From: Streptomyces sp. P3
GTDB lineage: Bacteria > Actinomycetota > Actinomycetes > Streptomycetales > Streptomycetaceae
Length of the DNA: 64,000 nt
Assembly: GCF_003032475.1 (NCBI RefSeq)
Contig: NZ_CP028369.1
Coordinates: 3,100,001-3,164,000 of the forward strand
Reading direction: 5' to 3'
Within the stretch, counting starts at the first letter, position 1. Every line of letters starts with the position of its first letter. Both the position numbers and the translations under genes were made by a program. This document shows positions 1 through 64,000 of this stretch, piece after piece. Below the pieces are notes generated by a model. The model was not told the origin of the DNA, searched no databases, and saw only the letters and a list, made by a program, of their open reading frames with translations.

Positions 1-86
1 TCTGCTTCGGCTGGGTCGAGGACCTGGCGGCCCGCCGCAGGCCCCGTCTGTGGCCGGACGGACGCGTCGGGGCGCACCGGGCGTGA
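1..86 (+). CDS. 3' end of an unidentified protein (partial)
   Basis: An open frame enters from the left edge and stops at TGA 84-86. The last 27 residues begin Cys-Phe-Gly-Trp-Val-Glu-Asp and are rich in Arg, with the G/C-rich third positions of a Streptomyces gene. Too little is present to assign a family. It could also be a chance open frame. Confidence 0.3.
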   Translation, partial: CFGWVEDLAARRRPRLWPDGRVGAHRA

Positions 87-239
87 CCCGGGGTGTGTCC
101 CGCCCACGCTCCTTCGCCGGACGGGGGTGAGGGGCAGGTCAAACGGGTCGGCCGCCGATCACCGGGGCCGCGGGCGTGTGGAAGACTGCCCGGGTTGCGC
201 GGGTGAACGGTCGTTCGGCTGGTGGGGGAGTGAGTGCCG

Positions 240-1193
240 GTGAGCAAGCGGCAGATGCGAAGCATGCTGAAGTCGATGGCGGGAGGCGGGCCCGTCGAGC
301 TCACCAGCCCGCTGGCCTCGGTGAAGAAGCTGGCCCGGCTCGCCTTCGTGGCCCAGCAGTTCGGGTACGAGTACGCCGACGCAGGACACGGCGGCTCGCA
401 GGGCAACGCGCTGAAGCTGCTGATCGTCCCCGATCCCAGCCCGCAGGCACGTGCGCGTGCCGCGCAGAACTGGGCGCAGTACCCGAACGCGCACGACGGC
501 TTCTCCCTGCCGCCGCTGGTTCCCGACGCCTTCGAACTCCTCAGGACCCGCATCACCTTCGACCTCACCGGCAGGCAGGCCGAGAAGCGGATGGGGTACG
601 GCGCGCTGGGCGCCACCGCGGGCTGCGCCGTCCTCGGGATACGGCTCGGCGCCACGGGCGCCGATTTCGGCGTCGCCGCCGCCGTCTGGGTCGCCCTCAT
701 GGCCCTCTGCGGCGTCGGCTTCGCCGTCAACCGGCATCGCAACGCCACGTCCGGGGCCCGGCTGAAGGCCGCCGGCTTCGCCCCGGTGACCGACGCGACG
801 GGCCGCCTGCGGTACCTGCCCCCGGGAGTGGGAGCGGGAACGGGGGCCGGTCACGGCGGGAACCCCTACGGCGCCGGACTCCCGGCCCGGACACCGCCCA
901 GGGCGCCCGCCCACGCCCCGGCCCAGGCGCCGCCGACGCCCCCGGCCCAGCCTCCGTACGGTCCGTACGGCACCGCCCCGGCGGCCGCCCCCGGGTACGG
1001 CTACCCGCAGCCGTACCCGCAGGCCCAGCCGCAGTCCGGCCCGTACACGCAACCCCAGCCGCACCCCCACCATCAGCCCGCCCCCTACGCCCAGCCCCAG
1101 CAATACCCCCAGCAGCACCCGCACTCTCCCCAGGCCCCCCAGGCCCCGCAGCCCGGGCCCCACGCCCCCTACGGCCCGCCACCCCAGGACTGA
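240..1193 (+). CDS. Two-helix membrane protein with Pro/Gln/Tyr-rich C-terminal tail
   Basis: About 317 residues, function not recognised. An N-terminal soluble part of about 120 residues contains a conserved-looking stretch, VKKLARLAFVAQQFGYEYAD. Two adjacent hydrophobic helices follow at about residues 120-165 (one begins with GALGATAGCAVLG). The last 110 residues are low-complexity, dominated by Pro, Gln, Tyr, Gly and His. The GTG at 240 is preferred because a GGGGGAG sequence lies about 9 bases upstream. An in-frame GTG at 234 is too close to that site. The gene looks monocistronic: the next gene starts 160 bp downstream behind an inverted repeat. Confidence 0.75.
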   Translation: MSKRQMRSMLKSMAGGGPVELTSPLASVKKLARLAFVAQQFGYEYADAGHGGSQGNALKLLIVPDPSPQARARAAQNWAQYPNAHDGFSLPPLVPDAFELLRTRITFDLTGRQAEKRMGYGALGATAGCAVLGIRLGATGADFGVAAAVWVALMALCGVGFAVNRHRNATSGARLKAAGFAPVTDATGRLRYLPPGVGAGTGAGHGGNPYGAGLPARTPPRAPAHAPAQAPPTPPAQPPYGPYGTAPAAAPGYGYPQPYPQAQPQSGPYTQPQPHPHHQPAPYAQPQQYPQQHPHSPQAPQAPQPGPHAPYGPPPQD

Positions 1194-1207
1194 GCCCTTT
1201 CCGCGAC

Positions 1208-1237
1208 CTCTCACCGGGCGTCCGCGCAAGGTGAGAG
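1208..1237. terminator. Inverted repeat downstream of the membrane protein gene
   Basis: CTCTCACC (1208-1215) and GGTGAGAG (1230-1237) are perfect 8-bp arms around a 14-base loop. A second pair, TTTCCGG/CCGGAAA, lies at 1247-1253 and 1271-1277. There is no T tract. The first could end transcription of the preceding gene. Either could be an operator for the nitrate carrier downstream. Confidence 0.35.
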
Positions 1238-1353
1238 CAACGTTCCTTTCCGGTCACTCACAGCCACAGCCCGGAAACGCGCTCTCCCTACCTTCGGGAG
1301 TCATCACCGCTCATCCCCCCGGACCATTCGAGCCCGGAGCACGTGGAGGCGTC

Positions 1354-2748
1354 ATGACAGCCCCGAGTACAGCCCCCGCACTGCCGTCCCCCGCCAAGAA
1401 GGGGAGCCGCTGGATCGAGGAGTGGGACCCGGAGAACGAGGCCTTCTGGAACGAGAAGGGCGAGAAGATCGCCCGCCGGAACCTCCTCTTCTCCGTCCTG
1501 TCCGAGCACATCGGTTTCTCGATCTGGACGATGTGGTCCGTGCTGGTGCTCTTCATGGGCCCCGAGTACGGCCTCACCCCCGCCGACAAGTTCCTGCTGA
1601 CGTCGATGGTGACGCTGGTCGGAGCGGTGGTGCGGGTGCCGTACACCTTCGCCGTCGCGGTCTTCGGCGGCCGGAACTGGACGATCGTCTCCGCCGCCCT
1701 GCTGCTGGTCCCCACCGTCGCCGCCTTCACGGTGATGGAGCCCGGGACCTCCTTCAACACCTTCCTGCTGGTCGGCCTGATCGCGGGCATCGGCGGCGGT
1801 AACTTCGCCTCCTCCATGACCAACATCAACGCCTTCTTCCCGCTCCGCAAGAAGGGCTGGGCGCTCGGGCTCAACGCCGGCGGCGGCAACATCGGTGTGC
1901 CGGTCCTCCAGTTGATCGGCCTCGCCGTCATCGGCGCGAGCGGCGGCCCGCGCGTGCTGCTCGGGATCTACATCCCGCTGATCGTGATCGCCGCGACCCT
2001 GGCCGCGCTGTTCATGGACAACCTGGCGTCCGTGAAGAACGACACCGGCGCCGCGATCGACTCCGCGAAGGACGCCCACACCTGGATCATGTCCTTCCTG
2101 TACGTCGGCACGTTCGGGTCGTTCATCGGCTACAGCTTCGCCTTCGGGCAGGTCCTGACGAACCAGTTCGGCCGGACGCCCCTCCAGGCGGCCTACCTCA
2201 CCTTCATCGGCCCGCTGCTCGGCTCGCTGATCCGCCCGGTCGGCGGCTGGCTGGCCGACAAGTACGGCGGCGCGAGGATCACGCTCTACAACTACGTCGG
2301 CATGGCCGCCGCCACCGCCGTCCTCGTCTTCGCCAGCATGCAGAAGTCGCTGCCGCTCTTCGTCGTCGTCTTCGTGGTGCTCTTCGTGCTCAGCGGCCTG
2401 GGCAACGGGTCGACGTACAAGATGATCCCGGGCATCTTCCAGGCGAAGGCCGTCGCGAAGGGCCTCCAGGGCGAGGAGGCCGCCGCCTACGGCCGCCGGC
2501 TGTCCGGCGCGTCCATGGGGCTGATCGGTGCGGTCGGCGCGCTCGGCGGCGTCGGCATCAACCTGGCCTTCCGGCAGTCGTTCCTCTCCTACGGCTCCGG
2601 CACCGGCGCCTTCGTGGCCTTCCTCGCCTTCTACGCCGCCTGCTTCGCGGTGACCTGGGCCGTATACCTTCGCCGCCCGGCCGGCCGGGTGACCGCCACC
2701 GGCTCGGCATCCGAGGCGAAGCCGCAGCTCAGCTACGCCGAGGTGTGA
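1354..2748 (+). CDS. narK: Nitrate/nitrite transporter, NarK/NNP branch of the MFS
   Basis: A 464-residue inner-membrane carrier for nitrate uptake and/or nitrite export. The nitrate signature of the NNP family is visible: GGGNFASSMTNINAFFP, then KKGWALGLNAGGGNIGV. These are the glycine-rich helices that line the nitrate path. About twelve hydrophobic segments span the protein, after a soluble N-terminus containing a Trp/Glu-rich WDPEN motif seen in actinobacterial NarK. The ATG at 1354 is chosen because GTGGAGG sits 5 bases upstream; the frame stays open back to 1231. It is followed by an 11-bp hairpin, so it is probably a single-gene unit. No nitrate reductase genes are in the window. Confidence 0.92.
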   Translation: MTAPSTAPALPSPAKKGSRWIEEWDPENEAFWNEKGEKIARRNLLFSVLSEHIGFSIWTMWSVLVLFMGPEYGLTPADKFLLTSMVTLVGAVVRVPYTFAVAVFGGRNWTIVSAALLLVPTVAAFTVMEPGTSFNTFLLVGLIAGIGGGNFASSMTNINAFFPLRKKGWALGLNAGGGNIGVPVLQLIGLAVIGASGGPRVLLGIYIPLIVIAATLAALFMDNLASVKNDTGAAIDSAKDAHTWIMSFLYVGTFGSFIGYSFAFGQVLTNQFGRTPLQAAYLTFIGPLLGSLIRPVGGWLADKYGGARITLYNYVGMAAATAVLVFASMQKSLPLFVVVFVVLFVLSGLGNGSTYKMIPGIFQAKAVAKGLQGEEAAAYGRRLSGASMGLIGAVGALGGVGINLAFRQSFLSYGSGTGAFVAFLAFYAACFAVTWAVYLRRPAGRVTATGSASEAKPQLSYAEV

Positions 2749-2775
2749 CGTAACACGGGCGACATGAAGCCGAAC

Positions 2776-2805
2776 CGAGCCTGTCACGCACCGTTGACAG
2801 GCTCG
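2776..2805. terminator. Hairpin after narK
   Basis: Perfect 11-bp arms (2776-2786 and 2795-2805, core GAGCCTGTCA/TGACAGGCTC) surround an 8-base loop. It lies 28 bp past the narK stop and 44 bp before the next start. It has no U-run, so it may be a weak terminator or an operator for the downstream gene. Confidence 0.5.
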
Positions 2806-2848
2806 TCGGCATGTAGGTCAAACGCGACGTGACTGCGGGACGAGAGCT

Positions 2849-4024
2849 ATGCACCAGGAACAGCAACAACCGGCCACCGGCCATCGGGGCGCCGTCGAAC
2901 ACGGGCCTCTCGCGGGCTTCACCGTGGGCGTGACGGCCGCGCGACGGGCCGAGGAGCTCGGCGCGCTGCTCCAGCGGCGCGGGGCGGTGGTGCTGCACGC
3001 GCCCGCCCTGCGGATCGTGCCGCTCGCCGACGACGGCGAACTCCTCGCCGCCACCAAGGAGCTCATCGACCAGGCACCCGACGTGGTGGTCGCCACCACC
3101 GCCATCGGCTTCCGCGGCTGGGTCGAGGCCGCCGACGGCTGGGGACTGGGCGAGCAGCTGCTCGCCCGGCTGGGCGGCGTGGAGCTGCTCGCCCGCGGCC
3201 CCAAGGTGAAGGGCGCCGTCCGGGCCGCCGGACTCACGGAGGCGTGGTCGCCGTCCAGCGAGTCCATGGCCGAGGTGCTCGACCGGCTTCTGGAGGAGGG
3301 CGTCGAGGGGCGCCGGGTCGCCGTCCAGCTGCACGGCGAACCGCTGCCCGGGTTCGTGGAGTCGCTGCGGGCGGCGGGCGCCGAGGTGGTGGGGGTGCCC
3401 GTCTACCGGTGGATGCCGCCGGAGGACATCTCGCCGCTCGACCGGCTCATCGACGCCGCCGTCGCGCGCGGGCTGGACGCGATCACCTTCACCAGCGCGC
3501 CCGCGGCCGTCTCGCTGTTCTCCCGGGCGGAGGAGCGCGGGCTGCTGTCCGAGCTGCTCACCGCCCTGCACCACGACGTGCTGCCGGCCTGCGTCGGCCC
3601 CGTCACCGCGCTGCCGCTGCAGGCGCGCGGCGTGGACACCGTCCAGCCGGAGCGGTTCCGGCTCGGGCCGCTCGTGCAGCTGCTGTGCCAGGAGCTGCCG
3701 ACCAGGGCCCGGGCGCTGCCGCTCGCCGGTCACCGGGTGGAGATCCGGGGCCATGCGGTGCTGGTGGACGGGGCGTTGCGGCCGGTGCCGCCGGCCGGGA
3801 TGTCGCTGCTGCGGGCGCTGTCGCGGCGGCCGGGGTGGGTGGTGCCGCGGTCCGACCTGCTGCGGGCGCTGCCCGGGGCGGGACGGGACGAGCACGCCGT
3901 CGAGACGGCGATGGCCCGGCTGCGGACGGCCCTCGGCGTGCCCAAGCTGATCCAGACCGTGGTGAAGCGCGGGTACCGGCTGGCGCTCGATCCGGCCGCG
4001 GACGCCAAGTACGCGGACGTCTGA
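2849..4024 (+). CDS. Uroporphyrinogen-III synthase domain fused to a winged-helix DNA-binding domain
   Basis: 391 residues. The N-terminal 260 residues have the HemD fold; the start of the domain reads LAGFTVGVTAARRAEELGAL and later ITFTSAPAAVSLF matches the typical HemD 'TSANAV' segment. The C-terminal ~100 residues form an OmpR/PhoB-type winged helix with SLLRALSRRPGWVVPRSDLL and then the recognition-helix pattern AVETAMARLRTALG and TVVKRGYRLAL. This architecture is common in actinobacteria as a stand-alone protein, and the HemD part may be a sensor rather than the biosynthetic enzyme (inference). Placement next to narK suggests a link to nitrate or tetrapyrrole control. The start codon has only a weak GGGA ribosome site. 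Confidence 0.85.
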   Translation: MHQEQQQPATGHRGAVEHGPLAGFTVGVTAARRAEELGALLQRRGAVVLHAPALRIVPLADDGELLAATKELIDQAPDVVVATTAIGFRGWVEAADGWGLGEQLLARLGGVELLARGPKVKGAVRAAGLTEAWSPSSESMAEVLDRLLEEGVEGRRVAVQLHGEPLPGFVESLRAAGAEVVGVPVYRWMPPEDISPLDRLIDAAVARGLDAITFTSAPAAVSLFSRAEERGLLSELLTALHHDVLPACVGPVTALPLQARGVDTVQPERFRLGPLVQLLCQELPTRARALPLAGHRVEIRGHAVLVDGALRPVPPAGMSLLRALSRRPGWVVPRSDLLRALPGAGRDEHAVETAMARLRTALGVPKLIQTVVKRGYRLALDPAADAKYADV

Positions 4025-4153
4025 GCGGTTTGCCCGCCCCGGGGGGCCGCAACTGCCCCGGGGAGTGCCCCCGGGCGGACTGGTTATCGGCTTCCGGCGC
4101 TGGCACTGTGAGGGGAAAGGGTTCTTCCGGGAGAACGCCCAAGGCGGTGGCGC

Positions 4154-4750
4154 ATGGCACTGGGGACGGTCACGGACTTCCACGAGCTGCGGTTCGACGC
4201 CGGGCGGTGTTGTCTCGACCTGCTGGCGACCAGTCATCCCCAGGAACATCTCGACGGCGTCGCGCCGTTGTGCGCGTGGATCCGCGGCTGCGGACTCGTC
4301 CCGCCGGGCACGCCGCTGACCCAGGCCGACCCGTCCTGGCCGCCGGCCTTCCGGGAACTGCGCCGCAACATAGGACAGTTGGTGCACGAGTGGCTGGCCC
4401 ATACCGCCGCCGCCCCCCACGACCTCGCGCTGGCCCGGGTCAACGACGCCGCCCGGGTCGCGCCGCCCGTCCCTCGCGCCGTGCGTGGCGAGGACGGCGC
4501 GCTGGTGCGCGAGTTGGACCGGCCGCCGGGCTGCGCCGCGCTGCTCGCCGCGGTCGCCCTGGACGCGGTGGAACTGCTCACCGATCCGGTGGCCCGGGCC
4601 GGGCTGCGGCAGTGCGCGGGGGACAACTGCCCGATCGTGTACGTCGACACCTCCCGGGGCCGCCGCCGGCGCTGGTGCTCCAGCGAGGTCTGCGGGAACC
4701 GGGAACGGGTCGCGCGGCACCGCCGGCGCGCCGCGCTCGCGCGCGCCTGA
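4154..4750 (+). CDS. CGNR zinc-finger / ABATE-domain regulator
   Basis: 198 residues. The C-terminus holds the CGNR zinc finger: RQCAGDNCPIVYVD followed by RRRRWCSSEVCGNRERVARH, i.e. two Cys-x4-Cys pairs with the family-naming CGNR motif. The N-terminal 130 residues correspond to the ABATE (stress-induced transcription factor) domain and begin with FHELRFDAGRCCLDLLAT. CGNR proteins are thought to be one-component regulators binding small molecules; the target here is unknown. It lies alone between the HemD-like gene and the sigma-factor operon. A G/C-rich inverted-repeat region precedes it. Confidence 0.85.
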   Translation: MALGTVTDFHELRFDAGRCCLDLLATSHPQEHLDGVAPLCAWIRGCGLVPPGTPLTQADPSWPPAFRELRRNIGQLVHEWLAHTAAAPHDLALARVNDAARVAPPVPRAVRGEDGALVRELDRPPGCAALLAAVALDAVELLTDPVARAGLRQCAGDNCPIVYVDTSRGRRRRWCSSEVCGNRERVARHRRRAALARA

Positions 4751-5079
4751 GGGCCCGTCGGGCGGCCGTGCGGCCGCACTCCGGGTGACCGTCCGCCAAC
4801 TGCCCTGCCGGGTATGCGGCTTTCGTGGAGCCGTGGCCTGGCGATTGTCGAAGTGATTTCGATTACACACCGTTTACCCCAGGCGGCCGACGGGCAGTCG
4901 GCGCGATCTTGTCGGTGTGGCGGATTTGTAAAGAAAAGACGGTGGGAATGTGCCGCCATGTCCCCCTCGTCATGACACCCGGAAGAAAAGTGTCCCCACG
5001 GCTTGAACGCTCAACACCCCCCTTGCGTACCCGTCGTCGAGCGACCGAACGGGGGATCCCCCGGACACCGGAGGTGGGC
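4751..5079. other. Intergenic region upstream of the sigma factor
   Basis: About 330 bp with no convincing gene. It includes an unusually A/T-rich stretch for this genome (around 4850-4875 and 4922-4945, e.g. TTTGTAAAGAAAAGAC). This is the likely promoter region of the ECF sigma operon. I could not align a standard -35/-10 pair with confidence, which would fit autoregulation by an alternative sigma factor. Confidence 0.4.
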
Positions 5080-5655
5080 GTGCGCAAAGATGCGGCCGTG
5101 GCCAATGAACGTGGATCGAGGGCCCGACATCGCATGTCCCAGCCCTCGGAACCTGACGAGGAGCTGATGCGTGCTCTGTATCGGGAGCATGCCGGACCCC
5201 TGCTTGCGTATGTCCTGCGCCTGGTTGCCGGAGATCGGCAGCGTGCCGAGGACGTCGTGCAGGAGACGCTCATCCGTGCCTGGAAGAACGCCGGTCAGCT
5301 CAATCGGGCGACCGGATCGGTACGCCCCTGGCTGGTGACGGTCGCACGCCGCATCGTCATCGACGGCCACCGCAGCCGGCAGGCCCGGCCGCAGGAGGTC
5401 GACCCGTCGCCGCTGGAGGTCATTCCTGCGGAGGACGAGATCGACAAGGCGCTGTGGCTGATGACGCTGTCCGACGCGCTCGACGACCTGACCCCGGCCC
5501 ACCGGGAGGTGCTCGTCGAGACGTACTTCAAGGGGCGTACCGTCAACGAGGCGGCCGAGACGCTCGGCATACCCAGCGGCACCGTGCGCTCACGGGTGTT
5601 CTACGCCCTGCGGTCGATGAAGCTGGCTCTGGAGGAGCGGGGGGTGACGGCGTGA
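5080..5655 (+). CDS. sigU: ECF RNA polymerase sigma factor (SigU-like)
   Basis: 191 residues. Sigma-70 region 2 is seen in DEELMRALYREHAGPLLAYV and DRQRAEDVVQETLIRAWKN. Region 4 is seen in LTPAHREVLVETYFKGRTVN and GIPSGTVRSRVFYALRSM, a helix-turn-helix for -35 recognition. There is no region 1.1 or 3, as expected for an ECF. The GTG at 5080 is chosen because GGAGG lies 5 bases upstream; an ATG at 5134 is an alternative. The stop overlaps the anti-sigma start (TGATG), indicating translational coupling. The symbol is based on remembered gene order next to the HelD-like, malic enzyme, hupA and murA genes (SCO2954 in S. coelicolor). Confidence 0.88.
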   Translation: MRKDAAVANERGSRARHRMSQPSEPDEELMRALYREHAGPLLAYVLRLVAGDRQRAEDVVQETLIRAWKNAGQLNRATGSVRPWLVTVARRIVIDGHRSRQARPQEVDPSPLEVIPAEDEIDKALWLMTLSDALDDLTPAHREVLVETYFKGRTVNEAAETLGIPSGTVRSRVFYALRSMKLALEERGVTA

Positions 5656-6488
5656 TGAGCATTTACGGGGGGTTCGGAGCAGGTGGGCCGGGTATGTCTG
5701 GCCCCATGCAGGGATCTGTGGGATCTCCGAGCCCGAGCGAACACGAGACCGTCGGCGCCTACGCCCTCGGCATCCTCGACGACTCCGAGGCGACCGCCTT
5801 CGAGGCGCATCTCGCCGGCTGCGAATGGTGCGCCCAGCAGCTCGACGAACTGGCCGGGATGGAGCCGATGCTGGCCGCACTCGCGGACCTGCCCGGTTCC
5901 GGCACCCCGGCGATCGGCGACTCCCTGTCCGCCCGTCCCAGCCCGCGCCTCGCCGAGCGACTGGTCGACGAGATCTCCGAGCGCCGCGCGCTCAAGCGCC
6001 GCCGCTCCTTCTTCCTGGTGGCGGCCGCGGCCGCGCTGATCATCGGCGGCCCCCTCACGGTGCTGGCCGCGACCGGCGGCGACGGCGGGAGCAAGGGCGT
6101 CCAGGCGGGCTCCACCAAGTCCGCGAACTCCGCCAAGGACGCCTTCGACACGCTCGCCCAGCGGGTCTCCGCGACCGACTCCGCCACCAAGGTCTCCGCG
6201 ACCGTCGCCATGGGCGAGAAGGCGTGGGGCACCGAGATCGGCGTCGAGCTGAAGAACGTCAAGGGTCCGGAGAAGTGCTCGCTGATCGCCGTCGGCAAGA
6301 ACGGCGAGCGCGAGACGGTCTCCTCCTGGTCGGTCCCGGAGTGGGGCTACGGCCTCCCCGGAGCCAAGACCGAACAGGCCAAGAACCCGCTCTACGTATC
6401 GGGCGGCGCGGCCTTCAAGACCAACGAGATCGACCACTTCGAGGTCATGACGTTCGACGGCAAGAAGCTCGTCCAGGTCGACGCGTAG
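5655..6488 (+). CDS. rsuA: Membrane-bound zinc-binding anti-sigma factor (RsuA-like)
   Basis: 277 residues. The ZAS zinc motif His-x3-Cys-x2-Cys is seen in FEAHLAGCEWCAQ, preceded by the typical HETVGAYALGILDD segment. A single transmembrane helix near residue 120 (SFFLVAAAAALIIGGPLTVL) follows a basic RRALKRRR stretch. The extracytoplasmic C-terminal domain of about 140 residues matches the anti-sigma-K/RskA type (MGEKAWGTEIGVELKNV). It should hold the upstream sigma factor at the membrane until released by proteolysis (known for the family). It overlaps the sigma gene by one base, so the pair is one operon. Confidence 0.88.
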   Translation: MSIYGGFGAGGPGMSGPMQGSVGSPSPSEHETVGAYALGILDDSEATAFEAHLAGCEWCAQQLDELAGMEPMLAALADLPGSGTPAIGDSLSARPSPRLAERLVDEISERRALKRRRSFFLVAAAAALIIGGPLTVLAATGGDGGSKGVQAGSTKSANSAKDAFDTLAQRVSATDSATKVSATVAMGEKAWGTEIGVELKNVKGPEKCSLIAVGKNGERETVSSWSVPEWGYGLPGAKTEQAKNPLYVSGGAAFKTNEIDHFEVMTFDGKKLVQVDA

Positions 6489-6557
6489 GCACGCATGGCT
6501 TCGCGGGCCCCCTTCGCGTACGGTTGACGGCTGCCCAGCACGTCAGAAGGGGGCCCG

Positions 6558-8960
6558 GTGGCCGCTCAGGCACAGCAGGAGACCGTGGTCGGATCGGTCG
6601 ACGAAGCCGCGCAGGATCCCAAGGGGGATTCGGTGCGGGACCGAGAGATCAGCGTCGAACAGGTACACCTCGACCGGGTGTACCGCCGCCTCGAGGAGAA
6701 GATCCACGAGGCCGAGTTCCTCATGAACGACGCGGCCCAGCGGGGCCAGGTCGGCACGCCCGGCGCCCTCGCCGAACGGGACGCCCAGGTCTTCCGGGCA
6801 GGCGTCCACCTCAACCGGCTCAACAACGAGTTCGAGGACTTCCTCTTCGGGCGGATCGACCTGCTGCTCGGCAGGGACGGCAGGAAGGGCCCGGACGGCG
6901 CCTACACCGCCGTCGAGCCCGCCGAGGGCGCCGTCCGCCCCGACAACACGGCCGACATCGCCGAGACGCTGCACATCGGCCGGATCGGCGTCCTCGACTC
7001 CGAGTACGCGCCGCTGGTCATCGACTGGCGGGCGCCCGCGGCCGCCCCGTTCTACCGCTCCACCCCCGTCGACCCGGGGCGCGTGGTGCGCCGCCGGGTC
7101 ATCCGCTCCAAGGGACGGCGCGTCCTCGGCGTCGAGGACGACCTGATGCGTCCCGAGCTGCGGGCGTCCCTGGACGGCGGCGAACTGCCCGTGATCGGCG
7201 ACGGCGCCCTCATGGCCGCCCTCGGCCAGGCCCGCGGCCACACCATGCGCGACATCGTCGCCTCCATCCAGGCCGAGCAGGACCTCGTCATCCGGGCCCC
7301 CGCCGCCTCCGTCACCTACGTCGAGGGCGGTCCGGGCACCGGGAAGACCGCCGTCGCGCTGCACCGGGCCGCCTATCTGCTCTACCAGGACCGGCGCCGG
7401 TACTCCGGCGGCATCCTGATCGTCTCGCCCACGCCCCTGCTGGTGGCCTACACCGAGGGTGTGCTCCCCTCCCTCGGCGAGGAGGGCCAGGTCGCCGTCC
7501 GCGCCATCGGCTCCCTCGTCGACGGCGCCGAGGCCACCGTGTACGACTCCCCGGCGGTGGCCCGGGCCAAGGGGTCGTACAGGATGCTGAAGGTGCTGCG
7601 CAAAGCCGCCCGCGGCGCCCTGGAGAACGGCGACGGCGGCCGCGGCGCGAGGCAGCAGACACAGCTCGGCTTCGACGAGAGCGACGAGCCGGACGAGACC
7701 TCCGCGCCCCCGGGCACGCCCGGCCGTCTGCGTGTCGTCGCGTTCGGCCGCCGGCTGGAGCTGGACGCCTCCGACCTGCAGCGGGTCCGGCACAGCGCGC
7801 TCAGCGGCACCGCCCCGGTGAACCTCCTGCGCCCCCGCGCCCGCAAGCTGCTCCTGGACGCCCTGTGGGAGCGCTCCGGCGCTTCCGGCCGGCACAGCGA
7901 CCCGGAGCTCGCCGCCGAGCTGCGCTCCTCCTTCGACGAGGACGTGAGCACCGAGGACGCCTTCATCGCCTTCCTCGACGCCTGGTGGCCCGAGCTCACC
8001 CCGCAGGCCGTCCTGCGGGCCATGGCCGACGAACGGCGGCTGGGCCGCTGGGCCCGCCGGATCCTCAACCCCGGCGAGGTCCGCAAGGTCGCCCGCTCCC
8101 TCAAGCGGGACGGGCTCTCCGTGCACGACATCGCCATGCTCGACGAGCTCCAGGCGATCCTCGGCGCCCCGGCCCGCCCGCGCAGGAGACGCGAGCTCGA
8201 CCCGCTGGACCAGCTCACCGGCCTCGAGGAGCTGATGCCGACGCGCGAGGAGACCCAGCGTGAGCGCGCCGAGCGGCTCGCGCAGGAGCGCACCGAGTAC
8301 GCGCACGTCATCGTCGACGAGGCACAGGACCTCACCCCCATGCAGTGGCGGATGGTCGGCCGTCGCGGCCGGCACGCCACCTGGACGGTCGTCGGCGACC
8401 CGGCCCAGTCCTCCTGGTCCGACCCCGACGAGGCCGCCGAGGCACGCGACGAGGCCCTCGGCACCCGCCCCCGCCGCCGTTTCCAGCTGACGGTGAACTA
8501 CCGCAACCCGGCCGAGATCGCCGAACTGGCCGCCAGGGTGCTGGCCCTGGCCATGCCCGGCGCCGAATCCCCGTCGGCGGTCAGGTCGACGGGTGTCGTG
8601 CCCCGCTTCACGGCCGCCCGCGGCTCCCTGGCGCAGACCGTGCGCGCGGAGGCCGAACGGCTCCTCGCGCGCGTGGACGGCACCGTCGGCGTCGTCGTCG
8701 CCATGAACCGCCGTGAGGAGGCCAGGCGCTGGCTGGCCGGCCTCGGGGACCGTGTGGTGGCGCTCGGCAGCCTGGAGGCCAAGGGCCTGGAGTACGACGC
8801 CACGGTCGTCGTCTCGCCGGCGGAGATCGCCGACGAGTCGCCGGCCGGGCTGCGGGTGCTGTACGTCGCCCTCACCCGGGCGACGCAGCAGCTCACGGTG
8901 GTGTCCGGGGAGCGGGACGAGCCGGACGCCCACGGGGTGCCGGACCTTCTGCGCGACTGA
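6558..8960 (+). CDS. UvrD/Rep-like superfamily 1 ATPase of the HelD/HelR type
   Basis: 800 residues. SF1 motifs in order: Walker A GGPGTGKT (Lys 263), DEAQDLTPMQW (Asp587-Glu588), VVGDPAQSSW, LTVNYRNPAEI, GSLEAKGLEYDATVVVSP and LYVALTRATQQLTVV. The N-terminal ~190 residues are a coiled coil (LDRVYRRLEEKIHEAEFL) as in HelD, which binds RNA polymerase and recycles stalled complexes. Actinobacterial relatives (HelR) protect polymerase from rifamycins. An actual DNA helicase role cannot be excluded. Starts at GTG 6558 behind AGAAGGGGG. It is separated from the anti-sigma gene by about 70 bp. Confidence 0.85.
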   Translation: MAAQAQQETVVGSVDEAAQDPKGDSVRDREISVEQVHLDRVYRRLEEKIHEAEFLMNDAAQRGQVGTPGALAERDAQVFRAGVHLNRLNNEFEDFLFGRIDLLLGRDGRKGPDGAYTAVEPAEGAVRPDNTADIAETLHIGRIGVLDSEYAPLVIDWRAPAAAPFYRSTPVDPGRVVRRRVIRSKGRRVLGVEDDLMRPELRASLDGGELPVIGDGALMAALGQARGHTMRDIVASIQAEQDLVIRAPAASVTYVEGGPGTGKTAVALHRAAYLLYQDRRRYSGGILIVSPTPLLVAYTEGVLPSLGEEGQVAVRAIGSLVDGAEATVYDSPAVARAKGSYRMLKVLRKAARGALENGDGGRGARQQTQLGFDESDEPDETSAPPGTPGRLRVVAFGRRLELDASDLQRVRHSALSGTAPVNLLRPRARKLLLDALWERSGASGRHSDPELAAELRSSFDEDVSTEDAFIAFLDAWWPELTPQAVLRAMADERRLGRWARRILNPGEVRKVARSLKRDGLSVHDIAMLDELQAILGAPARPRRRRELDPLDQLTGLEELMPTREETQRERAERLAQERTEYAHVIVDEAQDLTPMQWRMVGRRGRHATWTVVGDPAQSSWSDPDEAAEARDEALGTRPRRRFQLTVNYRNPAEIAELAARVLALAMPGAESPSAVRSTGVVPRFTAARGSLAQTVRAEAERLLARVDGTVGVVVAMNRREEARRWLAGLGDRVVALGSLEAKGLEYDATVVVSPAEIADESPAGLRVLYVALTRATQQLTVVSGERDEPDAHGVPDLLRD

Positions 8961-9006
8961 CTGCCGAGATGTGCCCGCACGGGAATGGCGTTCGGGCATC
9001 CGTTTG

Positions 9007-9152
9007 TTAGCCTGGTCGTGACACCGGCTCGATCCAAGCCCCCGGGCCCAACCTTCGTCGCTACGAGCGACCACTTGCCGCGAGGCGAGCATGGCGGGTC
9101 GGTGTCATGAACGAGGGGAGAGGCCCGCATCACCTGTGATGCGGGCCTCTTT
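9007..9152 (+). ncRNA. Possible small RNA or leader ending in a strong terminator
   Basis: Between the HelD-like gene and malic enzyme, a TAGCCT hexamer (9007-9012) looks like a housekeeping -10 box. About 110 bases later a perfect 15-bp hairpin followed by TTT ends the unit, well before the malic enzyme start at 9291. A transcript of about 130 nt would hold only a ten-codon frame (9107-9139), which runs into the hairpin. Evidence is positional only; it may simply be the 3' UTR of the upstream gene. Confidence 0.3.
9119..9150. terminator. Intrinsic terminator before malic enzyme
   Basis: Arms 9119-9133 and 9136-9150 (AGAGGCCCGCATCAC / GTGATGCGGGCCTCT) are perfectly complementary over 15 bp and are followed by TTT. 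This is the strongest hairpin in the left arm. It ends either the helicase transcript or a short RNA starting near 9019. Confidence 0.8.
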
Positions 9153-9290
9153 CATGCGCCGGGCACGGCCGCGCCCGCCCCTTCGTCGAGAACAAAACGA
9201 TCGCAATTCGGGGCGGCTTTCCCGTACTCGTCGGTAGGTGCGACGATCGGACCGCAATCCCGCGACCCAGCAGTGCAGAGGAAGTCGGCC

Positions 9291-10709
9291 ATGGCAACGG
9301 CGCCCAGCGTCTCCTACTCGATGACGGTCCGGCTGGAGGTGCCCGCGAGCGGTACCGCGGTCTCCCAGCTCACCGGGGCCGTCGAGTCCCACGGAGGCTC
9401 GGTGACCGGCCTCGACGTCACGGCGTCCGGCCACGAGAAGCTCCGCATCGACGTCACCATCGCCGCCACCTCCACCTCCCACGCCGACGAGATCGTCGAG
9501 CAGCTGCGCGGCATCGAGGGCGTCACCCTCGGCAAGGTCTCCGACCGTACGTTCCTGATGCACCTCGGCGGCAAGATCGAGATGGCGTCCAAGCACCCCA
9601 TCCGCAACCGCGACGACCTCTCGATGATCTACACGCCGGGTGTGGCCCGCGTCTGCATGGCGATCGCCGAGAACCCCGAGGACGCCCGCCGCCTCACCAT
9701 CAAGCGCAACTCCGTTGCGGTCGTGACGGACGGCTCCGCCGTGCTCGGCCTCGGCAACATCGGCCCGAAGGCCGCGCTGCCCGTCATGGAGGGCAAGGCG
9801 GCCCTCTTCAAGCGGTTCGCCGGCATCGACGCCTGGCCGCTGTGCCTGGACACCCAGGACACCGACGCCATCGTCGAGATCGTCAAGGCGATCGCCCCCG
9901 GCTTCGCGGGCATCAACCTCGAGGACATCTCCGCCCCCCGCTGCTTCGAGATCGAGGCCCGGCTGCGCGAGGCCCTCGACATCCCCGTCTTCCACGACGA
10001 CCAGCACGGCACCGCGATCGTCGTCCTCGCCTCCCTCACCAACGCCCTGCGCGTCGTGGGCAAGGGCATCGGCGACGTGCGCGTGGTCATGTCCGGCGCG
10101 GGCGCGGCCGGCACGGCCATCCTCAAGCTGCTGCTCGCCGCCGGCGTCAAGAACGCGGTCGTCGCCGACATCCACGGCGTGGTCCACGCGGACCGGCCGG
10201 ACCTCGTCGACGCGGCCCCCGACTCGGCGCTGTGCTGGATCGCCGACAACACCAACCCCGAGGGACTCACCGGCACGCTGAAGGAGGCCGTGCGCGGCGC
10301 GGACGTCTTCATCGGCGTCTCCGCCCCGAACGTCATCGACGGCGACGACGTGGCCGCGATGGCCGAGGGCTCGATCGTGTTCGCGCTCGCGAATCCCGAC
10401 CCCGAGGTCGATCCGGCGGTCGCCCGCCAGACGGCCGCGGTCGTGGCCACCGGCCGCTCCGACTTCCCGAACCAGATCAACAACGTGCTGGTCTTCCCGG
10501 GCGTCTTCCGCGGTCTGCTGGACGCGCAGTCCCGCACCGTCAACACGGAGATGATGCTCGCGGCCGCGAAGGCCCTCGCGGACGTCGTGAGCGAGGACGA
10601 GCTCAACGCGAACTACATCATCCCGAGCGTCTTCAACGACAAGGTCGCGGGCGCGGTGGCCGGCGCGGTCCGCGAGGCCGCCAAGGCCGCCGGAGCGTCG
10701 GCCTCGTAG
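9291..10709 (+). CDS. NAD-dependent malic enzyme with N-terminal ACT domain
   Basis: 472 residues. Oxidatively decarboxylates malate to pyruvate, linking the TCA cycle to acetyl-CoA supply. Residues 1-85 form an ACT domain (MTVRLEVPASGTAVSQLTGA). Malic enzyme motifs follow: MIYTPGVARVC, VVTDGSAVLGLGNIGPKAAL, then the metal/NAD segment EDISAPRCFEIEARL with FHDDQHGTAIV, and the Rossmann glycine run VMSGAGAAGTAI. The ATG at 9291 is chosen with AGAGGA about 8 bases upstream. By gene order it corresponds to the S. coelicolor NAD-type enzyme rather than the NADP-type paralogue (recollection). Confidence 0.92.
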   Translation: MATAPSVSYSMTVRLEVPASGTAVSQLTGAVESHGGSVTGLDVTASGHEKLRIDVTIAATSTSHADEIVEQLRGIEGVTLGKVSDRTFLMHLGGKIEMASKHPIRNRDDLSMIYTPGVARVCMAIAENPEDARRLTIKRNSVAVVTDGSAVLGLGNIGPKAALPVMEGKAALFKRFAGIDAWPLCLDTQDTDAIVEIVKAIAPGFAGINLEDISAPRCFEIEARLREALDIPVFHDDQHGTAIVVLASLTNALRVVGKGIGDVRVVMSGAGAAGTAILKLLLAAGVKNAVVADIHGVVHADRPDLVDAAPDSALCWIADNTNPEGLTGTLKEAVRGADVFIGVSAPNVIDGDDVAAMAEGSIVFALANPDPEVDPAVARQTAAVVATGRSDFPNQINNVLVFPGVFRGLLDAQSRTVNTEMMLAAAKALADVVSEDELNANYIIPSVFNDKVAGAVAGAVREAAKAAGASAS

Positions 10710-10735
10710 GCTTTGTAGGCTCTGTCGTGCAGCAC

Positions 10736-10780
10736 GCGGGGGCCGGGGCGGTCTGTGACGATCGCCACGACGGCCCCCGC
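10736..10780. terminator. Terminator after malic enzyme
   Basis: GCGGGGGCCG (10736-10745) pairs perfectly with CGGCCCCCGC (10771-10780) around a 25-base loop. It sits 27 bp past the malic enzyme stop. It has no U-run, as is usual in Streptomyces. Confidence 0.6.
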
Positions 10781-11019
10781 ATCGGCGCGTCGTGGAACGG
10801 CGCGCCGTGGACGGCCCTCTAGGGTTGCGCCCGAGCCAAGCGCTCTGTGTGACTCCCAAGGGTTGTCTCACGACTCCGAGCGGGTGCCGGATTGGCTTTC
10901 CCGCCGCAGGTAGGGGCAGGATGCGTCCCTGGGCGCGAGCACAACGACTTCGCTGTGCCCCACAGGCGGCTCTGCCGCGTGGCACGCCTCAACGGCAAGA
11001 AGAACACGGGAGTAACAAC
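10781..11019 (+). promoter_or_regulatory. Upstream region of hupA
   Basis: About 240 bp without a gene, between the malic enzyme terminator and HU. HU genes are strongly transcribed, so the promoter must lie here, but no hexamer pair stands out. CACGGGAG before the ATG is the ribosome site. Confidence 0.4.
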
Positions 11020-11301
11020 ATGAACCGCAGTGAGCTGGTGGCCGCGCTGGCCGACCGCGCCGAGGTGACCCGTAAGGACGCCGACGCCGTTCTGGCCGCG
11101 TTCGCCGAGACCGTCGGCGAGATCGTCGCCAAGGGCGACGAGAAGGTCACCATCCCCGGCTTCCTGACCTTCGAGCGCACCCACCGTGCCGCTCGCACGG
11201 CGCGCAACCCGCAGACCGGTGACCCGATCCAGATCCCGGCCGGCTACAGCGTCAAGGTCTCCGCGGGCAGCAAGCTCAAGGAAGCCGCCAAGGGCAAGTA
11301 G
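11020..11301 (+). CDS. hupA: DNA-binding protein HU
   Basis: 93 residues, the usual length for a short HU. It begins MNRSELVAALADRAEVTRKD. The DNA-arm region reads ARNPQTGDPIQIPAGYSVKV, including the conserved RNPQTG and the intercalating Pro. It has no long Lys/Ala-rich tail, so it is the vegetative HupA type rather than HupS. It acts as a nucleoid-associated protein. Starts at ATG 11020 and is monocistronic, ending at a bidirectional hairpin shared with murA. Confidence 0.95.
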   Translation: MNRSELVAALADRAEVTRKDADAVLAAFAETVGEIVAKGDEKVTIPGFLTFERTHRAARTARNPQTGDPIQIPAGYSVKVSAGSKLKEAAKGK

Positions 11302-11350
11302 GCCTTCGCGTACGCGACGGTATCCGCGTACGAGGCTCAGCAACGCGAAT

Positions 11351-11380
11351 GGGGCGGCTCCCCCTCGGGGGAGCCGCCCC
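11351..11380. terminator. Bidirectional terminator between hupA and murA
   Basis: Perfect 14-bp arms (11351-11364 and 11367-11380, GGGGCGGCTCCCCC / GGGGGAGCCGCCCC) lie between convergent hupA (+) and murA (-), and can stop both transcripts. Confidence 0.85.
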
Positions 11381-11406
11381 ATCGTCGTACGCGGACGGCG
11401 GGCCGG

Positions 11407-12753
11407 CTAGCCGAGCGCCTTGCCCGGCAGTTCCACCTTCGCGCCGAGCTCCATCAGCTTCTCCATGAAGTTCTCATAGCCGCGGTTGATGAGGTCGATG
11501 CCGTGCACGCGGGAGGTGCCCTGCGCCGCGAGGGCGGCGATCAGGTACGAGAAGCCGCCGCGCAGGTCGGGGATGACCAGATCGGCGCCCTGGAGCTTCG
11601 TGGGGCCCGACACGACCGCGGAGTGCAGGAAGTTGCGCTGCCCGAAGCGGCAGTCGGAGCCGCCGAGGCACTCGCGGTAGAGCTGGATGTGGGCGCCCAT
11701 CTGGTTGAGCGCCGAGGTGAAGCCCAGCCGGGACTCGTAGACCGTCTCGTGGACGATCGACAGGCCGGTGGCCTGGGTGAGGGCGACGACCAGCGGCTGC
11801 TGCCAGTCCGTCTGGAAGCCGGGGTGCACGTCCGTCTCGAGCGCGATGGACTTCAGGTTGCCGCCGGGGTGCCAGAAGCGGATGCCCTCGTCGTCGATCT
11901 CGAAGGCGCCGCCGACCTTGCGGTAGGTGTTCAGGAACGTCATCATCGAGCGCTGCTGGGCCCCGCGGACGTAGATGTTGCCCTCGGTCGCCAGCGCCGC
12001 CGACGCCCAGGACGCGGCCTCCAGGCGGTCCGACAGGGCGGCGTGGTTGTAGCCGCCGAGCTTGTCGACGCCGGTGATGCGGATGGTGCGGTCGGTGTCC
12101 ATCGCGATGATGGCGCCCATCTTCTGCAGCACGCAGATGAGGTCCTCGATCTCCGGCTCCACGGCCGCGTTCGAGAGCTCGGTGACGCCCTCCGCCAGGA
12201 CGGCCGTCAGCAGCACCTGCTCGGTCGCGCCGACCGACGGGTACGGCAGCCGGATCTTCGTGCCGCGCAGCCGCTGCGGGGCCTCCAGGTACTGACCGTC
12301 CTCCCGCTTCTCGATCTTCGCGCCGAACTGCCGCAGCACGTCGAAGTGGAAGTCGATGGGCCGGCCGCCGATGTCGCAGCCGCCGAGGCCCGGGATGAAG
12401 GCATGCCCGAGGCGGTGCAGCAGGGGGCCGCAGAACAGGATCGGGATGCGGCTGGAGCCCGCGTGGGCGTCGATGTCGGCGACGTTGGCGCTCTCGACGT
12501 AGGTCGGATCGAGCACCAGCTCGCCCGGCTCCTCGCCCGGACGGACCGTCACCCCGTGCAGTTGCAGCAGACCGCGTACGACCCGCACGTCACGGATGTC
12601 CGGAACGTTGCGCAGCCGGCTCGGCTCACTGCCCAGCAGGGCGGCGACCATGGCCTTGGGTACGAGGTTCTTCGCACCGCGGACCCGGATCTCGCCCTCG
12701 AGCGGGGTGCCGCCGTGGACAAGCAGTACGTCGTCAGAGCCGTTGACGGTCAT
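11407..12753 (-). CDS. murA: UDP-N-acetylglucosamine 1-carboxyvinyltransferase
   Basis: 448 residues, a full-length EPSP-synthase-fold enzyme that commits UDP-GlcNAc to peptidoglycan synthesis using PEP. The N-terminus carries EIRVRGAKNLVPKAMVAALL, matching the family's Lys-Asn catalytic segment (GAKN). The PEP/fosfomycin-binding cysteine loop is FIPGLGGCDIGGRPIDFH, with Cys at about residue 126, so the enzyme is predicted fosfomycin-sensitive. DLRGGFSYLIAALAA near the C-terminus is also typical. It is a single gene convergent with hupA. Confidence 0.95.
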   Translation of the reverse strand: MTVNGSDDVLLVHGGTPLEGEIRVRGAKNLVPKAMVAALLGSEPSRLRNVPDIRDVRVVRGLLQLHGVTVRPGEEPGELVLDPTYVESANVADIDAHAGSSRIPILFCGPLLHRLGHAFIPGLGGCDIGGRPIDFHFDVLRQFGAKIEKREDGQYLEAPQRLRGTKIRLPYPSVGATEQVLLTAVLAEGVTELSNAAVEPEIEDLICVLQKMGAIIAMDTDRTIRITGVDKLGGYNHAALSDRLEAASWASAALATEGNIYVRGAQQRSMMTFLNTYRKVGGAFEIDDEGIRFWHPGGNLKSIALETDVHPGFQTDWQQPLVVALTQATGLSIVHETVYESRLGFTSALNQMGAHIQLYRECLGGSDCRFGQRNFLHSAVVSGPTKLQGADLVIPDLRGGFSYLIAALAAQGTSRVHGIDLINRGYENFMEKLMELGAKVELPGKALG

Positions 12754-13099
12754 GTGTCTCGCGTTCCATGGATGGTGGATCAGGGCAGGGCCGTTGGGGT
12801 GGGGGCAGGGCCAGATGAAACAGAGTAATCGCCGTCGGCCCCTGTGCCGTAAGCCCGAGGACGCCTCAGGATCGTCATGGCTGTGTCACAACACGAACGG
12901 TTCCCCGGCGGGCACACAAGGTCACCGCGGCCGGTCCGTGCGGCGTGTGCGCCCGGTCCGCGTCCGTGCGCCGGTCCGGCTCCCGCCGCCCCCCTCGACC
13001 GACGTCCCACCGGCCCGCACCTCCCCGTTCCGCCGCGCGCACCCTCGTCCCCCCGCATTGCCTCCCCACTCCGCGGAAAGATGCGGGATCATGTCTGGC
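12754..13099. other. Divergent intergenic region murA / YqgE-like gene
   Basis: About 345 bp between two divergent starts. It must contain the murA promoter (reading left) and that of the YqgE-like gene (reading right). The stretch is Pro/Arg-coding-like G/C-rich sequence. I see no convincing gene, hairpin or hexamer pair. Confidence 0.4.
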
Positions 13100-13672
13100 A
13101 TGACCGAGGTGTCCTCGCTCACAGGGCGGCTGCTCGTGGCCACGCCCGCCCTGGCGGACCCGAACTTCGACCGTGCGGTGGTGCTCCTCCTCGACCACGA
13201 CGAGGAGGGCTCACTCGGCGTCGTGCTCAACCGGCCCACCCCGGTGGGCGTCAGCGACATCCTGGAGGACTGGGCGCAGCTCGCGGGCGAACCCGGCGTC
13301 GTCTTCCAGGGCGGCCCGGTGTCCCTCGACTCGGCCCTCGGAATCGCCGTCATCCCGGGCGGCGCGGCCGTCGACGGCGCCCCGCTCGGCTGGCGCCGGG
13401 TGCACGGCGCGATCGGCCTGGTCGACCTGGAGGCCCCGCCGGAACTCCTCGCCGCGGCGCTCGGCTCCCTGCGGATCTTCGCCGGGTACGCGGGCTGGGG
13501 GCCCGGCCAGCTGGAGGACGAGCTCGTGGAGGGCGCCTGGTACGTCGTGGAGTCCGAGCCGGGCGACGTCTCCTCGCCGTCCCCCGAGCGGCTCTGGCGC
13601 GAGGTGCTGCGGCGTCAGCGCAACGACCTGGCGATGGTCGCGACCTATCCGGACGACGCCTCGCTGAACTGA
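13100..13672 (+). CDS. YqgE/AlgH family protein (UPF0301, DUF179)
   Basis: 190 residues. Family hallmarks: TGRLLVATPALADPNFDRAV, SLGVVLNRPT and VFQGGPVSLDSALG, then GYAGWGPGQLEDEL near the C-terminus. The biochemical role of the family is unknown. ATG 13100 is taken by similarity of the N-terminus MTEVSSLTGRLL to other Streptomyces members as I recall them; an in-frame ATG at 13091 would add three residues. The next gene begins 43 bp downstream and may be co-transcribed. Confidence 0.88.
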   Translation: MTEVSSLTGRLLVATPALADPNFDRAVVLLLDHDEEGSLGVVLNRPTPVGVSDILEDWAQLAGEPGVVFQGGPVSLDSALGIAVIPGGAAVDGAPLGWRRVHGAIGLVDLEAPPELLAAALGSLRIFAGYAGWGPGQLEDELVEGAWYVVESEPGDVSSPSPERLWREVLRRQRNDLAMVATYPDDASLN

Positions 13673-13714
13673 TGCGCGTGAGCATCCCGGCCGGGCTTCA
13701 GTACGCTTGGCGCC

Positions 13715-14014
13715 ATGAGCACTCTTGAGCCTGAGACCCAGCCCCAGCGAGGCACGGGGACGGGGACCCTCGTGGAGCCGACGCCGCAGGTGTCGCACGG
13801 CGACGGGGACCACGAGCGCTTCGCCCACTACGTCCAGAAGGACAAGATCATGGCGAGCGCCCTCGACGGGACGCCCGTCGTGGCCTTGTGCGGCAAGGTC
13901 TGGGTGCCCGGTCGCGACCCGAAGAAGTACCCGGTGTGCCCCATGTGCAAGGAGATCTTCGAGTCCATGGCGGGCGGCGGGGACGACAAGGGCAAGGGCG
14001 GCGACAAGAAGTAG
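13715..14014 (+). CDS. DUF3039 family small protein
   Basis: 99 residues. It has the actinobacterial DUF3039 pattern HYVQKDKIMASALDGTPVVA, followed by LCGKVWVPGRDPKKYPVCPM with a CPMCKEI Cys-x2-Cys. Together with the LCGK cysteine this suggests a metal site. The C-terminus is Gly/Lys-rich. Function unknown; the family occurs almost universally in Streptomyces and mycobacteria next to housekeeping genes. Confidence 0.85.
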   Translation: MSTLEPETQPQRGTGTGTLVEPTPQVSHGDGDHERFAHYVQKDKIMASALDGTPVVALCGKVWVPGRDPKKYPVCPMCKEIFESMAGGGDDKGKGGDKK

Positions 14015-14031
14015 TCCGCGGAGCTTCCAGG

Positions 14032-14066
14032 GCCCCCGAGGGCGCGTCGCGGCGCGCTCCGGGGGC
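14032..14066. terminator. Hairpin after the DUF3039 gene
   Basis: GCCCCCG (14032-14038) pairs with CGGGGGC (14060-14066), extended by G/C-rich imperfect pairing in between and followed by TTTC. It starts 18 bp after the stop codon. Confidence 0.6.
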
Positions 14067-14213
14067 TTTCGGCGTGTGCGTCGCCGCACGGGGTGCCCCG
14101 GCCCGTCTCGGGGGCTTCGGCGGACGTCGAGCCGCGTCTGGTGGCGTCGGGTGGTGTCGGGTGGCGCCGAAAGGCGGCGGGCGACGGCGGGGTGGCTCCG
14201 GGATGTCACAGAT

Positions 14214-14225
14214 TGGTCCAGACCT
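14214..14225. promoter_or_regulatory. DasR-type box (chitinase-type 12-mer) before the hexosaminidase
   Basis: TGGTCCAGACCT is identical to the 12-bp element known from Streptomyces chitinase promoters and fits the DasR 'dre' half-palindrome TGGTC-TAGACC-A. It sits just upstream of the -35 box of a predicted promoter. GlcNAc-responsive control by DasR is inferred. Confidence 0.7.
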
Positions 14226-14226
14226 C

Positions 14227-14255
14227 TTGTCGGAGTGATCCGCCGGCCCTAGCCT
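14227..14255 (+). promoter_or_regulatory. Predicted promoter of the GH20 gene
   Basis: TTGTCG (14227-14232), a 17-bp spacer and TAGCCT (14250-14255) form a good housekeeping promoter. Transcription would start near 14262, leaving a 5' leader of about 136 nt. The DasR-type box directly adjoins the -35 hexamer, a position suited to repression. Confidence 0.6.
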
Positions 14256-14397
14256 CCTGTGTGCTGCGCGAGCCCGCGGTGTGTCGGGCGCGGGTGCGTG
14301 GCGCAGAGCGGCGCGGCCGTGGCGCATAGGCGCACGCACCCGCACGCCGCAACCAGGGGCCCTGCGAAAGCGGTTCCCGGAGCCCCGAAGGACTGAC

Positions 14398-16035
14398 GTG
14401 ACGTCTGCGATGGATCTCGTCCCCGCGCCCCGCACCGTCGAGGGCCCCCTGGGCCGCGACGTCCCGTTCGACGCGAACACCACCCTGTGGGCCGCTCCCG
14501 GCACGGAGACCGCCGAGCGCTGGCTGCGCGGCACGCTCGGCGCGGCGCTCGGCCTGCCCCTGCGGCCCGGACCACGGGACGCCCGCGACGGCGTACGGCT
14601 GTGTCTGGACGACACGCTCGCGCCCGAGGCGTACCGGCTGAGCGTCGTCGCGCACGGGGGCGGGGGCGTCGAGATCCGCGGCGGGGGCCCCGCCGGCGTC
14701 TTCTGGGGCGCCCAGACGCTGCGACAACTCCTCGGCCCGGAAGCCTTCCGGCGCGCACCCGTCCGGCCCGGGACCAGGTACGCCGTCCCGCACCGGACCA
14801 TCGAGGACGCCCCCCGGTTCCGGTGGCGCGGCCTGATGCTCGACGTGGCCCGGCACTTCATGCCCAAGGACGGCGTCCTGCGCTGCCTGGACCTCATGGC
14901 GGCGCACAAACTCAACGTCTTCCACTTCCATCTGACGGACGACCAGGGCTGGCGCATCGAGATCCGCAGACATCCCCGGCTCACCGAGGTCGGCTCCTGG
15001 CGGGCCCGCACCAAAATCGGCCATCGCGCCTCGCCGCTGTGGGACGACAAGCCGCACGGCGGCTTCTACACCCAGGACGACATCCGGGAGATCGTCGCGT
15101 ACGCGGCGCAGCGGCACATCACCGTCGTCCCCGAGATCGACGTGCCCGGCCACTCGCAGGCCGCGATCGCCGCGTACCCCGAACTCGGCAACACCGACGT
15201 CGTCGACACCACCGCCCTCTCCGTCTGGGACACCTGGGGCGTCAACCCGAACGTCCTCGCCCCCACCGACCACACCCTGCGCTTCTACGAGGGGGTCTTC
15301 GAGGAGGTGCTGGAACTGTTCCCCTCGGAGTTCGTCCACGTCGGGGGTGACGAATGTCCCAAGGAGCAGTGGCGGCGCTCACCGGCCGCGCAGGCCCGCA
15401 TCGCGGAACTCGGCCTCGCGGACGAGGACCAGCTGCAGTCCTGGTTCATCCGCCACTTCGACACCTGGCTCGCCGCGCGCGGGCGGCGGCTCATCGGCTG
15501 GGACGAGATCCTCGAGGGCGGGCTCGCGGACGGGGCGGCCGTGTCCTCATGGCGCGGCTACGCGGGCGGGATCGCCGCCGCGAAGGCCGGACACGACGTG
15601 GTGATGTGCCCCGAGCAGCAGGTGTACTTCGACCACCGGCAGGCGGCCGGCGCGGACGAGCCGGTGCCGATCGGTCACGTCCGCACCCTGGAGGACGTCT
15701 ATCGGTTCGATCCCGTTCCCACGGAGTTGACGCCGGCACAGGCGCGGCACGTGCTCGGCACGCAGGCCAACCTGTGGACCGAGGCGATGGAGGACCACGC
15801 GCGCGTGGACTACCAGGCCTTCCCCCGGCTCGCCGCCTTCGCCGAGGTCGCCTGGAGCGATCTGCCCGCCCCGCCGGAGCGGGACTTCGCCGGCTTCGAG
15901 CGGCGGATGCGGGCCCACTACGCGCGGCTCGACGCCCTGGGCGTCGGCTACCGCCCGCCGGGCGGACCCCGGCCGTGGCAGCGGCGCCCCGGCATCCTCG
16001 GGCGGCCCCTCGAGGGACGGCCCCCGAACCGGTGA
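14398..16035 (+). CDS. Beta-N-acetylhexosaminidase, glycoside hydrolase family 20
   Basis: 545 residues. Removes terminal GlcNAc/GalNAc from chito-oligosaccharides by substrate-assisted catalysis. The GH20 core shows RWRGLMLDVARHFMPKD, LNVFHFHLTDDQGWRIEIR and VPEIDVPGHSQAAIAAYPEL. The catalytic Asp-Glu pair is VHVGGDECPKEQW (Asp318-Glu319). An N-terminal ~130-residue alpha/beta domain precedes it. No signal peptide is seen, so it is probably cytoplasmic and acts on imported chitobiose. GTG 14398 with GAAGGA 5-6 bases upstream is preferred to ATG 14410. A DasR-type box links it to the nag genes at the right end of the window. Confidence 0.92.
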   Translation: MTSAMDLVPAPRTVEGPLGRDVPFDANTTLWAAPGTETAERWLRGTLGAALGLPLRPGPRDARDGVRLCLDDTLAPEAYRLSVVAHGGGGVEIRGGGPAGVFWGAQTLRQLLGPEAFRRAPVRPGTRYAVPHRTIEDAPRFRWRGLMLDVARHFMPKDGVLRCLDLMAAHKLNVFHFHLTDDQGWRIEIRRHPRLTEVGSWRARTKIGHRASPLWDDKPHGGFYTQDDIREIVAYAAQRHITVVPEIDVPGHSQAAIAAYPELGNTDVVDTTALSVWDTWGVNPNVLAPTDHTLRFYEGVFEEVLELFPSEFVHVGGDECPKEQWRRSPAAQARIAELGLADEDQLQSWFIRHFDTWLAARGRRLIGWDEILEGGLADGAAVSSWRGYAGGIAAAKAGHDVVMCPEQQVYFDHRQAAGADEPVPIGHVRTLEDVYRFDPVPTELTPAQARHVLGTQANLWTEAMEDHARVDYQAFPRLAAFAEVAWSDLPAPPERDFAGFERRMRAHYARLDALGVGYRPPGGPRPWQRRPGILGRPLEGRPPNR

Positions 16036-16151
16036 TCCGGGGCGTCACGCAGAAACCCCGGCAGGGTCACCGAAGAGAGGCAATTCACGCGCACCGGTGA
16101 TGCCATGTGAAAACGGACCATCTCCGCGACGAGGTGGGCGAATGCCTCCTA

Positions 16152-17305
16152 GTGTCCTGCGCCAGTAGTTGATCGTTAGTAGTTGTGTGACTTCTGCTGC
16201 TGGTGCGTCAGTTCCTCGTCGGGGCCCGAAGCTGGAACCGTTGCTGCTGTCTGATGACGAGCGGGCGGAGTTGGAGCGGTGGACGCGTAGGGCGACATCG
16301 GCCCAGGCCGTGGCCTTGCGGGCGCGGATTGTGCTGGCGTGCGCTGGTCCGGAGGTACCGCCAATCGTCGTGGTCGCCCGCGAGTTGCGGGTGGCCGCCG
16401 ACACCGTCCGTAAGTGGCGGCGGCGGTTTTTGGCGGAGCGGCTGGACGGCCTGGTCGACGAGCCCCGGCCGGGCCGGCCGCCCACCATCAGCGTCGACCA
16501 GGTGGAGGCGGTCGTGGTCACGACGCTGGAGGAGATCCCGAAGAACGCCACCCACTGGTCGCGGAAGTCGATGGCGGAGCACAGCGGCCTGTCGAAGTCC
16601 ACGGTCGGCCGGATCTGGCGGAAGTTCCAGCTCAAGCCGCATCTGGCGGACACGTTCAAGCTGTCGACGGATCCGTTGTTCGTGGAGAAGGTCTACGACG
16701 TCGTGGGTCTGTACTTCAACCCGCCCGAGGGTGCGGTGGTCCTCTCGGTGGACGAGAAGTCGCAGATCCAGGCCCTGGACCGGTCGCAGCCGGTGCTGCC
16801 GATAATGCCGGGCATGCCCGAGCGGCGTACTCACGACTACGTCCGCAACGGCCTGACCACCTTGTTCGCCGCGTTCGATGTCGCCACCGGCGAGGTGATC
16901 AGTGCCCTGCACCGTCGGCATCGGGCCGTGGAGTTCAAGAAGTTCCTGATCCGGATCGACAAGGAGGTGCCCGCGCACCTGCAGGTCCACTTGATCGTGG
17001 ACAATTACGGCACTCACAAGACTCCCGCGATCAAGGCCTGGCTGGCCAAACACCCCAGGTTCGAGCTGCACTTCACCCCGACCGGCTCCTCCTGGATCAA
17101 CCAGGTCGAGCGGTGGTTCGGCTACCTGGCCCACCAGATGATCCGCCGCGGCGCACACAAGAACATCCAGGCCCTCGAAGCCGACATTCGGGCATGGGTC
17201 AAGGACTGGAACAAAGAACCCAAGCCGTTCATCTGGACCAAGACAGCCCAAGAGATCCTCGACTCCCTTGCCCGCTTCTGCCGACGGATCTCTGGCGCAG
17301 GACAC
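16152..17305 (+). mobile_element. Complete IS630-family insertion sequence
   Basis: 1154 bp with perfect 13-bp terminal inverted repeats (GTGTCCTGCGCCAG inward from the left end, its complement at the right). It is flanked by the TA target duplication (16150-16151 and 17306-17307) inside a CTAG tetramer, typical of the IS630/Tc1-mariner superfamily. It lies in the intergenic space between the hexosaminidase and the xanthine-dehydrogenase-like operon and interrupts no recognisable gene. The reading frame is intact, so the copy may be active and recent. Confidence 0.9.
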
Positions 17306-17308
17306 TAG
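16187..17308 (+). CDS. IS630-family DDE transposase
   Basis: 373 residues. An N-terminal helix-turn-helix region ([20 protein letters not shown]) and a second one ([20 protein letters not shown]) are followed by the DDE core: first Asp in [14 protein letters not shown], second in [13 protein letters not shown], and Glu in [17 protein letters not shown] 16187 is used; a TTG at 16169 would add six residues. The stop codon TAG is built from the duplicated TA plus the first flanking base, so translation ends exactly at the element's edge. Confidence 0.9.
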
Positions 17309-17428
17309 CGGACCCCCGCGCTCGGGTGTTGCGAAGATGTGCCAGAGTTGCCACGTCCGCCCTGTCAGCACGTACCGTACGGCTTCACAGGTGGGACCAG
17401 GTGGGGCAGCGGGAAGGGGCAGCCGGTT

Positions 17429-18322
17429 TTGAGCACGCACGCACCGCAGGCGGCGCAGGCCGTCACGCTGCCCACGACACTGGACGACGCCGTGGCGGCC
17501 CTGGCGGCCATGCCCGCGGCCGTGCCCGTGGCCGGCGGCACCGACCTCATGGCCGCCGTGAACTCGGGTCAGCTGCGCCCCGCCGGGCTGGTGGGCCTCG
17601 GCCGGATCAGCGAGATCCGCGGCTGGCAGTACCAGGACGGCCACGCGCTGCTCGGCGCCGGACTCACCCACGCGCGCATGGGCCGCCCCGACTTCGCCGC
17701 CCTGATCCCGGCGCTCGCCGCGGCCGCACGCGCCGCCGGACCGCCGCAGATCCGCAACGCGGGCACCCTGGGCGGCAACATCGCCTCGGCCGCCCCCACG
17801 GGCGACGCGCTGCCCGTGCTGGCCGCGCTGGAGGCGACCCTGATCGTCGCGGGCCCGGGCGGAGCCCGCCGGGAGGTCCCGGTGTCGCACCTGCTGGCCG
17901 GCATGGAGATGCTGCGCGGCGGCGAGCTCATCGGGTACGTGCGCGTGCCCCTGCTGCACGCCCCGCAGGTCTTCCTGAAGGCCACCGGCCGCACCGGTCC
18001 GGGCCGCGCGGTGGCCTCCGTGGCGCTGGTCCTCGACCCCGCCCGGCGCGGGGTCAGATGCGCGGTGGGCGCCATAGCGCCGATGCCGCTGCGGCCGCTC
18101 GAGGCCGAGCAGTGGGTCGCCCGGCTGATCGACTGGGACAACGGCCGCACGATCGTCCCCGAGGCCCTCACGGCCTTCGGCGAGTACGTCGCCGCCGCCT
18201 GCATCCCCGACGCGACGCCCGGCGTGGACGGCTCCGTGCCGGAACTTCCGCCCGCCGTACTGCACCTGCGGCGCACCGTCGCCGCACTGGCCCGACGAGC
18301 ACTGGGGAGGGCGCTGTCGTGA
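17429..18322 (+). CDS. Xanthine dehydrogenase family, FAD-binding subunit
   Basis: 297 residues. The FAD-binding PCMH signature is visible in VPVAGGTDLMAAVNSGQLRP and in RNAGTLGGNIASAAPTGDAL. A C-terminal CO-dehydrogenase-flavoprotein domain follows. TTG 17429 is chosen with GGGAAGGGG 10 bases upstream. Its TGA overlaps the GTG of the next gene, so the three subunits are translated as a coupled unit. Expected to pass electrons from the Fe-S subunit to NAD or another acceptor. The IS630 copy ends about 120 bp upstream and may affect its promoter. Confidence 0.88.
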   Translation: MSTHAPQAAQAVTLPTTLDDAVAALAAMPAAVPVAGGTDLMAAVNSGQLRPAGLVGLGRISEIRGWQYQDGHALLGAGLTHARMGRPDFAALIPALAAAARAAGPPQIRNAGTLGGNIASAAPTGDALPVLAALEATLIVAGPGGARREVPVSHLLAGMEMLRGGELIGYVRVPLLHAPQVFLKATGRTGPGRAVASVALVLDPARRGVRCAVGAIAPMPLRPLEAEQWVARLIDWDNGRTIVPEALTAFGEYVAAACIPDATPGVDGSVPELPPAVLHLRRTVAALARRALGRALS

Positions 18323-20052
18323 CCGACGACCAGCAGGGACCCGGACACGGACAGGAGAACGGGCAGGACCAGGGCGCGCCGCAGGGCGTCGGCCGCTGGG
18401 ACCCGTTGCCCCACGGGGACTACGACGACGGCGCGACCGCCTTCGTGAAGCTTCCCGAAGGCGGCATCGACGCCCTTCTCGCGGGCCGCGGCGACAGCCC
18501 GCTCGCCGCGCCCGGCCACGGGTACGTGCCGCCGCAGATAGCGGTGGCGCCCCCCGCGGACGACGCCGCCACCTGGGCGGCCCCGGCCGGCGGCAGCGAC
18601 TGGCCCGTCACGCAGGACACCCCGCAGACGGTGGGCGACGACCGCTTCAGGTACAACCCGGGCGCGACCGGCCAGTGGACGTTCGAGGACGCCTCGGCGG
18701 GCCCGGGCGCACCCCCGTCCGCTCCCGCCCCGGGCCACGACGTGACCGGCCAGTGGTCGATCCCCGTGGCCGGCGGCGACCTTCCCGACGAATCGGGCGA
18801 GTTCACCGCGTCGTCCCTGGTCGAGCAGTGGGGCAGCACGCCCCCGGCCACCCTGCCCGGCGGCGCGTCCGCACCCTGGGCGACGGAGCCGTCCGGCACG
18901 GCGCACCAGGCGTGGGCGCAGCCCGCCGACGAGGCCGGCCCGGCGGCCCCCCGGACGACGGACCCGGCGGCGTACGGCCACGCGCCCGCGCAGCCGCCCC
19001 CGCACGAGACGACGGGGACCCCGTTCGCGCCGGAGCACGACCCGTCGGCCACGTCCCCCGACCGGGTCCGCCCCGACGCCGAGCCGGCCGCCCCGCACGC
19101 CCACCCGAGCGGCGCGTTCGCCCCGGAGGTCTCCGCCGAGGCCTACACGGTGCCCGCCGACGGCCCCGGCGGAACCGCCCGGCAGGCCACCGCGGCCGAG
19201 GAGGCCGCCGAGACGTCCGGGGAGCCGGAGTCCGCCCGCGAAGCCGCCCACGGCCCCGCGGAAGCCGTCCACCGCCCCGCCGAGCCGGCCCCCGCGGACG
19301 ACGACGCGCCGACCGGCGACGCCCGGCAGCCGCACGCCCCGGACGCCCGCGCCTCCGACCCGCAGCCGGAGCAGGCGGCGGACGAAGGCGCCGACGACGC
19401 TCCGCCGCCCTTCCACGAGGAACACCCCCTCGCCGGTTACGTGCTGCGCGTCAACGGCTCCGACCGGCCCGTCACCGACGCCTGGATCGGCGAGTCGCTG
19501 CTCTACGTGCTGCGCGAGCGGCTCGGCCTCGCGGGCGCCAAGGACGGCTGCTCGCAGGGCGAGTGCGGCGCCTGCAACGTCCAGGTGGACGGAAGGCTCG
19601 TCGCCTCCTGCCTGGTCCCGGCCGTCACCACAGCCGGCAGCGAGATCCGCACCGTCGAGGGGCTGGCCGTCGACGGACAGCCCTCGGACGTGCAGCGGGC
19701 CCTCGCCGCCTGCGGGGCCGTGCAGTGCGGCTTCTGCGTGCCCGGCATGGCGATGACGGTGCACGACCTGCTCGAGGGCAATCCGGCGCCGTCGGAACTG
19801 GAGGCCCGCCAGGCCCTGTGCGGCAACCTGTGCCGCTGCTCCGGCTACCGGGGCGTTCTGCGCGCCGTCCAGGACGTCGTCGCCGAGCGTCAGGCGCACG
19901 CCGACGCCGAGGCGGACGGGGACGAAGCACGTATCCCCCATCAGGCGGGCCCGGGCGCAGGCGGCGTGCACGCGTCGGCGTTCGAGAACCCGGCACAGCC
20001 CCACCCGCATGACCCCGCCTACGGACAGGGCCAGGACGGAGGCCAGGCGTGA
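18319..20052 (+). CDS. 2Fe-2S subunit of a xanthine-dehydrogenase-like enzyme with a long disordered N-terminus
   Basis: 577 residues, whereas stand-alone subunits of this family are about 160-200. The first ~370 residues are low-complexity, rich in Pro, Ala, Gly, Asp and Glu, with no recognisable domain. From about residue 373 a normal domain begins (LRVNGSDRPV). The plant-type cluster ligands are DGCSQGECGACNVQVDG (Cys411 first) and a later Cys. The second cluster is CGAVQCGFCVPGMAM and CGNLCRCSGYRG. GTG 18319 overlaps the upstream stop, and its own stop overlaps the next GTG. The extension could mediate assembly or localisation; that is inference. Confidence 0.88.
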   Translation: MTDDQQGPGHGQENGQDQGAPQGVGRWDPLPHGDYDDGATAFVKLPEGGIDALLAGRGDSPLAAPGHGYVPPQIAVAPPADDAATWAAPAGGSDWPVTQDTPQTVGDDRFRYNPGATGQWTFEDASAGPGAPPSAPAPGHDVTGQWSIPVAGGDLPDESGEFTASSLVEQWGSTPPATLPGGASAPWATEPSGTAHQAWAQPADEAGPAAPRTTDPAAYGHAPAQPPPHETTGTPFAPEHDPSATSPDRVRPDAEPAAPHAHPSGAFAPEVSAEAYTVPADGPGGTARQATAAEEAAETSGEPESAREAAHGPAEAVHRPAEPAPADDDAPTGDARQPHAPDARASDPQPEQAADEGADDAPPPFHEEHPLAGYVLRVNGSDRPVTDAWIGESLLYVLRERLGLAGAKDGCSQGECGACNVQVDGRLVASCLVPAVTTAGSEIRTVEGLAVDGQPSDVQRALAACGAVQCGFCVPGMAMTVHDLLEGNPAPSELEARQALCGNLCRCSGYRGVLRAVQDVVAERQAHADAEADGDEARIPHQAGPGAGGVHASAFENPAQPHPHDPAYGQGQDGGQA

Positions 20053-22358
20053 CGAACGAGACAGCCACCGCGACGACTCCCGTGGAGGCCGCGCCGGCCC
20101 CCGAGCCGGTCCCGCACGGCCTCGGAGTGTCCCTGCAGCCCGCCGACGCGCGCGCCAAGACGGAGGGCACCTTCCCCTACGCGGCCGACCTGTGGGCCGA
20201 GGGCCTGCTCTGGGCGGCCGTCCTGCGCTCACCGCACCCGCACGCGCGCATCGTGTCCATCGACACCTCCCACGCGCGTGAGATGCCCGGCGTGCGGGCC
20301 GTCGTCACCCACGAGGACGTCCCGGGCCGCGCGCTGCACGGCCGGGGCACCGCCGACCGGCCGGTGTTCGCCTCCGAGGTGGTCCGCCACCACGGCGAGC
20401 CCATCGCGGCCGTCGCCGCCGACCACCCCGACACCGCGCGCATGGCCGCGGCCGCCGTCATCGTCGAGTACGAGACGCTCGACCCGGTGATCGACCCCGA
20501 GCTGGCCTTCGAGGCGGAGCCCCTGCACCCCGACGGCAACCTGATCCGCCACATCCCGCTGCACCACGGCGACCCCGCCGCGGCCGGCGTCGTCGTCGTC
20601 GAGGGCCAGTACCGCATCGGGCGCGCCGACCCCGCTCCCATCGGCGCCGAGGCAGGCCTCGCGGTGCCCCGCCCCGACGGCGGCGTGGAGCTCTACCTCG
20701 CCTCCACCGACCCGCACACCGACCGCGACACGGCCGCCGCCTGCTTCGGCCTCGAACCCGAACGGGTGAAGATCGTCGTCACCGGCGTGCCCGGCGCCAC
20801 CGCCGACCGCGAGGACCAGGGCTTCCAGCTCCCGCTGGGCCTGCTGGCCCTCAGGACCGGCTGCCCGGTGAAGCTCACGGCGACCCGCGAGGAGTCCTTC
20901 CTCGGCCACGCCCACCGCCACCCCACGCTGCTGCGCTACCGCCACCACGCCGACGCCGAGGGCCGGCTGGTGAAGGTCGAGGCGCAGATCCTGCTGGACG
21001 CGGGCGCCTACGCCGACACCTCCGCCGAGGCACTGGCCGCCGCCGTCTCCTTCGCCTGCGGCCCCTACGTCGTGCCGAACGCCTTCATCGAGGGCTGGGC
21101 GGTGCGCACCAACAACCCGCCGTCGGGCCATGTGCGCGGCGAGGGCGCGATGCAGGTGTGCGCCGCCTACGAGGCGCAGATGGACAAGCTGGCGAAGAAG
21201 CTCGGCGTCGACCCCGCGGAGCTGCGGCTGCGCAACGTCATGGCGACCGGGGACGTCCTGCCGACCGGCCAGACGGTGACCTGCCCCGCCCCCGTCGCCG
21301 AACTCCTCCAGGCCGTCCAGGAGTTCCCCCTCCCGTCGCTCCCCAAGGACGCGCCCGAAGAGGACTGGCTGCTGCCCGGCGGCCCCGAGGGCGCGGGCGA
21401 GCCGGGCGCGGTGCGTCGCGGCGTCGGCTACGGCCTGGGCATGGTCCACATGCTGGGCGCGGAGGGCGCCGACGAGGTCTCCACCGCCACCGTGAAGGTC
21501 CAGGACGGCGTCGCGACGGTGCTGTGCGCGGCGGTCGAGACCGGCCAGGGCTTCACCACGCTGGCCCGTCAGATCGTCCAGGAGACGCTGGGCGTCGACG
21601 AGGTCCACGTGGCCCCCGTGGACACCGACCAGCCCCCCGCGGGGCCCGGCTGCCGGGGCCGTCACACCTGGGTCTCGGGCGGCGCGGTGGAACGCGCGGC
21701 GAAGATGGTCCGCACGCAGCTGCTCCAGCCGCTGGCGCACAAGTTCGGCATGTCCACGGAACTGCTGCAGATCACCGACGGCAAGATCACCTCCTACGAC
21801 GGCGTCCTGTCGACGACCGTCACGGAGGAGATGCACGGCAAGGAACTGTGGGCGACCGCACAGTGCCGGCCGCATCCCACCGAGCCGCTGGACGCGGCCG
21901 GCCAGGGGGACGCCTTCGTCGGCCTCGCGTTCTGCGCGATCCGCGCGGTCGTGGACGTCGACATCGAGCTCGGCTCGGTGCGGGTCGTGGAACTCGCCGT
22001 CGCCCAGGACGTCGGCCGGATCCTGAACCCGGCCCAGCTCGCCGCCCGCATCGAGGCGGGCGTGACCCAGGGCGTGGGCATCGCGCTCACCGAGAACCTG
22101 CGCACCCCCCGCGGCCTGATCCGCCACCCCGACCTCACCGGCTACGCGCTGCCCACCGCCCTGGACGCCCCGGACATCCGGATCGTCAAACTGGTCGAGG
22201 AGCGGGACGTGGTCGCGCCGTTCGGGGCGAAGGCGGCCAGCGCGGTCCCGGTCGTCACCTCGCCCGCGGCGATCGCCTCCGCCGTCCGCGCCGCGACCGG
22301 CCGCCCCGTGAACCGCCTCCCGATAAGGCCGCAGGCCGCGGTGGTGACGGACCGGTGA
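20049..22358 (+). CDS. Molybdopterin-binding subunit of a xanthine-dehydrogenase-like enzyme (catalytic Glu missing)
   Basis: 769 residues, full length for the family. The N-terminal domain (DARAKTEGTFPYAADLWAEG) and the pterin-contact motif VETGQGFTTLARQIVQETLG are clear. The active-site motif near the C-terminus, normally GAKGVGE, reads GAKAASA (residues 726-732), putting Ala at the catalytic Glu position. The usual GGFGGK molybdenum-site loop is replaced by GATADREDQG. The protein may therefore bind the cofactor but not hydroxylate purines, or act on a different substrate. It is the third coupled gene of the operon; its stop overlaps the GTG of the next small gene. Confidence 0.85.
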   Translation: MTNETATATTPVEAAPAPEPVPHGLGVSLQPADARAKTEGTFPYAADLWAEGLLWAAVLRSPHPHARIVSIDTSHAREMPGVRAVVTHEDVPGRALHGRGTADRPVFASEVVRHHGEPIAAVAADHPDTARMAAAAVIVEYETLDPVIDPELAFEAEPLHPDGNLIRHIPLHHGDPAAAGVVVVEGQYRIGRADPAPIGAEAGLAVPRPDGGVELYLASTDPHTDRDTAAACFGLEPERVKIVVTGVPGATADREDQGFQLPLGLLALRTGCPVKLTATREESFLGHAHRHPTLLRYRHHADAEGRLVKVEAQILLDAGAYADTSAEALAAAVSFACGPYVVPNAFIEGWAVRTNNPPSGHVRGEGAMQVCAAYEAQMDKLAKKLGVDPAELRLRNVMATGDVLPTGQTVTCPAPVAELLQAVQEFPLPSLPKDAPEEDWLLPGGPEGAGEPGAVRRGVGYGLGMVHMLGAEGADEVSTATVKVQDGVATVLCAAVETGQGFTTLARQIVQETLGVDEVHVAPVDTDQPPAGPGCRGRHTWVSGGAVERAAKMVRTQLLQPLAHKFGMSTELLQITDGKITSYDGVLSTTVTEEMHGKELWATAQCRPHPTEPLDAAGQGDAFVGLAFCAIRAVVDVDIELGSVRVVELAVAQDVGRILNPAQLAARIEAGVTQGVGIALTENLRTPRGLIRHPDLTGYALPTALDAPDIRIVKLVEERDVVAPFGAKAASAVPVVTSPAAIASAVRAATGRPVNRLPIRPQAAVVTDR

Positions 22359-22570
22359 GCGACCCGGCGACGGGCGACCTGCCGGCGGGGGACCCGGCGA
22401 CGGGCGACCTGCCGGCGGGGGACCCGGCGACGGGCGACCCGTCGGACGAGCGCCGACCCGAAGCCCGGCAGTACGAACCCCCGCCGAGCGCGGGCAAGCT
22501 GCTGCTCTGGATCCTCCTGTTCCTGACCGCGGCGCTGGCCGTGGTGCTGGGCGGCGTGTACTTCACCTGA
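22355..22570 (+). CDS. Small C-terminally anchored membrane protein with tandem repeats
   Basis: 71 residues, starting at a GTG that overlaps the molybdopterin subunit's stop. The N-terminus is 2.6 copies of a ten-residue repeat (DPATGDLPAG), then a Pro-rich linker. A single hydrophobic helix (LLLWILLFLTAALAVVLGGV) ends four residues before the stop. It may tether the oxidoreductase to the membrane, but no direct evidence exists beyond coupling. Confidence 0.7.
   Translation: MSDPATGDLPAGDPATGDLPAGDPATGDPSDERRPEARQYEPPPSAGKLLLWILLFLTAALAVVLGGVYFT
22361..22438 (+). repeat. 30-bp in-frame tandem repeat
   Basis: Units 22361-22390 and 22391-22420 are identical over 30 bp, followed by an 18-bp partial unit (22421-22438). 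The period is a multiple of three, so copy-number change would lengthen the protein without a frameshift. Confidence 0.9.
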
Positions 22571-22818
22571 CGGGCGCGCACCGACGCCCCCTGAACGCGC
22601 TTGAACTCCCGGCTCGGACAGCGGGCTCGAACACCGGGCGATCCGGGCGGGAAGGGAACGCACGGGGCGGACGCGACGTCTTCTGGTGCGGACCGGTGCC
22701 GGTGCGCGGGCCAAACCCGGCACGGTCGCGCGTCGCCGCTGGTCACAGCCGTTGTCAGTGGGTCCGCATAGGCTGCGGAGCAGTGGGACGGCGCACGCGA
22801 ATTCCGCCAGGGGGACCG

Positions 22819-23895
22819 ATGGGCACGACCAGGACCACCACCGCCATGACGACGATCACCTTCACCGAGGACGAGCTGAACCCGTACATCGCACACGCCC
22901 CGGCCCGCCGCCGGCTGACCGGCCCGGGCCTGCGCGGCCTGCCGGGCGCCGGCCGACGGGAGACGGATTCCGTCCTGCTCGACGGGATGACGGGAGAGAT
23001 CCCGACGACGTACTTCTTCCACGACCGCCTCGACCTGATGGACGCCCTGCCGCTCGCCCCTGCCCTGGAGGAGCTGCTCCGTTGCGCCACGGCCGTGGAC
23101 GAACTGGCGGCCCTGCGCGGCCAGTTCGCCTGCTATGCCGGCCGGCTCGGGCCGCAGGCGGTGGCCGGGGCCTCCCGGCGGCTGCTGGCGGTGTTCGAGG
23201 CGGGCGCCGAAGGCCTGGGCGACGCCTCCGCCCTGTTCTGGAAGCTGGCCGCGGTGATCCGTCCGCTGGCCCTGGTGACCGGCCCCGTCACGACGTCCGG
23301 CCTGGCCCTGGACCTGCCGGTCCGGTTGCTGGACGAGGAGTTCGGCTCGGCGTGCGTCGTCCGCTTCGAGGGCATCGACGTCCCCGCCGCCCTCACGCAC
23401 GCTCCGACCCGCCGCTTCCTGCGCGCGACGGGCCTGCCGGAGGAGGCCGCGCTGTTCTCCCTGGAGCCGGACATGCCGCTGCGGACGCTCGCCGAGCACC
23501 ATGCCGACGACCGGGCCACCGACAACGACCCGGCCGACGACCGCGACGGCGTCGGCGCCGGAAGTGGCCTCCCGGCGCACGCCGACCGCCTCATCCGGCT
23601 GGGGAGCCTCGCCGAGGACACCAGCCTCGTCGTGGACGGCGTCACGGGCGCGGTGCTGAGCTGGAGCGAACCGGACCACACCCTGCGTCCGCTCAACGCC
23701 GACATCTCCACCCTCGCGTTCACCCTCTGGCTGCTGAGGCACGAGCGCGCCCCCCACGCCGTGCGCGAACTCACCGAGGCCTACGGCCGGCTCGCCGACA
23801 CGATGTCCCGCAACCTGGCCGCGGTCGACCGGGCCGGGCCGGTGGGCACGGTCGTCGCCCGTGAGGCCACCCCGGCCGATCCCACGGACGCCTGA
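22819..23895 (+). CDS. SUKH-4 family immunity-type protein
   Basis: 358 residues. The second half has the SUKH-4 pattern: THAPTRRFLRATGLPEEA, then RLIRLGSLAEDTSLVVDGVTG and later ISTLAFTLWLLRHE. The first half (about 150 residues) has no clear match. SUKH proteins usually neutralise polymorphic toxins, but Streptomyces carry many orphan copies. No toxin gene adjoins this one. ATG 22819 follows GGGGGAC. It is monocistronic, and a terminator lies 140 bp downstream. Confidence 0.75.
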   Translation: MGTTRTTTAMTTITFTEDELNPYIAHAPARRRLTGPGLRGLPGAGRRETDSVLLDGMTGEIPTTYFFHDRLDLMDALPLAPALEELLRCATAVDELAALRGQFACYAGRLGPQAVAGASRRLLAVFEAGAEGLGDASALFWKLAAVIRPLALVTGPVTTSGLALDLPVRLLDEEFGSACVVRFEGIDVPAALTHAPTRRFLRATGLPEEAALFSLEPDMPLRTLAEHHADDRATDNDPADDRDGVGAGSGLPAHADRLIRLGSLAEDTSLVVDGVTGAVLSWSEPDHTLRPLNADISTLAFTLWLLRHERAPHAVRELTEAYGRLADTMSRNLAAVDRAGPVGTVVAREATPADPTDA

Positions 23896-24037
23896 CGAGC
23901 CTTCACACACCACGCGCTGCCCGGCCGCCCGGCGGCACCGCCCTCCCGCGTCACCGAACCGGGCAGGTCGGCTTCCCTGTTCGGGGCGGGGCCGCCGGGC
24001 TCGTGGTCGGCCGAGACGCCCACTGAGACGGACGATC

Positions 24038-24073
24038 GACAGGGCGGCACCCCGGCCGGGATGCCGCCCTGTC
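24038..24073. terminator. Hairpin left of the tRNA-Cys remnant
   Basis: GACAGGGCGGCA (24038-24049) and TGCCGCCCTGTC (24062-24073) form perfect 12-bp arms, followed by CTTTCG. Before the island inserted, this probably terminated the leftward tRNA-Cys transcript (inference), and it still can stop rightward transcription of the SUKH gene. Confidence 0.65.
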
Positions 24074-24092
24074 CTTTCGCCTGGTCGGGCAC

Positions 24093-24136
24093 TGGAGACC
24101 GCGACGGGATTCGAACCCGTGTAACTCGCTTTGCAG
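24093..24136 (-). pseudogene. Displaced 3' end of the host tRNA-Cys gene (attL)
   Basis: Reading leftward, this is the 3' 44 nt of a tRNA-Cys: anticodon GCA, the 3' half of the anticodon stem (GCGAG), variable loop, a fully paired T arm (ACGGG-TTCGAAT-CCCGT), the acceptor strand CGCGGTC, T and encoded CCA. The 5' half is absent, replaced by element sequence. The 32 bp 24105-24136 are identical to 33716-33747. The acceptor strand would pair perfectly (one G-U) with the 5' half preserved at the right end, so this is the original host 3' end. Confidence 0.88.
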
Positions 24137-24149
24137 TCTGCTCACGCAG

Positions 24150-24177
24150 CCTGGGACTCGTACCGAGTCTGACCAGG
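24150..24177. repeat. Hairpin just inside attL
   Basis: CCTGG-GACTCG-TAC-CGAGTC-TGA-CCAGG: a 6-bp palindrome (24155-24169) extended by CCTGG/CCAGG. Its position 14 bp inside the attachment core suits an accessory site for integrase or excisionase, or a transcription stop. Confidence 0.4.
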
Positions 24178-24258
24178 CTCGTCCCCTTGGTCAAGCGGTT
24201 CAGGACATGGCAGGCGACTTACTCAACTCCGGGCACAGAGGGCCGGAACACAGAAGAA

Positions 24259-24288
24259 CCCCGTAGGCACCAGGGGCGCTGTACGGGG
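24259..24288 (-). terminator. Terminator of the serine recombinase gene
   Basis: On the minus strand CCCCGTA and TACGGGG (24282-24288 / 24259-24265) flank a loop and are followed by TTCTTCT. It lies 25 bp past the recombinase stop. Confidence 0.6.
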
Positions 24289-24313
24289 CTCTGAGGGGCT
24301 GTCAGGGAGCGGT

Positions 24314-24916
24314 TCAGCTCTGGCTCTCGTCGTGCACCTGGAGAGCCTGAGAGATGGCACCGACGGACGGGTTACGGGTTTCTCCGCTCCCGGTCTTGTA
24401 GGTGAGGTGCGGCTGAATCTGCCGGATGGTGAATCCCTTGTCCCGGAGCGCCACAGCCTGAGCCGTAAGAGCCTCAGTCATGACCGGACGGCGACCACCA
24501 ACCCGCCCGTTCTTCCGGGCACTCTCAAGGCCGTTCTTGGTCTTCTTCACGATGTCCCGTCGCCGGTCCTCTGCCAGAGCGAAAGCAAGGTCGAGAATCA
24601 GGCTGCGCTCTGTGTGCTCACCCTTGGCGATACCGTCCAGGACCTTTACGGCTACGCCACGCTCGAAAAGATCAGTCAGCATCAGCAGTCCCTCAAGGAG
24701 GTTCCGGCCGAGCCGGTCAACCTCTTGGACCGTGAGCATGTCTCCCTCTCGCATGTAGTCGAGAGCGGAGAGGAGTCCGGGGCGTTCCGAGACGGTGAGC
24801 TTCCCAGAGATCTTCTCCTCAAAGACCTTCACGCAACCGGCGTCGTTCAACGCATCGTGCTGTCGAGCCGTCTCCTGCTTGTCCGTGGAAACCCTCACGA
24901 GTCCGACGAGTGCCAT
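24314..24916 (-). CDS. Small serine recombinase (resolvase/invertase type)
   Basis: 200 residues. The catalytic domain begins MALVGLVRVSTDKQE with the nucleophilic Ser at about position 10. It continues with RPGLLSALDYMREGDMLTVQ and EVDRLGRN, then LILDLAFALAEDRRRDIV. A C-terminal Hin-like helix-turn-helix region includes GGRRPVMTEALTAQAVAL. The ATG at 24916 is set by GGAGGGGG five bases upstream. Size fits a resolvase or invertase, not a large serine integrase. It might resolve multimers of the excised circle. A cluster of TTGATGAACA repeats lies directly upstream and may be its binding site. Confidence 0.88.
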   Translation of the reverse strand: MALVGLVRVSTDKQETARQHDALNDAGCVKVFEEKISGKLTVSERPGLLSALDYMREGDMLTVQEVDRLGRNLLEGLLMLTDLFERGVAVKVLDGIAKGEHTERSLILDLAFALAEDRRRDIVKKTKNGLESARKNGRVGGRRPVMTEALTAQAVALRDKGFTIRQIQPHLTYKTGSGETRNPSVGAISQALQVHDESQS

Positions 24917-24930
24917 GGGAACCCCCTCCG

Positions 24931-25064
24931 TGTTCATCAAACGCACCGGCCAACAAGATGAACAGTACCAGATAGATGAACGGGTTGATGAACAGATTCG
25001 GGCGCTCCATGGGTCAAGTCGGCAGGTGTCGGCTCAGGTTCACCAGACGATCGTTTGATGAACA
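24931..25064. repeat. Cluster of five TTGATGAACA-like repeats
   Basis: Copies at 24931-24940 (inverted), 24955-24964, 24973-24982, 24985-24994 and 25055-25064, consensus WWGATGAACR. They fill the space between the leftward serine recombinase and the rightward genes. Candidates are a res-like recombination site, an operator, or origin iterons. Confidence 0.75.
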
Positions 25065-25164
25065 GTCGCCCGATGGCTCCGAACAGCACTCTTGCTACAA
25101 ACCTTGAGACAATTGGAGGGAGGGGGAGGCGCACCAGGTAGACGAGACAGACAGGAGATTGATC

Positions 25165-25362
25165 ATGAGCATGGGACCAGGGATGCCGGTGAATATGGAC
25201 GCGATCGACGCAATGGCAGCGACGGCGACGGCCGGAGCGAGTCAGGGAGATCAGACGCTAGGGAACCTTCAACAAGGCTTCCTGAACTCGGGAGGTGGCC
25301 GTACGGCAAGCTTTGGCCAGGGAGCCCTAGAGGGGCGCGCAGTGCTCGCACTGACCATGTGA
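25165..25362 (+). CDS. Small Gly/Ala/Met-rich protein of unknown function
   Basis: 65 residues starting MSMGPGMPVNMDAIDAMAAT, preceded by AGGAG with 7-base spacing. It has no cysteines, membrane helix or recognised motif. It is the first rightward gene after the repeat cluster. G/C content is closer to the host than the following genes. Could be real on the strength of the ribosome site alone. Confidence 0.45.
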   Translation: MSMGPGMPVNMDAIDAMAATATAGASQGDQTLGNLQQGFLNSGGGRTASFGQGALEGRAVLALTM

Positions 25363-25418
25363 CACACATTCAGACCCTTGCAGGTCAAGGGGTTTGTGTA
25401 ACAATTTCATGACGAAAA

Positions 25419-25454
25419 GATCACGAGTTTATTACATAATTACAGTACGTGATC
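25419..25454. repeat. Inverted repeat around an A/T-rich core
   Basis: GATCACG (25419-25425) and CGTGATC (25448-25454) flank a 22-bp core that is almost all A/T (centre TTTATTACATAATTACAG). Such A/T density is exceptional here. It could be an operator, a promoter or a DNA-unwinding element. Confidence 0.5.
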
Positions 25455-25466
25455 GAGAGGCATTAA

Positions 25467-25517
25467 AGAGCCCCGACTAATCTACGGACAGTGATAGTCC
25501 CTGGTGGTCGGGGCTCT
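25467..25517. terminator. Stem-loop before the small-gene array
   Basis: AGAGCCCCGAC (25467-25477) pairs perfectly with GTCGGGGCTCT (25507-25517). The 29-base loop contains a second small stem (GGAC...GTCC). It separates the 65-residue gene from the array and probably terminates transcription. Confidence 0.6.
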
Positions 25518-25554
25518 GTGCTGTCCGGGCTCAAACGAAGATGCTGTGCATTCA

Positions 25555-25563
25555 TGGGATAAT
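25555..25563 (+). promoter_or_regulatory. Putative -10 element TGGGATAAT (first copy)
   Basis: TGGGATAAT occurs here and again at 27192-27200, each 45-57 bp before the first gene of a rightward cluster. GATAAT fits a -10 hexamer with a TG-type extension. No good -35 is present, so an element-specific activator may be needed. Confidence 0.45.
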
Positions 25564-25619
25564 GGAGTCATAGAAGGGGACGGCCGTAGAGAGACAGACA
25601 CGACCACCCCGGAGTAGCA

Positions 25620-25820
25620 ATGAGCACAACCCTTGAATACCTGCCTATCTGGCAGGTACGAGACCTCTCTTTCGCAGCCAAGATGACTTGGCTTGCCTTC
25701 CATGCCGGAATCCCGGTGCCTGATACGGCATGGCGCGACTACCTATCCAAGATGGGTCAGCCGTACGTACCCAAGGAAGCCTGCCTAGCTGAGCTAGAGG
25801 TTTCCGGATGGTTGGCGTAA
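25620..25820 (+). CDS. Small element-encoded protein, possible winged-helix fold
   Basis: 66 residues starting MSTTLEYLPIWQVRDLSFAA, with CCGGAG before the ATG. The layout (KMTWLAFHAG, then SKMGQPYVPKEACLAELEVS and a terminal GWL) recalls the helix-helix-'aLexxGWL' pattern of replication-type winged helices, but it stops where the wing would begin. First gene of the 25.6-26.95 kb array. Function unknown. Confidence 0.65.
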   Translation: MSTTLEYLPIWQVRDLSFAAKMTWLAFHAGIPVPDTAWRDYLSKMGQPYVPKEACLAELEVSGWLA

Positions 25821-25831
25821 GGGGTGCAGAG

Positions 25832-26020
25832 ATGACCCCGAAAGCCTACGCCGTACTCAGCCTCATGCAATGGCACCGCGAACGAGGAGAAACCGCCTCC
25901 GTGGACGTCCTGGCAGAGGCAACGCGTATGACGTTCCCGGAGCTGGGACAGTGCCTCAGAGAGGTAAGCAAGCACGTTACAGAGACCCTATGGCCGGACG
26001 GCCCAAGAACAGCAGCATAG
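25832..26020 (+). CDS. Small helical protein of unknown function
   Basis: 62 residues from ATG 25832 (MTPKAYAVLSLMQWHRERGE), set by AAGGGG nine bases upstream. An ATG at 25808 would overlap the previous gene. The helix-turn-helix-like order (SVDVLAEATRM, FPELGQCLREVSKHV) suggests a compact DNA-binding fold. It starts 11 bp after the preceding stop, so it is in the same operon. Confidence 0.6.
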   Translation: MTPKAYAVLSLMQWHRERGETASVDVLAEATRMTFPELGQCLREVSKHVTETLWPDGPRTAA

Positions 26021-26033
26021 AAGAAAGGAAGCG

Positions 26034-26288
26034 ATGGACGAGACAGACGTAATCGAGCTGAGACGAGAGGCCAGGGTAAATGCCAGAGCGAACATGCTTT
26101 GGCTGTACCTGAACTCACTTCCCGTAGAAGAGGAACTGAGATTTTCGCAACCCCAGCTTTGTGAAGCTCTAGGTCTGGGCACAGACGGTCGGAGTCTCAG
26201 AGAGGCTGTGACAGCACTGGAAGACAGAGGAAATCTCGTTGTGGACCGTACGCACAAGCCACACCGATACACAATCAATCCACACTGA
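26034..26288 (+). CDS. Small winged-helix protein
   Basis: 84 residues. FSQPQLCEALGLGTDGRSLR is followed by EAVTALEDRGNLVVDRTH: two helices, a recognition helix and a 'LEDRGNLVV' wing, the usual pattern of winged-helix replication or regulatory proteins. It starts behind AAGGAAG, 13 bp after the previous gene. DNA binding is inferred from the pattern; partner unknown. Confidence 0.65.
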   Translation: MDETDVIELRREARVNARANMLWLYLNSLPVEEELRFSQPQLCEALGLGTDGRSLREAVTALEDRGNLVVDRTHKPHRYTINPH

Positions 26289-26303
26289 ACTAGGAGAAGA
26301 AAT

Positions 26304-26708
26304 ATGACCAACAACGCATTCAGTTTCGGAGCCACGGAAACCGACTTTTGGGCTCGACAGATGGACCCGAAGTATCAGGCGCAGCGCGCGGCAGAGAAGG
26401 AAGCCAAGGATGCCGAACAGAGAAGAATGATTCAGGCTTACCAGGCAGAGCAGCAGCGTCAAGCTGTCATGTCCTCTGCCGGACCAGCCATTTTGGATCT
26501 GATCCAGGGATACCTAAACAGAAACACGCCTGCCGTTGCTCGCAACGTAGAGGCTGACTTTGTGGAGCGTCTACCGGGCACTACTCCCGCTGACTTCCGT
26601 ACGGCACTTGAGTATTTGAAGCAGGCCGGAAGTGTGCATGAGCTTGTCTCAAGTACTCAAGGTTTCATGGGGGAAAAGACCACGCACCTGTACCCACTGG
26701 GGGACTAA
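26304..26708 (+). CDS. Coiled-coil plus helical-domain protein of unknown function
   Basis: 134 residues, behind AGGAG. Residues 25-55 are a charged, Gln-rich coiled coil (QRAAEKEAKDAEQRRMIQAY). The C-terminal part (FVERLPGTTPADFRTALEYL, KQAGSVHEL) again has a winged-helix-like cadence. The stop overlaps the start of the next gene (TAATG), showing translational coupling. Confidence 0.65.
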   Translation: MTNNAFSFGATETDFWARQMDPKYQAQRAAEKEAKDAEQRRMIQAYQAEQQRQAVMSSAGPAILDLIQGYLNRNTPAVARNVEADFVERLPGTTPADFRTALEYLKQAGSVHELVSSTQGFMGEKTTHLYPLGD

Positions 26709-26953
26709 TGGCAGAACCAGACTTCCCAGTCATCGCATTCTTCACTTACCTGCGTGATCTCGGGGAGCCGTATCCAAGGGAATCATTCGAGAGGGAGTGG
26801 CCGGGCATCGACTACGACACAACCCATAGTGAGGCTCTGGAGAAACTGAGGGATGCGGAACTGTCCATCGAACCAGGACAAGCTTTCACTTACGACATGC
26901 CTAGGGGAGTTCTGTTTACTCAGAGAAGCGCGAGAATCATTCGGATTGATTAA
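26708..26953 (+). CDS. Small acidic protein of unknown function
   Basis: 81 residues, coupled to the preceding gene through a TAATG overlap. Motifs: FPVIAFFTYLRDLGEPYPRE, then HSEALEKLRDAELSIEPG and a C-terminal beta-rich stretch. Net acidic. Last gene of the first array, followed by a 20-bp terminator. Confidence 0.65.
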   Translation: MAEPDFPVIAFFTYLRDLGEPYPRESFEREWPGIDYDTTHSEALEKLRDAELSIEPGQAFTYDMPRGVLFTQRSARIIRID

Positions 26954-26960
26954 GGCGAAT

Positions 26961-27017
26961 ACAGAAGAACCCTCAAATCCTAGGAAGGGGGATACCTGGA
27001 TTTGAGGGTTCTTCTGT
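26961..27017. terminator. Long perfect terminator hairpin
   Basis: 20-bp perfect arms at 26961-26980 and 26998-27017 (ACAGAAGAACCCTCAAATCC on the left), with a short secondary stem in the loop. It ends the 25.6-26.95 kb operon. The A-rich left end also gives a T-rich exit for rightward transcription. Confidence 0.85.
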
Positions 27018-27191
27018 GCGTTGAACATCAAGCGCTGAGAAGTGCCGGAAACATAGACAGTCGGTACGGTTTCATGCGTCGAATAATGGACCGAGTAGCG
27101 AGCAATTCACTAAGAACTAGGATACATCAATCGAGTTCTTTGATGAAACTCACGGGGAGTTCTTGCCGGAAACCGAAATGAACCTTACTTC

Positions 27192-27200
27192 TGGGATAAT
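27192..27200 (+). promoter_or_regulatory. Putative -10 element TGGGATAAT (second copy)
   Basis: Same nonamer as at 25555-25563, 45 bp before the ATG of the 109-residue gene and behind about 150 bp of A/T-rich, gene-free DNA. Confidence 0.45.
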
Positions 27201-27244
27201 AGTCTCAGGAGCAGCAACGACCAATCAAGGAGAAATTAAGGAGC

Positions 27245-27574
27245 ATGATTCAGAACACGAAGATTCTCTACAGAAATGACTTGAGCCTAGGCGCGCGAGT
27301 TACTTACTACCTGATTCAGGATGAGGACACCATGCGCTATGAGCGAGCGCACAACCACGGCGACGGAGGAAATCCGCTAGAGCCATTGATTCTCACCAAT
27401 GAGGAGTTGGCCAAGAGAGTTGGTAAGTCTCTGTACTCCGTAAGGAACTACCTAGACGAACTCAAGGCGGCTGGTCTCATCAAGACTTCGATTCGCAATG
27501 CCGGTACTCACTTTAGGTTCGCCCAAGGATTCAATCCCGAGAATGACGCGTACTGGAATGAGCTTTGGGCATAA
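27245..27574 (+). CDS. Winged-helix protein, replication-initiator-like
   Basis: 109 residues with AGGAG upstream. It has the layout of HTH_36-type replication proteins: LSLGARVTYYLIQDED, then ILTNEELAKRVGKSLYSVRN and YLDELKAAGLIKTS with the wing NAGTHFRFAQ. It consists of that domain alone. It may be a copy-control or regulatory paralogue of the initiator-like protein encoded 140 bp downstream. It has its own promoter candidate and terminator. Confidence 0.7.
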   Translation: MIQNTKILYRNDLSLGARVTYYLIQDEDTMRYERAHNHGDGGNPLEPLILTNEELAKRVGKSLYSVRNYLDELKAAGLIKTSIRNAGTHFRFAQGFNPENDAYWNELWA

Positions 27575-27577
27575 GAA

Positions 27578-27610
27578 AACCCCCACAGGAGGATACGGCC
27601 TGTGAGGGTT
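27578..27610. terminator. Terminator after the 109-residue gene
   Basis: AACCC-C-CACAGG (27578-27589) pairs with CCTGTG-A-GGGTT (27599-27610), with one internal mismatch and a 9-base loop. Confidence 0.6.
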
Positions 27611-27632
27611 CCCTGGAAGGAGGACAGAAGAG

Positions 27633-27791
27633 ATGAGCGCGCCAAACCTTATCGAAAACCTCTGTACCGATCCAAACCATGCAAGTACTAGAACCTACGT
27701 AAAGGATATCAGCTATGCCAGGCAGACCCGATTTCACAGACCGCAAGATCCATGTATTGGAGAACCCGACGGTCAGATACAAGGAAGGTGA
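27633..27791 (+). CDS. Possible 52-residue protein overlapping the initiator-like gene
   Basis: ATG 27633 follows GGAGG at 9-base spacing, a better ribosome site than that of the next gene. The frame (MSAPNLIENLCTDPNHASTR...) runs 77 bases into the 350-residue gene in another phase. It may be a leader used for translational coupling or a real small protein. No homology recognised. Confidence 0.4.
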   Translation: MSAPNLIENLCTDPNHASTRTYVKDISYARQTRFHRPQDPCIGEPDGQIQGR

Positions 27792-28767
27792 GTTCGAGAC
27801 GTACGCAAAGGCACTACGCCAGGCAATCAAGAGAGGTGAAATCTCCCACCAGGCAGGATGGCTATGGCTAACCATCTCAGAGCTAGCAGGAGACGACAGA
27901 GAGGCTTACTCGGGCCAGGAGTACCTAGCCAATGAACTCAATACCTCTGTGCCCTCTATTAAGCGTTGGACCAAGGAACTAGAAGAGACAGGGTGGCTGG
28001 TCAAGCAGAACCGTACGGCTACCTCTAACAAGTACTGGACTGCCATTCCTGCTGAGGCTAACGCGCTTCACCAGGACTACACACCACGCCTAACTACGGT
28101 TGGCCAGGAGTTGAGCACCCGCAAGCGTTCCACCAGAGCTAAGAGCACTCCTGCCGAGACTCATAAGCTCACTGGTGATCCTATGGAGAATGAGCCTATG
28201 GACAGCGTTCATAAGCTCATGGATGAGCCTATGCATAAGCTCACTGGTGATCCTATCGATAAGCTCACCAGCGATCCTCTAACAAGACAGAGCATTAAAG
28301 AGACAGAGCATAACCATACAGAACTAGCAAGTTACCAGAGAGTAACTAAATGCCTAGAGGATAACCAGCGATCTCCTCTGGTAGAGACTAAGTCTCCTCT
28401 GGTCATCCCTGGTGAAGTACCTATGGAAGAAATCGGTATCTCTCCTCTGGTAGACGATAGTCGCGTCTCCGACGCTCCTGTCTCTCCCTCTGGTGAGACT
28501 AAGAAGTCTCGTGCTTCCTTTGTTGTGAAGAAGAGTGCAGCTCCTTCGAAGAAGACAGGTACTTCCCACGTACCCGCGCCCTCTCTGGGCGCTACACGTC
28601 CTTACCAGGGCGCTCCACAGCTTTCCAGAACGGAACAGCACCATCTGAACATTCGTCTACAGGGACAGCAGAATATTAAGGCTGCACGCCTAAAGGAAGA
28701 GGAGACCGCCAGACGTAAGGCTGAGTTCGCGGCTTACGTGAGCGCAGAGACCATGGAAGGAGTCTGA
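27715..28767 (+). CDS. Replication-initiator-like protein with internal iterons
   Basis: 350 residues. Residues 1-115 form a winged-helix domain: HQAGWLWLTISELAGDDREA, then YLANELNTSVPSIKRWTKEL and ETGWLVKQNRTATSNKYW. This matches the helix-turn-helix domain seen in phage and plasmid initiators. Residues 140-260 are hydrophilic and contain 8-residue repeats (HKLTGDPM, HKLMDEPM, HKLTGDPI, DKLTSDPL) encoded by 24-bp tandem DNA repeats. The C-terminus is basic (about 270-350). The arrangement is like phage lambda O, whose gene contains the origin iterons (known comparison). Function as initiator is inferred. Confidence 0.7.
   Translation: MPGRPDFTDRKIHVLENPTVRYKEGEFETYAKALRQAIKRGEISHQAGWLWLTISELAGDDREAYSGQEYLANELNTSVPSIKRWTKELEETGWLVKQNRTATSNKYWTAIPAEANALHQDYTPRLTTVGQELSTRKRSTRAKSTPAETHKLTGDPMENEPMDSVHKLMDEPMHKLTGDPIDKLTSDPLTRQSIKETEHNHTELASYQRVTKCLEDNQRSPLVETKSPLVIPGEVPMEEIGISPLVDDSRVSDAPVSPSGETKKSRASFVVKKSAAPSKKTGTSHVPAPSLGATRPYQGAPQLSRTEQHHLNIRLQGQQNIKAARLKEEETARRKAEFAAYVSAETMEGV
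28161..28280 (+). repeat. 24-bp iteron-like tandem repeats inside the initiator-like gene
   Basis: Units begin at 28161, 28209, 28233 and 28257, with one degenerate 24-bp unit at 28185. Consensus CATAAGCTCACTGGTGATCC. The phase is exactly 24 bp. An A/T-rich stretch (about 28281-28350) follows, then a second cluster of TCTCCTCTGGT repeats (about 28372-28495). Confidence 0.85.
28371..28495 (+). repeat. TCTCCTCTGGT repeat cluster
   Basis: TCTCCTCTGG occurs at about 28372, 28393 and 28441, and a TCTCCCTCTGGTGAGACT variant ends the cluster near 28499. The encoded repeat is SPLV. It may be a second set of protein-binding sites in a putative origin, or simply a repetitive linker. Confidence 0.6.
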
Positions 28768-28769
28768 GT

Positions 28770-29306
28770 ATGACCAAGACATGTAAGAACTGTCAGGAGA
28801 AAAAGCCACTCGACAGATTCACCACGGACGGCAGAACCAGGGATGGACTCCGTAAGGTCTGTGAGGATTGCCGTACGGCTGTGCGCCCCTCTGGTGCCTC
28901 TGTACTGGCTCCCGTAGAGCCAGAGACCAGGGAGCGGCAGAACGGCTCTCAGACAGCCACTGAGACCCGTAGAAAGGCTCTGGCCGACTACGAGAACACC
29001 TTTGCCGACATCGTGAAGGGGTTGGACACCCTGGACACTCTGAATGCCCCTTGGCCATTCGACGACTACTCAATGACAGAGGAGCAGCTAGGCGCAGCAG
29101 ACGGAATTCTGATTGCCCTATTGCGTGGAGACCTATACGGCTCCCACTACCTGATGGGTCAGGTTTGCAAGACTGCCGAGGATGCGGCCCGTCTCCTTTC
29201 TCACTTGACTGAGATTCTGATTGAGTTCGGTGTTGAAGATAAGGAAAAGCTCATTCGGGTGACACAGAACGTAATCAATAGCAGGGTAACCCGAGAAGCA
29301 GCATAG
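28770..29306 (+). CDS. Zinc-ribbon protein following the initiator-like gene
   Basis: 178 residues. The N-terminal metal site is Cys5-x2-Cys8 ... Cys31-x2-Cys34 (KTCKNCQEKKPLDRF, LRKVCEDCR), a small zinc ribbon common in actinophage proteins. The remaining 140 residues are helical and acidic (LADYENTFADIVKGLDTLDT). It starts two bases after the initiator-like stop, so it is in the same operon. By position it could be a helicase loader or replication accessory factor; this is only inference. Confidence 0.65.
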   Translation: MTKTCKNCQEKKPLDRFTTDGRTRDGLRKVCEDCRTAVRPSGASVLAPVEPETRERQNGSQTATETRRKALADYENTFADIVKGLDTLDTLNAPWPFDDYSMTEEQLGAADGILIALLRGDLYGSHYLMGQVCKTAEDAARLLSHLTEILIEFGVEDKEKLIRVTQNVINSRVTREAA

Positions 29307-29319
29307 TCGGAAACAGGGA

Positions 29320-29348
29320 AAGTCCAGGGATATGCATTCCCTGGACTT
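29320..29348. terminator. Terminator of the initiator operon
   Basis: AAGTCCAGGGA (29320-29330) and TCCCTGGACTT (29338-29348) are perfect 11-bp arms with a 7-base loop, followed by CTCTATTG. Confidence 0.75.
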
Positions 29349-29577
29349 CTCTATTGAATAGTGAATGGGGATCGCCGGCGTGGTACGCAATTCTCATTCT
29401 TTCGCAATTGAGCAAGGCTACTGAATTACTAATTCCATGACTATCCGGCTGTGGTGCCTGGTTTTCTGGGTAGTTCCGTAGGTATCTCGCTTTAGATGAG
29501 TTACTGCTCTTGATGAGAGTTCCGAGTTCCAGGGCAAAATTTCCGAGAACCCGGATTCCCTCACTACTCCTGTGGAG

Positions 29578-29823
29578 TTACTTGTTTTCCGGGTAGTGCA
29601 TGCTCATTACCCGATAGGTCTTCACAACCATCTTAGGCATCTTGTACAGCGATAGAATCAAACACTTCGCTCCTGACTGGTTGGTTGCAGGCTCGATAGC
29701 CAAGACTTCAACGGTCTTTCCGTTCTGCAACTTCAGGTAATCGCCTGCCTTCAACTTCTTTGCTGGCTTACGTGGTGGATTTTTAATGTCGTTCCCCTCC
29801 TCTCCTTGACTTCCCTTCATCAT
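29578..29823 (-). CDS. Small basic protein with an SH3/KOW-like core
   Basis: 81 residues from ATG 29823 (start uncertain; the frame opens at GTG 29871). PRKPAKKLKAGDYLKLQNG and TVEVLAIEPATNQSGAKCLI suggest a small beta-barrel behind a Lys-rich N-terminus. Leftward, opposite to the preceding array. Function not recognised. Confidence 0.55.
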   Translation of the reverse strand: MMKGSQGEEGNDIKNPPRKPAKKLKAGDYLKLQNGKTVEVLAIEPATNQSGAKCLILSLYKMPKMVVKTYRVMSMHYPENK

Positions 29824-29922
29824 CTCACCGACCACTGACAAACAGACATGGGCGATTCCGCTTACGGGCACAGAAGAGCGCCCGACTCCGACAGGGGAAC
29901 CGAGCGCTTATCTGTGGGTCGC

Positions 29923-30288
29923 CTACTGTGCTCCCAGCACCTTCACCTCACACGTTCGTACCGTTGCGTCTCCGGGACGACGACCGATGACCTTGAAGGT
30001 GAGGGACTTTCCAGGCTGGATTGCATCTGTGGTCGTCTGCCCCATGTCCACCTGTCTCCCCTCCCCGTTGAACCAGTAGAGCTGAATCACGTAGGCCGTG
30101 ACGTCCGGGAAGTCATTGGTTGCCTTGAGTTCCATAGTGGTTCCCTGGTCAGTGCCACAGTGAGTGACCTTTACCGGCTCATCCGATTCACCGCTCTTTT
30201 CGTCCGTGCTCCCGCATCCCGCTATGGCGACGCTGGTAAACAGAGCGATTCCCACCAGGTGGGTAAGCGTCCTCTTCTCGTTCCTCAT
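29923..30288 (-). CDS. Secreted lipoprotein of unknown function
   Basis: 121 residues. It has a lipoprotein signal peptide: basic MRNEKR start, a hydrophobic core, and the lipobox VAIAGC with Cys25. The mature part is an Ig-like beta domain (TAYVIQLYWFNGEGRQVDMG) with two further cysteines. ATG 30288 follows GGAAGA. A surface lipoprotein on a mobile element could give surface or superinfection exclusion, but nothing here proves it. Confidence 0.75.
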   Translation of the reverse strand: MRNEKRTLTHLVGIALFTSVAIAGCGSTDEKSGESDEPVKVTHCGTDQGTTMELKATNDFPDVTAYVIQLYWFNGEGRQVDMGQTTTDAIQPGKSLTFKVIGRRPGDATVRTCEVKVLGAQ

Positions 30289-30334
30289 GTTCTCTTCCGA
30301 TCCTGGGGCTGTGTACAGCCGTCTGCTGACGTAA

Positions 30335-30367
30335 GAGAGCCCCCGGCGGGGGAATCCGGGGACTCTC
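30335..30367 (-). terminator. Terminator of the DUF6415 operon
   Basis: GAGAG-C-CCCCGG (30335-30346) pairs with CCGGGG-A-CTCTC (30356-30367) with one mismatch. It lies just past the stop of the leftward two-gene operon. Confidence 0.55.
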
Positions 30368-30392
30368 GGTCTTATGGCCCTCTCAGGGGCTC

Positions 30393-30623
30393 TCAGGAGT
30401 CCTTACGCCACTCGGCATCAGGTGACGTCAGCTTGGCCACCAGGACACGAGCCAGAATGCGAATGGGAGCCTCATCCGGCTGCACCAGGTGAGCGTGTTC
30501 ACGGTGCGCCCATACCGTCCAACCGGGGCCGGAATTGCCGTGTTCGTAGGCGACGGGTACCGCGTCCTCTGGCTCTGTGATCAGTCCATCGCAGTACCGG
30601 CAGACGTGAAGGGTCTGAGTCAC
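30393..30623 (-). CDS. Small protein with a Cys-x2-Cys motif
   Basis: 76 residues from GTG 30623 (VTQTLHVCRYCDGLITEPED), set by GGGGG seven bases upstream and by a GTGA overlap with the stop of the DUF6415 gene. HVCRYC and two later His residues may bind metal. Codon use is G/C-rich, like host genes. Function unknown. Confidence 0.65.
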   Translation of the reverse strand: MTQTLHVCRYCDGLITEPEDAVPVAYEHGNSGPGWTVWAHREHAHLVQPDEAPIRILARVLVAKLTSPDAEWRKDS

Positions 30624-31003
30624 GAATGACCCCCGAGATTCACGTAGTGGTCGGCAAGGGCTCTGACAGACCGTGCGAGCCTCTGAGCGTGCGCTACGCC
30701 TGCCGGAAGCGTCCCGTTGGAGGGTTCCAGCCTCAGCCGCATACGGGCCTCTCCAATACACGCCAGAGCGCATGCGCGCGGTACGTCATCCTTGGGGAGC
30801 TTTCCGGCCGCTGTCTCTACGTCAGGGATGGCCACCATGATCATTCCCCGGAGTAGGAGAGTCAGGGTCTCGACCTCTTCCAGAGACGGGAGTTCGGCAT
30901 CCTCCGAGAGCAGACGTGCGGCCGTCTCGCGCATCGCCTCCACATCGATGGGGATGTGTTCAGGCTTGCTCTCGGTGCCACTGTCGGCGGTACGGTGCGC
31001 CAT
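30620..31003 (-). CDS. DUF6415 family protein
   Basis: 127 residues. The family pattern is clear: MRETAARLLSEDAELPSLEE, then VETLTLLLRGMIMVAIPDVE, DDVPRACALACIGEARMRL and AQRLARSVRALADHY. These small proteins are common in Streptomyces, often next to XRE regulators. Their role is unknown despite the database label 'natural product biosynthesis'. ATG 31003 follows GGAG. It is divergent from the XRE gene across a 145-bp operator-like region. Confidence 0.8.
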   Translation of the reverse strand: MAHRTADSGTESKPEHIPIDVEAMRETAARLLSEDAELPSLEEVETLTLLLRGMIMVAIPDVETAAGKLPKDDVPRACALACIGEARMRLRLEPSNGTLPAGVAHAQRLARSVRALADHYVNLGGHS

Positions 31004-31097
31004 GTCGGCTCCTGTAGTCGGCCCACCCGATCACCCTGCATGTGGTCGGGTGGTTTTGCGTCTGTCCACACAACCGATGCGCCGATGCCATAGGGCA

Positions 31098-31136
31098 GTT
31101 GACCAGCGTTGACTACGATGGACGTCAACAGTCAAC
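31098..31136. promoter_or_regulatory. Operator-like GTTGAC/GTCAAC cluster
   Basis: Two GTTGAC copies (31098-31103, 31108-31113) face two GTCAAC copies (31124-31129, 31131-31136) in the space between the divergent DUF6415 and XRE genes. This layout fits a binding site for the XRE regulator. Confidence 0.6.
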
Positions 31137-31148
31137 GGGAGCTGCACC

Positions 31149-32300
31149 ATGATCGACTTTGGGTCTGAGGTACGGACGGCACTCAAGGCACAGGGGAAGA
31201 GCCTCAGAGGTGCAGCCAGGGAATTGCACTATGACGTTGCCTATCTGAGTCGCGTACTCAATGGGAAACAGGCTCCCTCAGCCGAGTTGACCCAAGCCGT
31301 TAACGAATACCTCGGTCTGTCCCTGACTGTGGAAGACAGCGGCTCTCATGACGATGAGATGGATGCATGGGAGTTGGCTCGACGCGTACAGGCAAGCGAC
31401 GTAGGAAACGCCACCCTTGAGCGGCTAGAGCGTGCCTTTGATGGTCTGGCTATGGCATACCCGAAAGCCAAGCCGGAAGACCTCTTGCGCCACGTACGTA
31501 AGCACACTGCTTATGTGGGGAAGTTGCTCGACAGCAAGAAGACCCTTTCCGAGCACCGACGCTTGTTGGTCATCGGGGGATGGATGTCCCTCTTGGGCGC
31601 GACAGTCCATATCGACCTGATGCAAGACGATGCGGCTACGGCTCGATTGGAGACGGCCGCAACGCTCGCAAGGGAAGCCGGGCATCCTGAGATTGAGGCA
31701 TGGTGCTACGAGACTGAGGCTTGGAGACTCCTCACCGATGGGGATTACGTCCAAGCCGTTGACCTCTCCCGAGCCGCACAGGAGATAGCTCCCGCTGGTT
31801 CCTCTGGGCTCATTCAGGCGACCGCACAAGAGGGAAGAGCACACGCACGGCTAGGGAACGGCGCAGAGACGTATTCGGCTATCGAGCGGGTACAGGCTCT
31901 CTCTGCTGCTATCGGCGCTCCCGATACGCCAGAGCACCACTACCGCTACGACCCTGCAAAGGCTCTGTCCTACACGGCTACAACGCTTGCATGGCTTGGG
32001 GATGCGGCAGCAGAGCCGTACGCCAGGGAAGTAATCAAGAGACTGAGTCCCGGTGAGGATGTAAGCCAATGGCCACGACGTGTGGCTTCCGCGAATATCG
32101 ACCTAGCCCTAGTACTCCTCAAAGAAGACCGGCTAGACGAAGCGTGCGACTCGGCACAGAAAGCCATTCTGTCCGGCCGTGTGGTCCCCTCCAATCACTG
32201 GCGCGCCCTGGAAGTCGTCAAGGCTGTTGAGGCTCGACAGCTACCGGAGAGCGCAGACCTGCGAGAGGCATACCAGGGGCTCAAGGCCATTGAGCCGTAG
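31149..32300 (+). CDS. XRE-family regulator with TPR-like C-terminal domain
   Basis: 383 residues. The N-terminal helix-turn-helix (LRGAARELHYDVAYLSRVLN, GKQAPSAEL) is of the Cro/C1 type. The remaining ~310 residues are helical repeats (AATLAREAGHPEIEAWCYET, ALSYTATTLAWLGDAAAEPY) like the TPR sensory domains of Streptomyces and Gram-positive quorum regulators. GGGAGC precedes ATG 31149. It probably controls the divergent operon and element maintenance. G/C content is intermediate. Confidence 0.85.
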   Translation: MIDFGSEVRTALKAQGKSLRGAARELHYDVAYLSRVLNGKQAPSAELTQAVNEYLGLSLTVEDSGSHDDEMDAWELARRVQASDVGNATLERLERAFDGLAMAYPKAKPEDLLRHVRKHTAYVGKLLDSKKTLSEHRRLLVIGGWMSLLGATVHIDLMQDDAATARLETAATLAREAGHPEIEAWCYETEAWRLLTDGDYVQAVDLSRAAQEIAPAGSSGLIQATAQEGRAHARLGNGAETYSAIERVQALSAAIGAPDTPEHHYRYDPAKALSYTATTLAWLGDAAAEPYAREVIKRLSPGEDVSQWPRRVASANIDLALVLLKEDRLDEACDSAQKAILSGRVVPSNHWRALEVVKAVEARQLPESADLREAYQGLKAIEP

Positions 32301-32418
32301 GGCTACTGCCCAAACCTCTGGAAGCCCTACGCACTCGAAAGACCGGGGTAGCCCGGTCGGAGAGTCGAACGTTGAAGGTAGGGGGTCGTTTTTCCCGAAC
32401 AACTCGACAGAAAAGCAC

Positions 32419-32458
32419 AGAGCCCAGGTTTCCCCTCTGCGGGAGTTACCTGGGCTCT
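32419..32458. terminator. Bidirectional terminator between the XRE and integrase genes
   Basis: AGAGCCCAGGT (32419-32429) and ACCTGGGCTCT (32448-32458) are perfect 11-bp arms between two convergent genes. Confidence 0.75.
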
Positions 32459-32471
32459 TGTGTGTCTTGGG

Positions 32472-33557
32472 TCAGTACCTGTCTCCCAAGCCCTGTACGG
32501 CGTTCACAGCCCTTGTGCTGGCCATGTCCGCCCCGTACCTGCGGAGCATTGCGGGAGACTTCCAACCCCGGATAGCCATGATGTGTTCTCCCGAGACTCC
32601 AGCCGCTTTGAGGTCATCCGCCCACGTGTGACAGAACGAGTGAGGAGCAACCTGTGCAGGGTCGTAACCCGCATCCTTTGCCCGCTTCTTCACCATGACG
32701 TACAGCCCCCTGTACTGGAGTGCTCCCCGTCCCCGCATCCCGAGCCAGAGGAACGGGGTTGAGTCCGCCATGGCGTGAGCGGAGCGCACTCGGAGATACC
32801 GAGCTAGAGCCTTTGCCGTCTTGGGCTGGAGAGGGACCACCCGAGCGTCAATGCTGTTCCTGTCTCCCTTCAACGGAATGACCAGCATGGTTCGCGCGGC
32901 TAGGTCCAAGTCTTCTACCCGGAGGTTCAGCAACTCCTCTGCCCTCAGCCCCTCTGTGAGGACACGGACGATTGCGTGATCCCGAACGGTCTGGAAGTCA
33001 CGGACTTTGGGAGAGCCGTTCCCGGTGACCTTGAGTACGTCGGTCACAAACTCTTCAGAGAGCGTCTTGGGCTTACCGAGAGGGGGAGCGGCGTAGCGGT
33101 GAAACTTGGGGGAGTCGTACGGGTTGGTGTGGTCGTACTCCTCTGCCAGATAGATGAACAGCGGCCGGAGGTTCCTTTGAAGGGTGTTGGTCCCTCCCGT
33201 GTATCCGCCCTTGCCGTCCTGAGACTTCGGGACGTCATGGACTCGGTAGTACCAGCGAAAGAAGCGGTTCAGGGTGGCCACATCACACGTGGTGAAGTCC
33301 CCTTCTACTCCGCTCTCGGTCATCCAGTTGTGCAGAGCGACACCAGCGAACTTGTACGCGTTGATGGTCTTGCGCTGGTACGGCCGTCCGAACCTGTTGG
33401 TGATCGTGCTCAGGTGAAGGTCGAGTTCATCGAGCATGGCTGTGCGCGCATCCGTGGCTGAGCGTCCGTCAAGGACTCTGAGAGGTGCTGTCGGCTGTGT
33501 CGGCTCAGCGCTCTGAGGCTTCCTGAGCGCGCTCCGGAGAGGTGTACGTGCTGGCAC
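32472..33557 (-). CDS. int: Tyrosine-recombinase integrase with Arg II replaced by Cys
   Basis: 361 residues. The core-binding domain spans about 40-150, the catalytic domain about 165-360. Arg I is in VLTEGLRAEELLNLRVEDLD. The HxxR box reads PHSFCHTWADDL, so the second catalytic arginine is Cys309 (codon TGT, one transition from CGT). The His/Trp and Tyr motif is IRGWKSPAMLRRYGADM. GTG 33557 follows GGGAG. It lies next to attR, as is standard for tRNA-targeting elements. Loss of Arg II usually abolishes recombination, so the element may be trapped unless another copy or enzyme acts. Confidence 0.85.
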   Translation of the reverse strand: MPARTPLRSALRKPQSAEPTQPTAPLRVLDGRSATDARTAMLDELDLHLSTITNRFGRPYQRKTINAYKFAGVALHNWMTESGVEGDFTTCDVATLNRFFRWYYRVHDVPKSQDGKGGYTGGTNTLQRNLRPLFIYLAEEYDHTNPYDSPKFHRYAAPPLGKPKTLSEEFVTDVLKVTGNGSPKVRDFQTVRDHAIVRVLTEGLRAEELLNLRVEDLDLAARTMLVIPLKGDRNSIDARVVPLQPKTAKALARYLRVRSAHAMADSTPFLWLGMRGRGALQYRGLYVMVKKRAKDAGYDPAQVAPHSFCHTWADDLKAAGVSGEHIMAIRGWKSPAMLRRYGADMASTRAVNAVQGLGDRY

Positions 33558-33592
33558 TGTGGGCTCCCTTGCGCCGTGTGGCGCTCTGTGGA

Positions 33593-33694
33593 GCTAGGTC
33601 AGTCCGTAGTGGACCAAGCAACTGACCTAGCCCCGTCTTGGACGGGAGTCCCTTGCTGTGAGAGCTGTGTCTGACCTTGAAACATGCAGGTCAG
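33593..33694. repeat. CTGACCT repeats between integrase and attR
   Basis: Four copies of CTGACCT or its complement: 33597-33603, 33622-33628, 33671-33677 and 33688-33694. The first two form 11-bp arms (GCTAGGTCAGT/ACTGACCTAGC, 33593-33631), the last two 7-bp arms. Their place between int and the core site suits arm-type integrase sites. Confidence 0.6.
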
Positions 33695-33703
33695 AGACTG
33701 TCT

Positions 33704-33778
33704 TGGAGGCCGTGGCGGGATTCGAACCCGTGTAACTCGCTTTGCAGGCGAGTCCCTGAGCCTCTCGGGCACACGGTC
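33704..33778 (-). tRNA. tRNA-Cys (GCA), rebuilt by element insertion
   Basis: 75 nt including encoded CCA. The anticodon stem CTCGC/GCGAG surrounds CTGCAAA (anticodon GCA). The 5' half is host DNA, the 3' half comes from the element (attR core 33716-33747). Acceptor strands GACCGTG and CACGGCC pair except A2-C71, and the T stem ACGGG/CCCGC has an A49-C65 mismatch. The host remnant at attL (acceptor CGCGGTC, T stem CCCGT) would pair at both positions. Confidence 0.88.
33716..33747. other. attR core of the tRNA-Cys element
   Basis: 32 bp identical to 24105-24136, covering the tRNA from the anticodon loop to the T-arm loop. Beyond the core the two copies diverge on both sides, as expected for attachment sites. 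Confidence 0.88.
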
Positions 33779-34025
33779 AGGCCGGTGGCGGGGTGTCGGC
33801 CCCGCCGGACTTCCTGTGACGACCGTACGGGCGGGGCGGGAAGTGGCTCAAGCAAACGGCCGGTGCTGCAACGGGACTGCCATACGCCGTTCATGAAAGC
33901 GGGTCGGGAGGCGGCCGGGGGCCGGTGGAGGGCGGGCGCAGGGTGGGACCTAGTACCGAGGTCCCGGGCGGGGATCAGTCTTCCGACAGGGGTCAAACGC
34001 GGTTGTGAACCTTACGCTGGCGGCC

Positions 34026-35480
34026 ATGGCTGCCCTCGAACCCCGCGACGCCGTCGCCGCCGACGCCCCGGAGAACCCCGACACGTCACCGGGACCCGAC
34101 GAGACCGTCCTCGGACGTCCCTACCGCGCCCTCAGCATCGGCATCGTCTCCGTCGTGCTGCTCATCGCCTTCGAGGCGACCGCCGTCGGGACGGCCATGC
34201 CCGTCGCGGCACGGGAGCTCGACGGGGTGTCGCTCTACGCGTTCGCGTTCTCGGGGTACTTCACGACCAGCCTTTTCGGGATGGTGTTCGCCGGGCAGCT
34301 CTCGGACCGCCGCGGCCCGCTCGCGCCGCTCGCGGGCGGGATCGCGGCCTTCGCGGCGGGGCTCGTGCTCTCCGGGAGCGCCGGGACCATGTGGGTGTTC
34401 ATCCTCGGGCGGGCCGTGCAGGGGCTCGGGGGCGGACTGGTGATCGTCGCGCTGTACGTCGTCGTCGGACGGGCCTATCCGGAGCGGCTGCGGCCCGCGA
34501 TCATGGCAGCGTTCGCCGCGTGCTGGGTCGTGCCGTCCGTGGTCGGGCCGTTGGCCGCCGGTGCGGTGACCGAACGGCTGGGGTGGCGCTGGGTCTTCCT
34601 CGGGATACCGGTCCTGGTCGTGCTGCCGCTCGCGCTGGCGCTGCCGCAGATACGGCGTCGGGCGGGCGGCCCGGTGGCGGGCGCGGCCGTCGCGGCCTTC
34701 GACCGGCGGCGGATCCGCCTCGCGCTCGGCATCTCCCTCGGCGCCGGACTCCTGCAGTACGCCGCGCAGGATCTGCGGCCGCTCTCCGCGGCGCCCGCCG
34801 TCGCGGGGTGCGCGCTGCTCGTCCCCGCCGTGCTCGGACTGCTGCCGCGCGGCACCTGGCGGGCGGCCCGCGGGCTGCCCTCGGTCGTGCTGCTGCGCGG
34901 CCTGGCCGCCGGATCTTTCATCGCCGCCGAGTCCTTCGTGCCGCTGATGCTCGTCACACAGCGCGGGCTGAGCCCCACCCTCGCCGGGTTCTCGCTCGCC
35001 GCCGGCGGGGGGACCTGGGCGCTGGGGTCGTGGGTGCAGTCACGGCAAAGGGTGACGCCCTACCGGCAGCGCCTCACCGTGCTCGGGATGGTGCTGGCGG
35101 CCGCCGCAATCGCCGCCGCCCCCGCCGTGCTGGTGGCTTCCGTGCCCGTCTGGACGGTGGCCGTCGCCTGGGGTTTCGGGTGTTTCGGGATGGGGCTAGT
35201 CATCTCCTCGACCAGTGTGCTGCTGCTGCAGCTCTCGGCACCCGAGGAGGCCGGCGCCAACTCCGCGGCCCTGCAGATCTCGGACGGGCTCTCCAACGTG
35301 CTGCTGCTCGCCGCCGGTGGCGCGGCCTTCGCGGCGCTCGGCGGCGGCAGCGTCGCGCACCCGGCCGCCGCCGCCGGCTCCTCCCATCCGGCCGCCTTCG
35401 CCGCCGTCTTCCTGCCGATGGCCGCGGTGGCGCTCGCGGGCGCCTGGGTGGCGACCCGGCTGCACGAGCGGTCCGCGTGA
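34026..35480 (+). CDS. Major facilitator superfamily drug/metabolite exporter
   Basis: 484 residues, about 12-14 transmembrane segments. MFS motif A is seen in AGQLSDRRGPLAPLAGGIAA, and motif C-like sequence in AACWVVPSVVGPLAAGAVTE, typical of proton-coupled drug exporters. The substrate cannot be told. ATG 34026 is used; GTG 34005 would add seven residues. First gene to the right of the tRNA-Cys insertion, G/C-rich and host-like. Confidence 0.85.
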   Translation: MAALEPRDAVAADAPENPDTSPGPDETVLGRPYRALSIGIVSVVLLIAFEATAVGTAMPVAARELDGVSLYAFAFSGYFTTSLFGMVFAGQLSDRRGPLAPLAGGIAAFAAGLVLSGSAGTMWVFILGRAVQGLGGGLVIVALYVVVGRAYPERLRPAIMAAFAACWVVPSVVGPLAAGAVTERLGWRWVFLGIPVLVVLPLALALPQIRRRAGGPVAGAAVAAFDRRRIRLALGISLGAGLLQYAAQDLRPLSAAPAVAGCALLVPAVLGLLPRGTWRAARGLPSVVLLRGLAAGSFIAAESFVPLMLVTQRGLSPTLAGFSLAAGGGTWALGSWVQSRQRVTPYRQRLTVLGMVLAAAAIAAAPAVLVASVPVWTVAVAWGFGCFGMGLVISSTSVLLLQLSAPEEAGANSAALQISDGLSNVLLLAAGGAAFAALGGGSVAHPAAAAGSSHPAAFAAVFLPMAAVALAGAWVATRLHERSA

Positions 35481-35687
35481 GCGGGCGTACGGTCCGGTGA
35501 TCGACGTGGCGTCCGGCGCGGAGAACGGGGCCGCCGCGACCGCGCGGCGGCCCCGGACGCTGTGAGCTGGGTCCCACCCGTGGGCGACGCGGCCTCGTCG
35601 GCGCGGCGGCATCCGGGCCGCCGGTAGGGTGGCCCGGTTGTCATACGTAGCCGAGTAACGAGCAGCCCGACCCCCGAACCGGAGACC

Positions 35688-37484
35688 GTGACTACCACCG
35701 CCGCCACCTCCACCTCCCACCACCTGTCGCCCGCCTTCCCCGGCCGCGCCCCCTGGGGCACCGCCGGCAAACTGCGGGCCTGGCAGCAGGGGGCGATGGA
35801 GAGATACCTCCAGGAGCAGCCGCGCGACTTCCTGGCCGTCGCCACCCCCGGCGCCGGCAAGACGACGTTCGCGCTGACCCTCGCCTCCTGGCTGCTGCAC
35901 CATCACGTCGTGCAGCAGGTGACCGTGGTCGCGCCGACCGAACACCTGAAGAAGCAGTGGGCGGAGGCGGCGTCCCGCATAGGCATCCGGCTCGATCCCG
36001 AGTACAGCGCCGGACCGCTCAGCAAGGACTACCACGGCGTCGCCGTGACCTACGCGGGTGTCGGCGTGCGCCCGATGCTGCACCGCAACCGCAGCGAGCA
36101 GCGCAAGACCCTCGTCATCCTCGACGAGATCCACCACGCCGGCGACAGCAAGTCGTGGGGCGAGGCGTGCCTCGAGGCGTTCGAGCCGGCTACCCGCCGC
36201 CTCGCACTCACCGGCACGCCGTTCCGGTCGGACACCAACCCCATCCCGTTCGTCACGTACGAGGAAGGCGACGACGGCATCCGGCGGTCCGCCGCCGACT
36301 ACACCTACGGGTACGGGTCGGCGCTCGCCGACCACGTCGTGCGGCCCGTCATCTTCCTCTCCTACAGCGGCAACATGCGCTGGCGCACCAAGGCCGGCGA
36401 CGAGATCGCGGCCCGGCTCGGCGAGCCGATGACGAAGGACGCGATCAGCCAGGCCTGGCGCACCGCGCTCGACCCGCGCGGCGAGTGGATGCCGAGCGTG
36501 CTGCGCGCCGCCGACCAGCGCCTCACCGAGGTCAGGAAGGCCATCCCGGACGCCGGTGCGCTCGTCATCGCCTCCGACCAGGACTCCGCCCGCGCCTACG
36601 CCAAGCTGATCCGGGAGATCACCGGCTCGAAGGCGACCCTCGTCCTGTCCGACGACACCGGCGCGTCGCGTCGCATCGACGACTTCAGCGGCAGCACCGA
36701 CCGCTGGATGGTCGCCGTGCGCATGGTGTCCGAGGGTGTCGACGTGCCGCGCCTCGCGGTCGGGGTGTACGCCACCACCATCTCCACACCGCTCTTCTTC
36801 GCCCAGGCCGTCGGACGTTTCGTGCGGTCCCGGCGGCGCGGCGAGACCGCCTCCGTCTTCCTGCCGACCGTGCCCGACCTGCTCGGTTTCGCGGGGGAGA
36901 TGGAGCGCGAGCGCGACCACGTCCTCGACAAGCCCAAGAAGCAGGGCGAGGAGGATCCGTACGCCGAGTCCGAGAAGGAGATGGACGAGGCGAACCGGGA
37001 ACAGGACGAGGACACCGGCGAGCAGGAGCAGTTCGCCTTCGAGGCGCTGGAGTCCGAGGCCGTCTTCGACCGGGTGACGTACAACGGGGCCGAGTTCGGC
37101 ATGCAGGCCCACCCCGGCAGCGAGGAGGAGCAGGACTACCTCGGCATCCCGGGGCTGCTGGAGCCCGACCAGGTGCAACTGCTGCTGCAGAAGCGGCAGG
37201 CCAAGCAGATCGCGCACAGCAGGAAACGGCCGGACGCCGAGGCCGATCTGCTGGAGCTGCCCGCCGAGCGGCGGCCGGTCGTCTCGCACAAGGAGATGAT
37301 GGAGCTGCGCAAGCAGCTCAACACCATGGTGGCCGCGTACGTGCACCAGAGCGGCAAGCCGCACGGGGTGATCCACACCGAGCTGCGGCGGGTGTGCGGC
37401 GGACCGCCGAGCGCGGAGGCGACGGCGGGACAACTGCGCCAGCGCATCGCCAAGGTGCAGGAGTGGGCGACCCGGATGAAGTGA
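35688..37484 (+). CDS. DEAD/DEAH-box helicase (SSL2/XPB-like superfamily 2)
   Basis: 598 residues. Motif I is ATPGAGKTTFAL, motif II is VILDEIHHAGDSKSWG, motif III LALTGTPFR, and the second RecA domain ends with AQAVGRFVRSRRRGE (motif VI). Between residues 410 and 520 the protein is very acidic (EEDPYAESEKEMDEANREQD), and it ends in a helical domain. Found widely in Streptomyces as a stand-alone gene; its nucleic-acid substrate is unknown. GTG 35688 follows GGAG. Confidence 0.88.
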   Translation: MTTTAATSTSHHLSPAFPGRAPWGTAGKLRAWQQGAMERYLQEQPRDFLAVATPGAGKTTFALTLASWLLHHHVVQQVTVVAPTEHLKKQWAEAASRIGIRLDPEYSAGPLSKDYHGVAVTYAGVGVRPMLHRNRSEQRKTLVILDEIHHAGDSKSWGEACLEAFEPATRRLALTGTPFRSDTNPIPFVTYEEGDDGIRRSAADYTYGYGSALADHVVRPVIFLSYSGNMRWRTKAGDEIAARLGEPMTKDAISQAWRTALDPRGEWMPSVLRAADQRLTEVRKAIPDAGALVIASDQDSARAYAKLIREITGSKATLVLSDDTGASRRIDDFSGSTDRWMVAVRMVSEGVDVPRLAVGVYATTISTPLFFAQAVGRFVRSRRRGETASVFLPTVPDLLGFAGEMERERDHVLDKPKKQGEEDPYAESEKEMDEANREQDEDTGEQEQFAFEALESEAVFDRVTYNGAEFGMQAHPGSEEEQDYLGIPGLLEPDQVQLLLQKRQAKQIAHSRKRPDAEADLLELPAERRPVVSHKEMMELRKQLNTMVAAYVHQSGKPHGVIHTELRRVCGGPPSAEATAGQLRQRIAKVQEWATRMK

Positions 37485-37868
37485 GTCCCGCCGGGCCCGC
37501 GGTGATCGCCGCGGCGTGTTCCTGCGGTCTCGTCCGGCTCCGTCAGTCCCGTCAGTCCCGTCAGTCCCGAGGGGCGCGTACGACGCTGCCACGCTCCGTA
37601 CGTATCGGGATAAATGCAGGTAGTCCCTACCGGTCGTTGACCGGATTCTGGACGGAGCCTTCCGCTCAGCGAACCGGCTTCGCTACTGTCCCGCTACGCA
37701 CACGCCCCGTGGCAGCGCCGCCGCGGAGCGCAGCCGTGAAGCGACCGGGCCCGGACACGCCGGGCCCGTCTGTCGATCGGCTGCCTCTGTGGCGCGTCAC
37801 TGACGGGACTCGGTGACGCCCCCGCCGCGATGGAGGCAGCCGACCTCACCACTTAAGGAGTGGGCGTC
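37485..37868. other. Intergenic region with short tandem repeat
   Basis: 384 bp without a gene. Three perfect 9-bp tandem copies of CGTCAGTCC lie at 37541-37567. CGGGCCCG at 37746-37753 and 37761-37768 can form a terminator-like hairpin. The AAGGAG ribosome site of the IclR gene is at 37855-37860. Confidence 0.55.
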
Positions 37869-38519
37869 GTGACCGCGGAGACCTCTCAGACGCTCGACCG
37901 GGGACTGAAAGTCCTCAAGCTGCTGGCCGACACCGACCACGGACTGACCGTCACCGAGCTTTCCAACAAACTGGGCGTCAACCGGACCGTTGTGTACCGG
38001 TTGCTCGCCACGCTGGAGCAGCACGCGCTCGTACGGCGTGACCTGGGCGGACGAGCCCGGGTCGGCCTCGGGGTGCTGCGCCTCGGCCGCCAGGTGCATC
38101 CGCTGGTACGGGAGGCCGCGCTGCCCGCGCTGCGCTCGCTCGCCGAGGACATAGGCGCGACCGCGCATCTGACGCTGGTGGACGGGACGGAGGCGCTCGC
38201 CGTCGCCGTCGTCGAGCCGAGCTGGACGGACTACCACGTGGCCTACCGGGCCGGGTTCCGGCATCCGCTGGACCGTGGGGCGGCCGGCCGGGCGATCCTC
38301 TCCGCCCGGCAGAAGACGTCGCGTCACGCGGACGAGCCCGGCTACACGCTGACGCACGGGGAGCTGGAGGCGGGCGCGAGCGGCGCGGCCGCACCGCTGC
38401 TGGGTGTGACCGGCGTCGAGGGCAGCGTGGGCGTGGTGATGCTGGCCGACGCCGTGCCGGAGCGGGTCGGCCCGCGCGTCGTGGACGCGGCACGCGAAGT
38501 GGCGGAGGCGCTGCGCTGA
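37869..38519 (+). CDS. IclR-family transcriptional regulator
   Basis: 216 residues. The N-terminal winged helix (LKLLADTDHGLTVTELSNKL, GVNRTVVYRLLATLEQH) is followed by the IclR effector domain (LTLVDGTEALAVAVVEPSWT, FRHPLDRGAAGRAIL), shorter than the usual 250 residues. GTG 37869 is chosen with AAGGAG nine bases upstream. IclR proteins often control aromatic acid catabolism, and hpd (4-hydroxyphenylpyruvate dioxygenase) lies 1.8 kb downstream, so tyrosine catabolism is a plausible target. Confidence 0.82.
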   Translation: MTAETSQTLDRGLKVLKLLADTDHGLTVTELSNKLGVNRTVVYRLLATLEQHALVRRDLGGRARVGLGVLRLGRQVHPLVREAALPALRSLAEDIGATAHLTLVDGTEALAVAVVEPSWTDYHVAYRAGFRHPLDRGAAGRAILSARQKTSRHADEPGYTLTHGELEAGASGAAAPLLGVTGVEGSVGVVMLADAVPERVGPRVVDAAREVAEALR

Positions 38520-38822
38520 CCGCGGCCGCACGCGCGACCCGCGCGCCGCTCTGGTCCGACCGCGCCGCCCAGGCCGAGGTCGCGCCGCCCAGGTCCCGGG
38601 TCGCGGTGACGCACGATTCGGGCCGCGGTGACCGCGTGCGGTCCTGCCGCCCGGGTGCGGTCGCGGTGACCCCGTGCGGCCCGTGCAGCCCACCCTCGGC
38701 CCGCACGGCCCGCCGGTGACCGCGTGCGGTTTGCGGCCTGCGGCCTGCGGACGTGAGTGCCTGTGGGCGGGTGGCTCGAGTGTGGGCGCCGTCCAGCCGC
38801 GAGCCGCGGCACCACGTCACGT
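38520..38822. other. Intergenic region with imperfect repeats
   Basis: About 300 bp, no gene. CGGTGACC-S-CGTGCGG occurs at 38626-38641, 38664-38679 and 38714-38729, with a degenerate fourth copy near 38603. Period is irregular (38 and 50 bp). Could be a binding-site array or drifted repeats. Confidence 0.55.
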
Positions 38823-38828
38823 TAGATT
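38823..38828 (+). promoter_or_regulatory. -10 box of a leaderless promoter
   Basis: TAGATT ends 6 bp before the GTG at 38835, so transcription should start at or next to the start codon. No ribosome site precedes the gene, which supports leaderless translation. Confidence 0.6.
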
Positions 38829-38834
38829 GACTCC

Positions 38835-39626
38835 GTGCTCTCTCGCCTCTCACGCCCCCGGGCTCTCGCCGTCTGCGCCCTGCCCCTCGTGGTGCTGCTC
38901 GCCACGGCCGCGTTCGCGCCGCTGCCGTTCTCGGTGGCGCAGCCGGGGATGACGGCGAACGTCCTCGGCGACAACAAGGGCACGCCGGTGATCACGATCT
39001 CCGGCGCGCCCGTGCGGGACACCAGCGGGCAGCTGCGCATGACGACGATCGAGGCGACCGGACCCGACGCGCGCGTCACGCTCGGTGACGTCCTCGACGG
39101 CTGGTTCCGCACCGACCAGGCGATCATGCCGCACGACGCGGTGTACCCCAGCGGTGAGAGCACCAAGGAGATCGAGCGGCACAACACCGAGCAGATGGAG
39201 GACTCCCAGGACGCGGCGACCCAGGCGGCGCTGGCGTATCTGAAGCTGGGCGAGGACGACGTGAAGGTCACGCTGAAACTGGCCGACGTGGGCGGACCCA
39301 GCGCCGGGCTGCTGTTCTCGCTCGGCATCGTCGACAAGCTCGACGGCGACGGCGCCGGCGGTGACCTCACGGGTGGCCGCACGATCGCCGGCACGGGCAC
39401 CATCGACGCCGGCGGCAAGGTCGGCGCGGTCGGCGGGGTGGCCCTGAAGACGCAGGCCGCCCGGCGGGACGGCGCGACCGTGTTCCTCGTCCCGAAGGAC
39501 GAGTGCTCCGACGCGAAGTCCGAGCTGCCGAAGGGGCTGCGGCTGGTCCCGGTCACCACGCTCAAGGGCGCGGTGAGCGCGCTGGTCGCCCTGGAGAAGG
39601 GCAAGGGCGCGGTCCCCAGCTGCTGA
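38835..39626 (+). CDS. Membrane-anchored Lon-like serine protease without PDZ domain
   Basis: 263 residues. An N-terminal signal anchor (ALAVCALPLVVLLATAAFAP) is followed by about 100 residues and then a Lon-S16 proteolytic domain. The Ser-Lys dyad is in DVGGPSAGLLFSLG (Ser156) and VGAVGGVALKTQAARR (Lys205). Relatives such as YlbL are about 340 residues with a PDZ domain between anchor and protease; that domain is missing here. Expected to cleave substrates outside the membrane. Leaderless promoter predicted. Confidence 0.82.
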   Translation: MLSRLSRPRALAVCALPLVVLLATAAFAPLPFSVAQPGMTANVLGDNKGTPVITISGAPVRDTSGQLRMTTIEATGPDARVTLGDVLDGWFRTDQAIMPHDAVYPSGESTKEIERHNTEQMEDSQDAATQAALAYLKLGEDDVKVTLKLADVGGPSAGLLFSLGIVDKLDGDGAGGDLTGGRTIAGTGTIDAGGKVGAVGGVALKTQAARRDGATVFLVPKDECSDAKSELPKGLRLVPVTTLKGAVSALVALEKGKGAVPSC

Positions 39627-39640
39627 GCGGCGGCACCTGA

Positions 39641-41458
<1,818 letters not shown>

Positions 41459-41587
41459 CCGACGGGGTGCCGGGCCGCCGGACCGCCGAAGACCACGGCA
41501 GCGGCACCCCGTGACCGGCAGACCGCGCCGCGCCGCCGACCGGACCCGGTTCGGTCGGCGGCGCGGGCGGTGCGGTGACAGGCGGCA

Positions 41588-43144
41588 CTAGCCGGGCAGT
41601 TCGGCCGGGGGCGGCTCCTCGCCGAGGCCGGCGAGGGCGGCCCGGGCCGCCGGGCCGAACAAGGGGGAGAAATAGGGGTTGATCCGCAACGCCTCCTGGA
41701 GGTGCCGCCGCGCCGGGCCGTCCTTCCCCGACCCCCGCTCGATCACCGCGAGGTGGTGGAGGTACGGCGCGCTGTACACCGCGCCCCCGTGCACCCGGTC
41801 GGTGGCGATCGAGGCGAACCTCAGCGCCTCCTCGTCGTTCCCGGCCCGGTGCAGCGCCCAGCCCAGCGCGTCCGCGACGGCGACGCCCGGCTGGCGCCGC
41901 CACTCGGCCCGCAGCCGCCGTACCGCCGACGCCGGGTCCCCGTGGTCCGCCTCGAACCGGCCGAGCGTCAGCTGCCCGTCCACGCCACCGGCCGACTCCT
42001 GCCGGACCAGCGTCCGCAACCGGTCGTACTGCACCCGCGCCGCCCGGGCCCGACCCAGTGACTCGTACAGCTCGCCCAGCTCCAGCGCGTACTGCGGCAG
42101 CGGCTGCCGTTCCAGTGCCACCCGGTAGGCGCTCAGCGCCTCCGTCGTCCGCCCCAGTGCCGCCAGCGCCCTGCCCTGCCCGGCCTGCGCGGCCCGCTGG
42201 TCCGGGTCGAGCCGGACCGCCTCCTGGAAGTGCCGCAGCGCGTCCTCCCGCTCACCGCGCTCCCAGGCGAGCTGCCCGGCCCGCTCCAGCCACGCCGCCT
42301 GCTCGGCGGGGGAGACGGCGCCGGCCGCCGCGTCGGCCAGCGCGGCCTGCGCGTCCTCCCGCCGGCCCCGGTCCCAGTAGACGCCCGCCGCCCGACCCCG
42401 CACGGCGGGACCGGAGTGCAACGCCGTCAGCGCGTCCAGTGCCCGCAGCGCCGCCTTGTAGTCCCCCATCCCGGTGTACGCGTCGATGAGCTGCGGATAC
42501 GTCGTCCAGCGCTTGGGCGCCGCCTTGCGCGCGGCCTCACCCCAGCGCAGTGCGGCGGGGAAGTCCCGGCGGGCGTTGGCCAGCGCGGCCAGACCGCAGA
42601 GGGCGTCCGCGTTGCCCCGGGGGCGGGCCTTCAGCGAGTCCCGCAGCGCCCGCTCGGCCTTCGGATACAGGACGGCGACCTCGGCGGTGCGCCGGCCCTG
42701 CTCGAGGTACGCCGTGCCGAGCACCGCCCAGGACCGCGCGTCCTGGGGACGCTCCCGTACCGCCCGCTCCCGCTCCTCGACCAGCGCCGCCAGATCGGAC
42801 AGCGCGGCCGCCACCCCCGCCCGCACCGCCGAGCCCGCCCGCGCCCCCGGAGCCGCCGCCGGCGCGCCGCGTTCCGCCGGCCCCTCGCCGGGCAGGCACA
42901 CCAGCACCCCGCCGCCCAGCACCAGACACCCCACGAGCGAGCCGACGACCAGACGCCGCCGCCGACGCGCCCGGACGGCTTCCCCCGGAACCTCCCCGGC
43001 GGCCTCCCCGGCGGCTTCGTCGGAGGCCTCTGCGACGGGCCCTCCGGCGGCTGCCGCGACGGCCCCGGCGACGGCCTCCGCAGGAGTCCCGTCGGGGGCG
43101 GTGCGCTCTTCGGCGGCGCGCTCCTCGTTCTCCATGGCGCTCAC
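41588..43144 (-). CDS. Membrane-anchored tetratricopeptide-repeat protein
   Basis: 518 residues. A cytoplasmic Ala/Glu-rich N-terminus ends in RARRRRR, then one transmembrane helix (LVVGSLVGCLVLGGGVLVCL) at about residue 70-90. The rest is TPR helices (SWAVLGTAYLEQGRRTAEVA, YPQLIDAYTGMGDYKAALRA, DALRHFQEAVRLDPDQRAAQ). A scaffold role is likely; partner unknown. GTG 43144 and ATG 43135 are both possible starts, neither with a good ribosome site. Confidence 0.75.
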   Translation of the reverse strand: MSAMENEERAAEERTAPDGTPAEAVAGAVAAAAGGPVAEASDEAAGEAAGEVPGEAVRARRRRRLVVGSLVGCLVLGGGVLVCLPGEGPAERGAPAAAPGARAGSAVRAGVAAALSDLAALVEERERAVRERPQDARSWAVLGTAYLEQGRRTAEVAVLYPKAERALRDSLKARPRGNADALCGLAALANARRDFPAALRWGEAARKAAPKRWTTYPQLIDAYTGMGDYKAALRALDALTALHSGPAVRGRAAGVYWDRGRREDAQAALADAAAGAVSPAEQAAWLERAGQLAWERGEREDALRHFQEAVRLDPDQRAAQAGQGRALAALGRTTEALSAYRVALERQPLPQYALELGELYESLGRARAARVQYDRLRTLVRQESAGGVDGQLTLGRFEADHGDPASAVRRLRAEWRRQPGVAVADALGWALHRAGNDEEALRFASIATDRVHGGAVYSAPYLHHLAVIERGSGKDGPARRHLQEALRINPYFSPLFGPAARAALAGLGEEPPPAELPG

Positions 43145-43233
43145 TGTGCGTCAGTACGACGACCGTGCGACGTCAGCCGGAGGGTCCCCGGACGGGGGTT
43201 CACACCGATGGCCCCCGGTGCGAACCTTTGATC

Positions 43234-44661
43234 ATGAGCCGTTGGGAAGCACCACCCGAAGACGTCACCCCGGCGACGCACGTCACCGCGGCGACCGACG
43301 TCCTGCTCGGCCGGCTGCGCGCCGGCCTGCCCGCCGGGTCCGTCCTCACCGACCCGGACGTCACGGCCTCCTACGCCAACGACATGGCCGGCTTCTGCCC
43401 GGCAGGCGTCCCGGCCGTGGTCGTGCTGGCGCGCACCGTCGAGGAGGTGCAGCACGTCCTGCGCACGGCGAGCGAGCTGCGCGTCCCGGTCGTCCCGCAG
43501 GGCGCCCGCACCGGCCTGTCCGGGGGCGCCAACGCCTCCGACGGCTGCATCGTCCTCTCCCTGACCGGGATGGACCGCATCCTCGAGATCAACCCGGTCG
43601 ACCGGATCGCCGTCGTCGAACCCGGCGTCGTCAACGCGGCCCTCTCGCGTGCCGTGGGCGAGCACGGCCTGTACTACCCGCCCGACCCGTCCAGCTGGGA
43701 GACGTGCACGATCGGCGGCAACATCGGCACCGCCTCGGGCGGTCTGTGCTGCGTGAAGTACGGGGTGACGGCCGAGTACGTCCTCGGACTCGACGTGGTG
43801 CTCGCCGACGGGCGGCTGATGTCCACCGGCCGCCGCACCGCGAAGGGCGTCGCCGGGTACGACCTCACGCGCCTGTTCGTCGGCTCCGAGGGCTCGCTGG
43901 GCGTCGTCGTGCGGGCCGTCCTGGCGCTGAGGCCACGACCGCCGCAGCAGTTGGTGCTGGCGGCCGAGTTCGCCTCCGGCGCCGCGGCCTGCGACGCGGT
44001 GTGCCGGATCATGGTGGGCGGGCACGTGCCGTCCCTCCTCGAGCTGATGGACCGCACGACCGTCCGGGCCGTCAACGCGCTGACCCGCATGGGCCTGCCG
44101 GAGACCACCGAGGCCCTGCTGCTCGCGGCCTTCGACACCCCCGACCCGGCCGCCGACCTCGCCGCCGTCGGCGCGCTGTGCGAGACGGCCGGCGCCGTCC
44201 GGGTGGTCCCCGCCGACGACGCCGCCGAGTCCGAACTCCTGCTCCAGGCAAGGCGGTCCTCGCTCGTCGCACTGGAGGCCGTCAAGGGCACGACGATGAT
44301 CGACGACGTGTGCGTGCCGCGCTCCAGACTCGGCGAGATGATCGAGGGCGTCGAACGCATCGCGCGCCGACACGGGCTGACCATCGGGGTCGTCGCCCAC
44401 GCCGGAGACGGCAACACCCACCCCACGGTCTGCTTCGACGCGGCGGACCTCGACGAGTGCCGGCGCGCCCGCGCGTCCTTCGACGAGATCATGGGCCTCG
44501 GCCTGGAACTCGGCGGCACCATCACCGGCGAGCACGGTGTCGGCCTGCTCAAGAAGGAGTGGCTGGCCCGCGAGATCGGGCCGGTGGGCGTCGAGATGCA
44601 GCGCGCCGTCAAAGCGGCCTTCGACCCGCTGGGCATCCTCAACCCGGGCAAGCTGTTCTGA
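43234..44661 (+). CDS. FAD-linked oxidase, glycolate oxidase GlcD / D-lactate dehydrogenase type
   Basis: 475 residues. The PCMH FAD-binding domain is marked by VPVVPQGARTGLSGGANASD and TIGGNIGTASGGLCCVKYG. The C-terminal FAD-oxidase domain contains VVAHAGDGNTHPTVCF and the terminal GEHGVGLLKKEWL with FDPLGILNPGKLF, which are diagnostic of D-2-hydroxyacid oxidoreductases. Substrate probably glycolate, D-lactate or D-2-hydroxyglutarate. No GlcE/GlcF partners adjoin it. ATG 43234. Confidence 0.9.
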   Translation: MSRWEAPPEDVTPATHVTAATDVLLGRLRAGLPAGSVLTDPDVTASYANDMAGFCPAGVPAVVVLARTVEEVQHVLRTASELRVPVVPQGARTGLSGGANASDGCIVLSLTGMDRILEINPVDRIAVVEPGVVNAALSRAVGEHGLYYPPDPSSWETCTIGGNIGTASGGLCCVKYGVTAEYVLGLDVVLADGRLMSTGRRTAKGVAGYDLTRLFVGSEGSLGVVVRAVLALRPRPPQQLVLAAEFASGAAACDAVCRIMVGGHVPSLLELMDRTTVRAVNALTRMGLPETTEALLLAAFDTPDPAADLAAVGALCETAGAVRVVPADDAAESELLLQARRSSLVALEAVKGTTMIDDVCVPRSRLGEMIEGVERIARRHGLTIGVVAHAGDGNTHPTVCFDAADLDECRRARASFDEIMGLGLELGGTITGEHGVGLLKKEWLAREIGPVGVEMQRAVKAAFDPLGILNPGKLF

Positions 44662-44706
44662 GACCGGGCACGCAGTTCCGGGCACCCCGGCTCCCGCCCC
44701 GGCGGC

Positions 44707-45183
44707 TCACTCACCGTCCCGGGACTCGTCCGACGGCCACGGGTCGCTCAGCCACAGGTCGTCCGCGGGCGTCGGGGCGAGCAGCTCGGCCAGCCCGTCG
44801 TCGATGCCGAGCCGGTCGCCCTCGGCGCCCGGGGGCACCACCCGCAGCGTCCGCTCCAGCCAGGCCGAGACCTGGGCCGCCGGCGCCTCCAGCAGGGCGT
44901 CGCCGTCGGGCGAGCTCAGCGCCATCAGCACCACGCTGCGCCCCTCCGACTTGGTCGGCCACACGCGTACGTCCCCGTAGCCGCACGGCCGGAACACGCC
45001 CTCCACCAGCAGCTCGCGGGCGAACGTCCAGCCCACCGGCTGCGCGGAGTTGATGTGGAAGGTCACGTGTACCGCGAACGGGTCGTCGCTGCGGTAGCCG
45101 AGCCGGGCCGGCACCGGGACGGCACGCTCCGGCGACAGGATCAGTCTGAGTTCCAGCTCGCGCTCCACCACGGTGTGCTGCAT
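44707..45183 (-). CDS. ssgG: SsgA-like sporulation/cell-division protein
   Basis: 158 residues. The SALP family core is clear: YRSDDPFAVHVTFHINSAQP, then VGWTFARELLVEGVFRPCGY and GDVRVWPTKSEGRSVVLMAL. SALPs control septum placement and spore-wall events in sporulating actinomycetes. Position near hpd matches S. coelicolor ssgG (SCO2924), which affects septum-site choice in aerial hyphae (recollection of order). ATG 45183 follows GAGAGGAG. The C-terminus is acidic with a WLSDPWPSDE motif. Confidence 0.9.
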   Translation of the reverse strand: MQHTVVERELELRLILSPERAVPVPARLGYRSDDPFAVHVTFHINSAQPVGWTFARELLVEGVFRPCGYGDVRVWPTKSEGRSVVLMALSSPDGDALLEAPAAQVSAWLERTLRVVPPGAEGDRLGIDDGLAELLAPTPADDLWLSDPWPSDESRDGE

Positions 45184-45288
45184 GTCGTTCTCCTCTCGTC
45201 GACGGACCCCGTTCGCGGCCCGTGGGCGGGCCCGTGAGTGGGCTCGTACGAGTGGAGAGGGGACAGCGCCGCAACCATTACGCGGATC

Positions 45289-45319
45289 TGCGGAAATTTT
45301 TTCTGCGGACTTTTCCGCA
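45289..45319. promoter_or_regulatory. Palindrome and half-site upstream of ssgG
   Basis: TGCGGA-CTTT-TCCGCA (45304-45319) plus an extra TGCGGA at 45289-45294, joined by a T-rich stretch (ATTTTTT), about 110 bp before the ssgG start. Likely regulator site, identity unknown. Confidence 0.5.
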
Positions 45320-45330
45320 CCCCCCGTACC

Positions 45331-45360
45331 GCACCGGCCCGCACCGCACCGGCCCGCACC
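45331..45360. repeat. 15-bp tandem duplication
   Basis: GCACCGGCCCGCACC is repeated perfectly at 45331-45345 and 45346-45360 in the ssgG/RDD divergent region. Confidence 0.75.
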
Positions 45361-45522
45361 GCGACCCTCCGAGTCCCCCGCGGACGGTTCCGAACGTGTG
45401 AAGAGCGTGCACGGGGTTGCCCGGAAAGGGGCGGGTAAGGCAGGACTGGCGGTGGGGCTTGCGTCCGTCTGATAGATGTGGAGCCCCCCATCCCACCCCC
45501 GAGCAGATACGGGACGACGGAC

Positions 45523-47130
45523 ATGAGCGCCCCAACCCCGGCACCCGGCGACGACAGGCCCCGCGAGGGGTACTACCCGGACCCGTCCATCCCTGGATAC
45601 GTCCGGTACTGGAACGGTTCCGCCTGGGTACCGGGCACCAGCCGGCCGGCGCCCACCGGCGGCCGCCCGCTCACGGCTCCGTCCGACGCGTCCGCGGCCC
45701 TCGTGGAGGAGACCGGCCCGCACTTCTTCGACGAGGACCCCGCACCGGCCGGTCCCGCACCGGCGAACCCGTACGGCGGCCACCCGGAGCCCGCCCCCGC
45801 GTGGGGCGCCGACCGCTCGCACCAGTCCGGCTTCGGCGGCGACCAGGACCGACGGGTCTCCTGGGGCGCCCCGCCGGCCGCCGACCCGAGGGTACCCTCG
45901 CCCGCCCAGGTCCAGCCCGAGGGCGTCTCGACGAGCACCGACGGCACGACGACGATCCCGCCCGCGGAGCCGGAGTCCGGCGCGGGCGCCGGGGAGGTGG
46001 TCTCCGGGGGCACGTTCGTCTTCCGCCGGCCTGCCGCGGGCGGCGGGGCAGCGGGGCCGGCCGCGGCACCGGCCGGCCCGGCCCCCTCCGCTCCCGTCGG
46101 CCACACCCCGGACCAGGGCACGGTCACCTTCCGCCCGCCGGCCCCGCGCACGGGCGGGCCCGACGGGCACCACCCGCCCGGCCTCCAGGGCCCGACGACC
46201 GCACCCGCAGCCGGCGCGGCCCCCGCGTCCCCCGGATTCGGAGCCGGCAAGGCGGCGGCCGACCGGGCGTCGTCCGCACCGGGACCGGGCGTCCGGGCTC
46301 CGCAGGGACCCGCGCAGATCCCGTCCCCGCAGAGCCCCGCGCAGGCCGCGGCGACGCCCGCCCCGCAGGGCCCCGGGTTCCCGCCCGCACCCTCCGCGGC
46401 GCGGCCCGCCCCCGCGCCGCCGTCGGCCCCGTCAGCACCTCAGCCGCCCGCTCCGGGCGTGCCCCACCAGCCCGCAGGCCCGGGCGCCGGCGCCGTGCCT
46501 CCCGCCCTGATGGCCGCGGGGTCCGGGGGCGGCCAGCCCTCCTGGGCGCAGCAGGTGCACCGGCTCACCGGCGCCGAGGACGGACCCGTCGCGCCCTGGA
46601 AGCCGCCGGTCGACGACATCTTCCAGGCGGCCGCCCGGCGTCAGGCCGAGGCCCGGCCCGCGGGCCTGGGCAAGCGGCTGGCCGCCCGTCTCGTGGACAC
46701 GCTCGTCCTCGCGGCCGTCACCGCGGGCGCCGCCCTGCCGCTCGGTGTGCGGGCCCTCGACCACGTCGACGAGAAGATCGACGCGGCCAAGCTGAGCGGA
46801 GAGACCGTCACCGTCTGGCTGCTGGACGGCACGACGTCGGTGTACCTGGGGATCGTCCTCGCCGTCCTGCTGGTGTTCGGGATCCTCTACGAGGCGCTGC
46901 CGACCGCCAAGTGGGGCCGCACGCTGGGCAAGAAGCTGCTCGGTCTCCAGGTGCGCGACATCGAGGGGGGCGAGCCGCCGTCCTACGGGGCGGCCCTGCG
47001 CCGCTGGTTGGTCTACAGCGTGCCCGGGCTGCTCGGCGTCGGCCTGGTGGGCGTCCTGTGGGGCCTGTTCGACAGGCCGTGGCGTCAGTGCTGGCACGAC
47101 AAGGCGGCGCACACGTTCGTCGCCGGCTGA
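45523..47130 (+). CDS. RDD-family membrane protein with DUF2510 and Pro-rich linker
   Basis: 535 residues. An N-terminal DUF2510 motif (GYYPDPSIPGYVRYWNGSAW) is followed by about 300 residues of Pro/Ala/Gly-rich disorder. A C-terminal RDD domain has several membrane helices: GLGKRLAARLVDTLVLAAVT starts it with the Arg-Asp pair, and WGRTLGKKLLGLQVRD is the second family motif. RDD proteins are thought to be transporters of ions or osmolytes; the role here is unknown. ATG 45523 chosen; GTG 45478 is possible. Confidence 0.82.
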   Translation: MSAPTPAPGDDRPREGYYPDPSIPGYVRYWNGSAWVPGTSRPAPTGGRPLTAPSDASAALVEETGPHFFDEDPAPAGPAPANPYGGHPEPAPAWGADRSHQSGFGGDQDRRVSWGAPPAADPRVPSPAQVQPEGVSTSTDGTTTIPPAEPESGAGAGEVVSGGTFVFRRPAAGGGAAGPAAAPAGPAPSAPVGHTPDQGTVTFRPPAPRTGGPDGHHPPGLQGPTTAPAAGAAPASPGFGAGKAAADRASSAPGPGVRAPQGPAQIPSPQSPAQAAATPAPQGPGFPPAPSAARPAPAPPSAPSAPQPPAPGVPHQPAGPGAGAVPPALMAAGSGGGQPSWAQQVHRLTGAEDGPVAPWKPPVDDIFQAAARRQAEARPAGLGKRLAARLVDTLVLAAVTAGAALPLGVRALDHVDEKIDAAKLSGETVTVWLLDGTTSVYLGIVLAVLLVFGILYEALPTAKWGRTLGKKLLGLQVRDIEGGEPPSYGAALRRWLVYSVPGLLGVGLVGVLWGLFDRPWRQCWHDKAAHTFVAG

Positions 47131-47208
47131 CCGGCGCCCGGCGGACCGGTACCCCGGACGGCCGCTCGCCGGATGCGGAGCCGGGGGGTTCGCGGTCGAC
47201 TCGGGGGC

Positions 47209-47910
47209 ATGACCAACGAACCGCCTCCCGGCTCCGGCGGCGGCGAGCCGCCGGAGGACGACCCGCTCAGGAAGCGGCCCCCGCGGCAGCCCCCGCACGA
47301 CCAGGGGCCGCCCCCGTACGGCCAGGGACAGGGCTCGCCGTACGACGCCCCGCGGGACCCGTACTCGGGCGCGTCGGGCGGCGGCGGACCTTACGGCGGT
47401 GGACCTTACGGAGGCGGCGGGGACGACCCCTACGGCGGTTACCCGGCGGATCCGCTCGCCGGTATGCCGCCGCTCGCCGACAGCGGCCGGCGCACGCTGG
47501 CCCGGATCATCGACATGGTCCTCGTCTTCGTCGTGGTGTCGCTGCTGGCGTGGGCCTTCGGGGTGGCGCAGTACACCGTGGACGCGGACCGGATCGAGTT
47601 CGGCAAGACCTTCGGCCGGGAGCTCGTCGCCGCGATCCTGTACGTCGCGTACGACACGGTCCTCACCGCCAGGACGGGGCAGACGCTGGGCAAGAGGTGG
47701 CTCGGCATGCGGGTGGCCGACCTCGACAACGGCTCGACGCCCTCCGCGCAGACGTCTTTGGTGCGAGCGCTGGTGCTGTGGGTGCCGTTCGCGTTCTGCT
47801 GCGCCTGTCTGTGGACGGCGGTCTGCGGCGGCTGGAGCTACTTCGACAAGCCCTACAAGCAGGGCCTGCACGACAAGGCGGCCAAGACGGTGGTGGTCGG
47901 CACCCGTTGA
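47209..47910 (+). CDS. RDD-family membrane protein
   Basis: 233 residues. Pro/Gly/Tyr-rich cytoplasmic N-terminus (about 85 residues, with GPYGGGPYGGG repeats), then an RDD domain: SGRRTLARIIDMVLVFVVVS and TGQTLGKRWLGMRVADLDNG. A paralogue of the preceding gene, 78 bp downstream, so probably a tandem duplication in one operon. Ends before a 20-bp terminator. Confidence 0.82.
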   Translation: MTNEPPPGSGGGEPPEDDPLRKRPPRQPPHDQGPPPYGQGQGSPYDAPRDPYSGASGGGGPYGGGPYGGGGDDPYGGYPADPLAGMPPLADSGRRTLARIIDMVLVFVVVSLLAWAFGVAQYTVDADRIEFGKTFGRELVAAILYVAYDTVLTARTGQTLGKRWLGMRVADLDNGSTPSAQTSLVRALVLWVPFAFCCACLWTAVCGGWSYFDKPYKQGLHDKAAKTVVVGTR

Positions 47911-48011
47911 GGCGGGGCGGGCAGAGCACCGGCCGCGGTCCGTGCGACGACGGCGGATCGACGGCCGAGACGGCGGTGCTGCGACGACGAGGCGGCGGTA
48001 CGACGAGACGG

Positions 48012-48058
48012 GGTACGACGAAGGGCCCGCGGCCGAAACGCGGGCCCTTCGTCGTACC
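48012..48058. terminator. Strong bidirectional terminator
   Basis: Perfect 20-bp arms (48012-48031 and 48039-48058) around a 7-base loop GCCGAAA, between the convergent RDD gene and the small membrane protein gene. Confidence 0.88.
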
Positions 48059-48070
48059 GTCGTGTGCGGG

Positions 48071-48406
48071 TCAGGGGGCTGTGGGCTCCCGGACGGGCTC
48101 GGGCGCGGAGGCGACCGAGGCCGGGACGGGCAGGGTCACGGACCTGGTCCCGGACGTGTGCGCGGGAACCGCGGCGGGCGCGGGCCGGCTCACGGACCGG
48201 GTCGCCGCGGAACGGGCGACGGGTGCTCGCGGGGGCTTCGGCGTCGGCACCGTCATGGCGACGAGTACGCCGAGGGCGACCGCGGCGACCACGACGACGA
48301 CGATCCCGGGGCCCGAACTGGTCTGTGACAGCAGCAGCATGGCGAGCGTCGAGAAGATGACGGTGCAGGAACCGTACGTGAGCTGTGCGACTGTCGGACG
48401 AGGCAT
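48071..48406 (-). CDS. Small two-helix membrane protein
   Basis: 111 residues from ATG 48406, set by GAGGAC 9 bases upstream. Two hydrophobic helices (GSCTVIFSTLAMLLLSQ and GIVVVVVAAVALGVLVAM) are joined by a short loop. The last 60 residues are Ala/Pro/Val/Arg-rich. It is divergent from the secreted protease across a 363-bp regulatory region. Function unknown. Confidence 0.7.
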   Translation of the reverse strand: MPRPTVAQLTYGSCTVIFSTLAMLLLSQTSSGPGIVVVVVAAVALGVLVAMTVPTPKPPRAPVARSAATRSVSRPAPAAVPAHTSGTRSVTLPVPASVASAPEPVREPTAP

Positions 48407-48621
48407 GGCAATCGTGTCCTCGGGAGCGGGGGCGGTCTCGACTCTATTCGGCTGCATGCCCGAGCGGAACGAACGGTAAGCGTGACCTAACCCACGGTGC
48501 CGGAGCACAGGGGGCGCACGGAGTCATGACGTCCACCAGGTGGACTGCTCGCGCGCCTGTGGGGGCTACGTCAAGTGTCCGTCACGTGTCCGCAATGCGA
48601 ACGCCGTCTCCTAATAATGCA

Positions 48622-48721
48622 CTTGACCTGTCCAAGTCAAGGTCTGTCTTTTCTTCTAAACCAGTAGTCAAATGGCGTCACTTGACTACACGCGTATAAC
48701 AGCGCGCGGACTTTCCTTGAC
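48622..48721. promoter_or_regulatory. Repeated CTTGAC palindromes upstream of the M6 protease
   Basis: CTTGAC-N8-GTCAAG (48622-48641), AGTCAA-N10-TTGACT (48666-48687) and a lone CTTGAC (48716-48721) in an A/T-rich region. TATAAC at 48695-48700 may be a -10. The protease start is at 48770. The pattern fits an operator for a dimeric regulator in the 48407-48769 intergenic region. Confidence 0.6.
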
Positions 48722-48769
48722 AGGAATCCCCCTACCGCGCGGGCTGACGCGTGCGTGGGAGGACATCAA

Positions 48770-51121
48770 GTGACCAGTAGATCCTGGACGTTCCGCACGG
48801 CCGCCACGGTCGTCGCACTCGCGGCGGCCACGGCGACGTTCACGACGTTCGCCGTGGCGCAGGCCGCCGAGAACAACTCGGCGCAGTCCCCGGCGGCGGG
48901 CCGGCACGACCCGCAGCCGGCCAAGGCCCGCCAGCACGACTTCGACGGGCCGCTCAGCAAGACGCAGGAGGCGCAGCGCGAGGAGGCGCTCAAGGAGGTC
49001 ATAGCCGGCCGGACGTCGGTCAAGGACCGCCACGGCTCGAAGGTCGTCCAGCTCAAGAGCAAGAAGGGCGACGGCAAGTACGTCGAACTCGGCCGCGAGA
49101 AGACCGACAAGATCTTCACGATCCTCGTCGAGTTCGGCGACCAGGTCGACAGCCGCTACGGCGGCACGCCCGGCCCGCTGCACAACCAGATAGCCAAGCC
49201 GGACCGCAAGCAGGACAACTCCACGGCCTGGCAGGCGGACTACGACCAGAAGCACTTCCAGGACCTGTACTTCGGCACCGGCAAGAACGCCGAGTCGCTC
49301 AAGAAGTACTACGAGAAGCAGTCCTCGGGCCGCTACTCGGTCGACGGCGAGGTGACCGACTGGGTCAAGGTCCCCTACAACGAGGCCCGCTACGGCTCCA
49401 ACAAGGCCAACACCGGCGCCTGGTACGCGGTCCAGGACGGCGTCAACGCCTGGGTCGCCGAGCGCGAGGCCGCCGGTGACACGGCCGCCGAGATCAAGGC
49501 GGAGCTGGCTCAGTACGACCAGTGGGACCGCTACGACTTCGACGGCGACGGCGACTTCAACGAGCCCGACGGCTACATCGACCACTTCCAGATCGTGCAC
49601 GCCGGCGAGGACGAGTCCGCGGGCGGCGGCGCCCAGGGCGAGGACGCCATCTGGGCCCACCGCTGGTACGCCTTCGGCACCGACGCCGGCTCCACCGGCC
49701 CGGACACCAACAGGCTCGGCGGCACCCAGGTCGGCGACACCGGCATCTGGGTCGGCGACTACACCATCCAGCCGGAGAACGGCGGCCTCGGTGTCTACGC
49801 GCACGAGTACGGCCACGACCTCGGCCTGCCGGACGAGTACGACACCTCCGGCGGCGGCGAGAACTCCACCGGCTTCTGGACGCTGATGTCCTCCGGTTCC
49901 TGGCTGGGCACCGGCAAGGAGACCATCGGTGACCTGCCCGGCGACATGAACGCCTGGGACAAGCTGCAGCTGGGCTGGCTCGACTACGACGTCGCCACGG
50001 CCGGCAAGAAGTCGAACCACACGCTGGGCGTCGCGGAGTACAACACCAAGAACCCGCAGGCCCTCATCGTCCAGCTGCCCGACAAGACGGTCACCACCGA
50101 AGTGGTCGCCCCGGCGCAGGGTGCGACGCAGTGGTGGAGCGGCAGCGGCAACGACCTGCGCAACTCCCTGTCCCGCTCGGTCGACCTGACCGGCAAGTCC
50201 GCCGCGAGCCTCACCCTCGACGGCTGGTGGGACATCGAGGCCGACTTCGACTACCTCTACACCGAGGTGTCCACCGACGGCGGCGCCAACTGGACGCCGG
50301 TCGACGGCAAGCTGGCCGACGGCAGCGCCATCACCCGTGACGGCAGCGGCAAGCCCGCCCTCACCGGCTCGGTCGCGGCCTACCAGAAGCTGACGTACTC
50401 GCTGGACGCCTACGCGGGCAAGAAGGTCGACCTGCGCTTCCGTTACCAGAGCGACGGCGGCGTGGCCCTGAAGGGCTTCGCGGCCGACGAGATCACGGTG
50501 ACCGCGGACGGCGCGACCCTCTTCTCCGACAACGCCGAGTCCCAGGACACCGCCTGGACGGCGAACGGCTTCTCCCGCATCGGCGCGTCCATCACGGACG
50601 ACTACCCGCAGTACTACATCGCCGAGAACCGCCAGTACACGTCGTACGACAAGACCCTCAAGGTCGGCCCGTACAACTTCGGCTTCTCGACGACCCGTCC
50701 GTCCTGGGTCGAGCACTACCCGTACCAGAACGGCCTGCTGATCTGGAAGTGGGACACCTCGCAGGCGGACGACAACACCAGCCAGCACAACGGCACGGGC
50801 CTGATCCTGCCCGTCGACGCGCACCCGACGCCGATGAAGTGGGCCGACGGCACGTACATGAACAGCCGGATCCAGTCCTTCGACTCGACCTTCGGCCGCG
50901 CCGCGACCGACGCGTTCACGCTGCACAAGGCGGGCGTCGCGACCAAGGTCAAGTCGCGCATCGGCATCCCGGTCTTCGACGACGGCACGTCCACGTACTG
51001 GGACCCGAAGACCCCGCTCGCGGGCGTGAAGGTCACTGACACCAACACCCGCATCAAGATCGTCAAGGAGCCGGCGGACGGCTCGACGATCAGCCTGCAG
51101 GTCGGACCGTCGGCGAAGTAG
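48770..51121 (+). CDS. Secreted M6 family metalloprotease (immune inhibitor A type)
   Basis: 783 residues. The signal peptide (FRTAATVVALAAATATFTTF, AVAQAA) directs export. The zinc site is HEYGHDLGLPDEYD (HExxHxxGxxD), His345 onward. A jelly-roll-like C-terminal region (LDGWWDIEADFDYLYTEVST) follows. A propeptide region precedes the catalytic domain. Extracellular protein degradation during growth or development is likely. GTG 48770 follows GGGAGGA by 6 bases. Promoter region contains paired palindromes; a 14-bp terminator follows. Confidence 0.93.
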   Translation: MTSRSWTFRTAATVVALAAATATFTTFAVAQAAENNSAQSPAAGRHDPQPAKARQHDFDGPLSKTQEAQREEALKEVIAGRTSVKDRHGSKVVQLKSKKGDGKYVELGREKTDKIFTILVEFGDQVDSRYGGTPGPLHNQIAKPDRKQDNSTAWQADYDQKHFQDLYFGTGKNAESLKKYYEKQSSGRYSVDGEVTDWVKVPYNEARYGSNKANTGAWYAVQDGVNAWVAEREAAGDTAAEIKAELAQYDQWDRYDFDGDGDFNEPDGYIDHFQIVHAGEDESAGGGAQGEDAIWAHRWYAFGTDAGSTGPDTNRLGGTQVGDTGIWVGDYTIQPENGGLGVYAHEYGHDLGLPDEYDTSGGGENSTGFWTLMSSGSWLGTGKETIGDLPGDMNAWDKLQLGWLDYDVATAGKKSNHTLGVAEYNTKNPQALIVQLPDKTVTTEVVAPAQGATQWWSGSGNDLRNSLSRSVDLTGKSAASLTLDGWWDIEADFDYLYTEVSTDGGANWTPVDGKLADGSAITRDGSGKPALTGSVAAYQKLTYSLDAYAGKKVDLRFRYQSDGGVALKGFAADEITVTADGATLFSDNAESQDTAWTANGFSRIGASITDDYPQYYIAENRQYTSYDKTLKVGPYNFGFSTTRPSWVEHYPYQNGLLIWKWDTSQADDNTSQHNGTGLILPVDAHPTPMKWADGTYMNSRIQSFDSTFGRAATDAFTLHKAGVATKVKSRIGIPVFDDGTSTYWDPKTPLAGVKVTDTNTRIKIVKEPADGSTISLQVGPSAK

Positions 51122-51147
51122 TCGGCATCTTCGCAGGTCAGAAGCGT

Positions 51148-51181
51148 ATCGGCGGCAACCCCCTGGCGGGTTGCCGCCGAT
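51148..51181. terminator. Terminator of the M6 protease gene
   Basis: Perfect 14-bp arms (51148-51161, 51168-51181, ATCGGCGGCAACCC on the left) with a 6-base loop, followed by CGTGTTT. Confidence 0.85.
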
Positions 51182-51311
51182 CGTGTTTAGGTGCCTCCTG
51201 TGCCTTCCTTATTGACAGCCCCATGGACACCAGCACCGACACGGACTCCGACCCGCACATCGCCGCCTCGAGCGCCGATGCCGATACCGACGCGCACGGG
51301 GGTGTGACCGC

Positions 51312-51668
51312 ATGGCCGCAGGAGGCTTCTGCAAGCTGCCCGACGGCATGGTGGTGGTGGCGCTGAACCTGCCCCGCCCCGCGGCCCGGGAGGGCCTCAC
51401 GGCCCCCTCCACGGGCGTCCGCTTCCTCGTCCACGCACACAACCGCGCACGGGCCCTGACCCGGCTGCGCAACCTGGGTCTGCGGGCGGTCTACCTGCGC
51501 GGCAACGCCGCGCCCCCGACCCCCGACGAGATCACGGCCGTCCTGCACCACCCGGACGGCCTGGTCTGGCGCACCACCCCTGACAACGGTGTCCCCGTCG
51601 CCGGCGGGCCCGCGGGCCCCCAGCTGTGGCGCCCCGTCCGCGCCCTGCTCGACTCCGTGGCGGCGTAG
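51312..51668 (+). CDS. Small actinobacterial protein of unknown function
   Basis: 118 residues (MAAGGFCKLPDGMVVVALNL start). An alpha/beta pattern: GVRFLVHAHNRARALTRLRN, LGLRAVYLRGN and EITAVLHHPDGLVWR. G/C-rich, host-like codon use. A 47-codon frame starting at ATG 51223 overlaps its start in another phase. Convergent with the Mec-like gene. No family recognised. Confidence 0.65.
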   Translation: MAAGGFCKLPDGMVVVALNLPRPAAREGLTAPSTGVRFLVHAHNRARALTRLRNLGLRAVYLRGNAAPPTPDEITAVLHHPDGLVWRTTPDNGVPVAGGPAGPQLWRPVRALLDSVAA

Positions 51669-51696
51669 CGGCCCCGGCCCGCCGCCCCGGGGCGGT

Positions 51697-52119
51697 TCAG
51701 CGCGCCTCCGTCACCCGGACGTCCTCCTCCGTGACCACCCCGTCCACGATGCGGAACGAGCGGAACTGGAACTCGCCGAGGCCGTCGGTGTCGGCGGTGG
51801 AGACCAGGACGTAGTGCGCGCCGGGCTCGTTGGCGTAGGAGATGTCGGTGCGGGAGGGGTAGGCCTCGGTCGCGGTGTGGGAGTGGTAGATGATCACCGG
51901 CTCCTCGTCGCGGTCGTCCATCTCGCGGTACAGCTTCAGCAGGTCGCCCGAGTCGAACTCGTAGAACGTGGGGGACATGGCCGCGTTCAGCATCGGCACG
52001 AAGCGCTCGGGGCGGTCCGTGCCCGCCGGGCCCGCGACCACGCCGCACGCCTCGTCGGGGTGGTCCTTGCGCGCGTGGGCGACGATCCGGTCGTGCAGGT
52101 CCTGGGTGATGGTCAGCAT
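51697..52119 (-). CDS. mec: JAMM/MPN metalloprotease, Mec-type CysO-cysteine hydrolase
   Basis: 140 residues. JAMM zinc motif: the upstream Glu is in HPDEACGVVAG, and HSHTATEAYPSRTD gives His-x-His-x7-Ser-x2-Asp. M. tuberculosis Mec+ releases cysteine from the CysO-cysteine adduct made by CysM. CysO and CysM homologues are encoded 5.4 kb away in this window, so the same role is likely. ATG 52119 has no ribosome site but TATCCT lies 7 bases upstream, suggesting a leaderless transcript. Confidence 0.88.
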   Translation of the reverse strand: MLTITQDLHDRIVAHARKDHPDEACGVVAGPAGTDRPERFVPMLNAAMSPTFYEFDSGDLLKLYREMDDRDEEPVIIYHSHTATEAYPSRTDISYANEPGAHYVLVSTADTDGLGEFQFRSFRIVDGVVTEEDVRVTEAR

Positions 52120-52139
52120 GGTCGCCAGGATAAGCAAAG

Positions 52140-52176
52140 GGGCCGTTCCGTACCGAGGAGTGGTACGGAACGGCCC
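52140..52176 (-). terminator. Terminator of the amino-acid permease
   Basis: Perfect 15-bp arms (52140-52154 and 52162-52176, GGGCCGTTCCGTACC on the left) with a 7-base loop, followed on the minus strand by CTTTGCTT. It also overlaps the mec promoter region. Confidence 0.82.
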
Positions 52177-52263
52177 ACATCGCGGACGGCCCGGGCGTCC
52201 CGCCGCAGGGGGCGCCACGAGAGCTCCCTGCGGCACGACGCCCGGGCGGAGTCCGGACGTCGG

Positions 52264-53697
52264 TCAGCCGACCTTCTCGAACTCCGGCTCGCGCCGGGTG
52301 GTGACCTGCGGGTTGCGGCTCTTGAGGACCGCCCAGCCGACACCGAGGGCGGCAGCCCAGCCGGCCATCACGTACAGACAGACCCGCGAGTCGGCGTCGT
52401 ACGCGATCAGGCCGGTGACGAAGAGCAGGAACACGATGGCCACCCAGCTGAACGCCGAGCCGCCCGGGGCCGGGAAGCCGGACGCGGGCAGCCGGCCCGC
52501 GACCACCGCACGGCGGTACAGGACGTGGCTGACCAGGATCATCAGCCAGGTCCAGATGCCGGCCGCGGTGGCGACGGAGGTGACGTAGCCGAAGGCCTTC
52601 TCCGGGACGACGTAGTTGAGGATCACGCCGATGCCCATGAACAGCACCGAGATCGTGATGCCGAAGGCCGGCGTCTTGGACGAGGACAGCCGGCGGAACA
52701 CCGCCGGGGCCTCGCCGCTGTCGGCCAGGTTGCGCAGCATGCGGCCGGTCGAGTACATGCCGGAGTTGCAGGAGGACAGCGCGGCCGTCAGCACGACGAA
52801 GTTGACGATGCCCGCGCCCGCCGGAATGCCGATCTTCGCGAAGGCCGCGACGAAGGGCGAGACGCCGGGCGCGAACTCGGTCCACTTCACCACGCACAGG
52901 ATGACGGTGAGCGCGCCGACGTAGAACAGCGCGATCCGCCACGGCAGCGTGTTGATGGCCTTCGGAAGGGTCTTCTCCGGGTTCTCCGACTCGCCGGCCG
53001 TGACGCCGACCAGCTCGACCGCGAGGTAGGCGAACATGACGCCCTGCAGGGTCATCAGGGACGAGCCGACGCCCTTGGGGAAGAAGCCGTCGAAGGCCCA
53101 CAGGTTGGACACCGCGGCCGTGTCGCCGGCCGAGCTGAAGCCGAAGGTGAGGACGCCCAGACCGATGACGATCATGCCGATCAGCGCGGTGACCTTGACC
53201 ATCGAGAACCAGAACTCGAGCTCTCCGAACACCTTCACGGAGATCAGGTTCACCCCGAAGAGGATCACCAGGAAGGCCAGGGCCGTGACCCACCGGGGAA
53301 CGGCCGGGAACCAGTAGTTGACGTAGATCGCGGCGGCCGTCAGCTCGGCCATGCCGGTGACGACCCACATCAGCCAGTACGTCCAGCCGGTGAAGTACCC
53401 GAAGAACGGGCCGAGGAACTCGCGGGAGTACTCCGCGAACGAGCCCGACACCGGGCGGTAGAGCAGCAGCTCGCCGAGCGCCCGCATGATGAAGAAGACG
53501 ATCGCGCCGGCGAGGGCGTACATCACGATGAGACTGGGACCGGCCTTGGCGATGTTCGCCCCGGCGCCCAGGAAGAGACCGACGCCGATGGCGCCGCCGA
53601 TCGCGATCATCTGGACCTGGCGGCTGCCGAGCCCGCGTTCGTACCCCTCTTCGGGAGTGTCAGTGACGGCGGTGTCAGTGACCTTCTCAGAGGACAT
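52264..53697 (-). CDS. APC-family amino-acid permease
   Basis: 477 residues, twelve hydrophobic segments. The substrate-site helix 1 reads IAIGGAIGVGLFLGAGANIA, and PSLIVMYALAGAIVFFIMRA with LGELLLYRPVSGSFAEY follows, the amino-acid-transporter signature of the GabP/CycA/AnsP group. Substrate not determined. ATG 53697 is taken; an ATG at 53718 would add seven residues. Single gene with its own terminator. It separates mec from the downstream block. Confidence 0.88.
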   Translation of the reverse strand: MSSEKVTDTAVTDTPEEGYERGLGSRQVQMIAIGGAIGVGLFLGAGANIAKAGPSLIVMYALAGAIVFFIMRALGELLLYRPVSGSFAEYSREFLGPFFGYFTGWTYWLMWVVTGMAELTAAAIYVNYWFPAVPRWVTALAFLVILFGVNLISVKVFGELEFWFSMVKVTALIGMIVIGLGVLTFGFSSAGDTAAVSNLWAFDGFFPKGVGSSLMTLQGVMFAYLAVELVGVTAGESENPEKTLPKAINTLPWRIALFYVGALTVILCVVKWTEFAPGVSPFVAAFAKIGIPAGAGIVNFVVLTAALSSCNSGMYSTGRMLRNLADSGEAPAVFRRLSSSKTPAFGITISVLFMGIGVILNYVVPEKAFGYVTSVATAAGIWTWLMILVSHVLYRRAVVAGRLPASGFPAPGGSAFSWVAIVFLLFVTGLIAYDADSRVCLYVMAGWAAALGVGWAVLKSRNPQVTTRREPEFEKVG

Positions 53698-54032
53698 GTG
53701 TGGTGCGCCTTTCTCCATGCCGATCCGGACCTCTGGTCGGCCTCGGATCGGGTTTCGATCCCCCCGGACTGATGGAGCGATGCCTGGCCGGCGATCAACC
53801 GGCTCGGTGGCGCACCCGGCGGAACATACGGGTGGTGTTCGCCGGGCGGTCGTGAAGATCTATCACGCCCGAAACATCGATCAGCGGCGGGACGTGTGGC
53901 GCACGACACCAGAAGAAGCGGATGAACGTGACACAAAGAGGACACTCCCGGCCGTCGCGGTGACGCGATCGTTATCCGGATTTGAGCGTCCTCTGAGCGA
54001 ACGGGAAATGTGGAGGAACCGCCGCACAACGG
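53698..54032. other. Intergenic region upstream of the permease
   Basis: 335 bp, no gene seen. An imperfect inverted repeat (CCCGGCGGAAC near 53817 against GTTCGCCGGG near 53840) may be the operator of the permease. A moderately A/T-rich stretch with CGTTATCCGG lies near 53970. Confidence 0.45.
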
Positions 54033-54641
54033 CTACGGCAGCAGGGTCGTCACCAGGGTCTCCTGGAGGCCGCCCAGCCACAGGTACGCCATCACCATCG
54101 GCTTGCGGGGGTCCTCGTCCGGCAGCCGGTAGAGAAGGTCGGTGTCCTCCTCGTCGGTGATCTCCAGCCGGGAGCCGATCGCCAGCCGCAGGTCGTTGAG
54201 CGCCCGCAGCCACTGCTGGGACTCCTGCGGCGTCAGCTTCAGCACCGTCCCGCCCCCGGCGGCCGCCTCGGAGGCCAGCGTGTCCAGCGAGCGGACCACG
54301 GTGAGGGCGTTCTCCCGCTTGCCGGCCCGCAGGTCGTTCTCCGTGTACCGGCGGAACTCGGCGGAGTGCTCCTTCTGCTCGTCCGCCTCCCGCGGGTCCG
54401 CAGTGGCCTGCGGGTCGGTGTAGGCGTCCGGGAACAGCCTTCTGAGCACGGGATCGGCGGGCGGCTCGCTCGGCCCCTCGGCGAAGAGCTCGGCGAGCGG
54501 GTCGTCGGGGGCGTCCTCGGCGGGGCCCGGGCCGATCAGCTCCAGGAGCTGCACGGCCAGCGACCGGATGATGGAGATCTCGACGTCGTCGAGCGCGACG
54601 GCCGCGCCGCCGCCGGGGAGCGGTTCGAAGTGTCCAGGCAT
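54033..54641 (-). CDS. DUF2017 family protein
   Basis: 202 residues from ATG 54641 (MPGHFEPLPGGGAAVALDDV). ISIIRSLAVQLLELIGPG and VLRRLFPDAYTDPQATADPR, then LTPQESQQWLRALNDLRLAI, are the DUF2017 pattern. The family is confined to actinobacteria and nearly always follows clpS (as Rv1332 follows Rv1331). It starts 11 bp after clpS stops, so the two form an operon. A role in N-degron proteolysis is a guess from linkage. Confidence 0.85.
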   Translation of the reverse strand: MPGHFEPLPGGGAAVALDDVEISIIRSLAVQLLELIGPGPAEDAPDDPLAELFAEGPSEPPADPVLRRLFPDAYTDPQATADPREADEQKEHSAEFRRYTENDLRAGKRENALTVVRSLDTLASEAAAGGGTVLKLTPQESQQWLRALNDLRLAIGSRLEITDEEDTDLLYRLPDEDPRKPMVMAYLWLGGLQETLVTTLLP

Positions 54642-54652
54642 ATGAGGGGAGG

Positions 54653-54970
54653 CTACTTCCGGTCCTGCTGGAGGGTGGCCCACAGGCCGTACCCGTGCAT
54701 GGCCTGCACGTCGCGTTCCATCTCCTCGCGGGAACCGCTGGAGACGACCGCCCGGCCCTTGTGGTGGACGTCGAGCATGAGCTTGGTGGCCTTGTCCTTG
54801 GAGTAGCCGAAGTACGCCTGGAAGACGTACGTCACGTAGCTCATGAGGTTGACCGGGTCGTTGTGGACGATCGTGACCCAGGGGACGTCCGGCTCGGGTA
54901 CGGCGAAGACCTCCTCCGCCGACTCGGTGCGTTCGATCTCAAGGGGAGCGGGTGACGTCACAAGGCCCAT
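54653..54970 (-). CDS. clpS: ATP-dependent Clp protease adaptor ClpS
   Basis: 105 residues from ATG 54970. The ClpS core is intact: [20 protein letters not shown] with the Asn-Asp-Pro motif that binds the N-terminal residue of substrates, then [20 protein letters not shown], and HGYGLWATL at the end. It delivers N-degron substrates to ClpC/ClpA. Divergent from pncB with 56 bp between starts. Confidence 0.93.
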
Positions 54971-55013
54971 GCTGCCACGCCACACCAAAATCGTCACACC
55001 GACGAAAAGGGGG

Positions 55014-55019
55014 TAGCAT
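55014..55019 (+). promoter_or_regulatory. -10 box of pncB (near-leaderless)
   Basis: TAGCAT ends 7 bp before the pncB ATG at 55027 and no ribosome site intervenes, so translation is probably from a leaderless mRNA. Confidence 0.5.
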
Positions 55020-55026
55020 CCTCGTC

Positions 55027-56373
55027 ATGAACACAGCGGACCTTGGGCTGCCGGTGCGAGTCCCGTCGACGGCGCTCTTCACGGACCAGTACGAGCTGAC
55101 GATGCTGCAGGCCGCGTTGAAGGCGGGCACCGCCGAACGACGCAGCGTGTTCGAGGTCTTCACCCGCCGGCTGCCTGACGGCCGGCGCTACGGCGTCGTC
55201 GCCGGTACCGGCCGGGTCCTGGACGCGGTGGAGAACTTCCGCTTCGACCCCGACCTCCTCGGCTTCCTGCGCGAACGCGCCATCGTCGACGAGGCCACCC
55301 TCGACTGGCTCGCCGGATACCGCTTCTCGGGTGACATCAGCGGCTACCCCGAGGGCGAGGTCTACTTCCCCGGCTCGCCGATCATGCGCGTCGAGGGCTC
55401 CTTCGCCGAATGCGTCCTCCTCGAGACCGTCATCCTCTCCATCCTCAACCACGACTCCGCGATCGCCGCCGCGGCCTCCCGCATGTCCTCCGCCGCCGGC
55501 GAACGCCCCCTCATCGAGATGGGCGCCCGCCGCACCCACGAACTCGCCGCGGTCGCCGCCGCCCGCGCCGCCTACGTCGGCGGCTTCACCACCACCTCCG
55601 ACCTCGCCGCAGGCTTCCGCTACGGCATCCCCACCGTCGGCACCAGCGCCCACGCCTTCACCCTGCTGCACGACACCGAGCGGGACGCCTTCCGGGCGCA
55701 GATCGACTCCCTCGGCCGGGGCACCACCCTCCTCGTGGACACCTACGACGTCGCCGAAGCCGTCCGCACCGCCGTCGAGGTCGCAGGCCCCGAGCTCGGC
55801 GCCGTCCGCATCGACTCCGGCGACCTCCTCCTCGTCGCCCACCGGGTACGCCAGCAACTCGACGACCTCGGCGCCACCGACACCCGCATCATCGTCACCT
55901 CCGACCTCGACGAGTACGCCATCGCCTCCCTCGCCGCGGCCCCCGTGGACGCCTACGGGGTCGGCACCCAGCTCGTCACCGGCTCCGGACACCCCACGGC
56001 CTCCATGGTCTACAAACTCGTCGCCCGCGCCGAGTCCGACGACCCGTCCGCGCCGCTCGTCCCGGTGGCGAAGAAGTCGTCCGGCGGCAAGACGTCGGTC
56101 GGCGGCCGCAAGTGGGCCGCCCGCCGCCTCGACGCGTACGGCGTCGCCGAGGCCGAGATCGTCGGCACCGGCGACGTCCCCGCCGAGCTGGCCGACCGCC
56201 AGCTCCTCGTCGACCTCGTCAGGTCCGGCGAGGTCGTCGCCCGCGAGCCGCTCGACGCCGTCCGCGACCGCCACACGGCCGCCCGCGCCGGCCTCCCCCT
56301 GTCCGCCACCCAGCTCTCCCGCGGCGAACCCGTCCTCCCCACGGAGTATCTGCACTGCCCGTCGGGTAACTAG
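55027..56373 (+). CDS. pncB: Nicotinate phosphoribosyltransferase
   Basis: 448 residues. Converts nicotinate and PRPP to nicotinate mononucleotide in NAD salvage. Motifs: FTDQYELTMLQAALKAG at the start, then RPLIEMGARRTHELAAVAAA with the catalytic His region, and GTSAHAFTLLHDTERDAF. Its product precursor, nicotinate, comes from the nicotinamidase encoded 206 bp downstream, so the two enzymes form a salvage pair. Divergent from clpS. Confidence 0.94.
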   Translation: MNTADLGLPVRVPSTALFTDQYELTMLQAALKAGTAERRSVFEVFTRRLPDGRRYGVVAGTGRVLDAVENFRFDPDLLGFLRERAIVDEATLDWLAGYRFSGDISGYPEGEVYFPGSPIMRVEGSFAECVLLETVILSILNHDSAIAAAASRMSSAAGERPLIEMGARRTHELAAVAAARAAYVGGFTTTSDLAAGFRYGIPTVGTSAHAFTLLHDTERDAFRAQIDSLGRGTTLLVDTYDVAEAVRTAVEVAGPELGAVRIDSGDLLLVAHRVRQQLDDLGATDTRIIVTSDLDEYAIASLAAAPVDAYGVGTQLVTGSGHPTASMVYKLVARAESDDPSAPLVPVAKKSSGGKTSVGGRKWAARRLDAYGVAEAEIVGTGDVPAELADRQLLVDLVRSGEVVAREPLDAVRDRHTAARAGLPLSATQLSRGEPVLPTEYLHCPSGN

Positions 56374-56376
56374 TGC

Positions 56377-56434
56377 CGTGTCCGCGAAGTGACGTCCTCG
56401 GCCCCCGGGGGCCGGGCGGGACTCCGCGGACACG
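56377..56434. terminator. Nested hairpin after pncB
   Basis: CGTGTCCGCG (56377-56386) pairs with CGCGGACACG (56425-56434); inside it CGGCCCCC/GGGGGCCG forms a second stem. It starts 4 bp past the pncB stop. Confidence 0.6.
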
Positions 56435-56578
56435 ACCTGGACCCCGAGCCCGGCGTGCGGGAGCGCGCCGGGCCCTCGCCCGCCCCCTCCCGTACCGTCG
56501 GCAAAGTCTCTAGGCTCAATTACTTCACCCTCCTCCGGCTCGGAAGAACCGGTGGACCCCCACCGAAGGACACCGCCC

Positions 56579-57163
56579 ATGCGCCGCGCCTTGATCGTCG
56601 TAGACGTGCAGAACGACTTCTGCGAGGGAGGCAGCCTCGCGGTGGCCGGCGGTGCCGACGTGGCCGCCGCCATCACCGAACTGATCGGCCAGGCCCCCGC
56701 CGGATACCGGCACGTCGTGGCCACCCGCGACCACCACATCGCGCCCGGCGGCCACTTCGCCGACAACCCCGACTACGTCCACTCCTGGCCCGCGCACTGC
56801 GTCGCCGGCACCGAGGGCGTCGGCTTCCACCCCAACTTCGCCCCGGCCGTCGCCTCCGGCGCCGTCGACGCCGTCTTCTCCAAGGGCGAATACGCGGCCG
56901 CCTACAGCGGCTTCGAGGGCACCGACGAGAACGGCGTCAGCCTGGGCGACTGGCTGCGGGACCGGCAGATCGACGAGGTCGACGTGGTCGGCATCGCCAC
57001 CGACCACTGCGTCCGGGCCACCGCCCTGGACGCAGCCCGCGCGGGCCTGCGCACCCAGGTCCTGCTGTCCCTCACCGCCGGCGTGGCCGAGGACACCACC
57101 GACCGCGCCCTGGAGGACATGCGCGCGGCGGGCGTCCACCTGACGGGAAAGCCCGTCGTCTGA
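56579..57163 (+). CDS. pncA: Nicotinamidase
   Basis: 194 residues. Hydrolyses nicotinamide to nicotinate. The catalytic triad is visible: Asp in LIVVDVQNDFCEGGSL, Lys in VFSKGEYAAAYSGFEG, Cys in VGIATDHCVRATALDAA. The metal-binding Asp/His residues are in RDHHIAPGGHF. Relatives of this enzyme activate pyrazinamide. ATG 56579. TAGGCT at 56511-56516 may be its -10 box. Confidence 0.94.
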   Translation: MRRALIVVDVQNDFCEGGSLAVAGGADVAAAITELIGQAPAGYRHVVATRDHHIAPGGHFADNPDYVHSWPAHCVAGTEGVGFHPNFAPAVASGAVDAVFSKGEYAAAYSGFEGTDENGVSLGDWLRDRQIDEVDVVGIATDHCVRATALDAARAGLRTQVLLSLTAGVAEDTTDRALEDMRAAGVHLTGKPVV

Positions 57164-57331
57164 CCTGCCCGCCGCGCCGGGACACGCCACACGGGGCGAA
57201 TCCGGCACCCGCCCGGCGGGCCGCCGCACCGCAAAGGCCTCCAACGGCGCGATCCCACGCCCCGGACGCATCCCGTCCACCATATGGGATCACACTCCGG
57301 ACGCCCGACCGGGAATCGATACGATGAGCCC

Positions 57332-57427
57332 ATGGTTCTGAACGACGTGAGCGACAAGACGCCGGGCGCACTGCTCGTGGCGCGGCTGCACGTCGACCTG
57401 TGCAGGCTCGCCAGCGCCATCTGTTGA
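57332..57427 (+). CDS. Cys-containing leader peptide upstream of cysO-cysM
   Basis: 31 codons, ending in ...LHVDLCRLASAIC and stop. TACGAT (57320-57325) ends 6 bp before the ATG, so the transcript is probably leaderless. Short frames ending in this 'RLHVDLxRxxSAxC' pattern recur before Streptomyces sulfur genes, and Cys codons near the stop suit ribosome-mediated attenuation by cysteine supply. The true start could be an internal GTG (57377). cysO begins 90 bp downstream. Confidence 0.65.
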   Translation: MVLNDVSDKTPGALLVARLHVDLCRLASAIC

Positions 57428-57516
57428 CGCAGGCCCTGCCGCCGTGGGCCGTGAGCCGCGGCGTCCCACACGCACGTATTCGCGCTGCCCACACCTTCCG
57501 ACAGGAGCCCTCAGCC

Positions 57517-58762
<1,246 letters not shown>

Positions 58763-58899
58763 ACCACGGACACCGGTCCGTGGGACGCGGACCCGCGCCG
58801 CCCGCGGGCCGCAGGCGCGCAAGGCACGCAAGGGTCCGCCGCGCGCGGCGGACGGAGGGGCCGGGGGCCCCGGGGACACCCGGACCAGGACGGCGGACC

Positions 58900-59466
58900 T
58901 CAGGCGGTCAGATGACGGACCTGGTCCCACAGGGCCGGGTCCACGACCCCCACCCGGCGCCGGAACTCCCGCACCGGGACCTGGCGCAGCTCCTCCGTCT
59001 CCAGGAAACTCGGCCGCCCCCGCGCGTCCCCGACCGCGCCCGGCGGCAGCCGGATCACCCCGGGCCGCTCGTCACGGTACTTACTGGTGATCTTCGCGAC
59101 CGTCACCCGGTTACCGCGCACCGCCAGCACCAGGCACGGCCGGTCCTTGGCCCGCCCGTCCCCCGCCGCCGCACCGCCCGGCGCCGCCCCGGATCCGGGG
59201 CCACGGGGCGAGTCCCGCCGGCCCGCCCCCCGCGCTGCCGGCCCGTCCTCGTACGGCACGTTCGCCCACCAGATCTCCGCCGGTTGCGGCCGCCCCGCGC
59301 GATTACGCCCCCGCGCCGGCCGTCCCGCCGCCGGACGCTTCGGCCGACCCGGCGGCCGGGTCCCGTCTCCTCGCGGACGCCGCCCGCGACCCCAGCCGTC
59401 CACGAGCGCGGCGACCAGCGCCAGCAGTACCACCGCGGCGAGCGCGAGCCACCAGGACGTGTCCAT
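58900..59466 (-). CDS. Membrane-anchored PemK/MazF-like protein
   Basis: 188 residues. An N-terminal helix (SWWLALAAVVLLALVAALVD) is followed by an Arg/Pro/Gly-rich linker and then a PemK-type domain: AEIWWANVPYEDG, RPCLVLAVRGNRVTVAKITS and GVVDPALWDQVRHL. In MazF toxins this fold cleaves RNA. No antitoxin gene adjoins, and the membrane anchor is unusual, so an antitoxin-free housekeeping role is possible. Convergent with cysM. Confidence 0.8.
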   Translation of the reverse strand: MDTSWWLALAAVVLLALVAALVDGWGRGRRPRGDGTRPPGRPKRPAAGRPARGRNRAGRPQPAEIWWANVPYEDGPAARGAGRRDSPRGPGSGAAPGGAAAGDGRAKDRPCLVLAVRGNRVTVAKITSKYRDERPGVIRLPPGAVGDARGRPSFLETEELRQVPVREFRRRVGVVDPALWDQVRHLTA

Positions 59467-59726
59467 ACGACGACGTTACCGGCGGCCCCACCAGCGCGCG
59501 ACCATCAACGCGCGCCCCGTCCTGCACCCCGCGCGCCCCTGGTCCAGCCGAACCGGTGACAGCACAGGTGAGTTCGCCCACAACGGCCCCTGGCGGAGGA
59601 GCGACCCGGGGTTTTGCGCCTTACGCTCGACGAACCGCACGACCCCCGTCGCCCCATGTGACGATCATTCGTTCACGGTCCCTCCCGGACCCTTCCCGGT
59701 TACCCGCCAGCGGAGGTTTCTGCTTT

Positions 59727-60479
59727 ATGAAGCTCACCGTCGTCGGCTGCTCGGGGTCGTTCCCCTCCGCGGAATCGGCCTGCTCGAGCTACCTCGTAGA
59801 GGCCGACGGCTTCCGGTTGCTTCTCGACATGGGCAACGGCGCCCTGGGCGAGCTGCAGCGCCACTGCGGTCTCTACGACCTCGACGCGATCTTCCTGAGC
59901 CATCTGCACGCCGACCACTGCATCGACATGTGCGCGTACTTCGTCGCGCGCTACTACCGGCACGACGGCGGGCGCTGCGACCCCATCCCGGTCTACGGCC
60001 CCGAGGGCACCGAGCACCGCCTGACCACCGCCTACGCCGACACCCCCTCGGCCTCCTCCATGAGCGAGGTCTTCGACTTCCACACGGTCAAGCCGTCGAC
60101 CTTCGACATCGGCCCCTTCACCGTGCACACGGAACGGGTCGCCCACCCGGTGGAGGCCTACGGCATCCGCGTCGAACACGGCGGCAGATCGCTGACGTAC
60201 TCCGGCGACACCGGCGTCAGCCCCGCACTGCTGGAACTCGCCCGCGACACGGACCTGTTCCTCTGCGAAGCCGCCTTCACCCACGGCAAGGAGGACATCC
60301 CCGACCTGCACCTCAACGGCCGCGAGGCCGGCGAGACGGCGAGCCGGGCGGGCGCGCGCAAGCTCGTGCTGACCCACATCCCGCCGTGGACCGACCCCCA
60401 GGTCAACCTCGAGGACGCCCGCGCGGTGTTCGACGGCCCGGTGGAACTGGCCGCGCCACGGCAGACGTACGAGATCTGA
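59727..60479 (+). CDS. Metallo-beta-lactamase-fold hydrolase (Rv1339-like, possible cyclic-nucleotide phosphodiesterase)
   Basis: 250 residues. Metal site HxHxDH in FLSHLHADHCIDMCAYF; further ligands in LTYSGDTGVSPALL and LVLTHIPPWTDP. Gene neighbourhood (pncB, clpS, DUF2017, mec, cysO, cysM) parallels M. tuberculosis Rv1330c-Rv1339, in which the last gene encodes an atypical class II cAMP phosphodiesterase. The same activity is inferred, not shown. GGAGG is 10 bases before ATG 59727. Confidence 0.85.
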   Translation: MKLTVVGCSGSFPSAESACSSYLVEADGFRLLLDMGNGALGELQRHCGLYDLDAIFLSHLHADHCIDMCAYFVARYYRHDGGRCDPIPVYGPEGTEHRLTTAYADTPSASSMSEVFDFHTVKPSTFDIGPFTVHTERVAHPVEAYGIRVEHGGRSLTYSGDTGVSPALLELARDTDLFLCEAAFTHGKEDIPDLHLNGREAGETASRAGARKLVLTHIPPWTDPQVNLEDARAVFDGPVELAAPRQTYEI

Positions 60480-60496
60480 ACCCCCGACACGTCGGA

Positions 60497-60536
60497 CGAA
60501 GACCCCCGGAGCGGTTCAGGGCTCCGGGGGTCTTCG
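60497..60536. terminator. Bidirectional terminator between the MBL gene and nagE2
   Basis: Perfect 16-bp arms (60497-60512 and 60521-60536, GAAGACCCCCGGAGC in the left arm) with an 8-base loop, between convergent genes. Confidence 0.88.
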
Positions 60537-60575
60537 CGTGTCGCGCGGGGGAGGGCGCGCGGGCGAGGGTGTCGC

Positions 60576-61883
<1,308 letters not shown>

Positions 61884-61901
61884 AGACTTCCTCCATCGGT
61901 G

Positions 61902-61932
61902 ATGGTCTACACCACTCAGTGGTGTAGACCAT
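61902..61932. promoter_or_regulatory. Double DasR site (dre) upstream of nagE2
   Basis: ATGGTCTACACCACT (61902-61916), a single C, and AGTGGTGTAGACCAT (61918-61932) form a perfect 31-bp palindrome. Each half is itself a dre (TGGTCTACACCA). DasR represses GlcNAc genes until glucosamine-6-phosphate accumulates (known). Confidence 0.85.
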
Positions 61933-62036
61933 GTTCTAGCACGATGGTGGCGATATAAGGAACCCGTCAAACACGCAACCGACGAACTACGTCCCGTGCC
62001 CGATCTTGGACGTTCCTGCCGTGACGCCCCGCACGC

Positions 62037-62073
62037 GCGAGGGCCCCCGGAACCGAGTTCCGGGGGCCCTCGC
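62037..62073 (-). terminator. Terminator of nagE1
   Basis: Perfect 17-bp arms (62037-62053 and 62057-62073, GCGAGGGCCCCCGGAAC on the left) with a 3-base loop, 33 bp past the nagE1 stop. It isolates nagE1 from nagE2. Confidence 0.85.
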
Positions 62074-62105
62074 CCAGCACCGCAACCGGCGCCGCGGACC
62101 TCCGC

Positions 62106-63404
62106 TCACGCCTTCGTGACGTCCTCCCGCTCCTCCTCCGGCTCCCGCCCCGGCGTCCTCAGATCGAACCGTGTGATCGCGAACCGGAAGATCACGTAGT
62201 AGACGGCCGCGAAACACAGACCGATCGGGACGATCGCCCACGGCCGCGTCGCCAGGTTCCAGTTGATGACGTAGTCGATCAGCCCCGCCGAGAAACTGAA
62301 CCCGTCATGCACCCCCAACCCCCACGTCACCGCCATCGACACACCCGTCAGCACCGCATGCACCGCAAACAGCAACGGCGCGACGAACAGGAACGAGTAC
62401 TCGATCGGCTCGGTGATGCCCGTCACGAACGACGTCAACGCCACCGACAGCATCAGCCCGCCGACCTCCTTGCGCCGGCCCGGCCTCGCACAGTGCGTGA
62501 TCGCGAGCGCCGCCGCGGGCAGCGCGAACATCATGATCGGGAAGAAACCCGAGGTGAACTGCCCCGCGTCCGGATCGCCCGCCAGGAACATGTTGATGTC
62601 ACCGTGCACCACCGTGCCGTCCGGCTTCGTGAAACTCCCGAACTGGAACCAGATGGGCACGTTCAGGAACTGATGCAGACCGATCACCAGCAACGCCCGG
62701 TTCGCCACCCCGAAGATGCCCGCACCCCACGCGTCCAGCCCGTCCAGCCAGTCACTGAAGTTCTCCAGGGCGTCACCGATCGGCGGCCACACCCACAGAC
62801 ACAACGCCGCGAACGCGATCGCGACGAACGCCATGATGATCGGCACCAGCCGCCGCCCGTTGAAGAACCCCAGCCAGTCCACCAGCTTCGTCCGGTGGTA
62901 CCGCTGCCAGAAGAACGCCGTCAGCAGACCCATCACGATCCCGCCGAACACCCCCGGATTCTGGTACGCGAACGCCCCCACCGTGTTGTCCGTCGCCTGG
63001 CACCCGATGTTCGGGATCACCTTCGAACCCGGCGCGCAGTCCTCCGGGAACTGCCGCAACACGTTGTAGTAGACGAGGAATCCCGCCACCGCCGCCAGCG
63101 CCGTCGAACCGTCCGACTTCTTCGCCATGCCGATCGCCACACCGATGCAGAACAGCAGCGGAAGCCCGAGGGAACCGTCGAGCAGCGCCGCGCCCGCACC
63201 CGCCATCACCTTCGCCACGTCCGTCCAGCCCAGCCCGTCGTCCCCGAACACATCCGGCTGACCGAGCCGGTTGAGGATGCCCGCGGCCGGCAGCACCGCG
63301 ATCGGCAACTGCAGACTCCGTCCCATCTTCTGCAGACCCTGGAACGCACTCTGCCAGCGCCTGCGCGCAGGACTGACCTCGGACCGGGCGCTCTCGGCAC
63401 TCAT
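62106..63404 (-). CDS. nagE1: PTS EIIC component, second N-acetylglucosamine permease
   Basis: 432 residues, close paralogue of nagE2. Shared motifs: GLQKMGRSLQLPIAVLPAAG, LLFCIGVAIGMAKKSDGSTA and SFVTGITEPIEYSFLFVAP. It has an insertion with two cysteines (EDCAPGSKVIPNIGCQ) in an outward loop that nagE2 lacks. ATG 63404. Divergent from nagF across a region with a dre. The tandem IIC pair with one IIB fits the modular S. coelicolor GlcNAc PTS. Confidence 0.92.
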   Translation of the reverse strand: MSAESARSEVSPARRRWQSAFQGLQKMGRSLQLPIAVLPAAGILNRLGQPDVFGDDGLGWTDVAKVMAGAGAALLDGSLGLPLLFCIGVAIGMAKKSDGSTALAAVAGFLVYYNVLRQFPEDCAPGSKVIPNIGCQATDNTVGAFAYQNPGVFGGIVMGLLTAFFWQRYHRTKLVDWLGFFNGRRLVPIIMAFVAIAFAALCLWVWPPIGDALENFSDWLDGLDAWGAGIFGVANRALLVIGLHQFLNVPIWFQFGSFTKPDGTVVHGDINMFLAGDPDAGQFTSGFFPIMMFALPAAALAITHCARPGRRKEVGGLMLSVALTSFVTGITEPIEYSFLFVAPLLFAVHAVLTGVSMAVTWGLGVHDGFSFSAGLIDYVINWNLATRPWAIVPIGLCFAAVYYVIFRFAITRFDLRTPGREPEEEREDVTKA

Positions 63405-63423
63405 CGTTTGGCGACCGCCTGTC

Positions 63424-63441
63424 AGGTGGTGTAGACCAACT
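63424..63441. promoter_or_regulatory. DasR site between nagE1 and nagF
   Basis: AGGTGGTGTAGACCAACT contains the dre core GTGGTGTAGACCA. It sits 20 bp before nagE1 and 143 bp before nagF, and can control both. Confidence 0.8.
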
Positions 63442-63583
63442 ATGGACGACTGGGGATACTGTGACGCCATCCTTCGGCACACACGCCGCAATCGCTCGCG
63501 AAGCTGGGCCGACTGTGGGTTACTGCCACCAGCGGTCCGACACGCAATCACGGCCGGCACCAGGGAATTCAGGGAGACCGAAC

Positions 63584-63817
63584 ATGGCCACCAAGGCTGA
63601 GAAGATCGTCGCCGGACTCGGCGGGCTCGACAACATCGAAGAGATCGAAGGCTGCATCACCCGCCTGCGCACCGAGGTCAACGACGCCTCACTCGTCGAC
63701 GAAGCCGCCCTGAAGGCCGCCGGCGCCCACGGCGTCGTCAAGATGGGCACCGCCATCCAGGTCGTCATCGGCACCGACGCCGACCCCATCGCAGCGGAGA
63801 TCGAAGACATGATTTGA
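63584..63817 (+). CDS. nagF: PTS EIIB component for N-acetylglucosamine
   Basis: 77 residues, a free-standing IIB domain. The phosphorylated Cys24 is in NIEEIEGCITRLRTEV; GAHGVVKMGTAIQVVIGTDA is the rest of the fold. It passes phosphate to GlcNAc during transport by NagE1/NagE2. AGGGAGA precedes the ATG. The stop TGA lies inside the end of an inserted IS200/IS605-type element, so the last residue(s) and the terminator are altered from the ancestral gene. Confidence 0.92.
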   Translation: MATKAEKIVAGLGGLDNIEEIEGCITRLRTEVNDASLVDEAALKAAGAHGVVKMGTAIQVVIGTDADPIAAEIEDMI

Positions 63818-64000
63818 ATCCTCCCCTCCCTTGAGGGAAGGGGATTCCTGGCTCAGGCCGCCTCCTGGAGCAGTGCTCCAGGAGGTCTTGCGCCATCGGC
63901 ACCAGCCGGGTTGAGACCAGCCCGGACGAGCATGACGTGGGCGGAGTTCTTGTCCCGTGGAGACGTGTTTCCGCACGCGGTGCAGGTGTAGGTGCGCTCA
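63813..64000 (-). mobile_element. Right end of an IS200/IS605-group element (truncated by the window)
   Basis: Read leftward, the end of a tnpB gene is followed by a short imperfect hairpin (GAATCC...GGATTC, 63816-63847) and the boundary ...GGATTCAA at about 63813. This is the layout of IS605-group right ends, which carry no inverted repeats. A second stem (CCTCCTGGAGC/GCTCCAGGAGG, about 63861-63885) overlaps the tnpB end, as in omega/reRNA scaffolds. The left end lies beyond the window. Confidence 0.75.
63853..64000 (-). CDS. tnpB: TnpB (OrfB) C-terminus, partial
   Basis: 48 residues are in the window: the second half of the TnpB zinc ribbon (YTCTACGNTSPRDKNSAHVM) with its Cys-x2-Cys, then a short Ala/Gly/Pro-rich tail. 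TnpB proteins are RNA-guided nucleases encoded by IS200/IS605-group elements. Starts outside the window at the right. Confidence 0.8.
   Translation of the reverse strand, partial: ERTYTCTACGNTSPRDKNSAHVMLVRAGLNPAGADGARPPGALLQEAA

Follow-up and report, generated by a model that had tools for sequence, protein, structure and literature searches.

Introduction

According to one review, many and possibly most mobile elements need helpers, and what is known of them comes from few elements in few species (PMC11389934). PICMIs are described as having three core proteins and no capsid genes, and as being packaged as concatemers (PMC10803314). For Streptomyces, the satellites named in the literature found are those of the Mulch and Flayer systems, which encode encapsidation genes; the BE-cluster helper phages of this genus have about 49.5% G+C and their satellites 46.7 and 51.0% (PMC10690885), the lower value being that of MiniFlayer. 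In one population, genomes were reported to carry an average of four AICEs each (PMC9513070).

In this study, a window of 64,000 nt of Streptomyces sp. P3 (GCF_003032475.1, NZ_CP028369.1, positions 3,100,001 to 3,164,000, forward strand) was analyzed, in which a 9.6-kb stretch of foreign DNA is located within a tRNA-Cys gene of the chromosome. We consider it likely that this is an integrative element that cuts itself out, replicates in circular form and integrates again, and that needs a helper to move between cells.

Results

Insertion in tRNA-Cys and the recombinases

As the earlier note had stated, a 32-bp direct repeat in tRNA-Cys sequence, exact in both copies (24105-24136 and 33716-33747), bounds the stretch. 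The left copy is the core of attL (24093..24136, minus strand, 44 nt), the displaced original 3′ end of the tRNA-Cys; the right copy is the core of attR within the complete tRNA-Cys (GCA) gene (33704..33778, minus strand), the 3′ part of which is element-derived. When the pre-integration tRNA was rebuilt from the 5′ half and the left copy, the acceptor stem was paired at 7 of 7 positions with one G-U; the present-day tRNA-Cys has an A2-C71 mismatch in this stem. Empty tRNA-Cys sites, which had been proposed as something to look for, were found in three relatives (L051, L053 and L059), in which the left-flank gene and the right-flank MFS gene each lie within about 0.6 kb of the unoccupied tRNA, and a full-length relative of the element is likewise located in tRNA-Cys in S. 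hyaluromycini (L020). Given the acceptor-stem test, the empty sites and the relative in L020, the repeat and its tRNA context exceed chance. The lower G+C of the interior was also borne out, with 56.5% in the element and 52.7% in its core (25100-29900) vs. 72.1% in the flanks, and GC3 of the eight plus-strand core genes (25620 to 28770) was 51.8-64.8% vs. 92.7 and 91.5% in two flank genes. In an Rfam scan of the element, the tRNA alone scored above its cut-off. Judged by its reading frames, the element is intact.

The right end carries the expected tyrosine integrase (32472..33557, minus strand; PF00589, E 3.4e-18), which is 93% identical in L020; its 361 aa are free of internal stops, and an integrase open throughout does not fit a CIME, in which the integration genes are lost. 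At the left end lies a serine recombinase of 210 aa (24314..24946, minus strand; PF00239, E 7.9e-29; PHROG 125 DNA invertase, E 6.6e-46), 84% identical to its L020 homologue, comparison with which places its start probably at 24916. The earlier note was right about its presence, but a role as a second integrase was rejected: PF07508 was not matched, and in L042 and L036 a large serine integrase is present in addition to a whole copy of the small protein. The recombinase is of the small resolvase/invertase type and is a putative resolvase. It is whole in four of the six family loci described below (window, L020, L042 and L036), is reduced to a C-terminal remnant in L035, and was not seen in L034, a locus split by contig ends; the distant locus L102 also carries it. 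Upstream of the gene, TTCATCAAACG / CGTTTGATGAA and GATGAACAG repeats form a putative res-like site (24931..25065). Among the five elements scanned, exact matches to the motif were found at two places in the window element and three in L020 and nowhere else, the recombinases of the other elements lacking it there.

A family with a common core and exchanged integrases

Relatives were found through a marker protein of 134 aa (26304..26708, plus strand), which has members in 55 clusters, its own included, and is predicted to combine a long helix with a winged-helix domain; many of the top PDB matches of its AlphaFold model (pLDDT 76) bear winged-helix titles, all of them at E above 0.001. The marker occurs in 4 of 392 genomes of the genus, the present one counted, and at four loci in genome contigs, which gave six distinct Streptomyces loci after L020/L037 and L033/L034/L043, whose contigs are of equal length, had been merged and counted once; the third hit of one search, G450 (E 7e-4, partial), was left out of the relatives. 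In each of the six loci the frames of the core proteins are open, and the gene order is largely common. The integrase has been exchanged among them, being a tyrosine integrase in tRNA-Cys (window and L020), a tyrosine integrase in tRNA-Arg (L034) or a large serine integrase (L035, L042 and L036), and L035 and L042 are integrated at the same chromosomal place. The S. cavernae locus L035 may be partly decayed, since its initiator lies on the strand opposite to its core, the array described below is absent, and the small recombinase is a remnant.

The other plus-strand core genes encode small proteins. The first, of 67 aa with a TTG start (25159..25362), has matches in L020 and L034 and, via L034, in L035 and L042; it is followed by a conserved protein of 66 aa (25620..25820; alignment A5) with no Pfam or PHROG match, and by one of 70 aa (25808..26020), possibly HTH, with homologues in L034 and L035 and PHROG 11503 HTH at E 0.15 only. 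A protein of 84 aa (26034..26288; alignment A3, six elements) appears winged-helix-like by weak matches, to PHROG initiators at E 0.38-0.4 only. Next to the marker, a conserved protein of 81 aa (26708..26953; alignment A4) is fused to it in L035 and P0020; a profile match of A4 to the alignment A2 was discarded as a relationship, because A2 was matched only through the fusion protein P0020 that it includes. The protein of 109 aa (27245..27574) is a winged-helix protein (PF13412, E 3.1e-5; PHROG 270, E 5.9e-5) with an L036 homologue, and that of 178 aa (28770..29306) has a zinc-ribbon/HNH-like N terminus (PHROG 1035 endonuclease VII, E 7.2e-7, residues 1-38) and homologues in L020 and L036. Profile comparison gave no match of A3 with A2 or with the protein at 27245 (probability 1.9 and 7.5), and for the majority of the small proteins, Pfam, PHROG and the profile comparisons supported a winged-helix fold weakly or not at all.

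On the minus strand, a conserved small beta-barrel protein (29578..29871, its start perhaps at 29823; alignments A6 and A7) is SH3/KOW-like by prediction, the top PDB matches of its model (pLDDT 65) being eIF5A/EF-P at E of at least 5.8e-3. Further right are a putative FxLYD-like lipoprotein (29923..30288, minus strand; NF038353, E 0.0015, under cut-off) that may be cargo, with homologues in L020 and L033/L034, a DUF6415 protein (30620..31003, minus strand; PF19979, E 5e-32) and an NsdA-like XRE-TPR regulator (31149..32300, plus strand; PF01381, E 1.3e-7; NF053720, E 1.5e-32, above cut-off). None of ten element proteins was matched by PADLOC.

A phage-type initiator with an array inside its gene

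The earlier claim that a Rep is absent is essentially mistaken: a Rep of AICE type had no match, but a phage-type replication initiator of 350 aa is present at 27715..28767 (plus strand), of the O/DnaD type with HTH_36 (PF13730, E 1.4e-7; PHROG 270 'replication initiation protein', E 9e-8; PHROG 428, E 5.8e-7), and all five initiators tested (window, L020, L035, L036 and L042) match phage PHROG families. Within the gene, four copies of an approximately 24-bp repeat with spacings of 48, 24 and 24 form an array (28162..28286, plus strand), putatively origin iterons, whose score was reached by none of 300 codon shuffles. The lowest-G+C 60 bp of the gene (28292..28351, plus strand, 37%) adjoins the 3′ end of the array and is a putative unwinding element. 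Five of the six initiator genes scored above all 300 shuffles, the exception being L035, and in all five genes having an array the 60 bp of lowest G+C overlap it or come immediately after it; the L042 array is weak, at 0.69 under the 99th percentile of the flank-DNA control (0.73).

Three relatives carry a 21-bp array at the same place in the initiator, lambda-ori-like and conserved at the codon level. In their three pairs, identical amino acids had identical codons at 26/27, 18/21 and 17/20 positions in the array vs. 105/186, 87/165 and 82/161 in the rest of the initiator (Fisher 2.5e-5, 4.4e-3 and 3.9e-3), these pairs not being independent because the three initiators are homologous, and the window initiator having had no relative at the DNA level with which to be paired. 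The best-conserved windows coincided with the array in 3 of 3 pairs. The in-frame repeats give rise to a repeated peptide, as would be expected if they were a low-complexity linker at the protein level, with no origin, in a non-replicating island. However, synonymous codons are most strongly conserved precisely at the array in the three relatives, and 21- and 24-bp repeats occur in otherwise different initiators, which makes the linker explanation improbable. At the sequence level, the initiator family and the constrained array point to a putative replication module of the element's own.

An 84-bp module and the missing transfer machinery

Between the regulator and the integrase lies a non-coding module of 84 bp (32301..32384, plus strand; GGCTACTGCC-N-AAGACC-N-GGTAGGGG), a candidate cis-acting site. 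In a draw of 362 genomes of the genus it was found in three, precisely those that carry the marker, and additionally in L035 and L042, and is retained alongside either integrase class; the strict module is absent from L036, L101 and L102. It was not found in IMG/VR, where a partial pattern occurs in 37 contigs and may be chance, and neither the module nor 29300-29600 had a significant BLAST match among phages or plasmids. RNA folding of the module was weak, with a double change at 2 of 14 pairs.

In agreement with the earlier note, neither an FtsK-like translocase nor structural genes were found: searches across the family showed no FtsK/Tra, relaxase, AICE-type Rep or virion gene. All FtsK (PF01580) matches in the four carrier genomes are outside the elements, and 19 FtsK queries found nothing in 20 loci, the positive controls there being self-matches. 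Among the 19 element ORFs, no relaxase family, such as would mark an integrative and mobilizable element, and no Pfam match to RepAM (PF12307) or Prim-Pol (PF09250) was present, and the initiator was not recognised as RepSA by its Pfam matches, which include no RepSA-specific model. Since no intercellular transfer machinery of its own is recognisable, the element probably travels in the vehicle of another, perhaps a phage.

A tRNA site and a tyrosine integrase are found in many AICEs, tra-less remnants of which have been described (PMC3218068, PMC9513070), and L035 itself shows decay; the element could accordingly be an AICE that lost tra and a canonical rep. Six loci with open core frames, largely common order and exchanged integrases, an origin-like array constrained at the DNA level in three of them, and the lack of PF12307, PF09250 and FtsK matches in the element argue against this very improbable explanation, which was rejected.

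Alternatively, the TraB of a resident AICE or plasmid might move the replicating circle as double-stranded DNA via a clt-like site, perhaps the 84-bp module. Three carrier genomes (G000, G274 and G363) have FtsK-family proteins whose length, 435-581 aa, would suit an AICE TraB, whereas all FtsK-family frames seen in G022 are longer, at 937 aa and at least 1345 aa. The distant locus L101 shows a weak HerA/DUF87 match (under cut-off) beside an initiator-like gene; however, the octamer GACCCGGA, which we take to be the pSVH1 TRS, is absent from all six elements. One FtsK-like protein is described as sufficient for Streptomyces conjugation (PMC5704250). Against such mobilisation, the module occurs nowhere else among the 362 genomes, although AICEs can be frequent (PMC9513070), so that probably few or no AICEs in these genomes carry it. 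Conjugal mobilisation is rather unlikely, and the helper is somewhat more likely to be a phage than a conjugative element.

The preferred form of the helper-dependent element is a satellite that a Streptomyces phage, whether virulent or temperate, would trigger to excise and replicate and whose DNA this phage would package, which we regard as quite possible, if short of probable. The phage-family matches of the five initiators, the retention of the module with either integrase class, a small size and gene content resembling those described for PICMIs (PMC10803314), and a low G+C like that reported for BE-cluster phages and their satellites (PMC10690885) are consistent with it. On the other side, blastn of 24150-32100 gave no match in phage records, the marker and initiator had no tblastn match in 50,697 phage records, the 84-bp module is missing from IMG/VR, the best MiniFlayer match to an element protein reached only E 0.029, and terminase, capsid and packaging genes had no match in the element. 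Two of the four carrier genomes lack an HK97-type capsid gene; PF03354 terminase was found in none of the four, a null result that is uninformative because the other two do carry such capsid genes. No packaging signal or protein common to a phage was found, in searches that short cos sites and the remaining small proteins could escape.

In IMG/VR the integrase, initiator and marker had no relative, which together with the phage-record search gave no sign of the homologous full prophages that the earlier note had set against its reading. In plasmids, tblastn of the marker and initiator was without result, and blastn of 24150-32100 gave short matches in 13 records, to the recombinase, DUF6415 and the stretch underlying the XRE gene. 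No candidate helper was identified in IMG/VR, by phage and plasmid BLAST or in the carrier genomes. The earlier options of a phage satellite, a minimal mobilisable element or a new class are therewith narrowed to the first two, for a compact integrative element, now backed by a family, with no recognisable transfer or virion genes.

Discussion

The favoured helper-dependent element would work as follows. The tyrosine integrase would recombine attL with attR, whose anatomy in tRNA-Cys is observed, to excise the circle. The O/DnaD-like initiator would bind the 24-bp iterons in its own gene and open the adjoining A+T-rich stretch, and a helicase of the host or helper would then be loaded at this putative origin. 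The small serine recombinase, acting on the res-like site whose repeats and linkage are observed, may reduce multimers or a concatemer to monomers; in the case of a satellite, the concatemer would possibly be packaged and resolved after entry. The XRE-TPR protein and the small winged-helix-like proteins may regulate excision and replication, and the helper would supply transport by way of a cis site that it recognises; a candidate for this site is the 84-bp module, which offers a direct handle on this step.

We tentatively suggest, with some doubt, that the family is an undescribed lineage of integrated Streptomyces phage satellites without virion genes, having an interchangeable integrase, a lambda-like in-gene origin, a concatemer-monomerising resolvase, a set of small winged-helix proteins and, for packaging, a private site of 84 bp. 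The family is a compact, testable Streptomyces case in which sequence-level parts can be assigned to integration, to replication and to the resolution of multimers, whereas the step of transport is missing. Should it be carried by a phage, actinobacteria would have in it an integrated type of satellite devoid of structural genes.

Among described systems, PICMIs are likewise small, with an integrase, a replication gene, a regulator and no capsid genes, but are set apart by their description, integrating next to fis and using AlpA and a primase (PMC10803314), whereas the present element has a resolvase, several small proteins and an initiator of the O/DnaD kind, and its family occupies tRNA genes or other sites. 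MiniFlayer and MulchRoom, satellites of Streptomyces BE phages, share the host genus and low G+C; unlike the element, MiniFlayer encodes terminase, portal and capsid genes. AICEs of the pSAM2 type resemble it in the tRNA att site, the tyrosine integrase and replication of their own; the element differs in having no FtsK/TraB and an initiator of neither RepAM nor Prim-Pol type. Compared with the lambda O/ori module, a P-like helicase loader was not recognised, whereas the layout, rather than direct sequence comparison, supports the likeness: in both, iterons lie inside the initiator gene and an A+T-rich region comes next.

Integration at tRNA-Cys

The window occupies positions 3.10–3.16 Mb of a 9.85-Mb single-contig genome, and its single tRNA-Cys was located by ARAGORN at 33704–33778 on the minus strand. 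The 32-bp direct repeat that the earlier note had placed at the ends of the element (24105–24136 and 33716–33747) is exact, and the DNA between its copies is lower in G+C, as the note had also said, at 50–63% in 1-kb windows, 56.5% overall and 52.7% in 25100–29900, with 72.1% outside. When the tRNA 5′ half was joined to the left copy, 7/7 acceptor-stem pairs were formed versus an A2–C71 mismatch in the present tRNA-Cys, indicating that the left copy was once the 3′ end of the gene and that the present 3′ end was brought by the element; the mismatch created by insertion might alter function of the resident tRNA. When the tRNA and right flank were searched for in 41 genomes, all 41 gave some match, and 30 loci, own included, were returned. 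Among them were the empty tRNA-Cys sites that the note had proposed to look for, most clearly L051, L053 and L059, each with one tRNA-Cys between the left-flank gene and an MFS gene and no element-sized insert. The element is present once in its own genome, the second listed match being an internal palindrome. Integration is well supported by these results.

Gene content and predicted folds

Element ORFs were tested against Pfam (19), PHROGs (16), NCBIfam (10) and PADLOC (10). Recognised were a tyrosine integrase (32472–33557, minus strand), a small serine recombinase (24314–24946, minus strand), an NsdA-type XRE-TPR regulator, DUF6415, a zinc-ribbon/HNH-like N terminus and two winged-helix proteins, one being that of 27715–28767. 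The Pfam and PHROG tests linked none of these ORFs to a family of relaxases, FtsK, terminases, capsid, tail or lysis proteins, in line with the note, which had seen no FtsK-like translocase and no structural phage genes. The note had seen no Rep either, and this did not hold in substance, as 27715–28767 encodes a protein with matches to replication-initiation families of phages (PHROG 270, E 9e-8; 428, E 5.8e-7; 186, a DnaD-like helicase loader, E 2.5e-5).

The predicted structure of the 134-aa marker protein (26304–26708; pLDDT 76) shows a long helix and a winged-helix-like domain; many of its top PDB matches are winged-helix by title, with none at E ≤ 0.001 there or in the viral structure library. 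A PHROG match of 26304 to head scaffolding (E 0.3) was taken as noise. The 29578 protein was modelled as a small beta barrel like eIF5A/EF-P domains (pLDDT 65, best E 5.8e-3), and both predicted folds are fold-level hints only. Genes 26304 and 26708 are fused in one frame at 10001–10672 of L035, the S. cavernae locus, and in the metagenome protein P0020, supporting a joint function of the two proteins. A perfect 20-bp inverted repeat with a 17-nt loop (26961–27017), 3′ of gene 26708, is probably a terminator.

Relatives sharing the integrase or the core

Related integrases (E ≤ 1e-40) were found in 14 of 391 other genus genomes, and all 14 neighbourhoods were compared. A tRNA-Cys, tRNA-Arg or tRNA-Ser lay in the compared stretch in 11 of the 14, and direct repeats bounded a 4.5–15 kb element in 11. 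L020 of S. hyaluromycini, whose contig is also that of L037, is related to the window element over its full length, and L033/L034 of S. blattellae share the core, at tRNA-Arg. The other 12 loci have little in common with the window element beyond the integrase, the extras being DUF6415 (L024), a distant XRE protein (L027, L028) and, at some loci, att-side DNA; they fall into two or more additional kinds of compact element.

The second kind, low in G+C (L021, L022, L029, L030, L031 and L032), spans 8–9 kb in four loci and 4.5 kb in L029, L032 being unbounded. It encodes an XRE protein, GIY-YIG nuclease-like and Phd antitoxin-like proteins (by eye) and a DUF2637-like membrane protein, whose match in L021 is below cut-off. 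No FtsK was found in this kind. L030 also encodes an AAA_25 ATPase, a relative of which occurs in L032. The third kind (L023 to L028) spans 12–15 kb where bounded, L026 being unbounded, and encodes AAA_25 proteins (over cut-off in L025, L026 and L027) or a D5-like protein (L023); the 987-aa SLT-domain protein of L024 resembles a tape-measure protein of phages.

The marker matched 55 clusters, own included, with all 29 NCBI-named rows from Streptomyces. It is carried by 4/392 genus genomes, own included, with four loci in genome_contigs, and its search added L035, L036 (S. gelaticus) and L042 (genome G363). A class-wide search (394 genomes) extended this to L101 and L102, in two genomes that belong to a different family, and gave one further match that is partial and doubtful. 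The order 25159, 25620, 25808, 26034, 26304, 26708 and initiator, with convergent 29578, is largely kept. Some genes have a recognised copy in two or three loci only, namely 25808 (window, L034 and L035), 28770 (window, L020 and L036) and 27245 (window and L036). The integrase is of the tyrosine class in the window, L020 and L034, and a large serine integrase in L035, L042 and L036. L035 and L042 occupy one chromosomal place, by a cold-shock-like gene (judged by eye), with two 12-bp repeats as att core candidates. In the distant locus L101 the marker is accompanied by an HTH_36-like initiator (match below cut-off) that contains repeated peptides and by a protein of 744 aa that weakly matches HerA/DUF87 (below cut-off); the locus may be a conjugative relative.

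Replication initiator and its in-gene array

The initiator is rare, with 7 proteins including itself in a search of 5.8 billion that was restricted to sequences having short words in common with it, and with itself and one weak match in 392 genus genomes. Within the window gene lie four ~24-bp repeats spaced 48, 24 and 24 (28162–28286), and 21-bp arrays of different sequence occupy the corresponding gene part in L020, L034 and L036. The observed array values were reached by 0/300 codon-order shuffles for each of the window, L020, L034, L036 and L042 initiators, and by 202/300 for that of L035, which lies on the opposite strand. Repeat scores of those five were 0.69–0.83, versus 0.50–0.54 for six other family genes; separation was poorer in an earlier control on flank DNA rich in G+C, with a maximum of 1.0 and a 99th percentile of 0.73 that L042 did not reach.

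Where amino acids are the same, identical codons were found at 26/27, 18/21 and 17/20 positions in the array, compared with 105/186, 87/165 and 82/161 elsewhere, for pairs among three genes, all of them from relatives; the pairs are not independent because the genes are homologous, and the array bounds include, by choice, a small upstream margin and 30 nt downstream. A sliding window of codon conservation had its top values on the array in 3/3 pairs, and the lowest-G+C 60 bp overlaps or lies directly 3′ of the array in all five array-bearing genes. Replication of the element is supported by this apparent selection on DNA in relatives. The lambda origin has the same arrangement of an in-gene array and an adjoining low-G+C stretch.

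The initiator tail (28356–28535) has 68–72% DNA identity to that of the otherwise different L042 initiator, and P0005–P0007 (database proteins) combine the same tail with other N termini, pointing to mosaic initiators.

Small serine recombinase and a res-like site

The small serine recombinase is whole in 4/6 loci. In L035 only residues 100–184 of the L042 protein were matched, indicating a remnant, and the C-terminal piece (8555–8809) is 92% identical to its L042 counterpart. L034 is divided between two contigs, and the parts examined showed no copy. L102 combines it with the marker and a large serine integrase. A role as a second integrase was rejected, and the recombinase was taken as part of the replication/maintenance core, because it accompanies either integrase class. 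Upstream of it, the motif TTCATCAAACG occurs in two exact copies in the window and three in L020, in both orientations, and GATGAACAG repeats occur in the window, a layout that appears like a res site; TTCATCAAACG is absent at the recombinases of L042, L035 and L036. Multimer resolution by the element is plausible. The remnant recombinase and the array-less initiator on the other strand suggest that L035 is a decaying member.

A conserved non-coding module

In blastn comparisons, 84 bp of non-coding DNA (32301–32384) were conserved in L020, L035 and L042 at differing gene positions. Among 103 sequences the strict pattern matched these and the window, else only overlapping copies of them, and it was absent from L036, L101, L102 and IMG/VR. 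Among 362 genus genomes it was found only in the marker carriers of that sample, namely G000 (the window's genome), G274 (that of L020) and G022 (that of L034), and the reversed pattern had no match; G363, with the module in L042, was outside the sample. In G022 the module is close to one end of a different contig, where about 140 bp separate it from a sequence that repeats 46 bp of the tRNA-Arg 3′ part exactly, and so it probably marks the other end of the contig-split element. Since the module is kept with serine and tyrosine integrases alike, a role as an integrase arm site is improbable, and we infer a packaging or transfer site.

Possible helpers and comparison with known elements

None of the PF01580 matches in the four carrier genomes lies inside the element, and a phmmer search of 20 loci with 19 FtsK queries was also negative, a weaker result because its positive controls were self-matches. 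FtsK-family proteins of 435–581 aa occur in G000, G274 and G363, with none this size in G022, and HK97-type capsid genes number 2 in G000, 1 in G022 and 0 in G274 and G363; neither pattern indicates a single resident helper. The G000 capsid genes, at 8.78 and 8.82 Mb (about 41 kb apart), probably belong to prophages. The element is, in our view, probably a helper-dependent integrative element; as its helper, a phage is somewhat likelier than a conjugative element.

No description of this family was found in the titles and abstract openings of the open-licence PMC papers that the searches listed. PMC3218068 left out any fragment that had at most two of its components, and named elements without tra or rep remnants or possible mobilizable elements. 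The best match of MiniFlayer to an element protein had E 0.029. BE-cluster Streptomyces phages and their satellites are of low G+C, according to PMC10690885, a likeness to the window element that is suggestive only.
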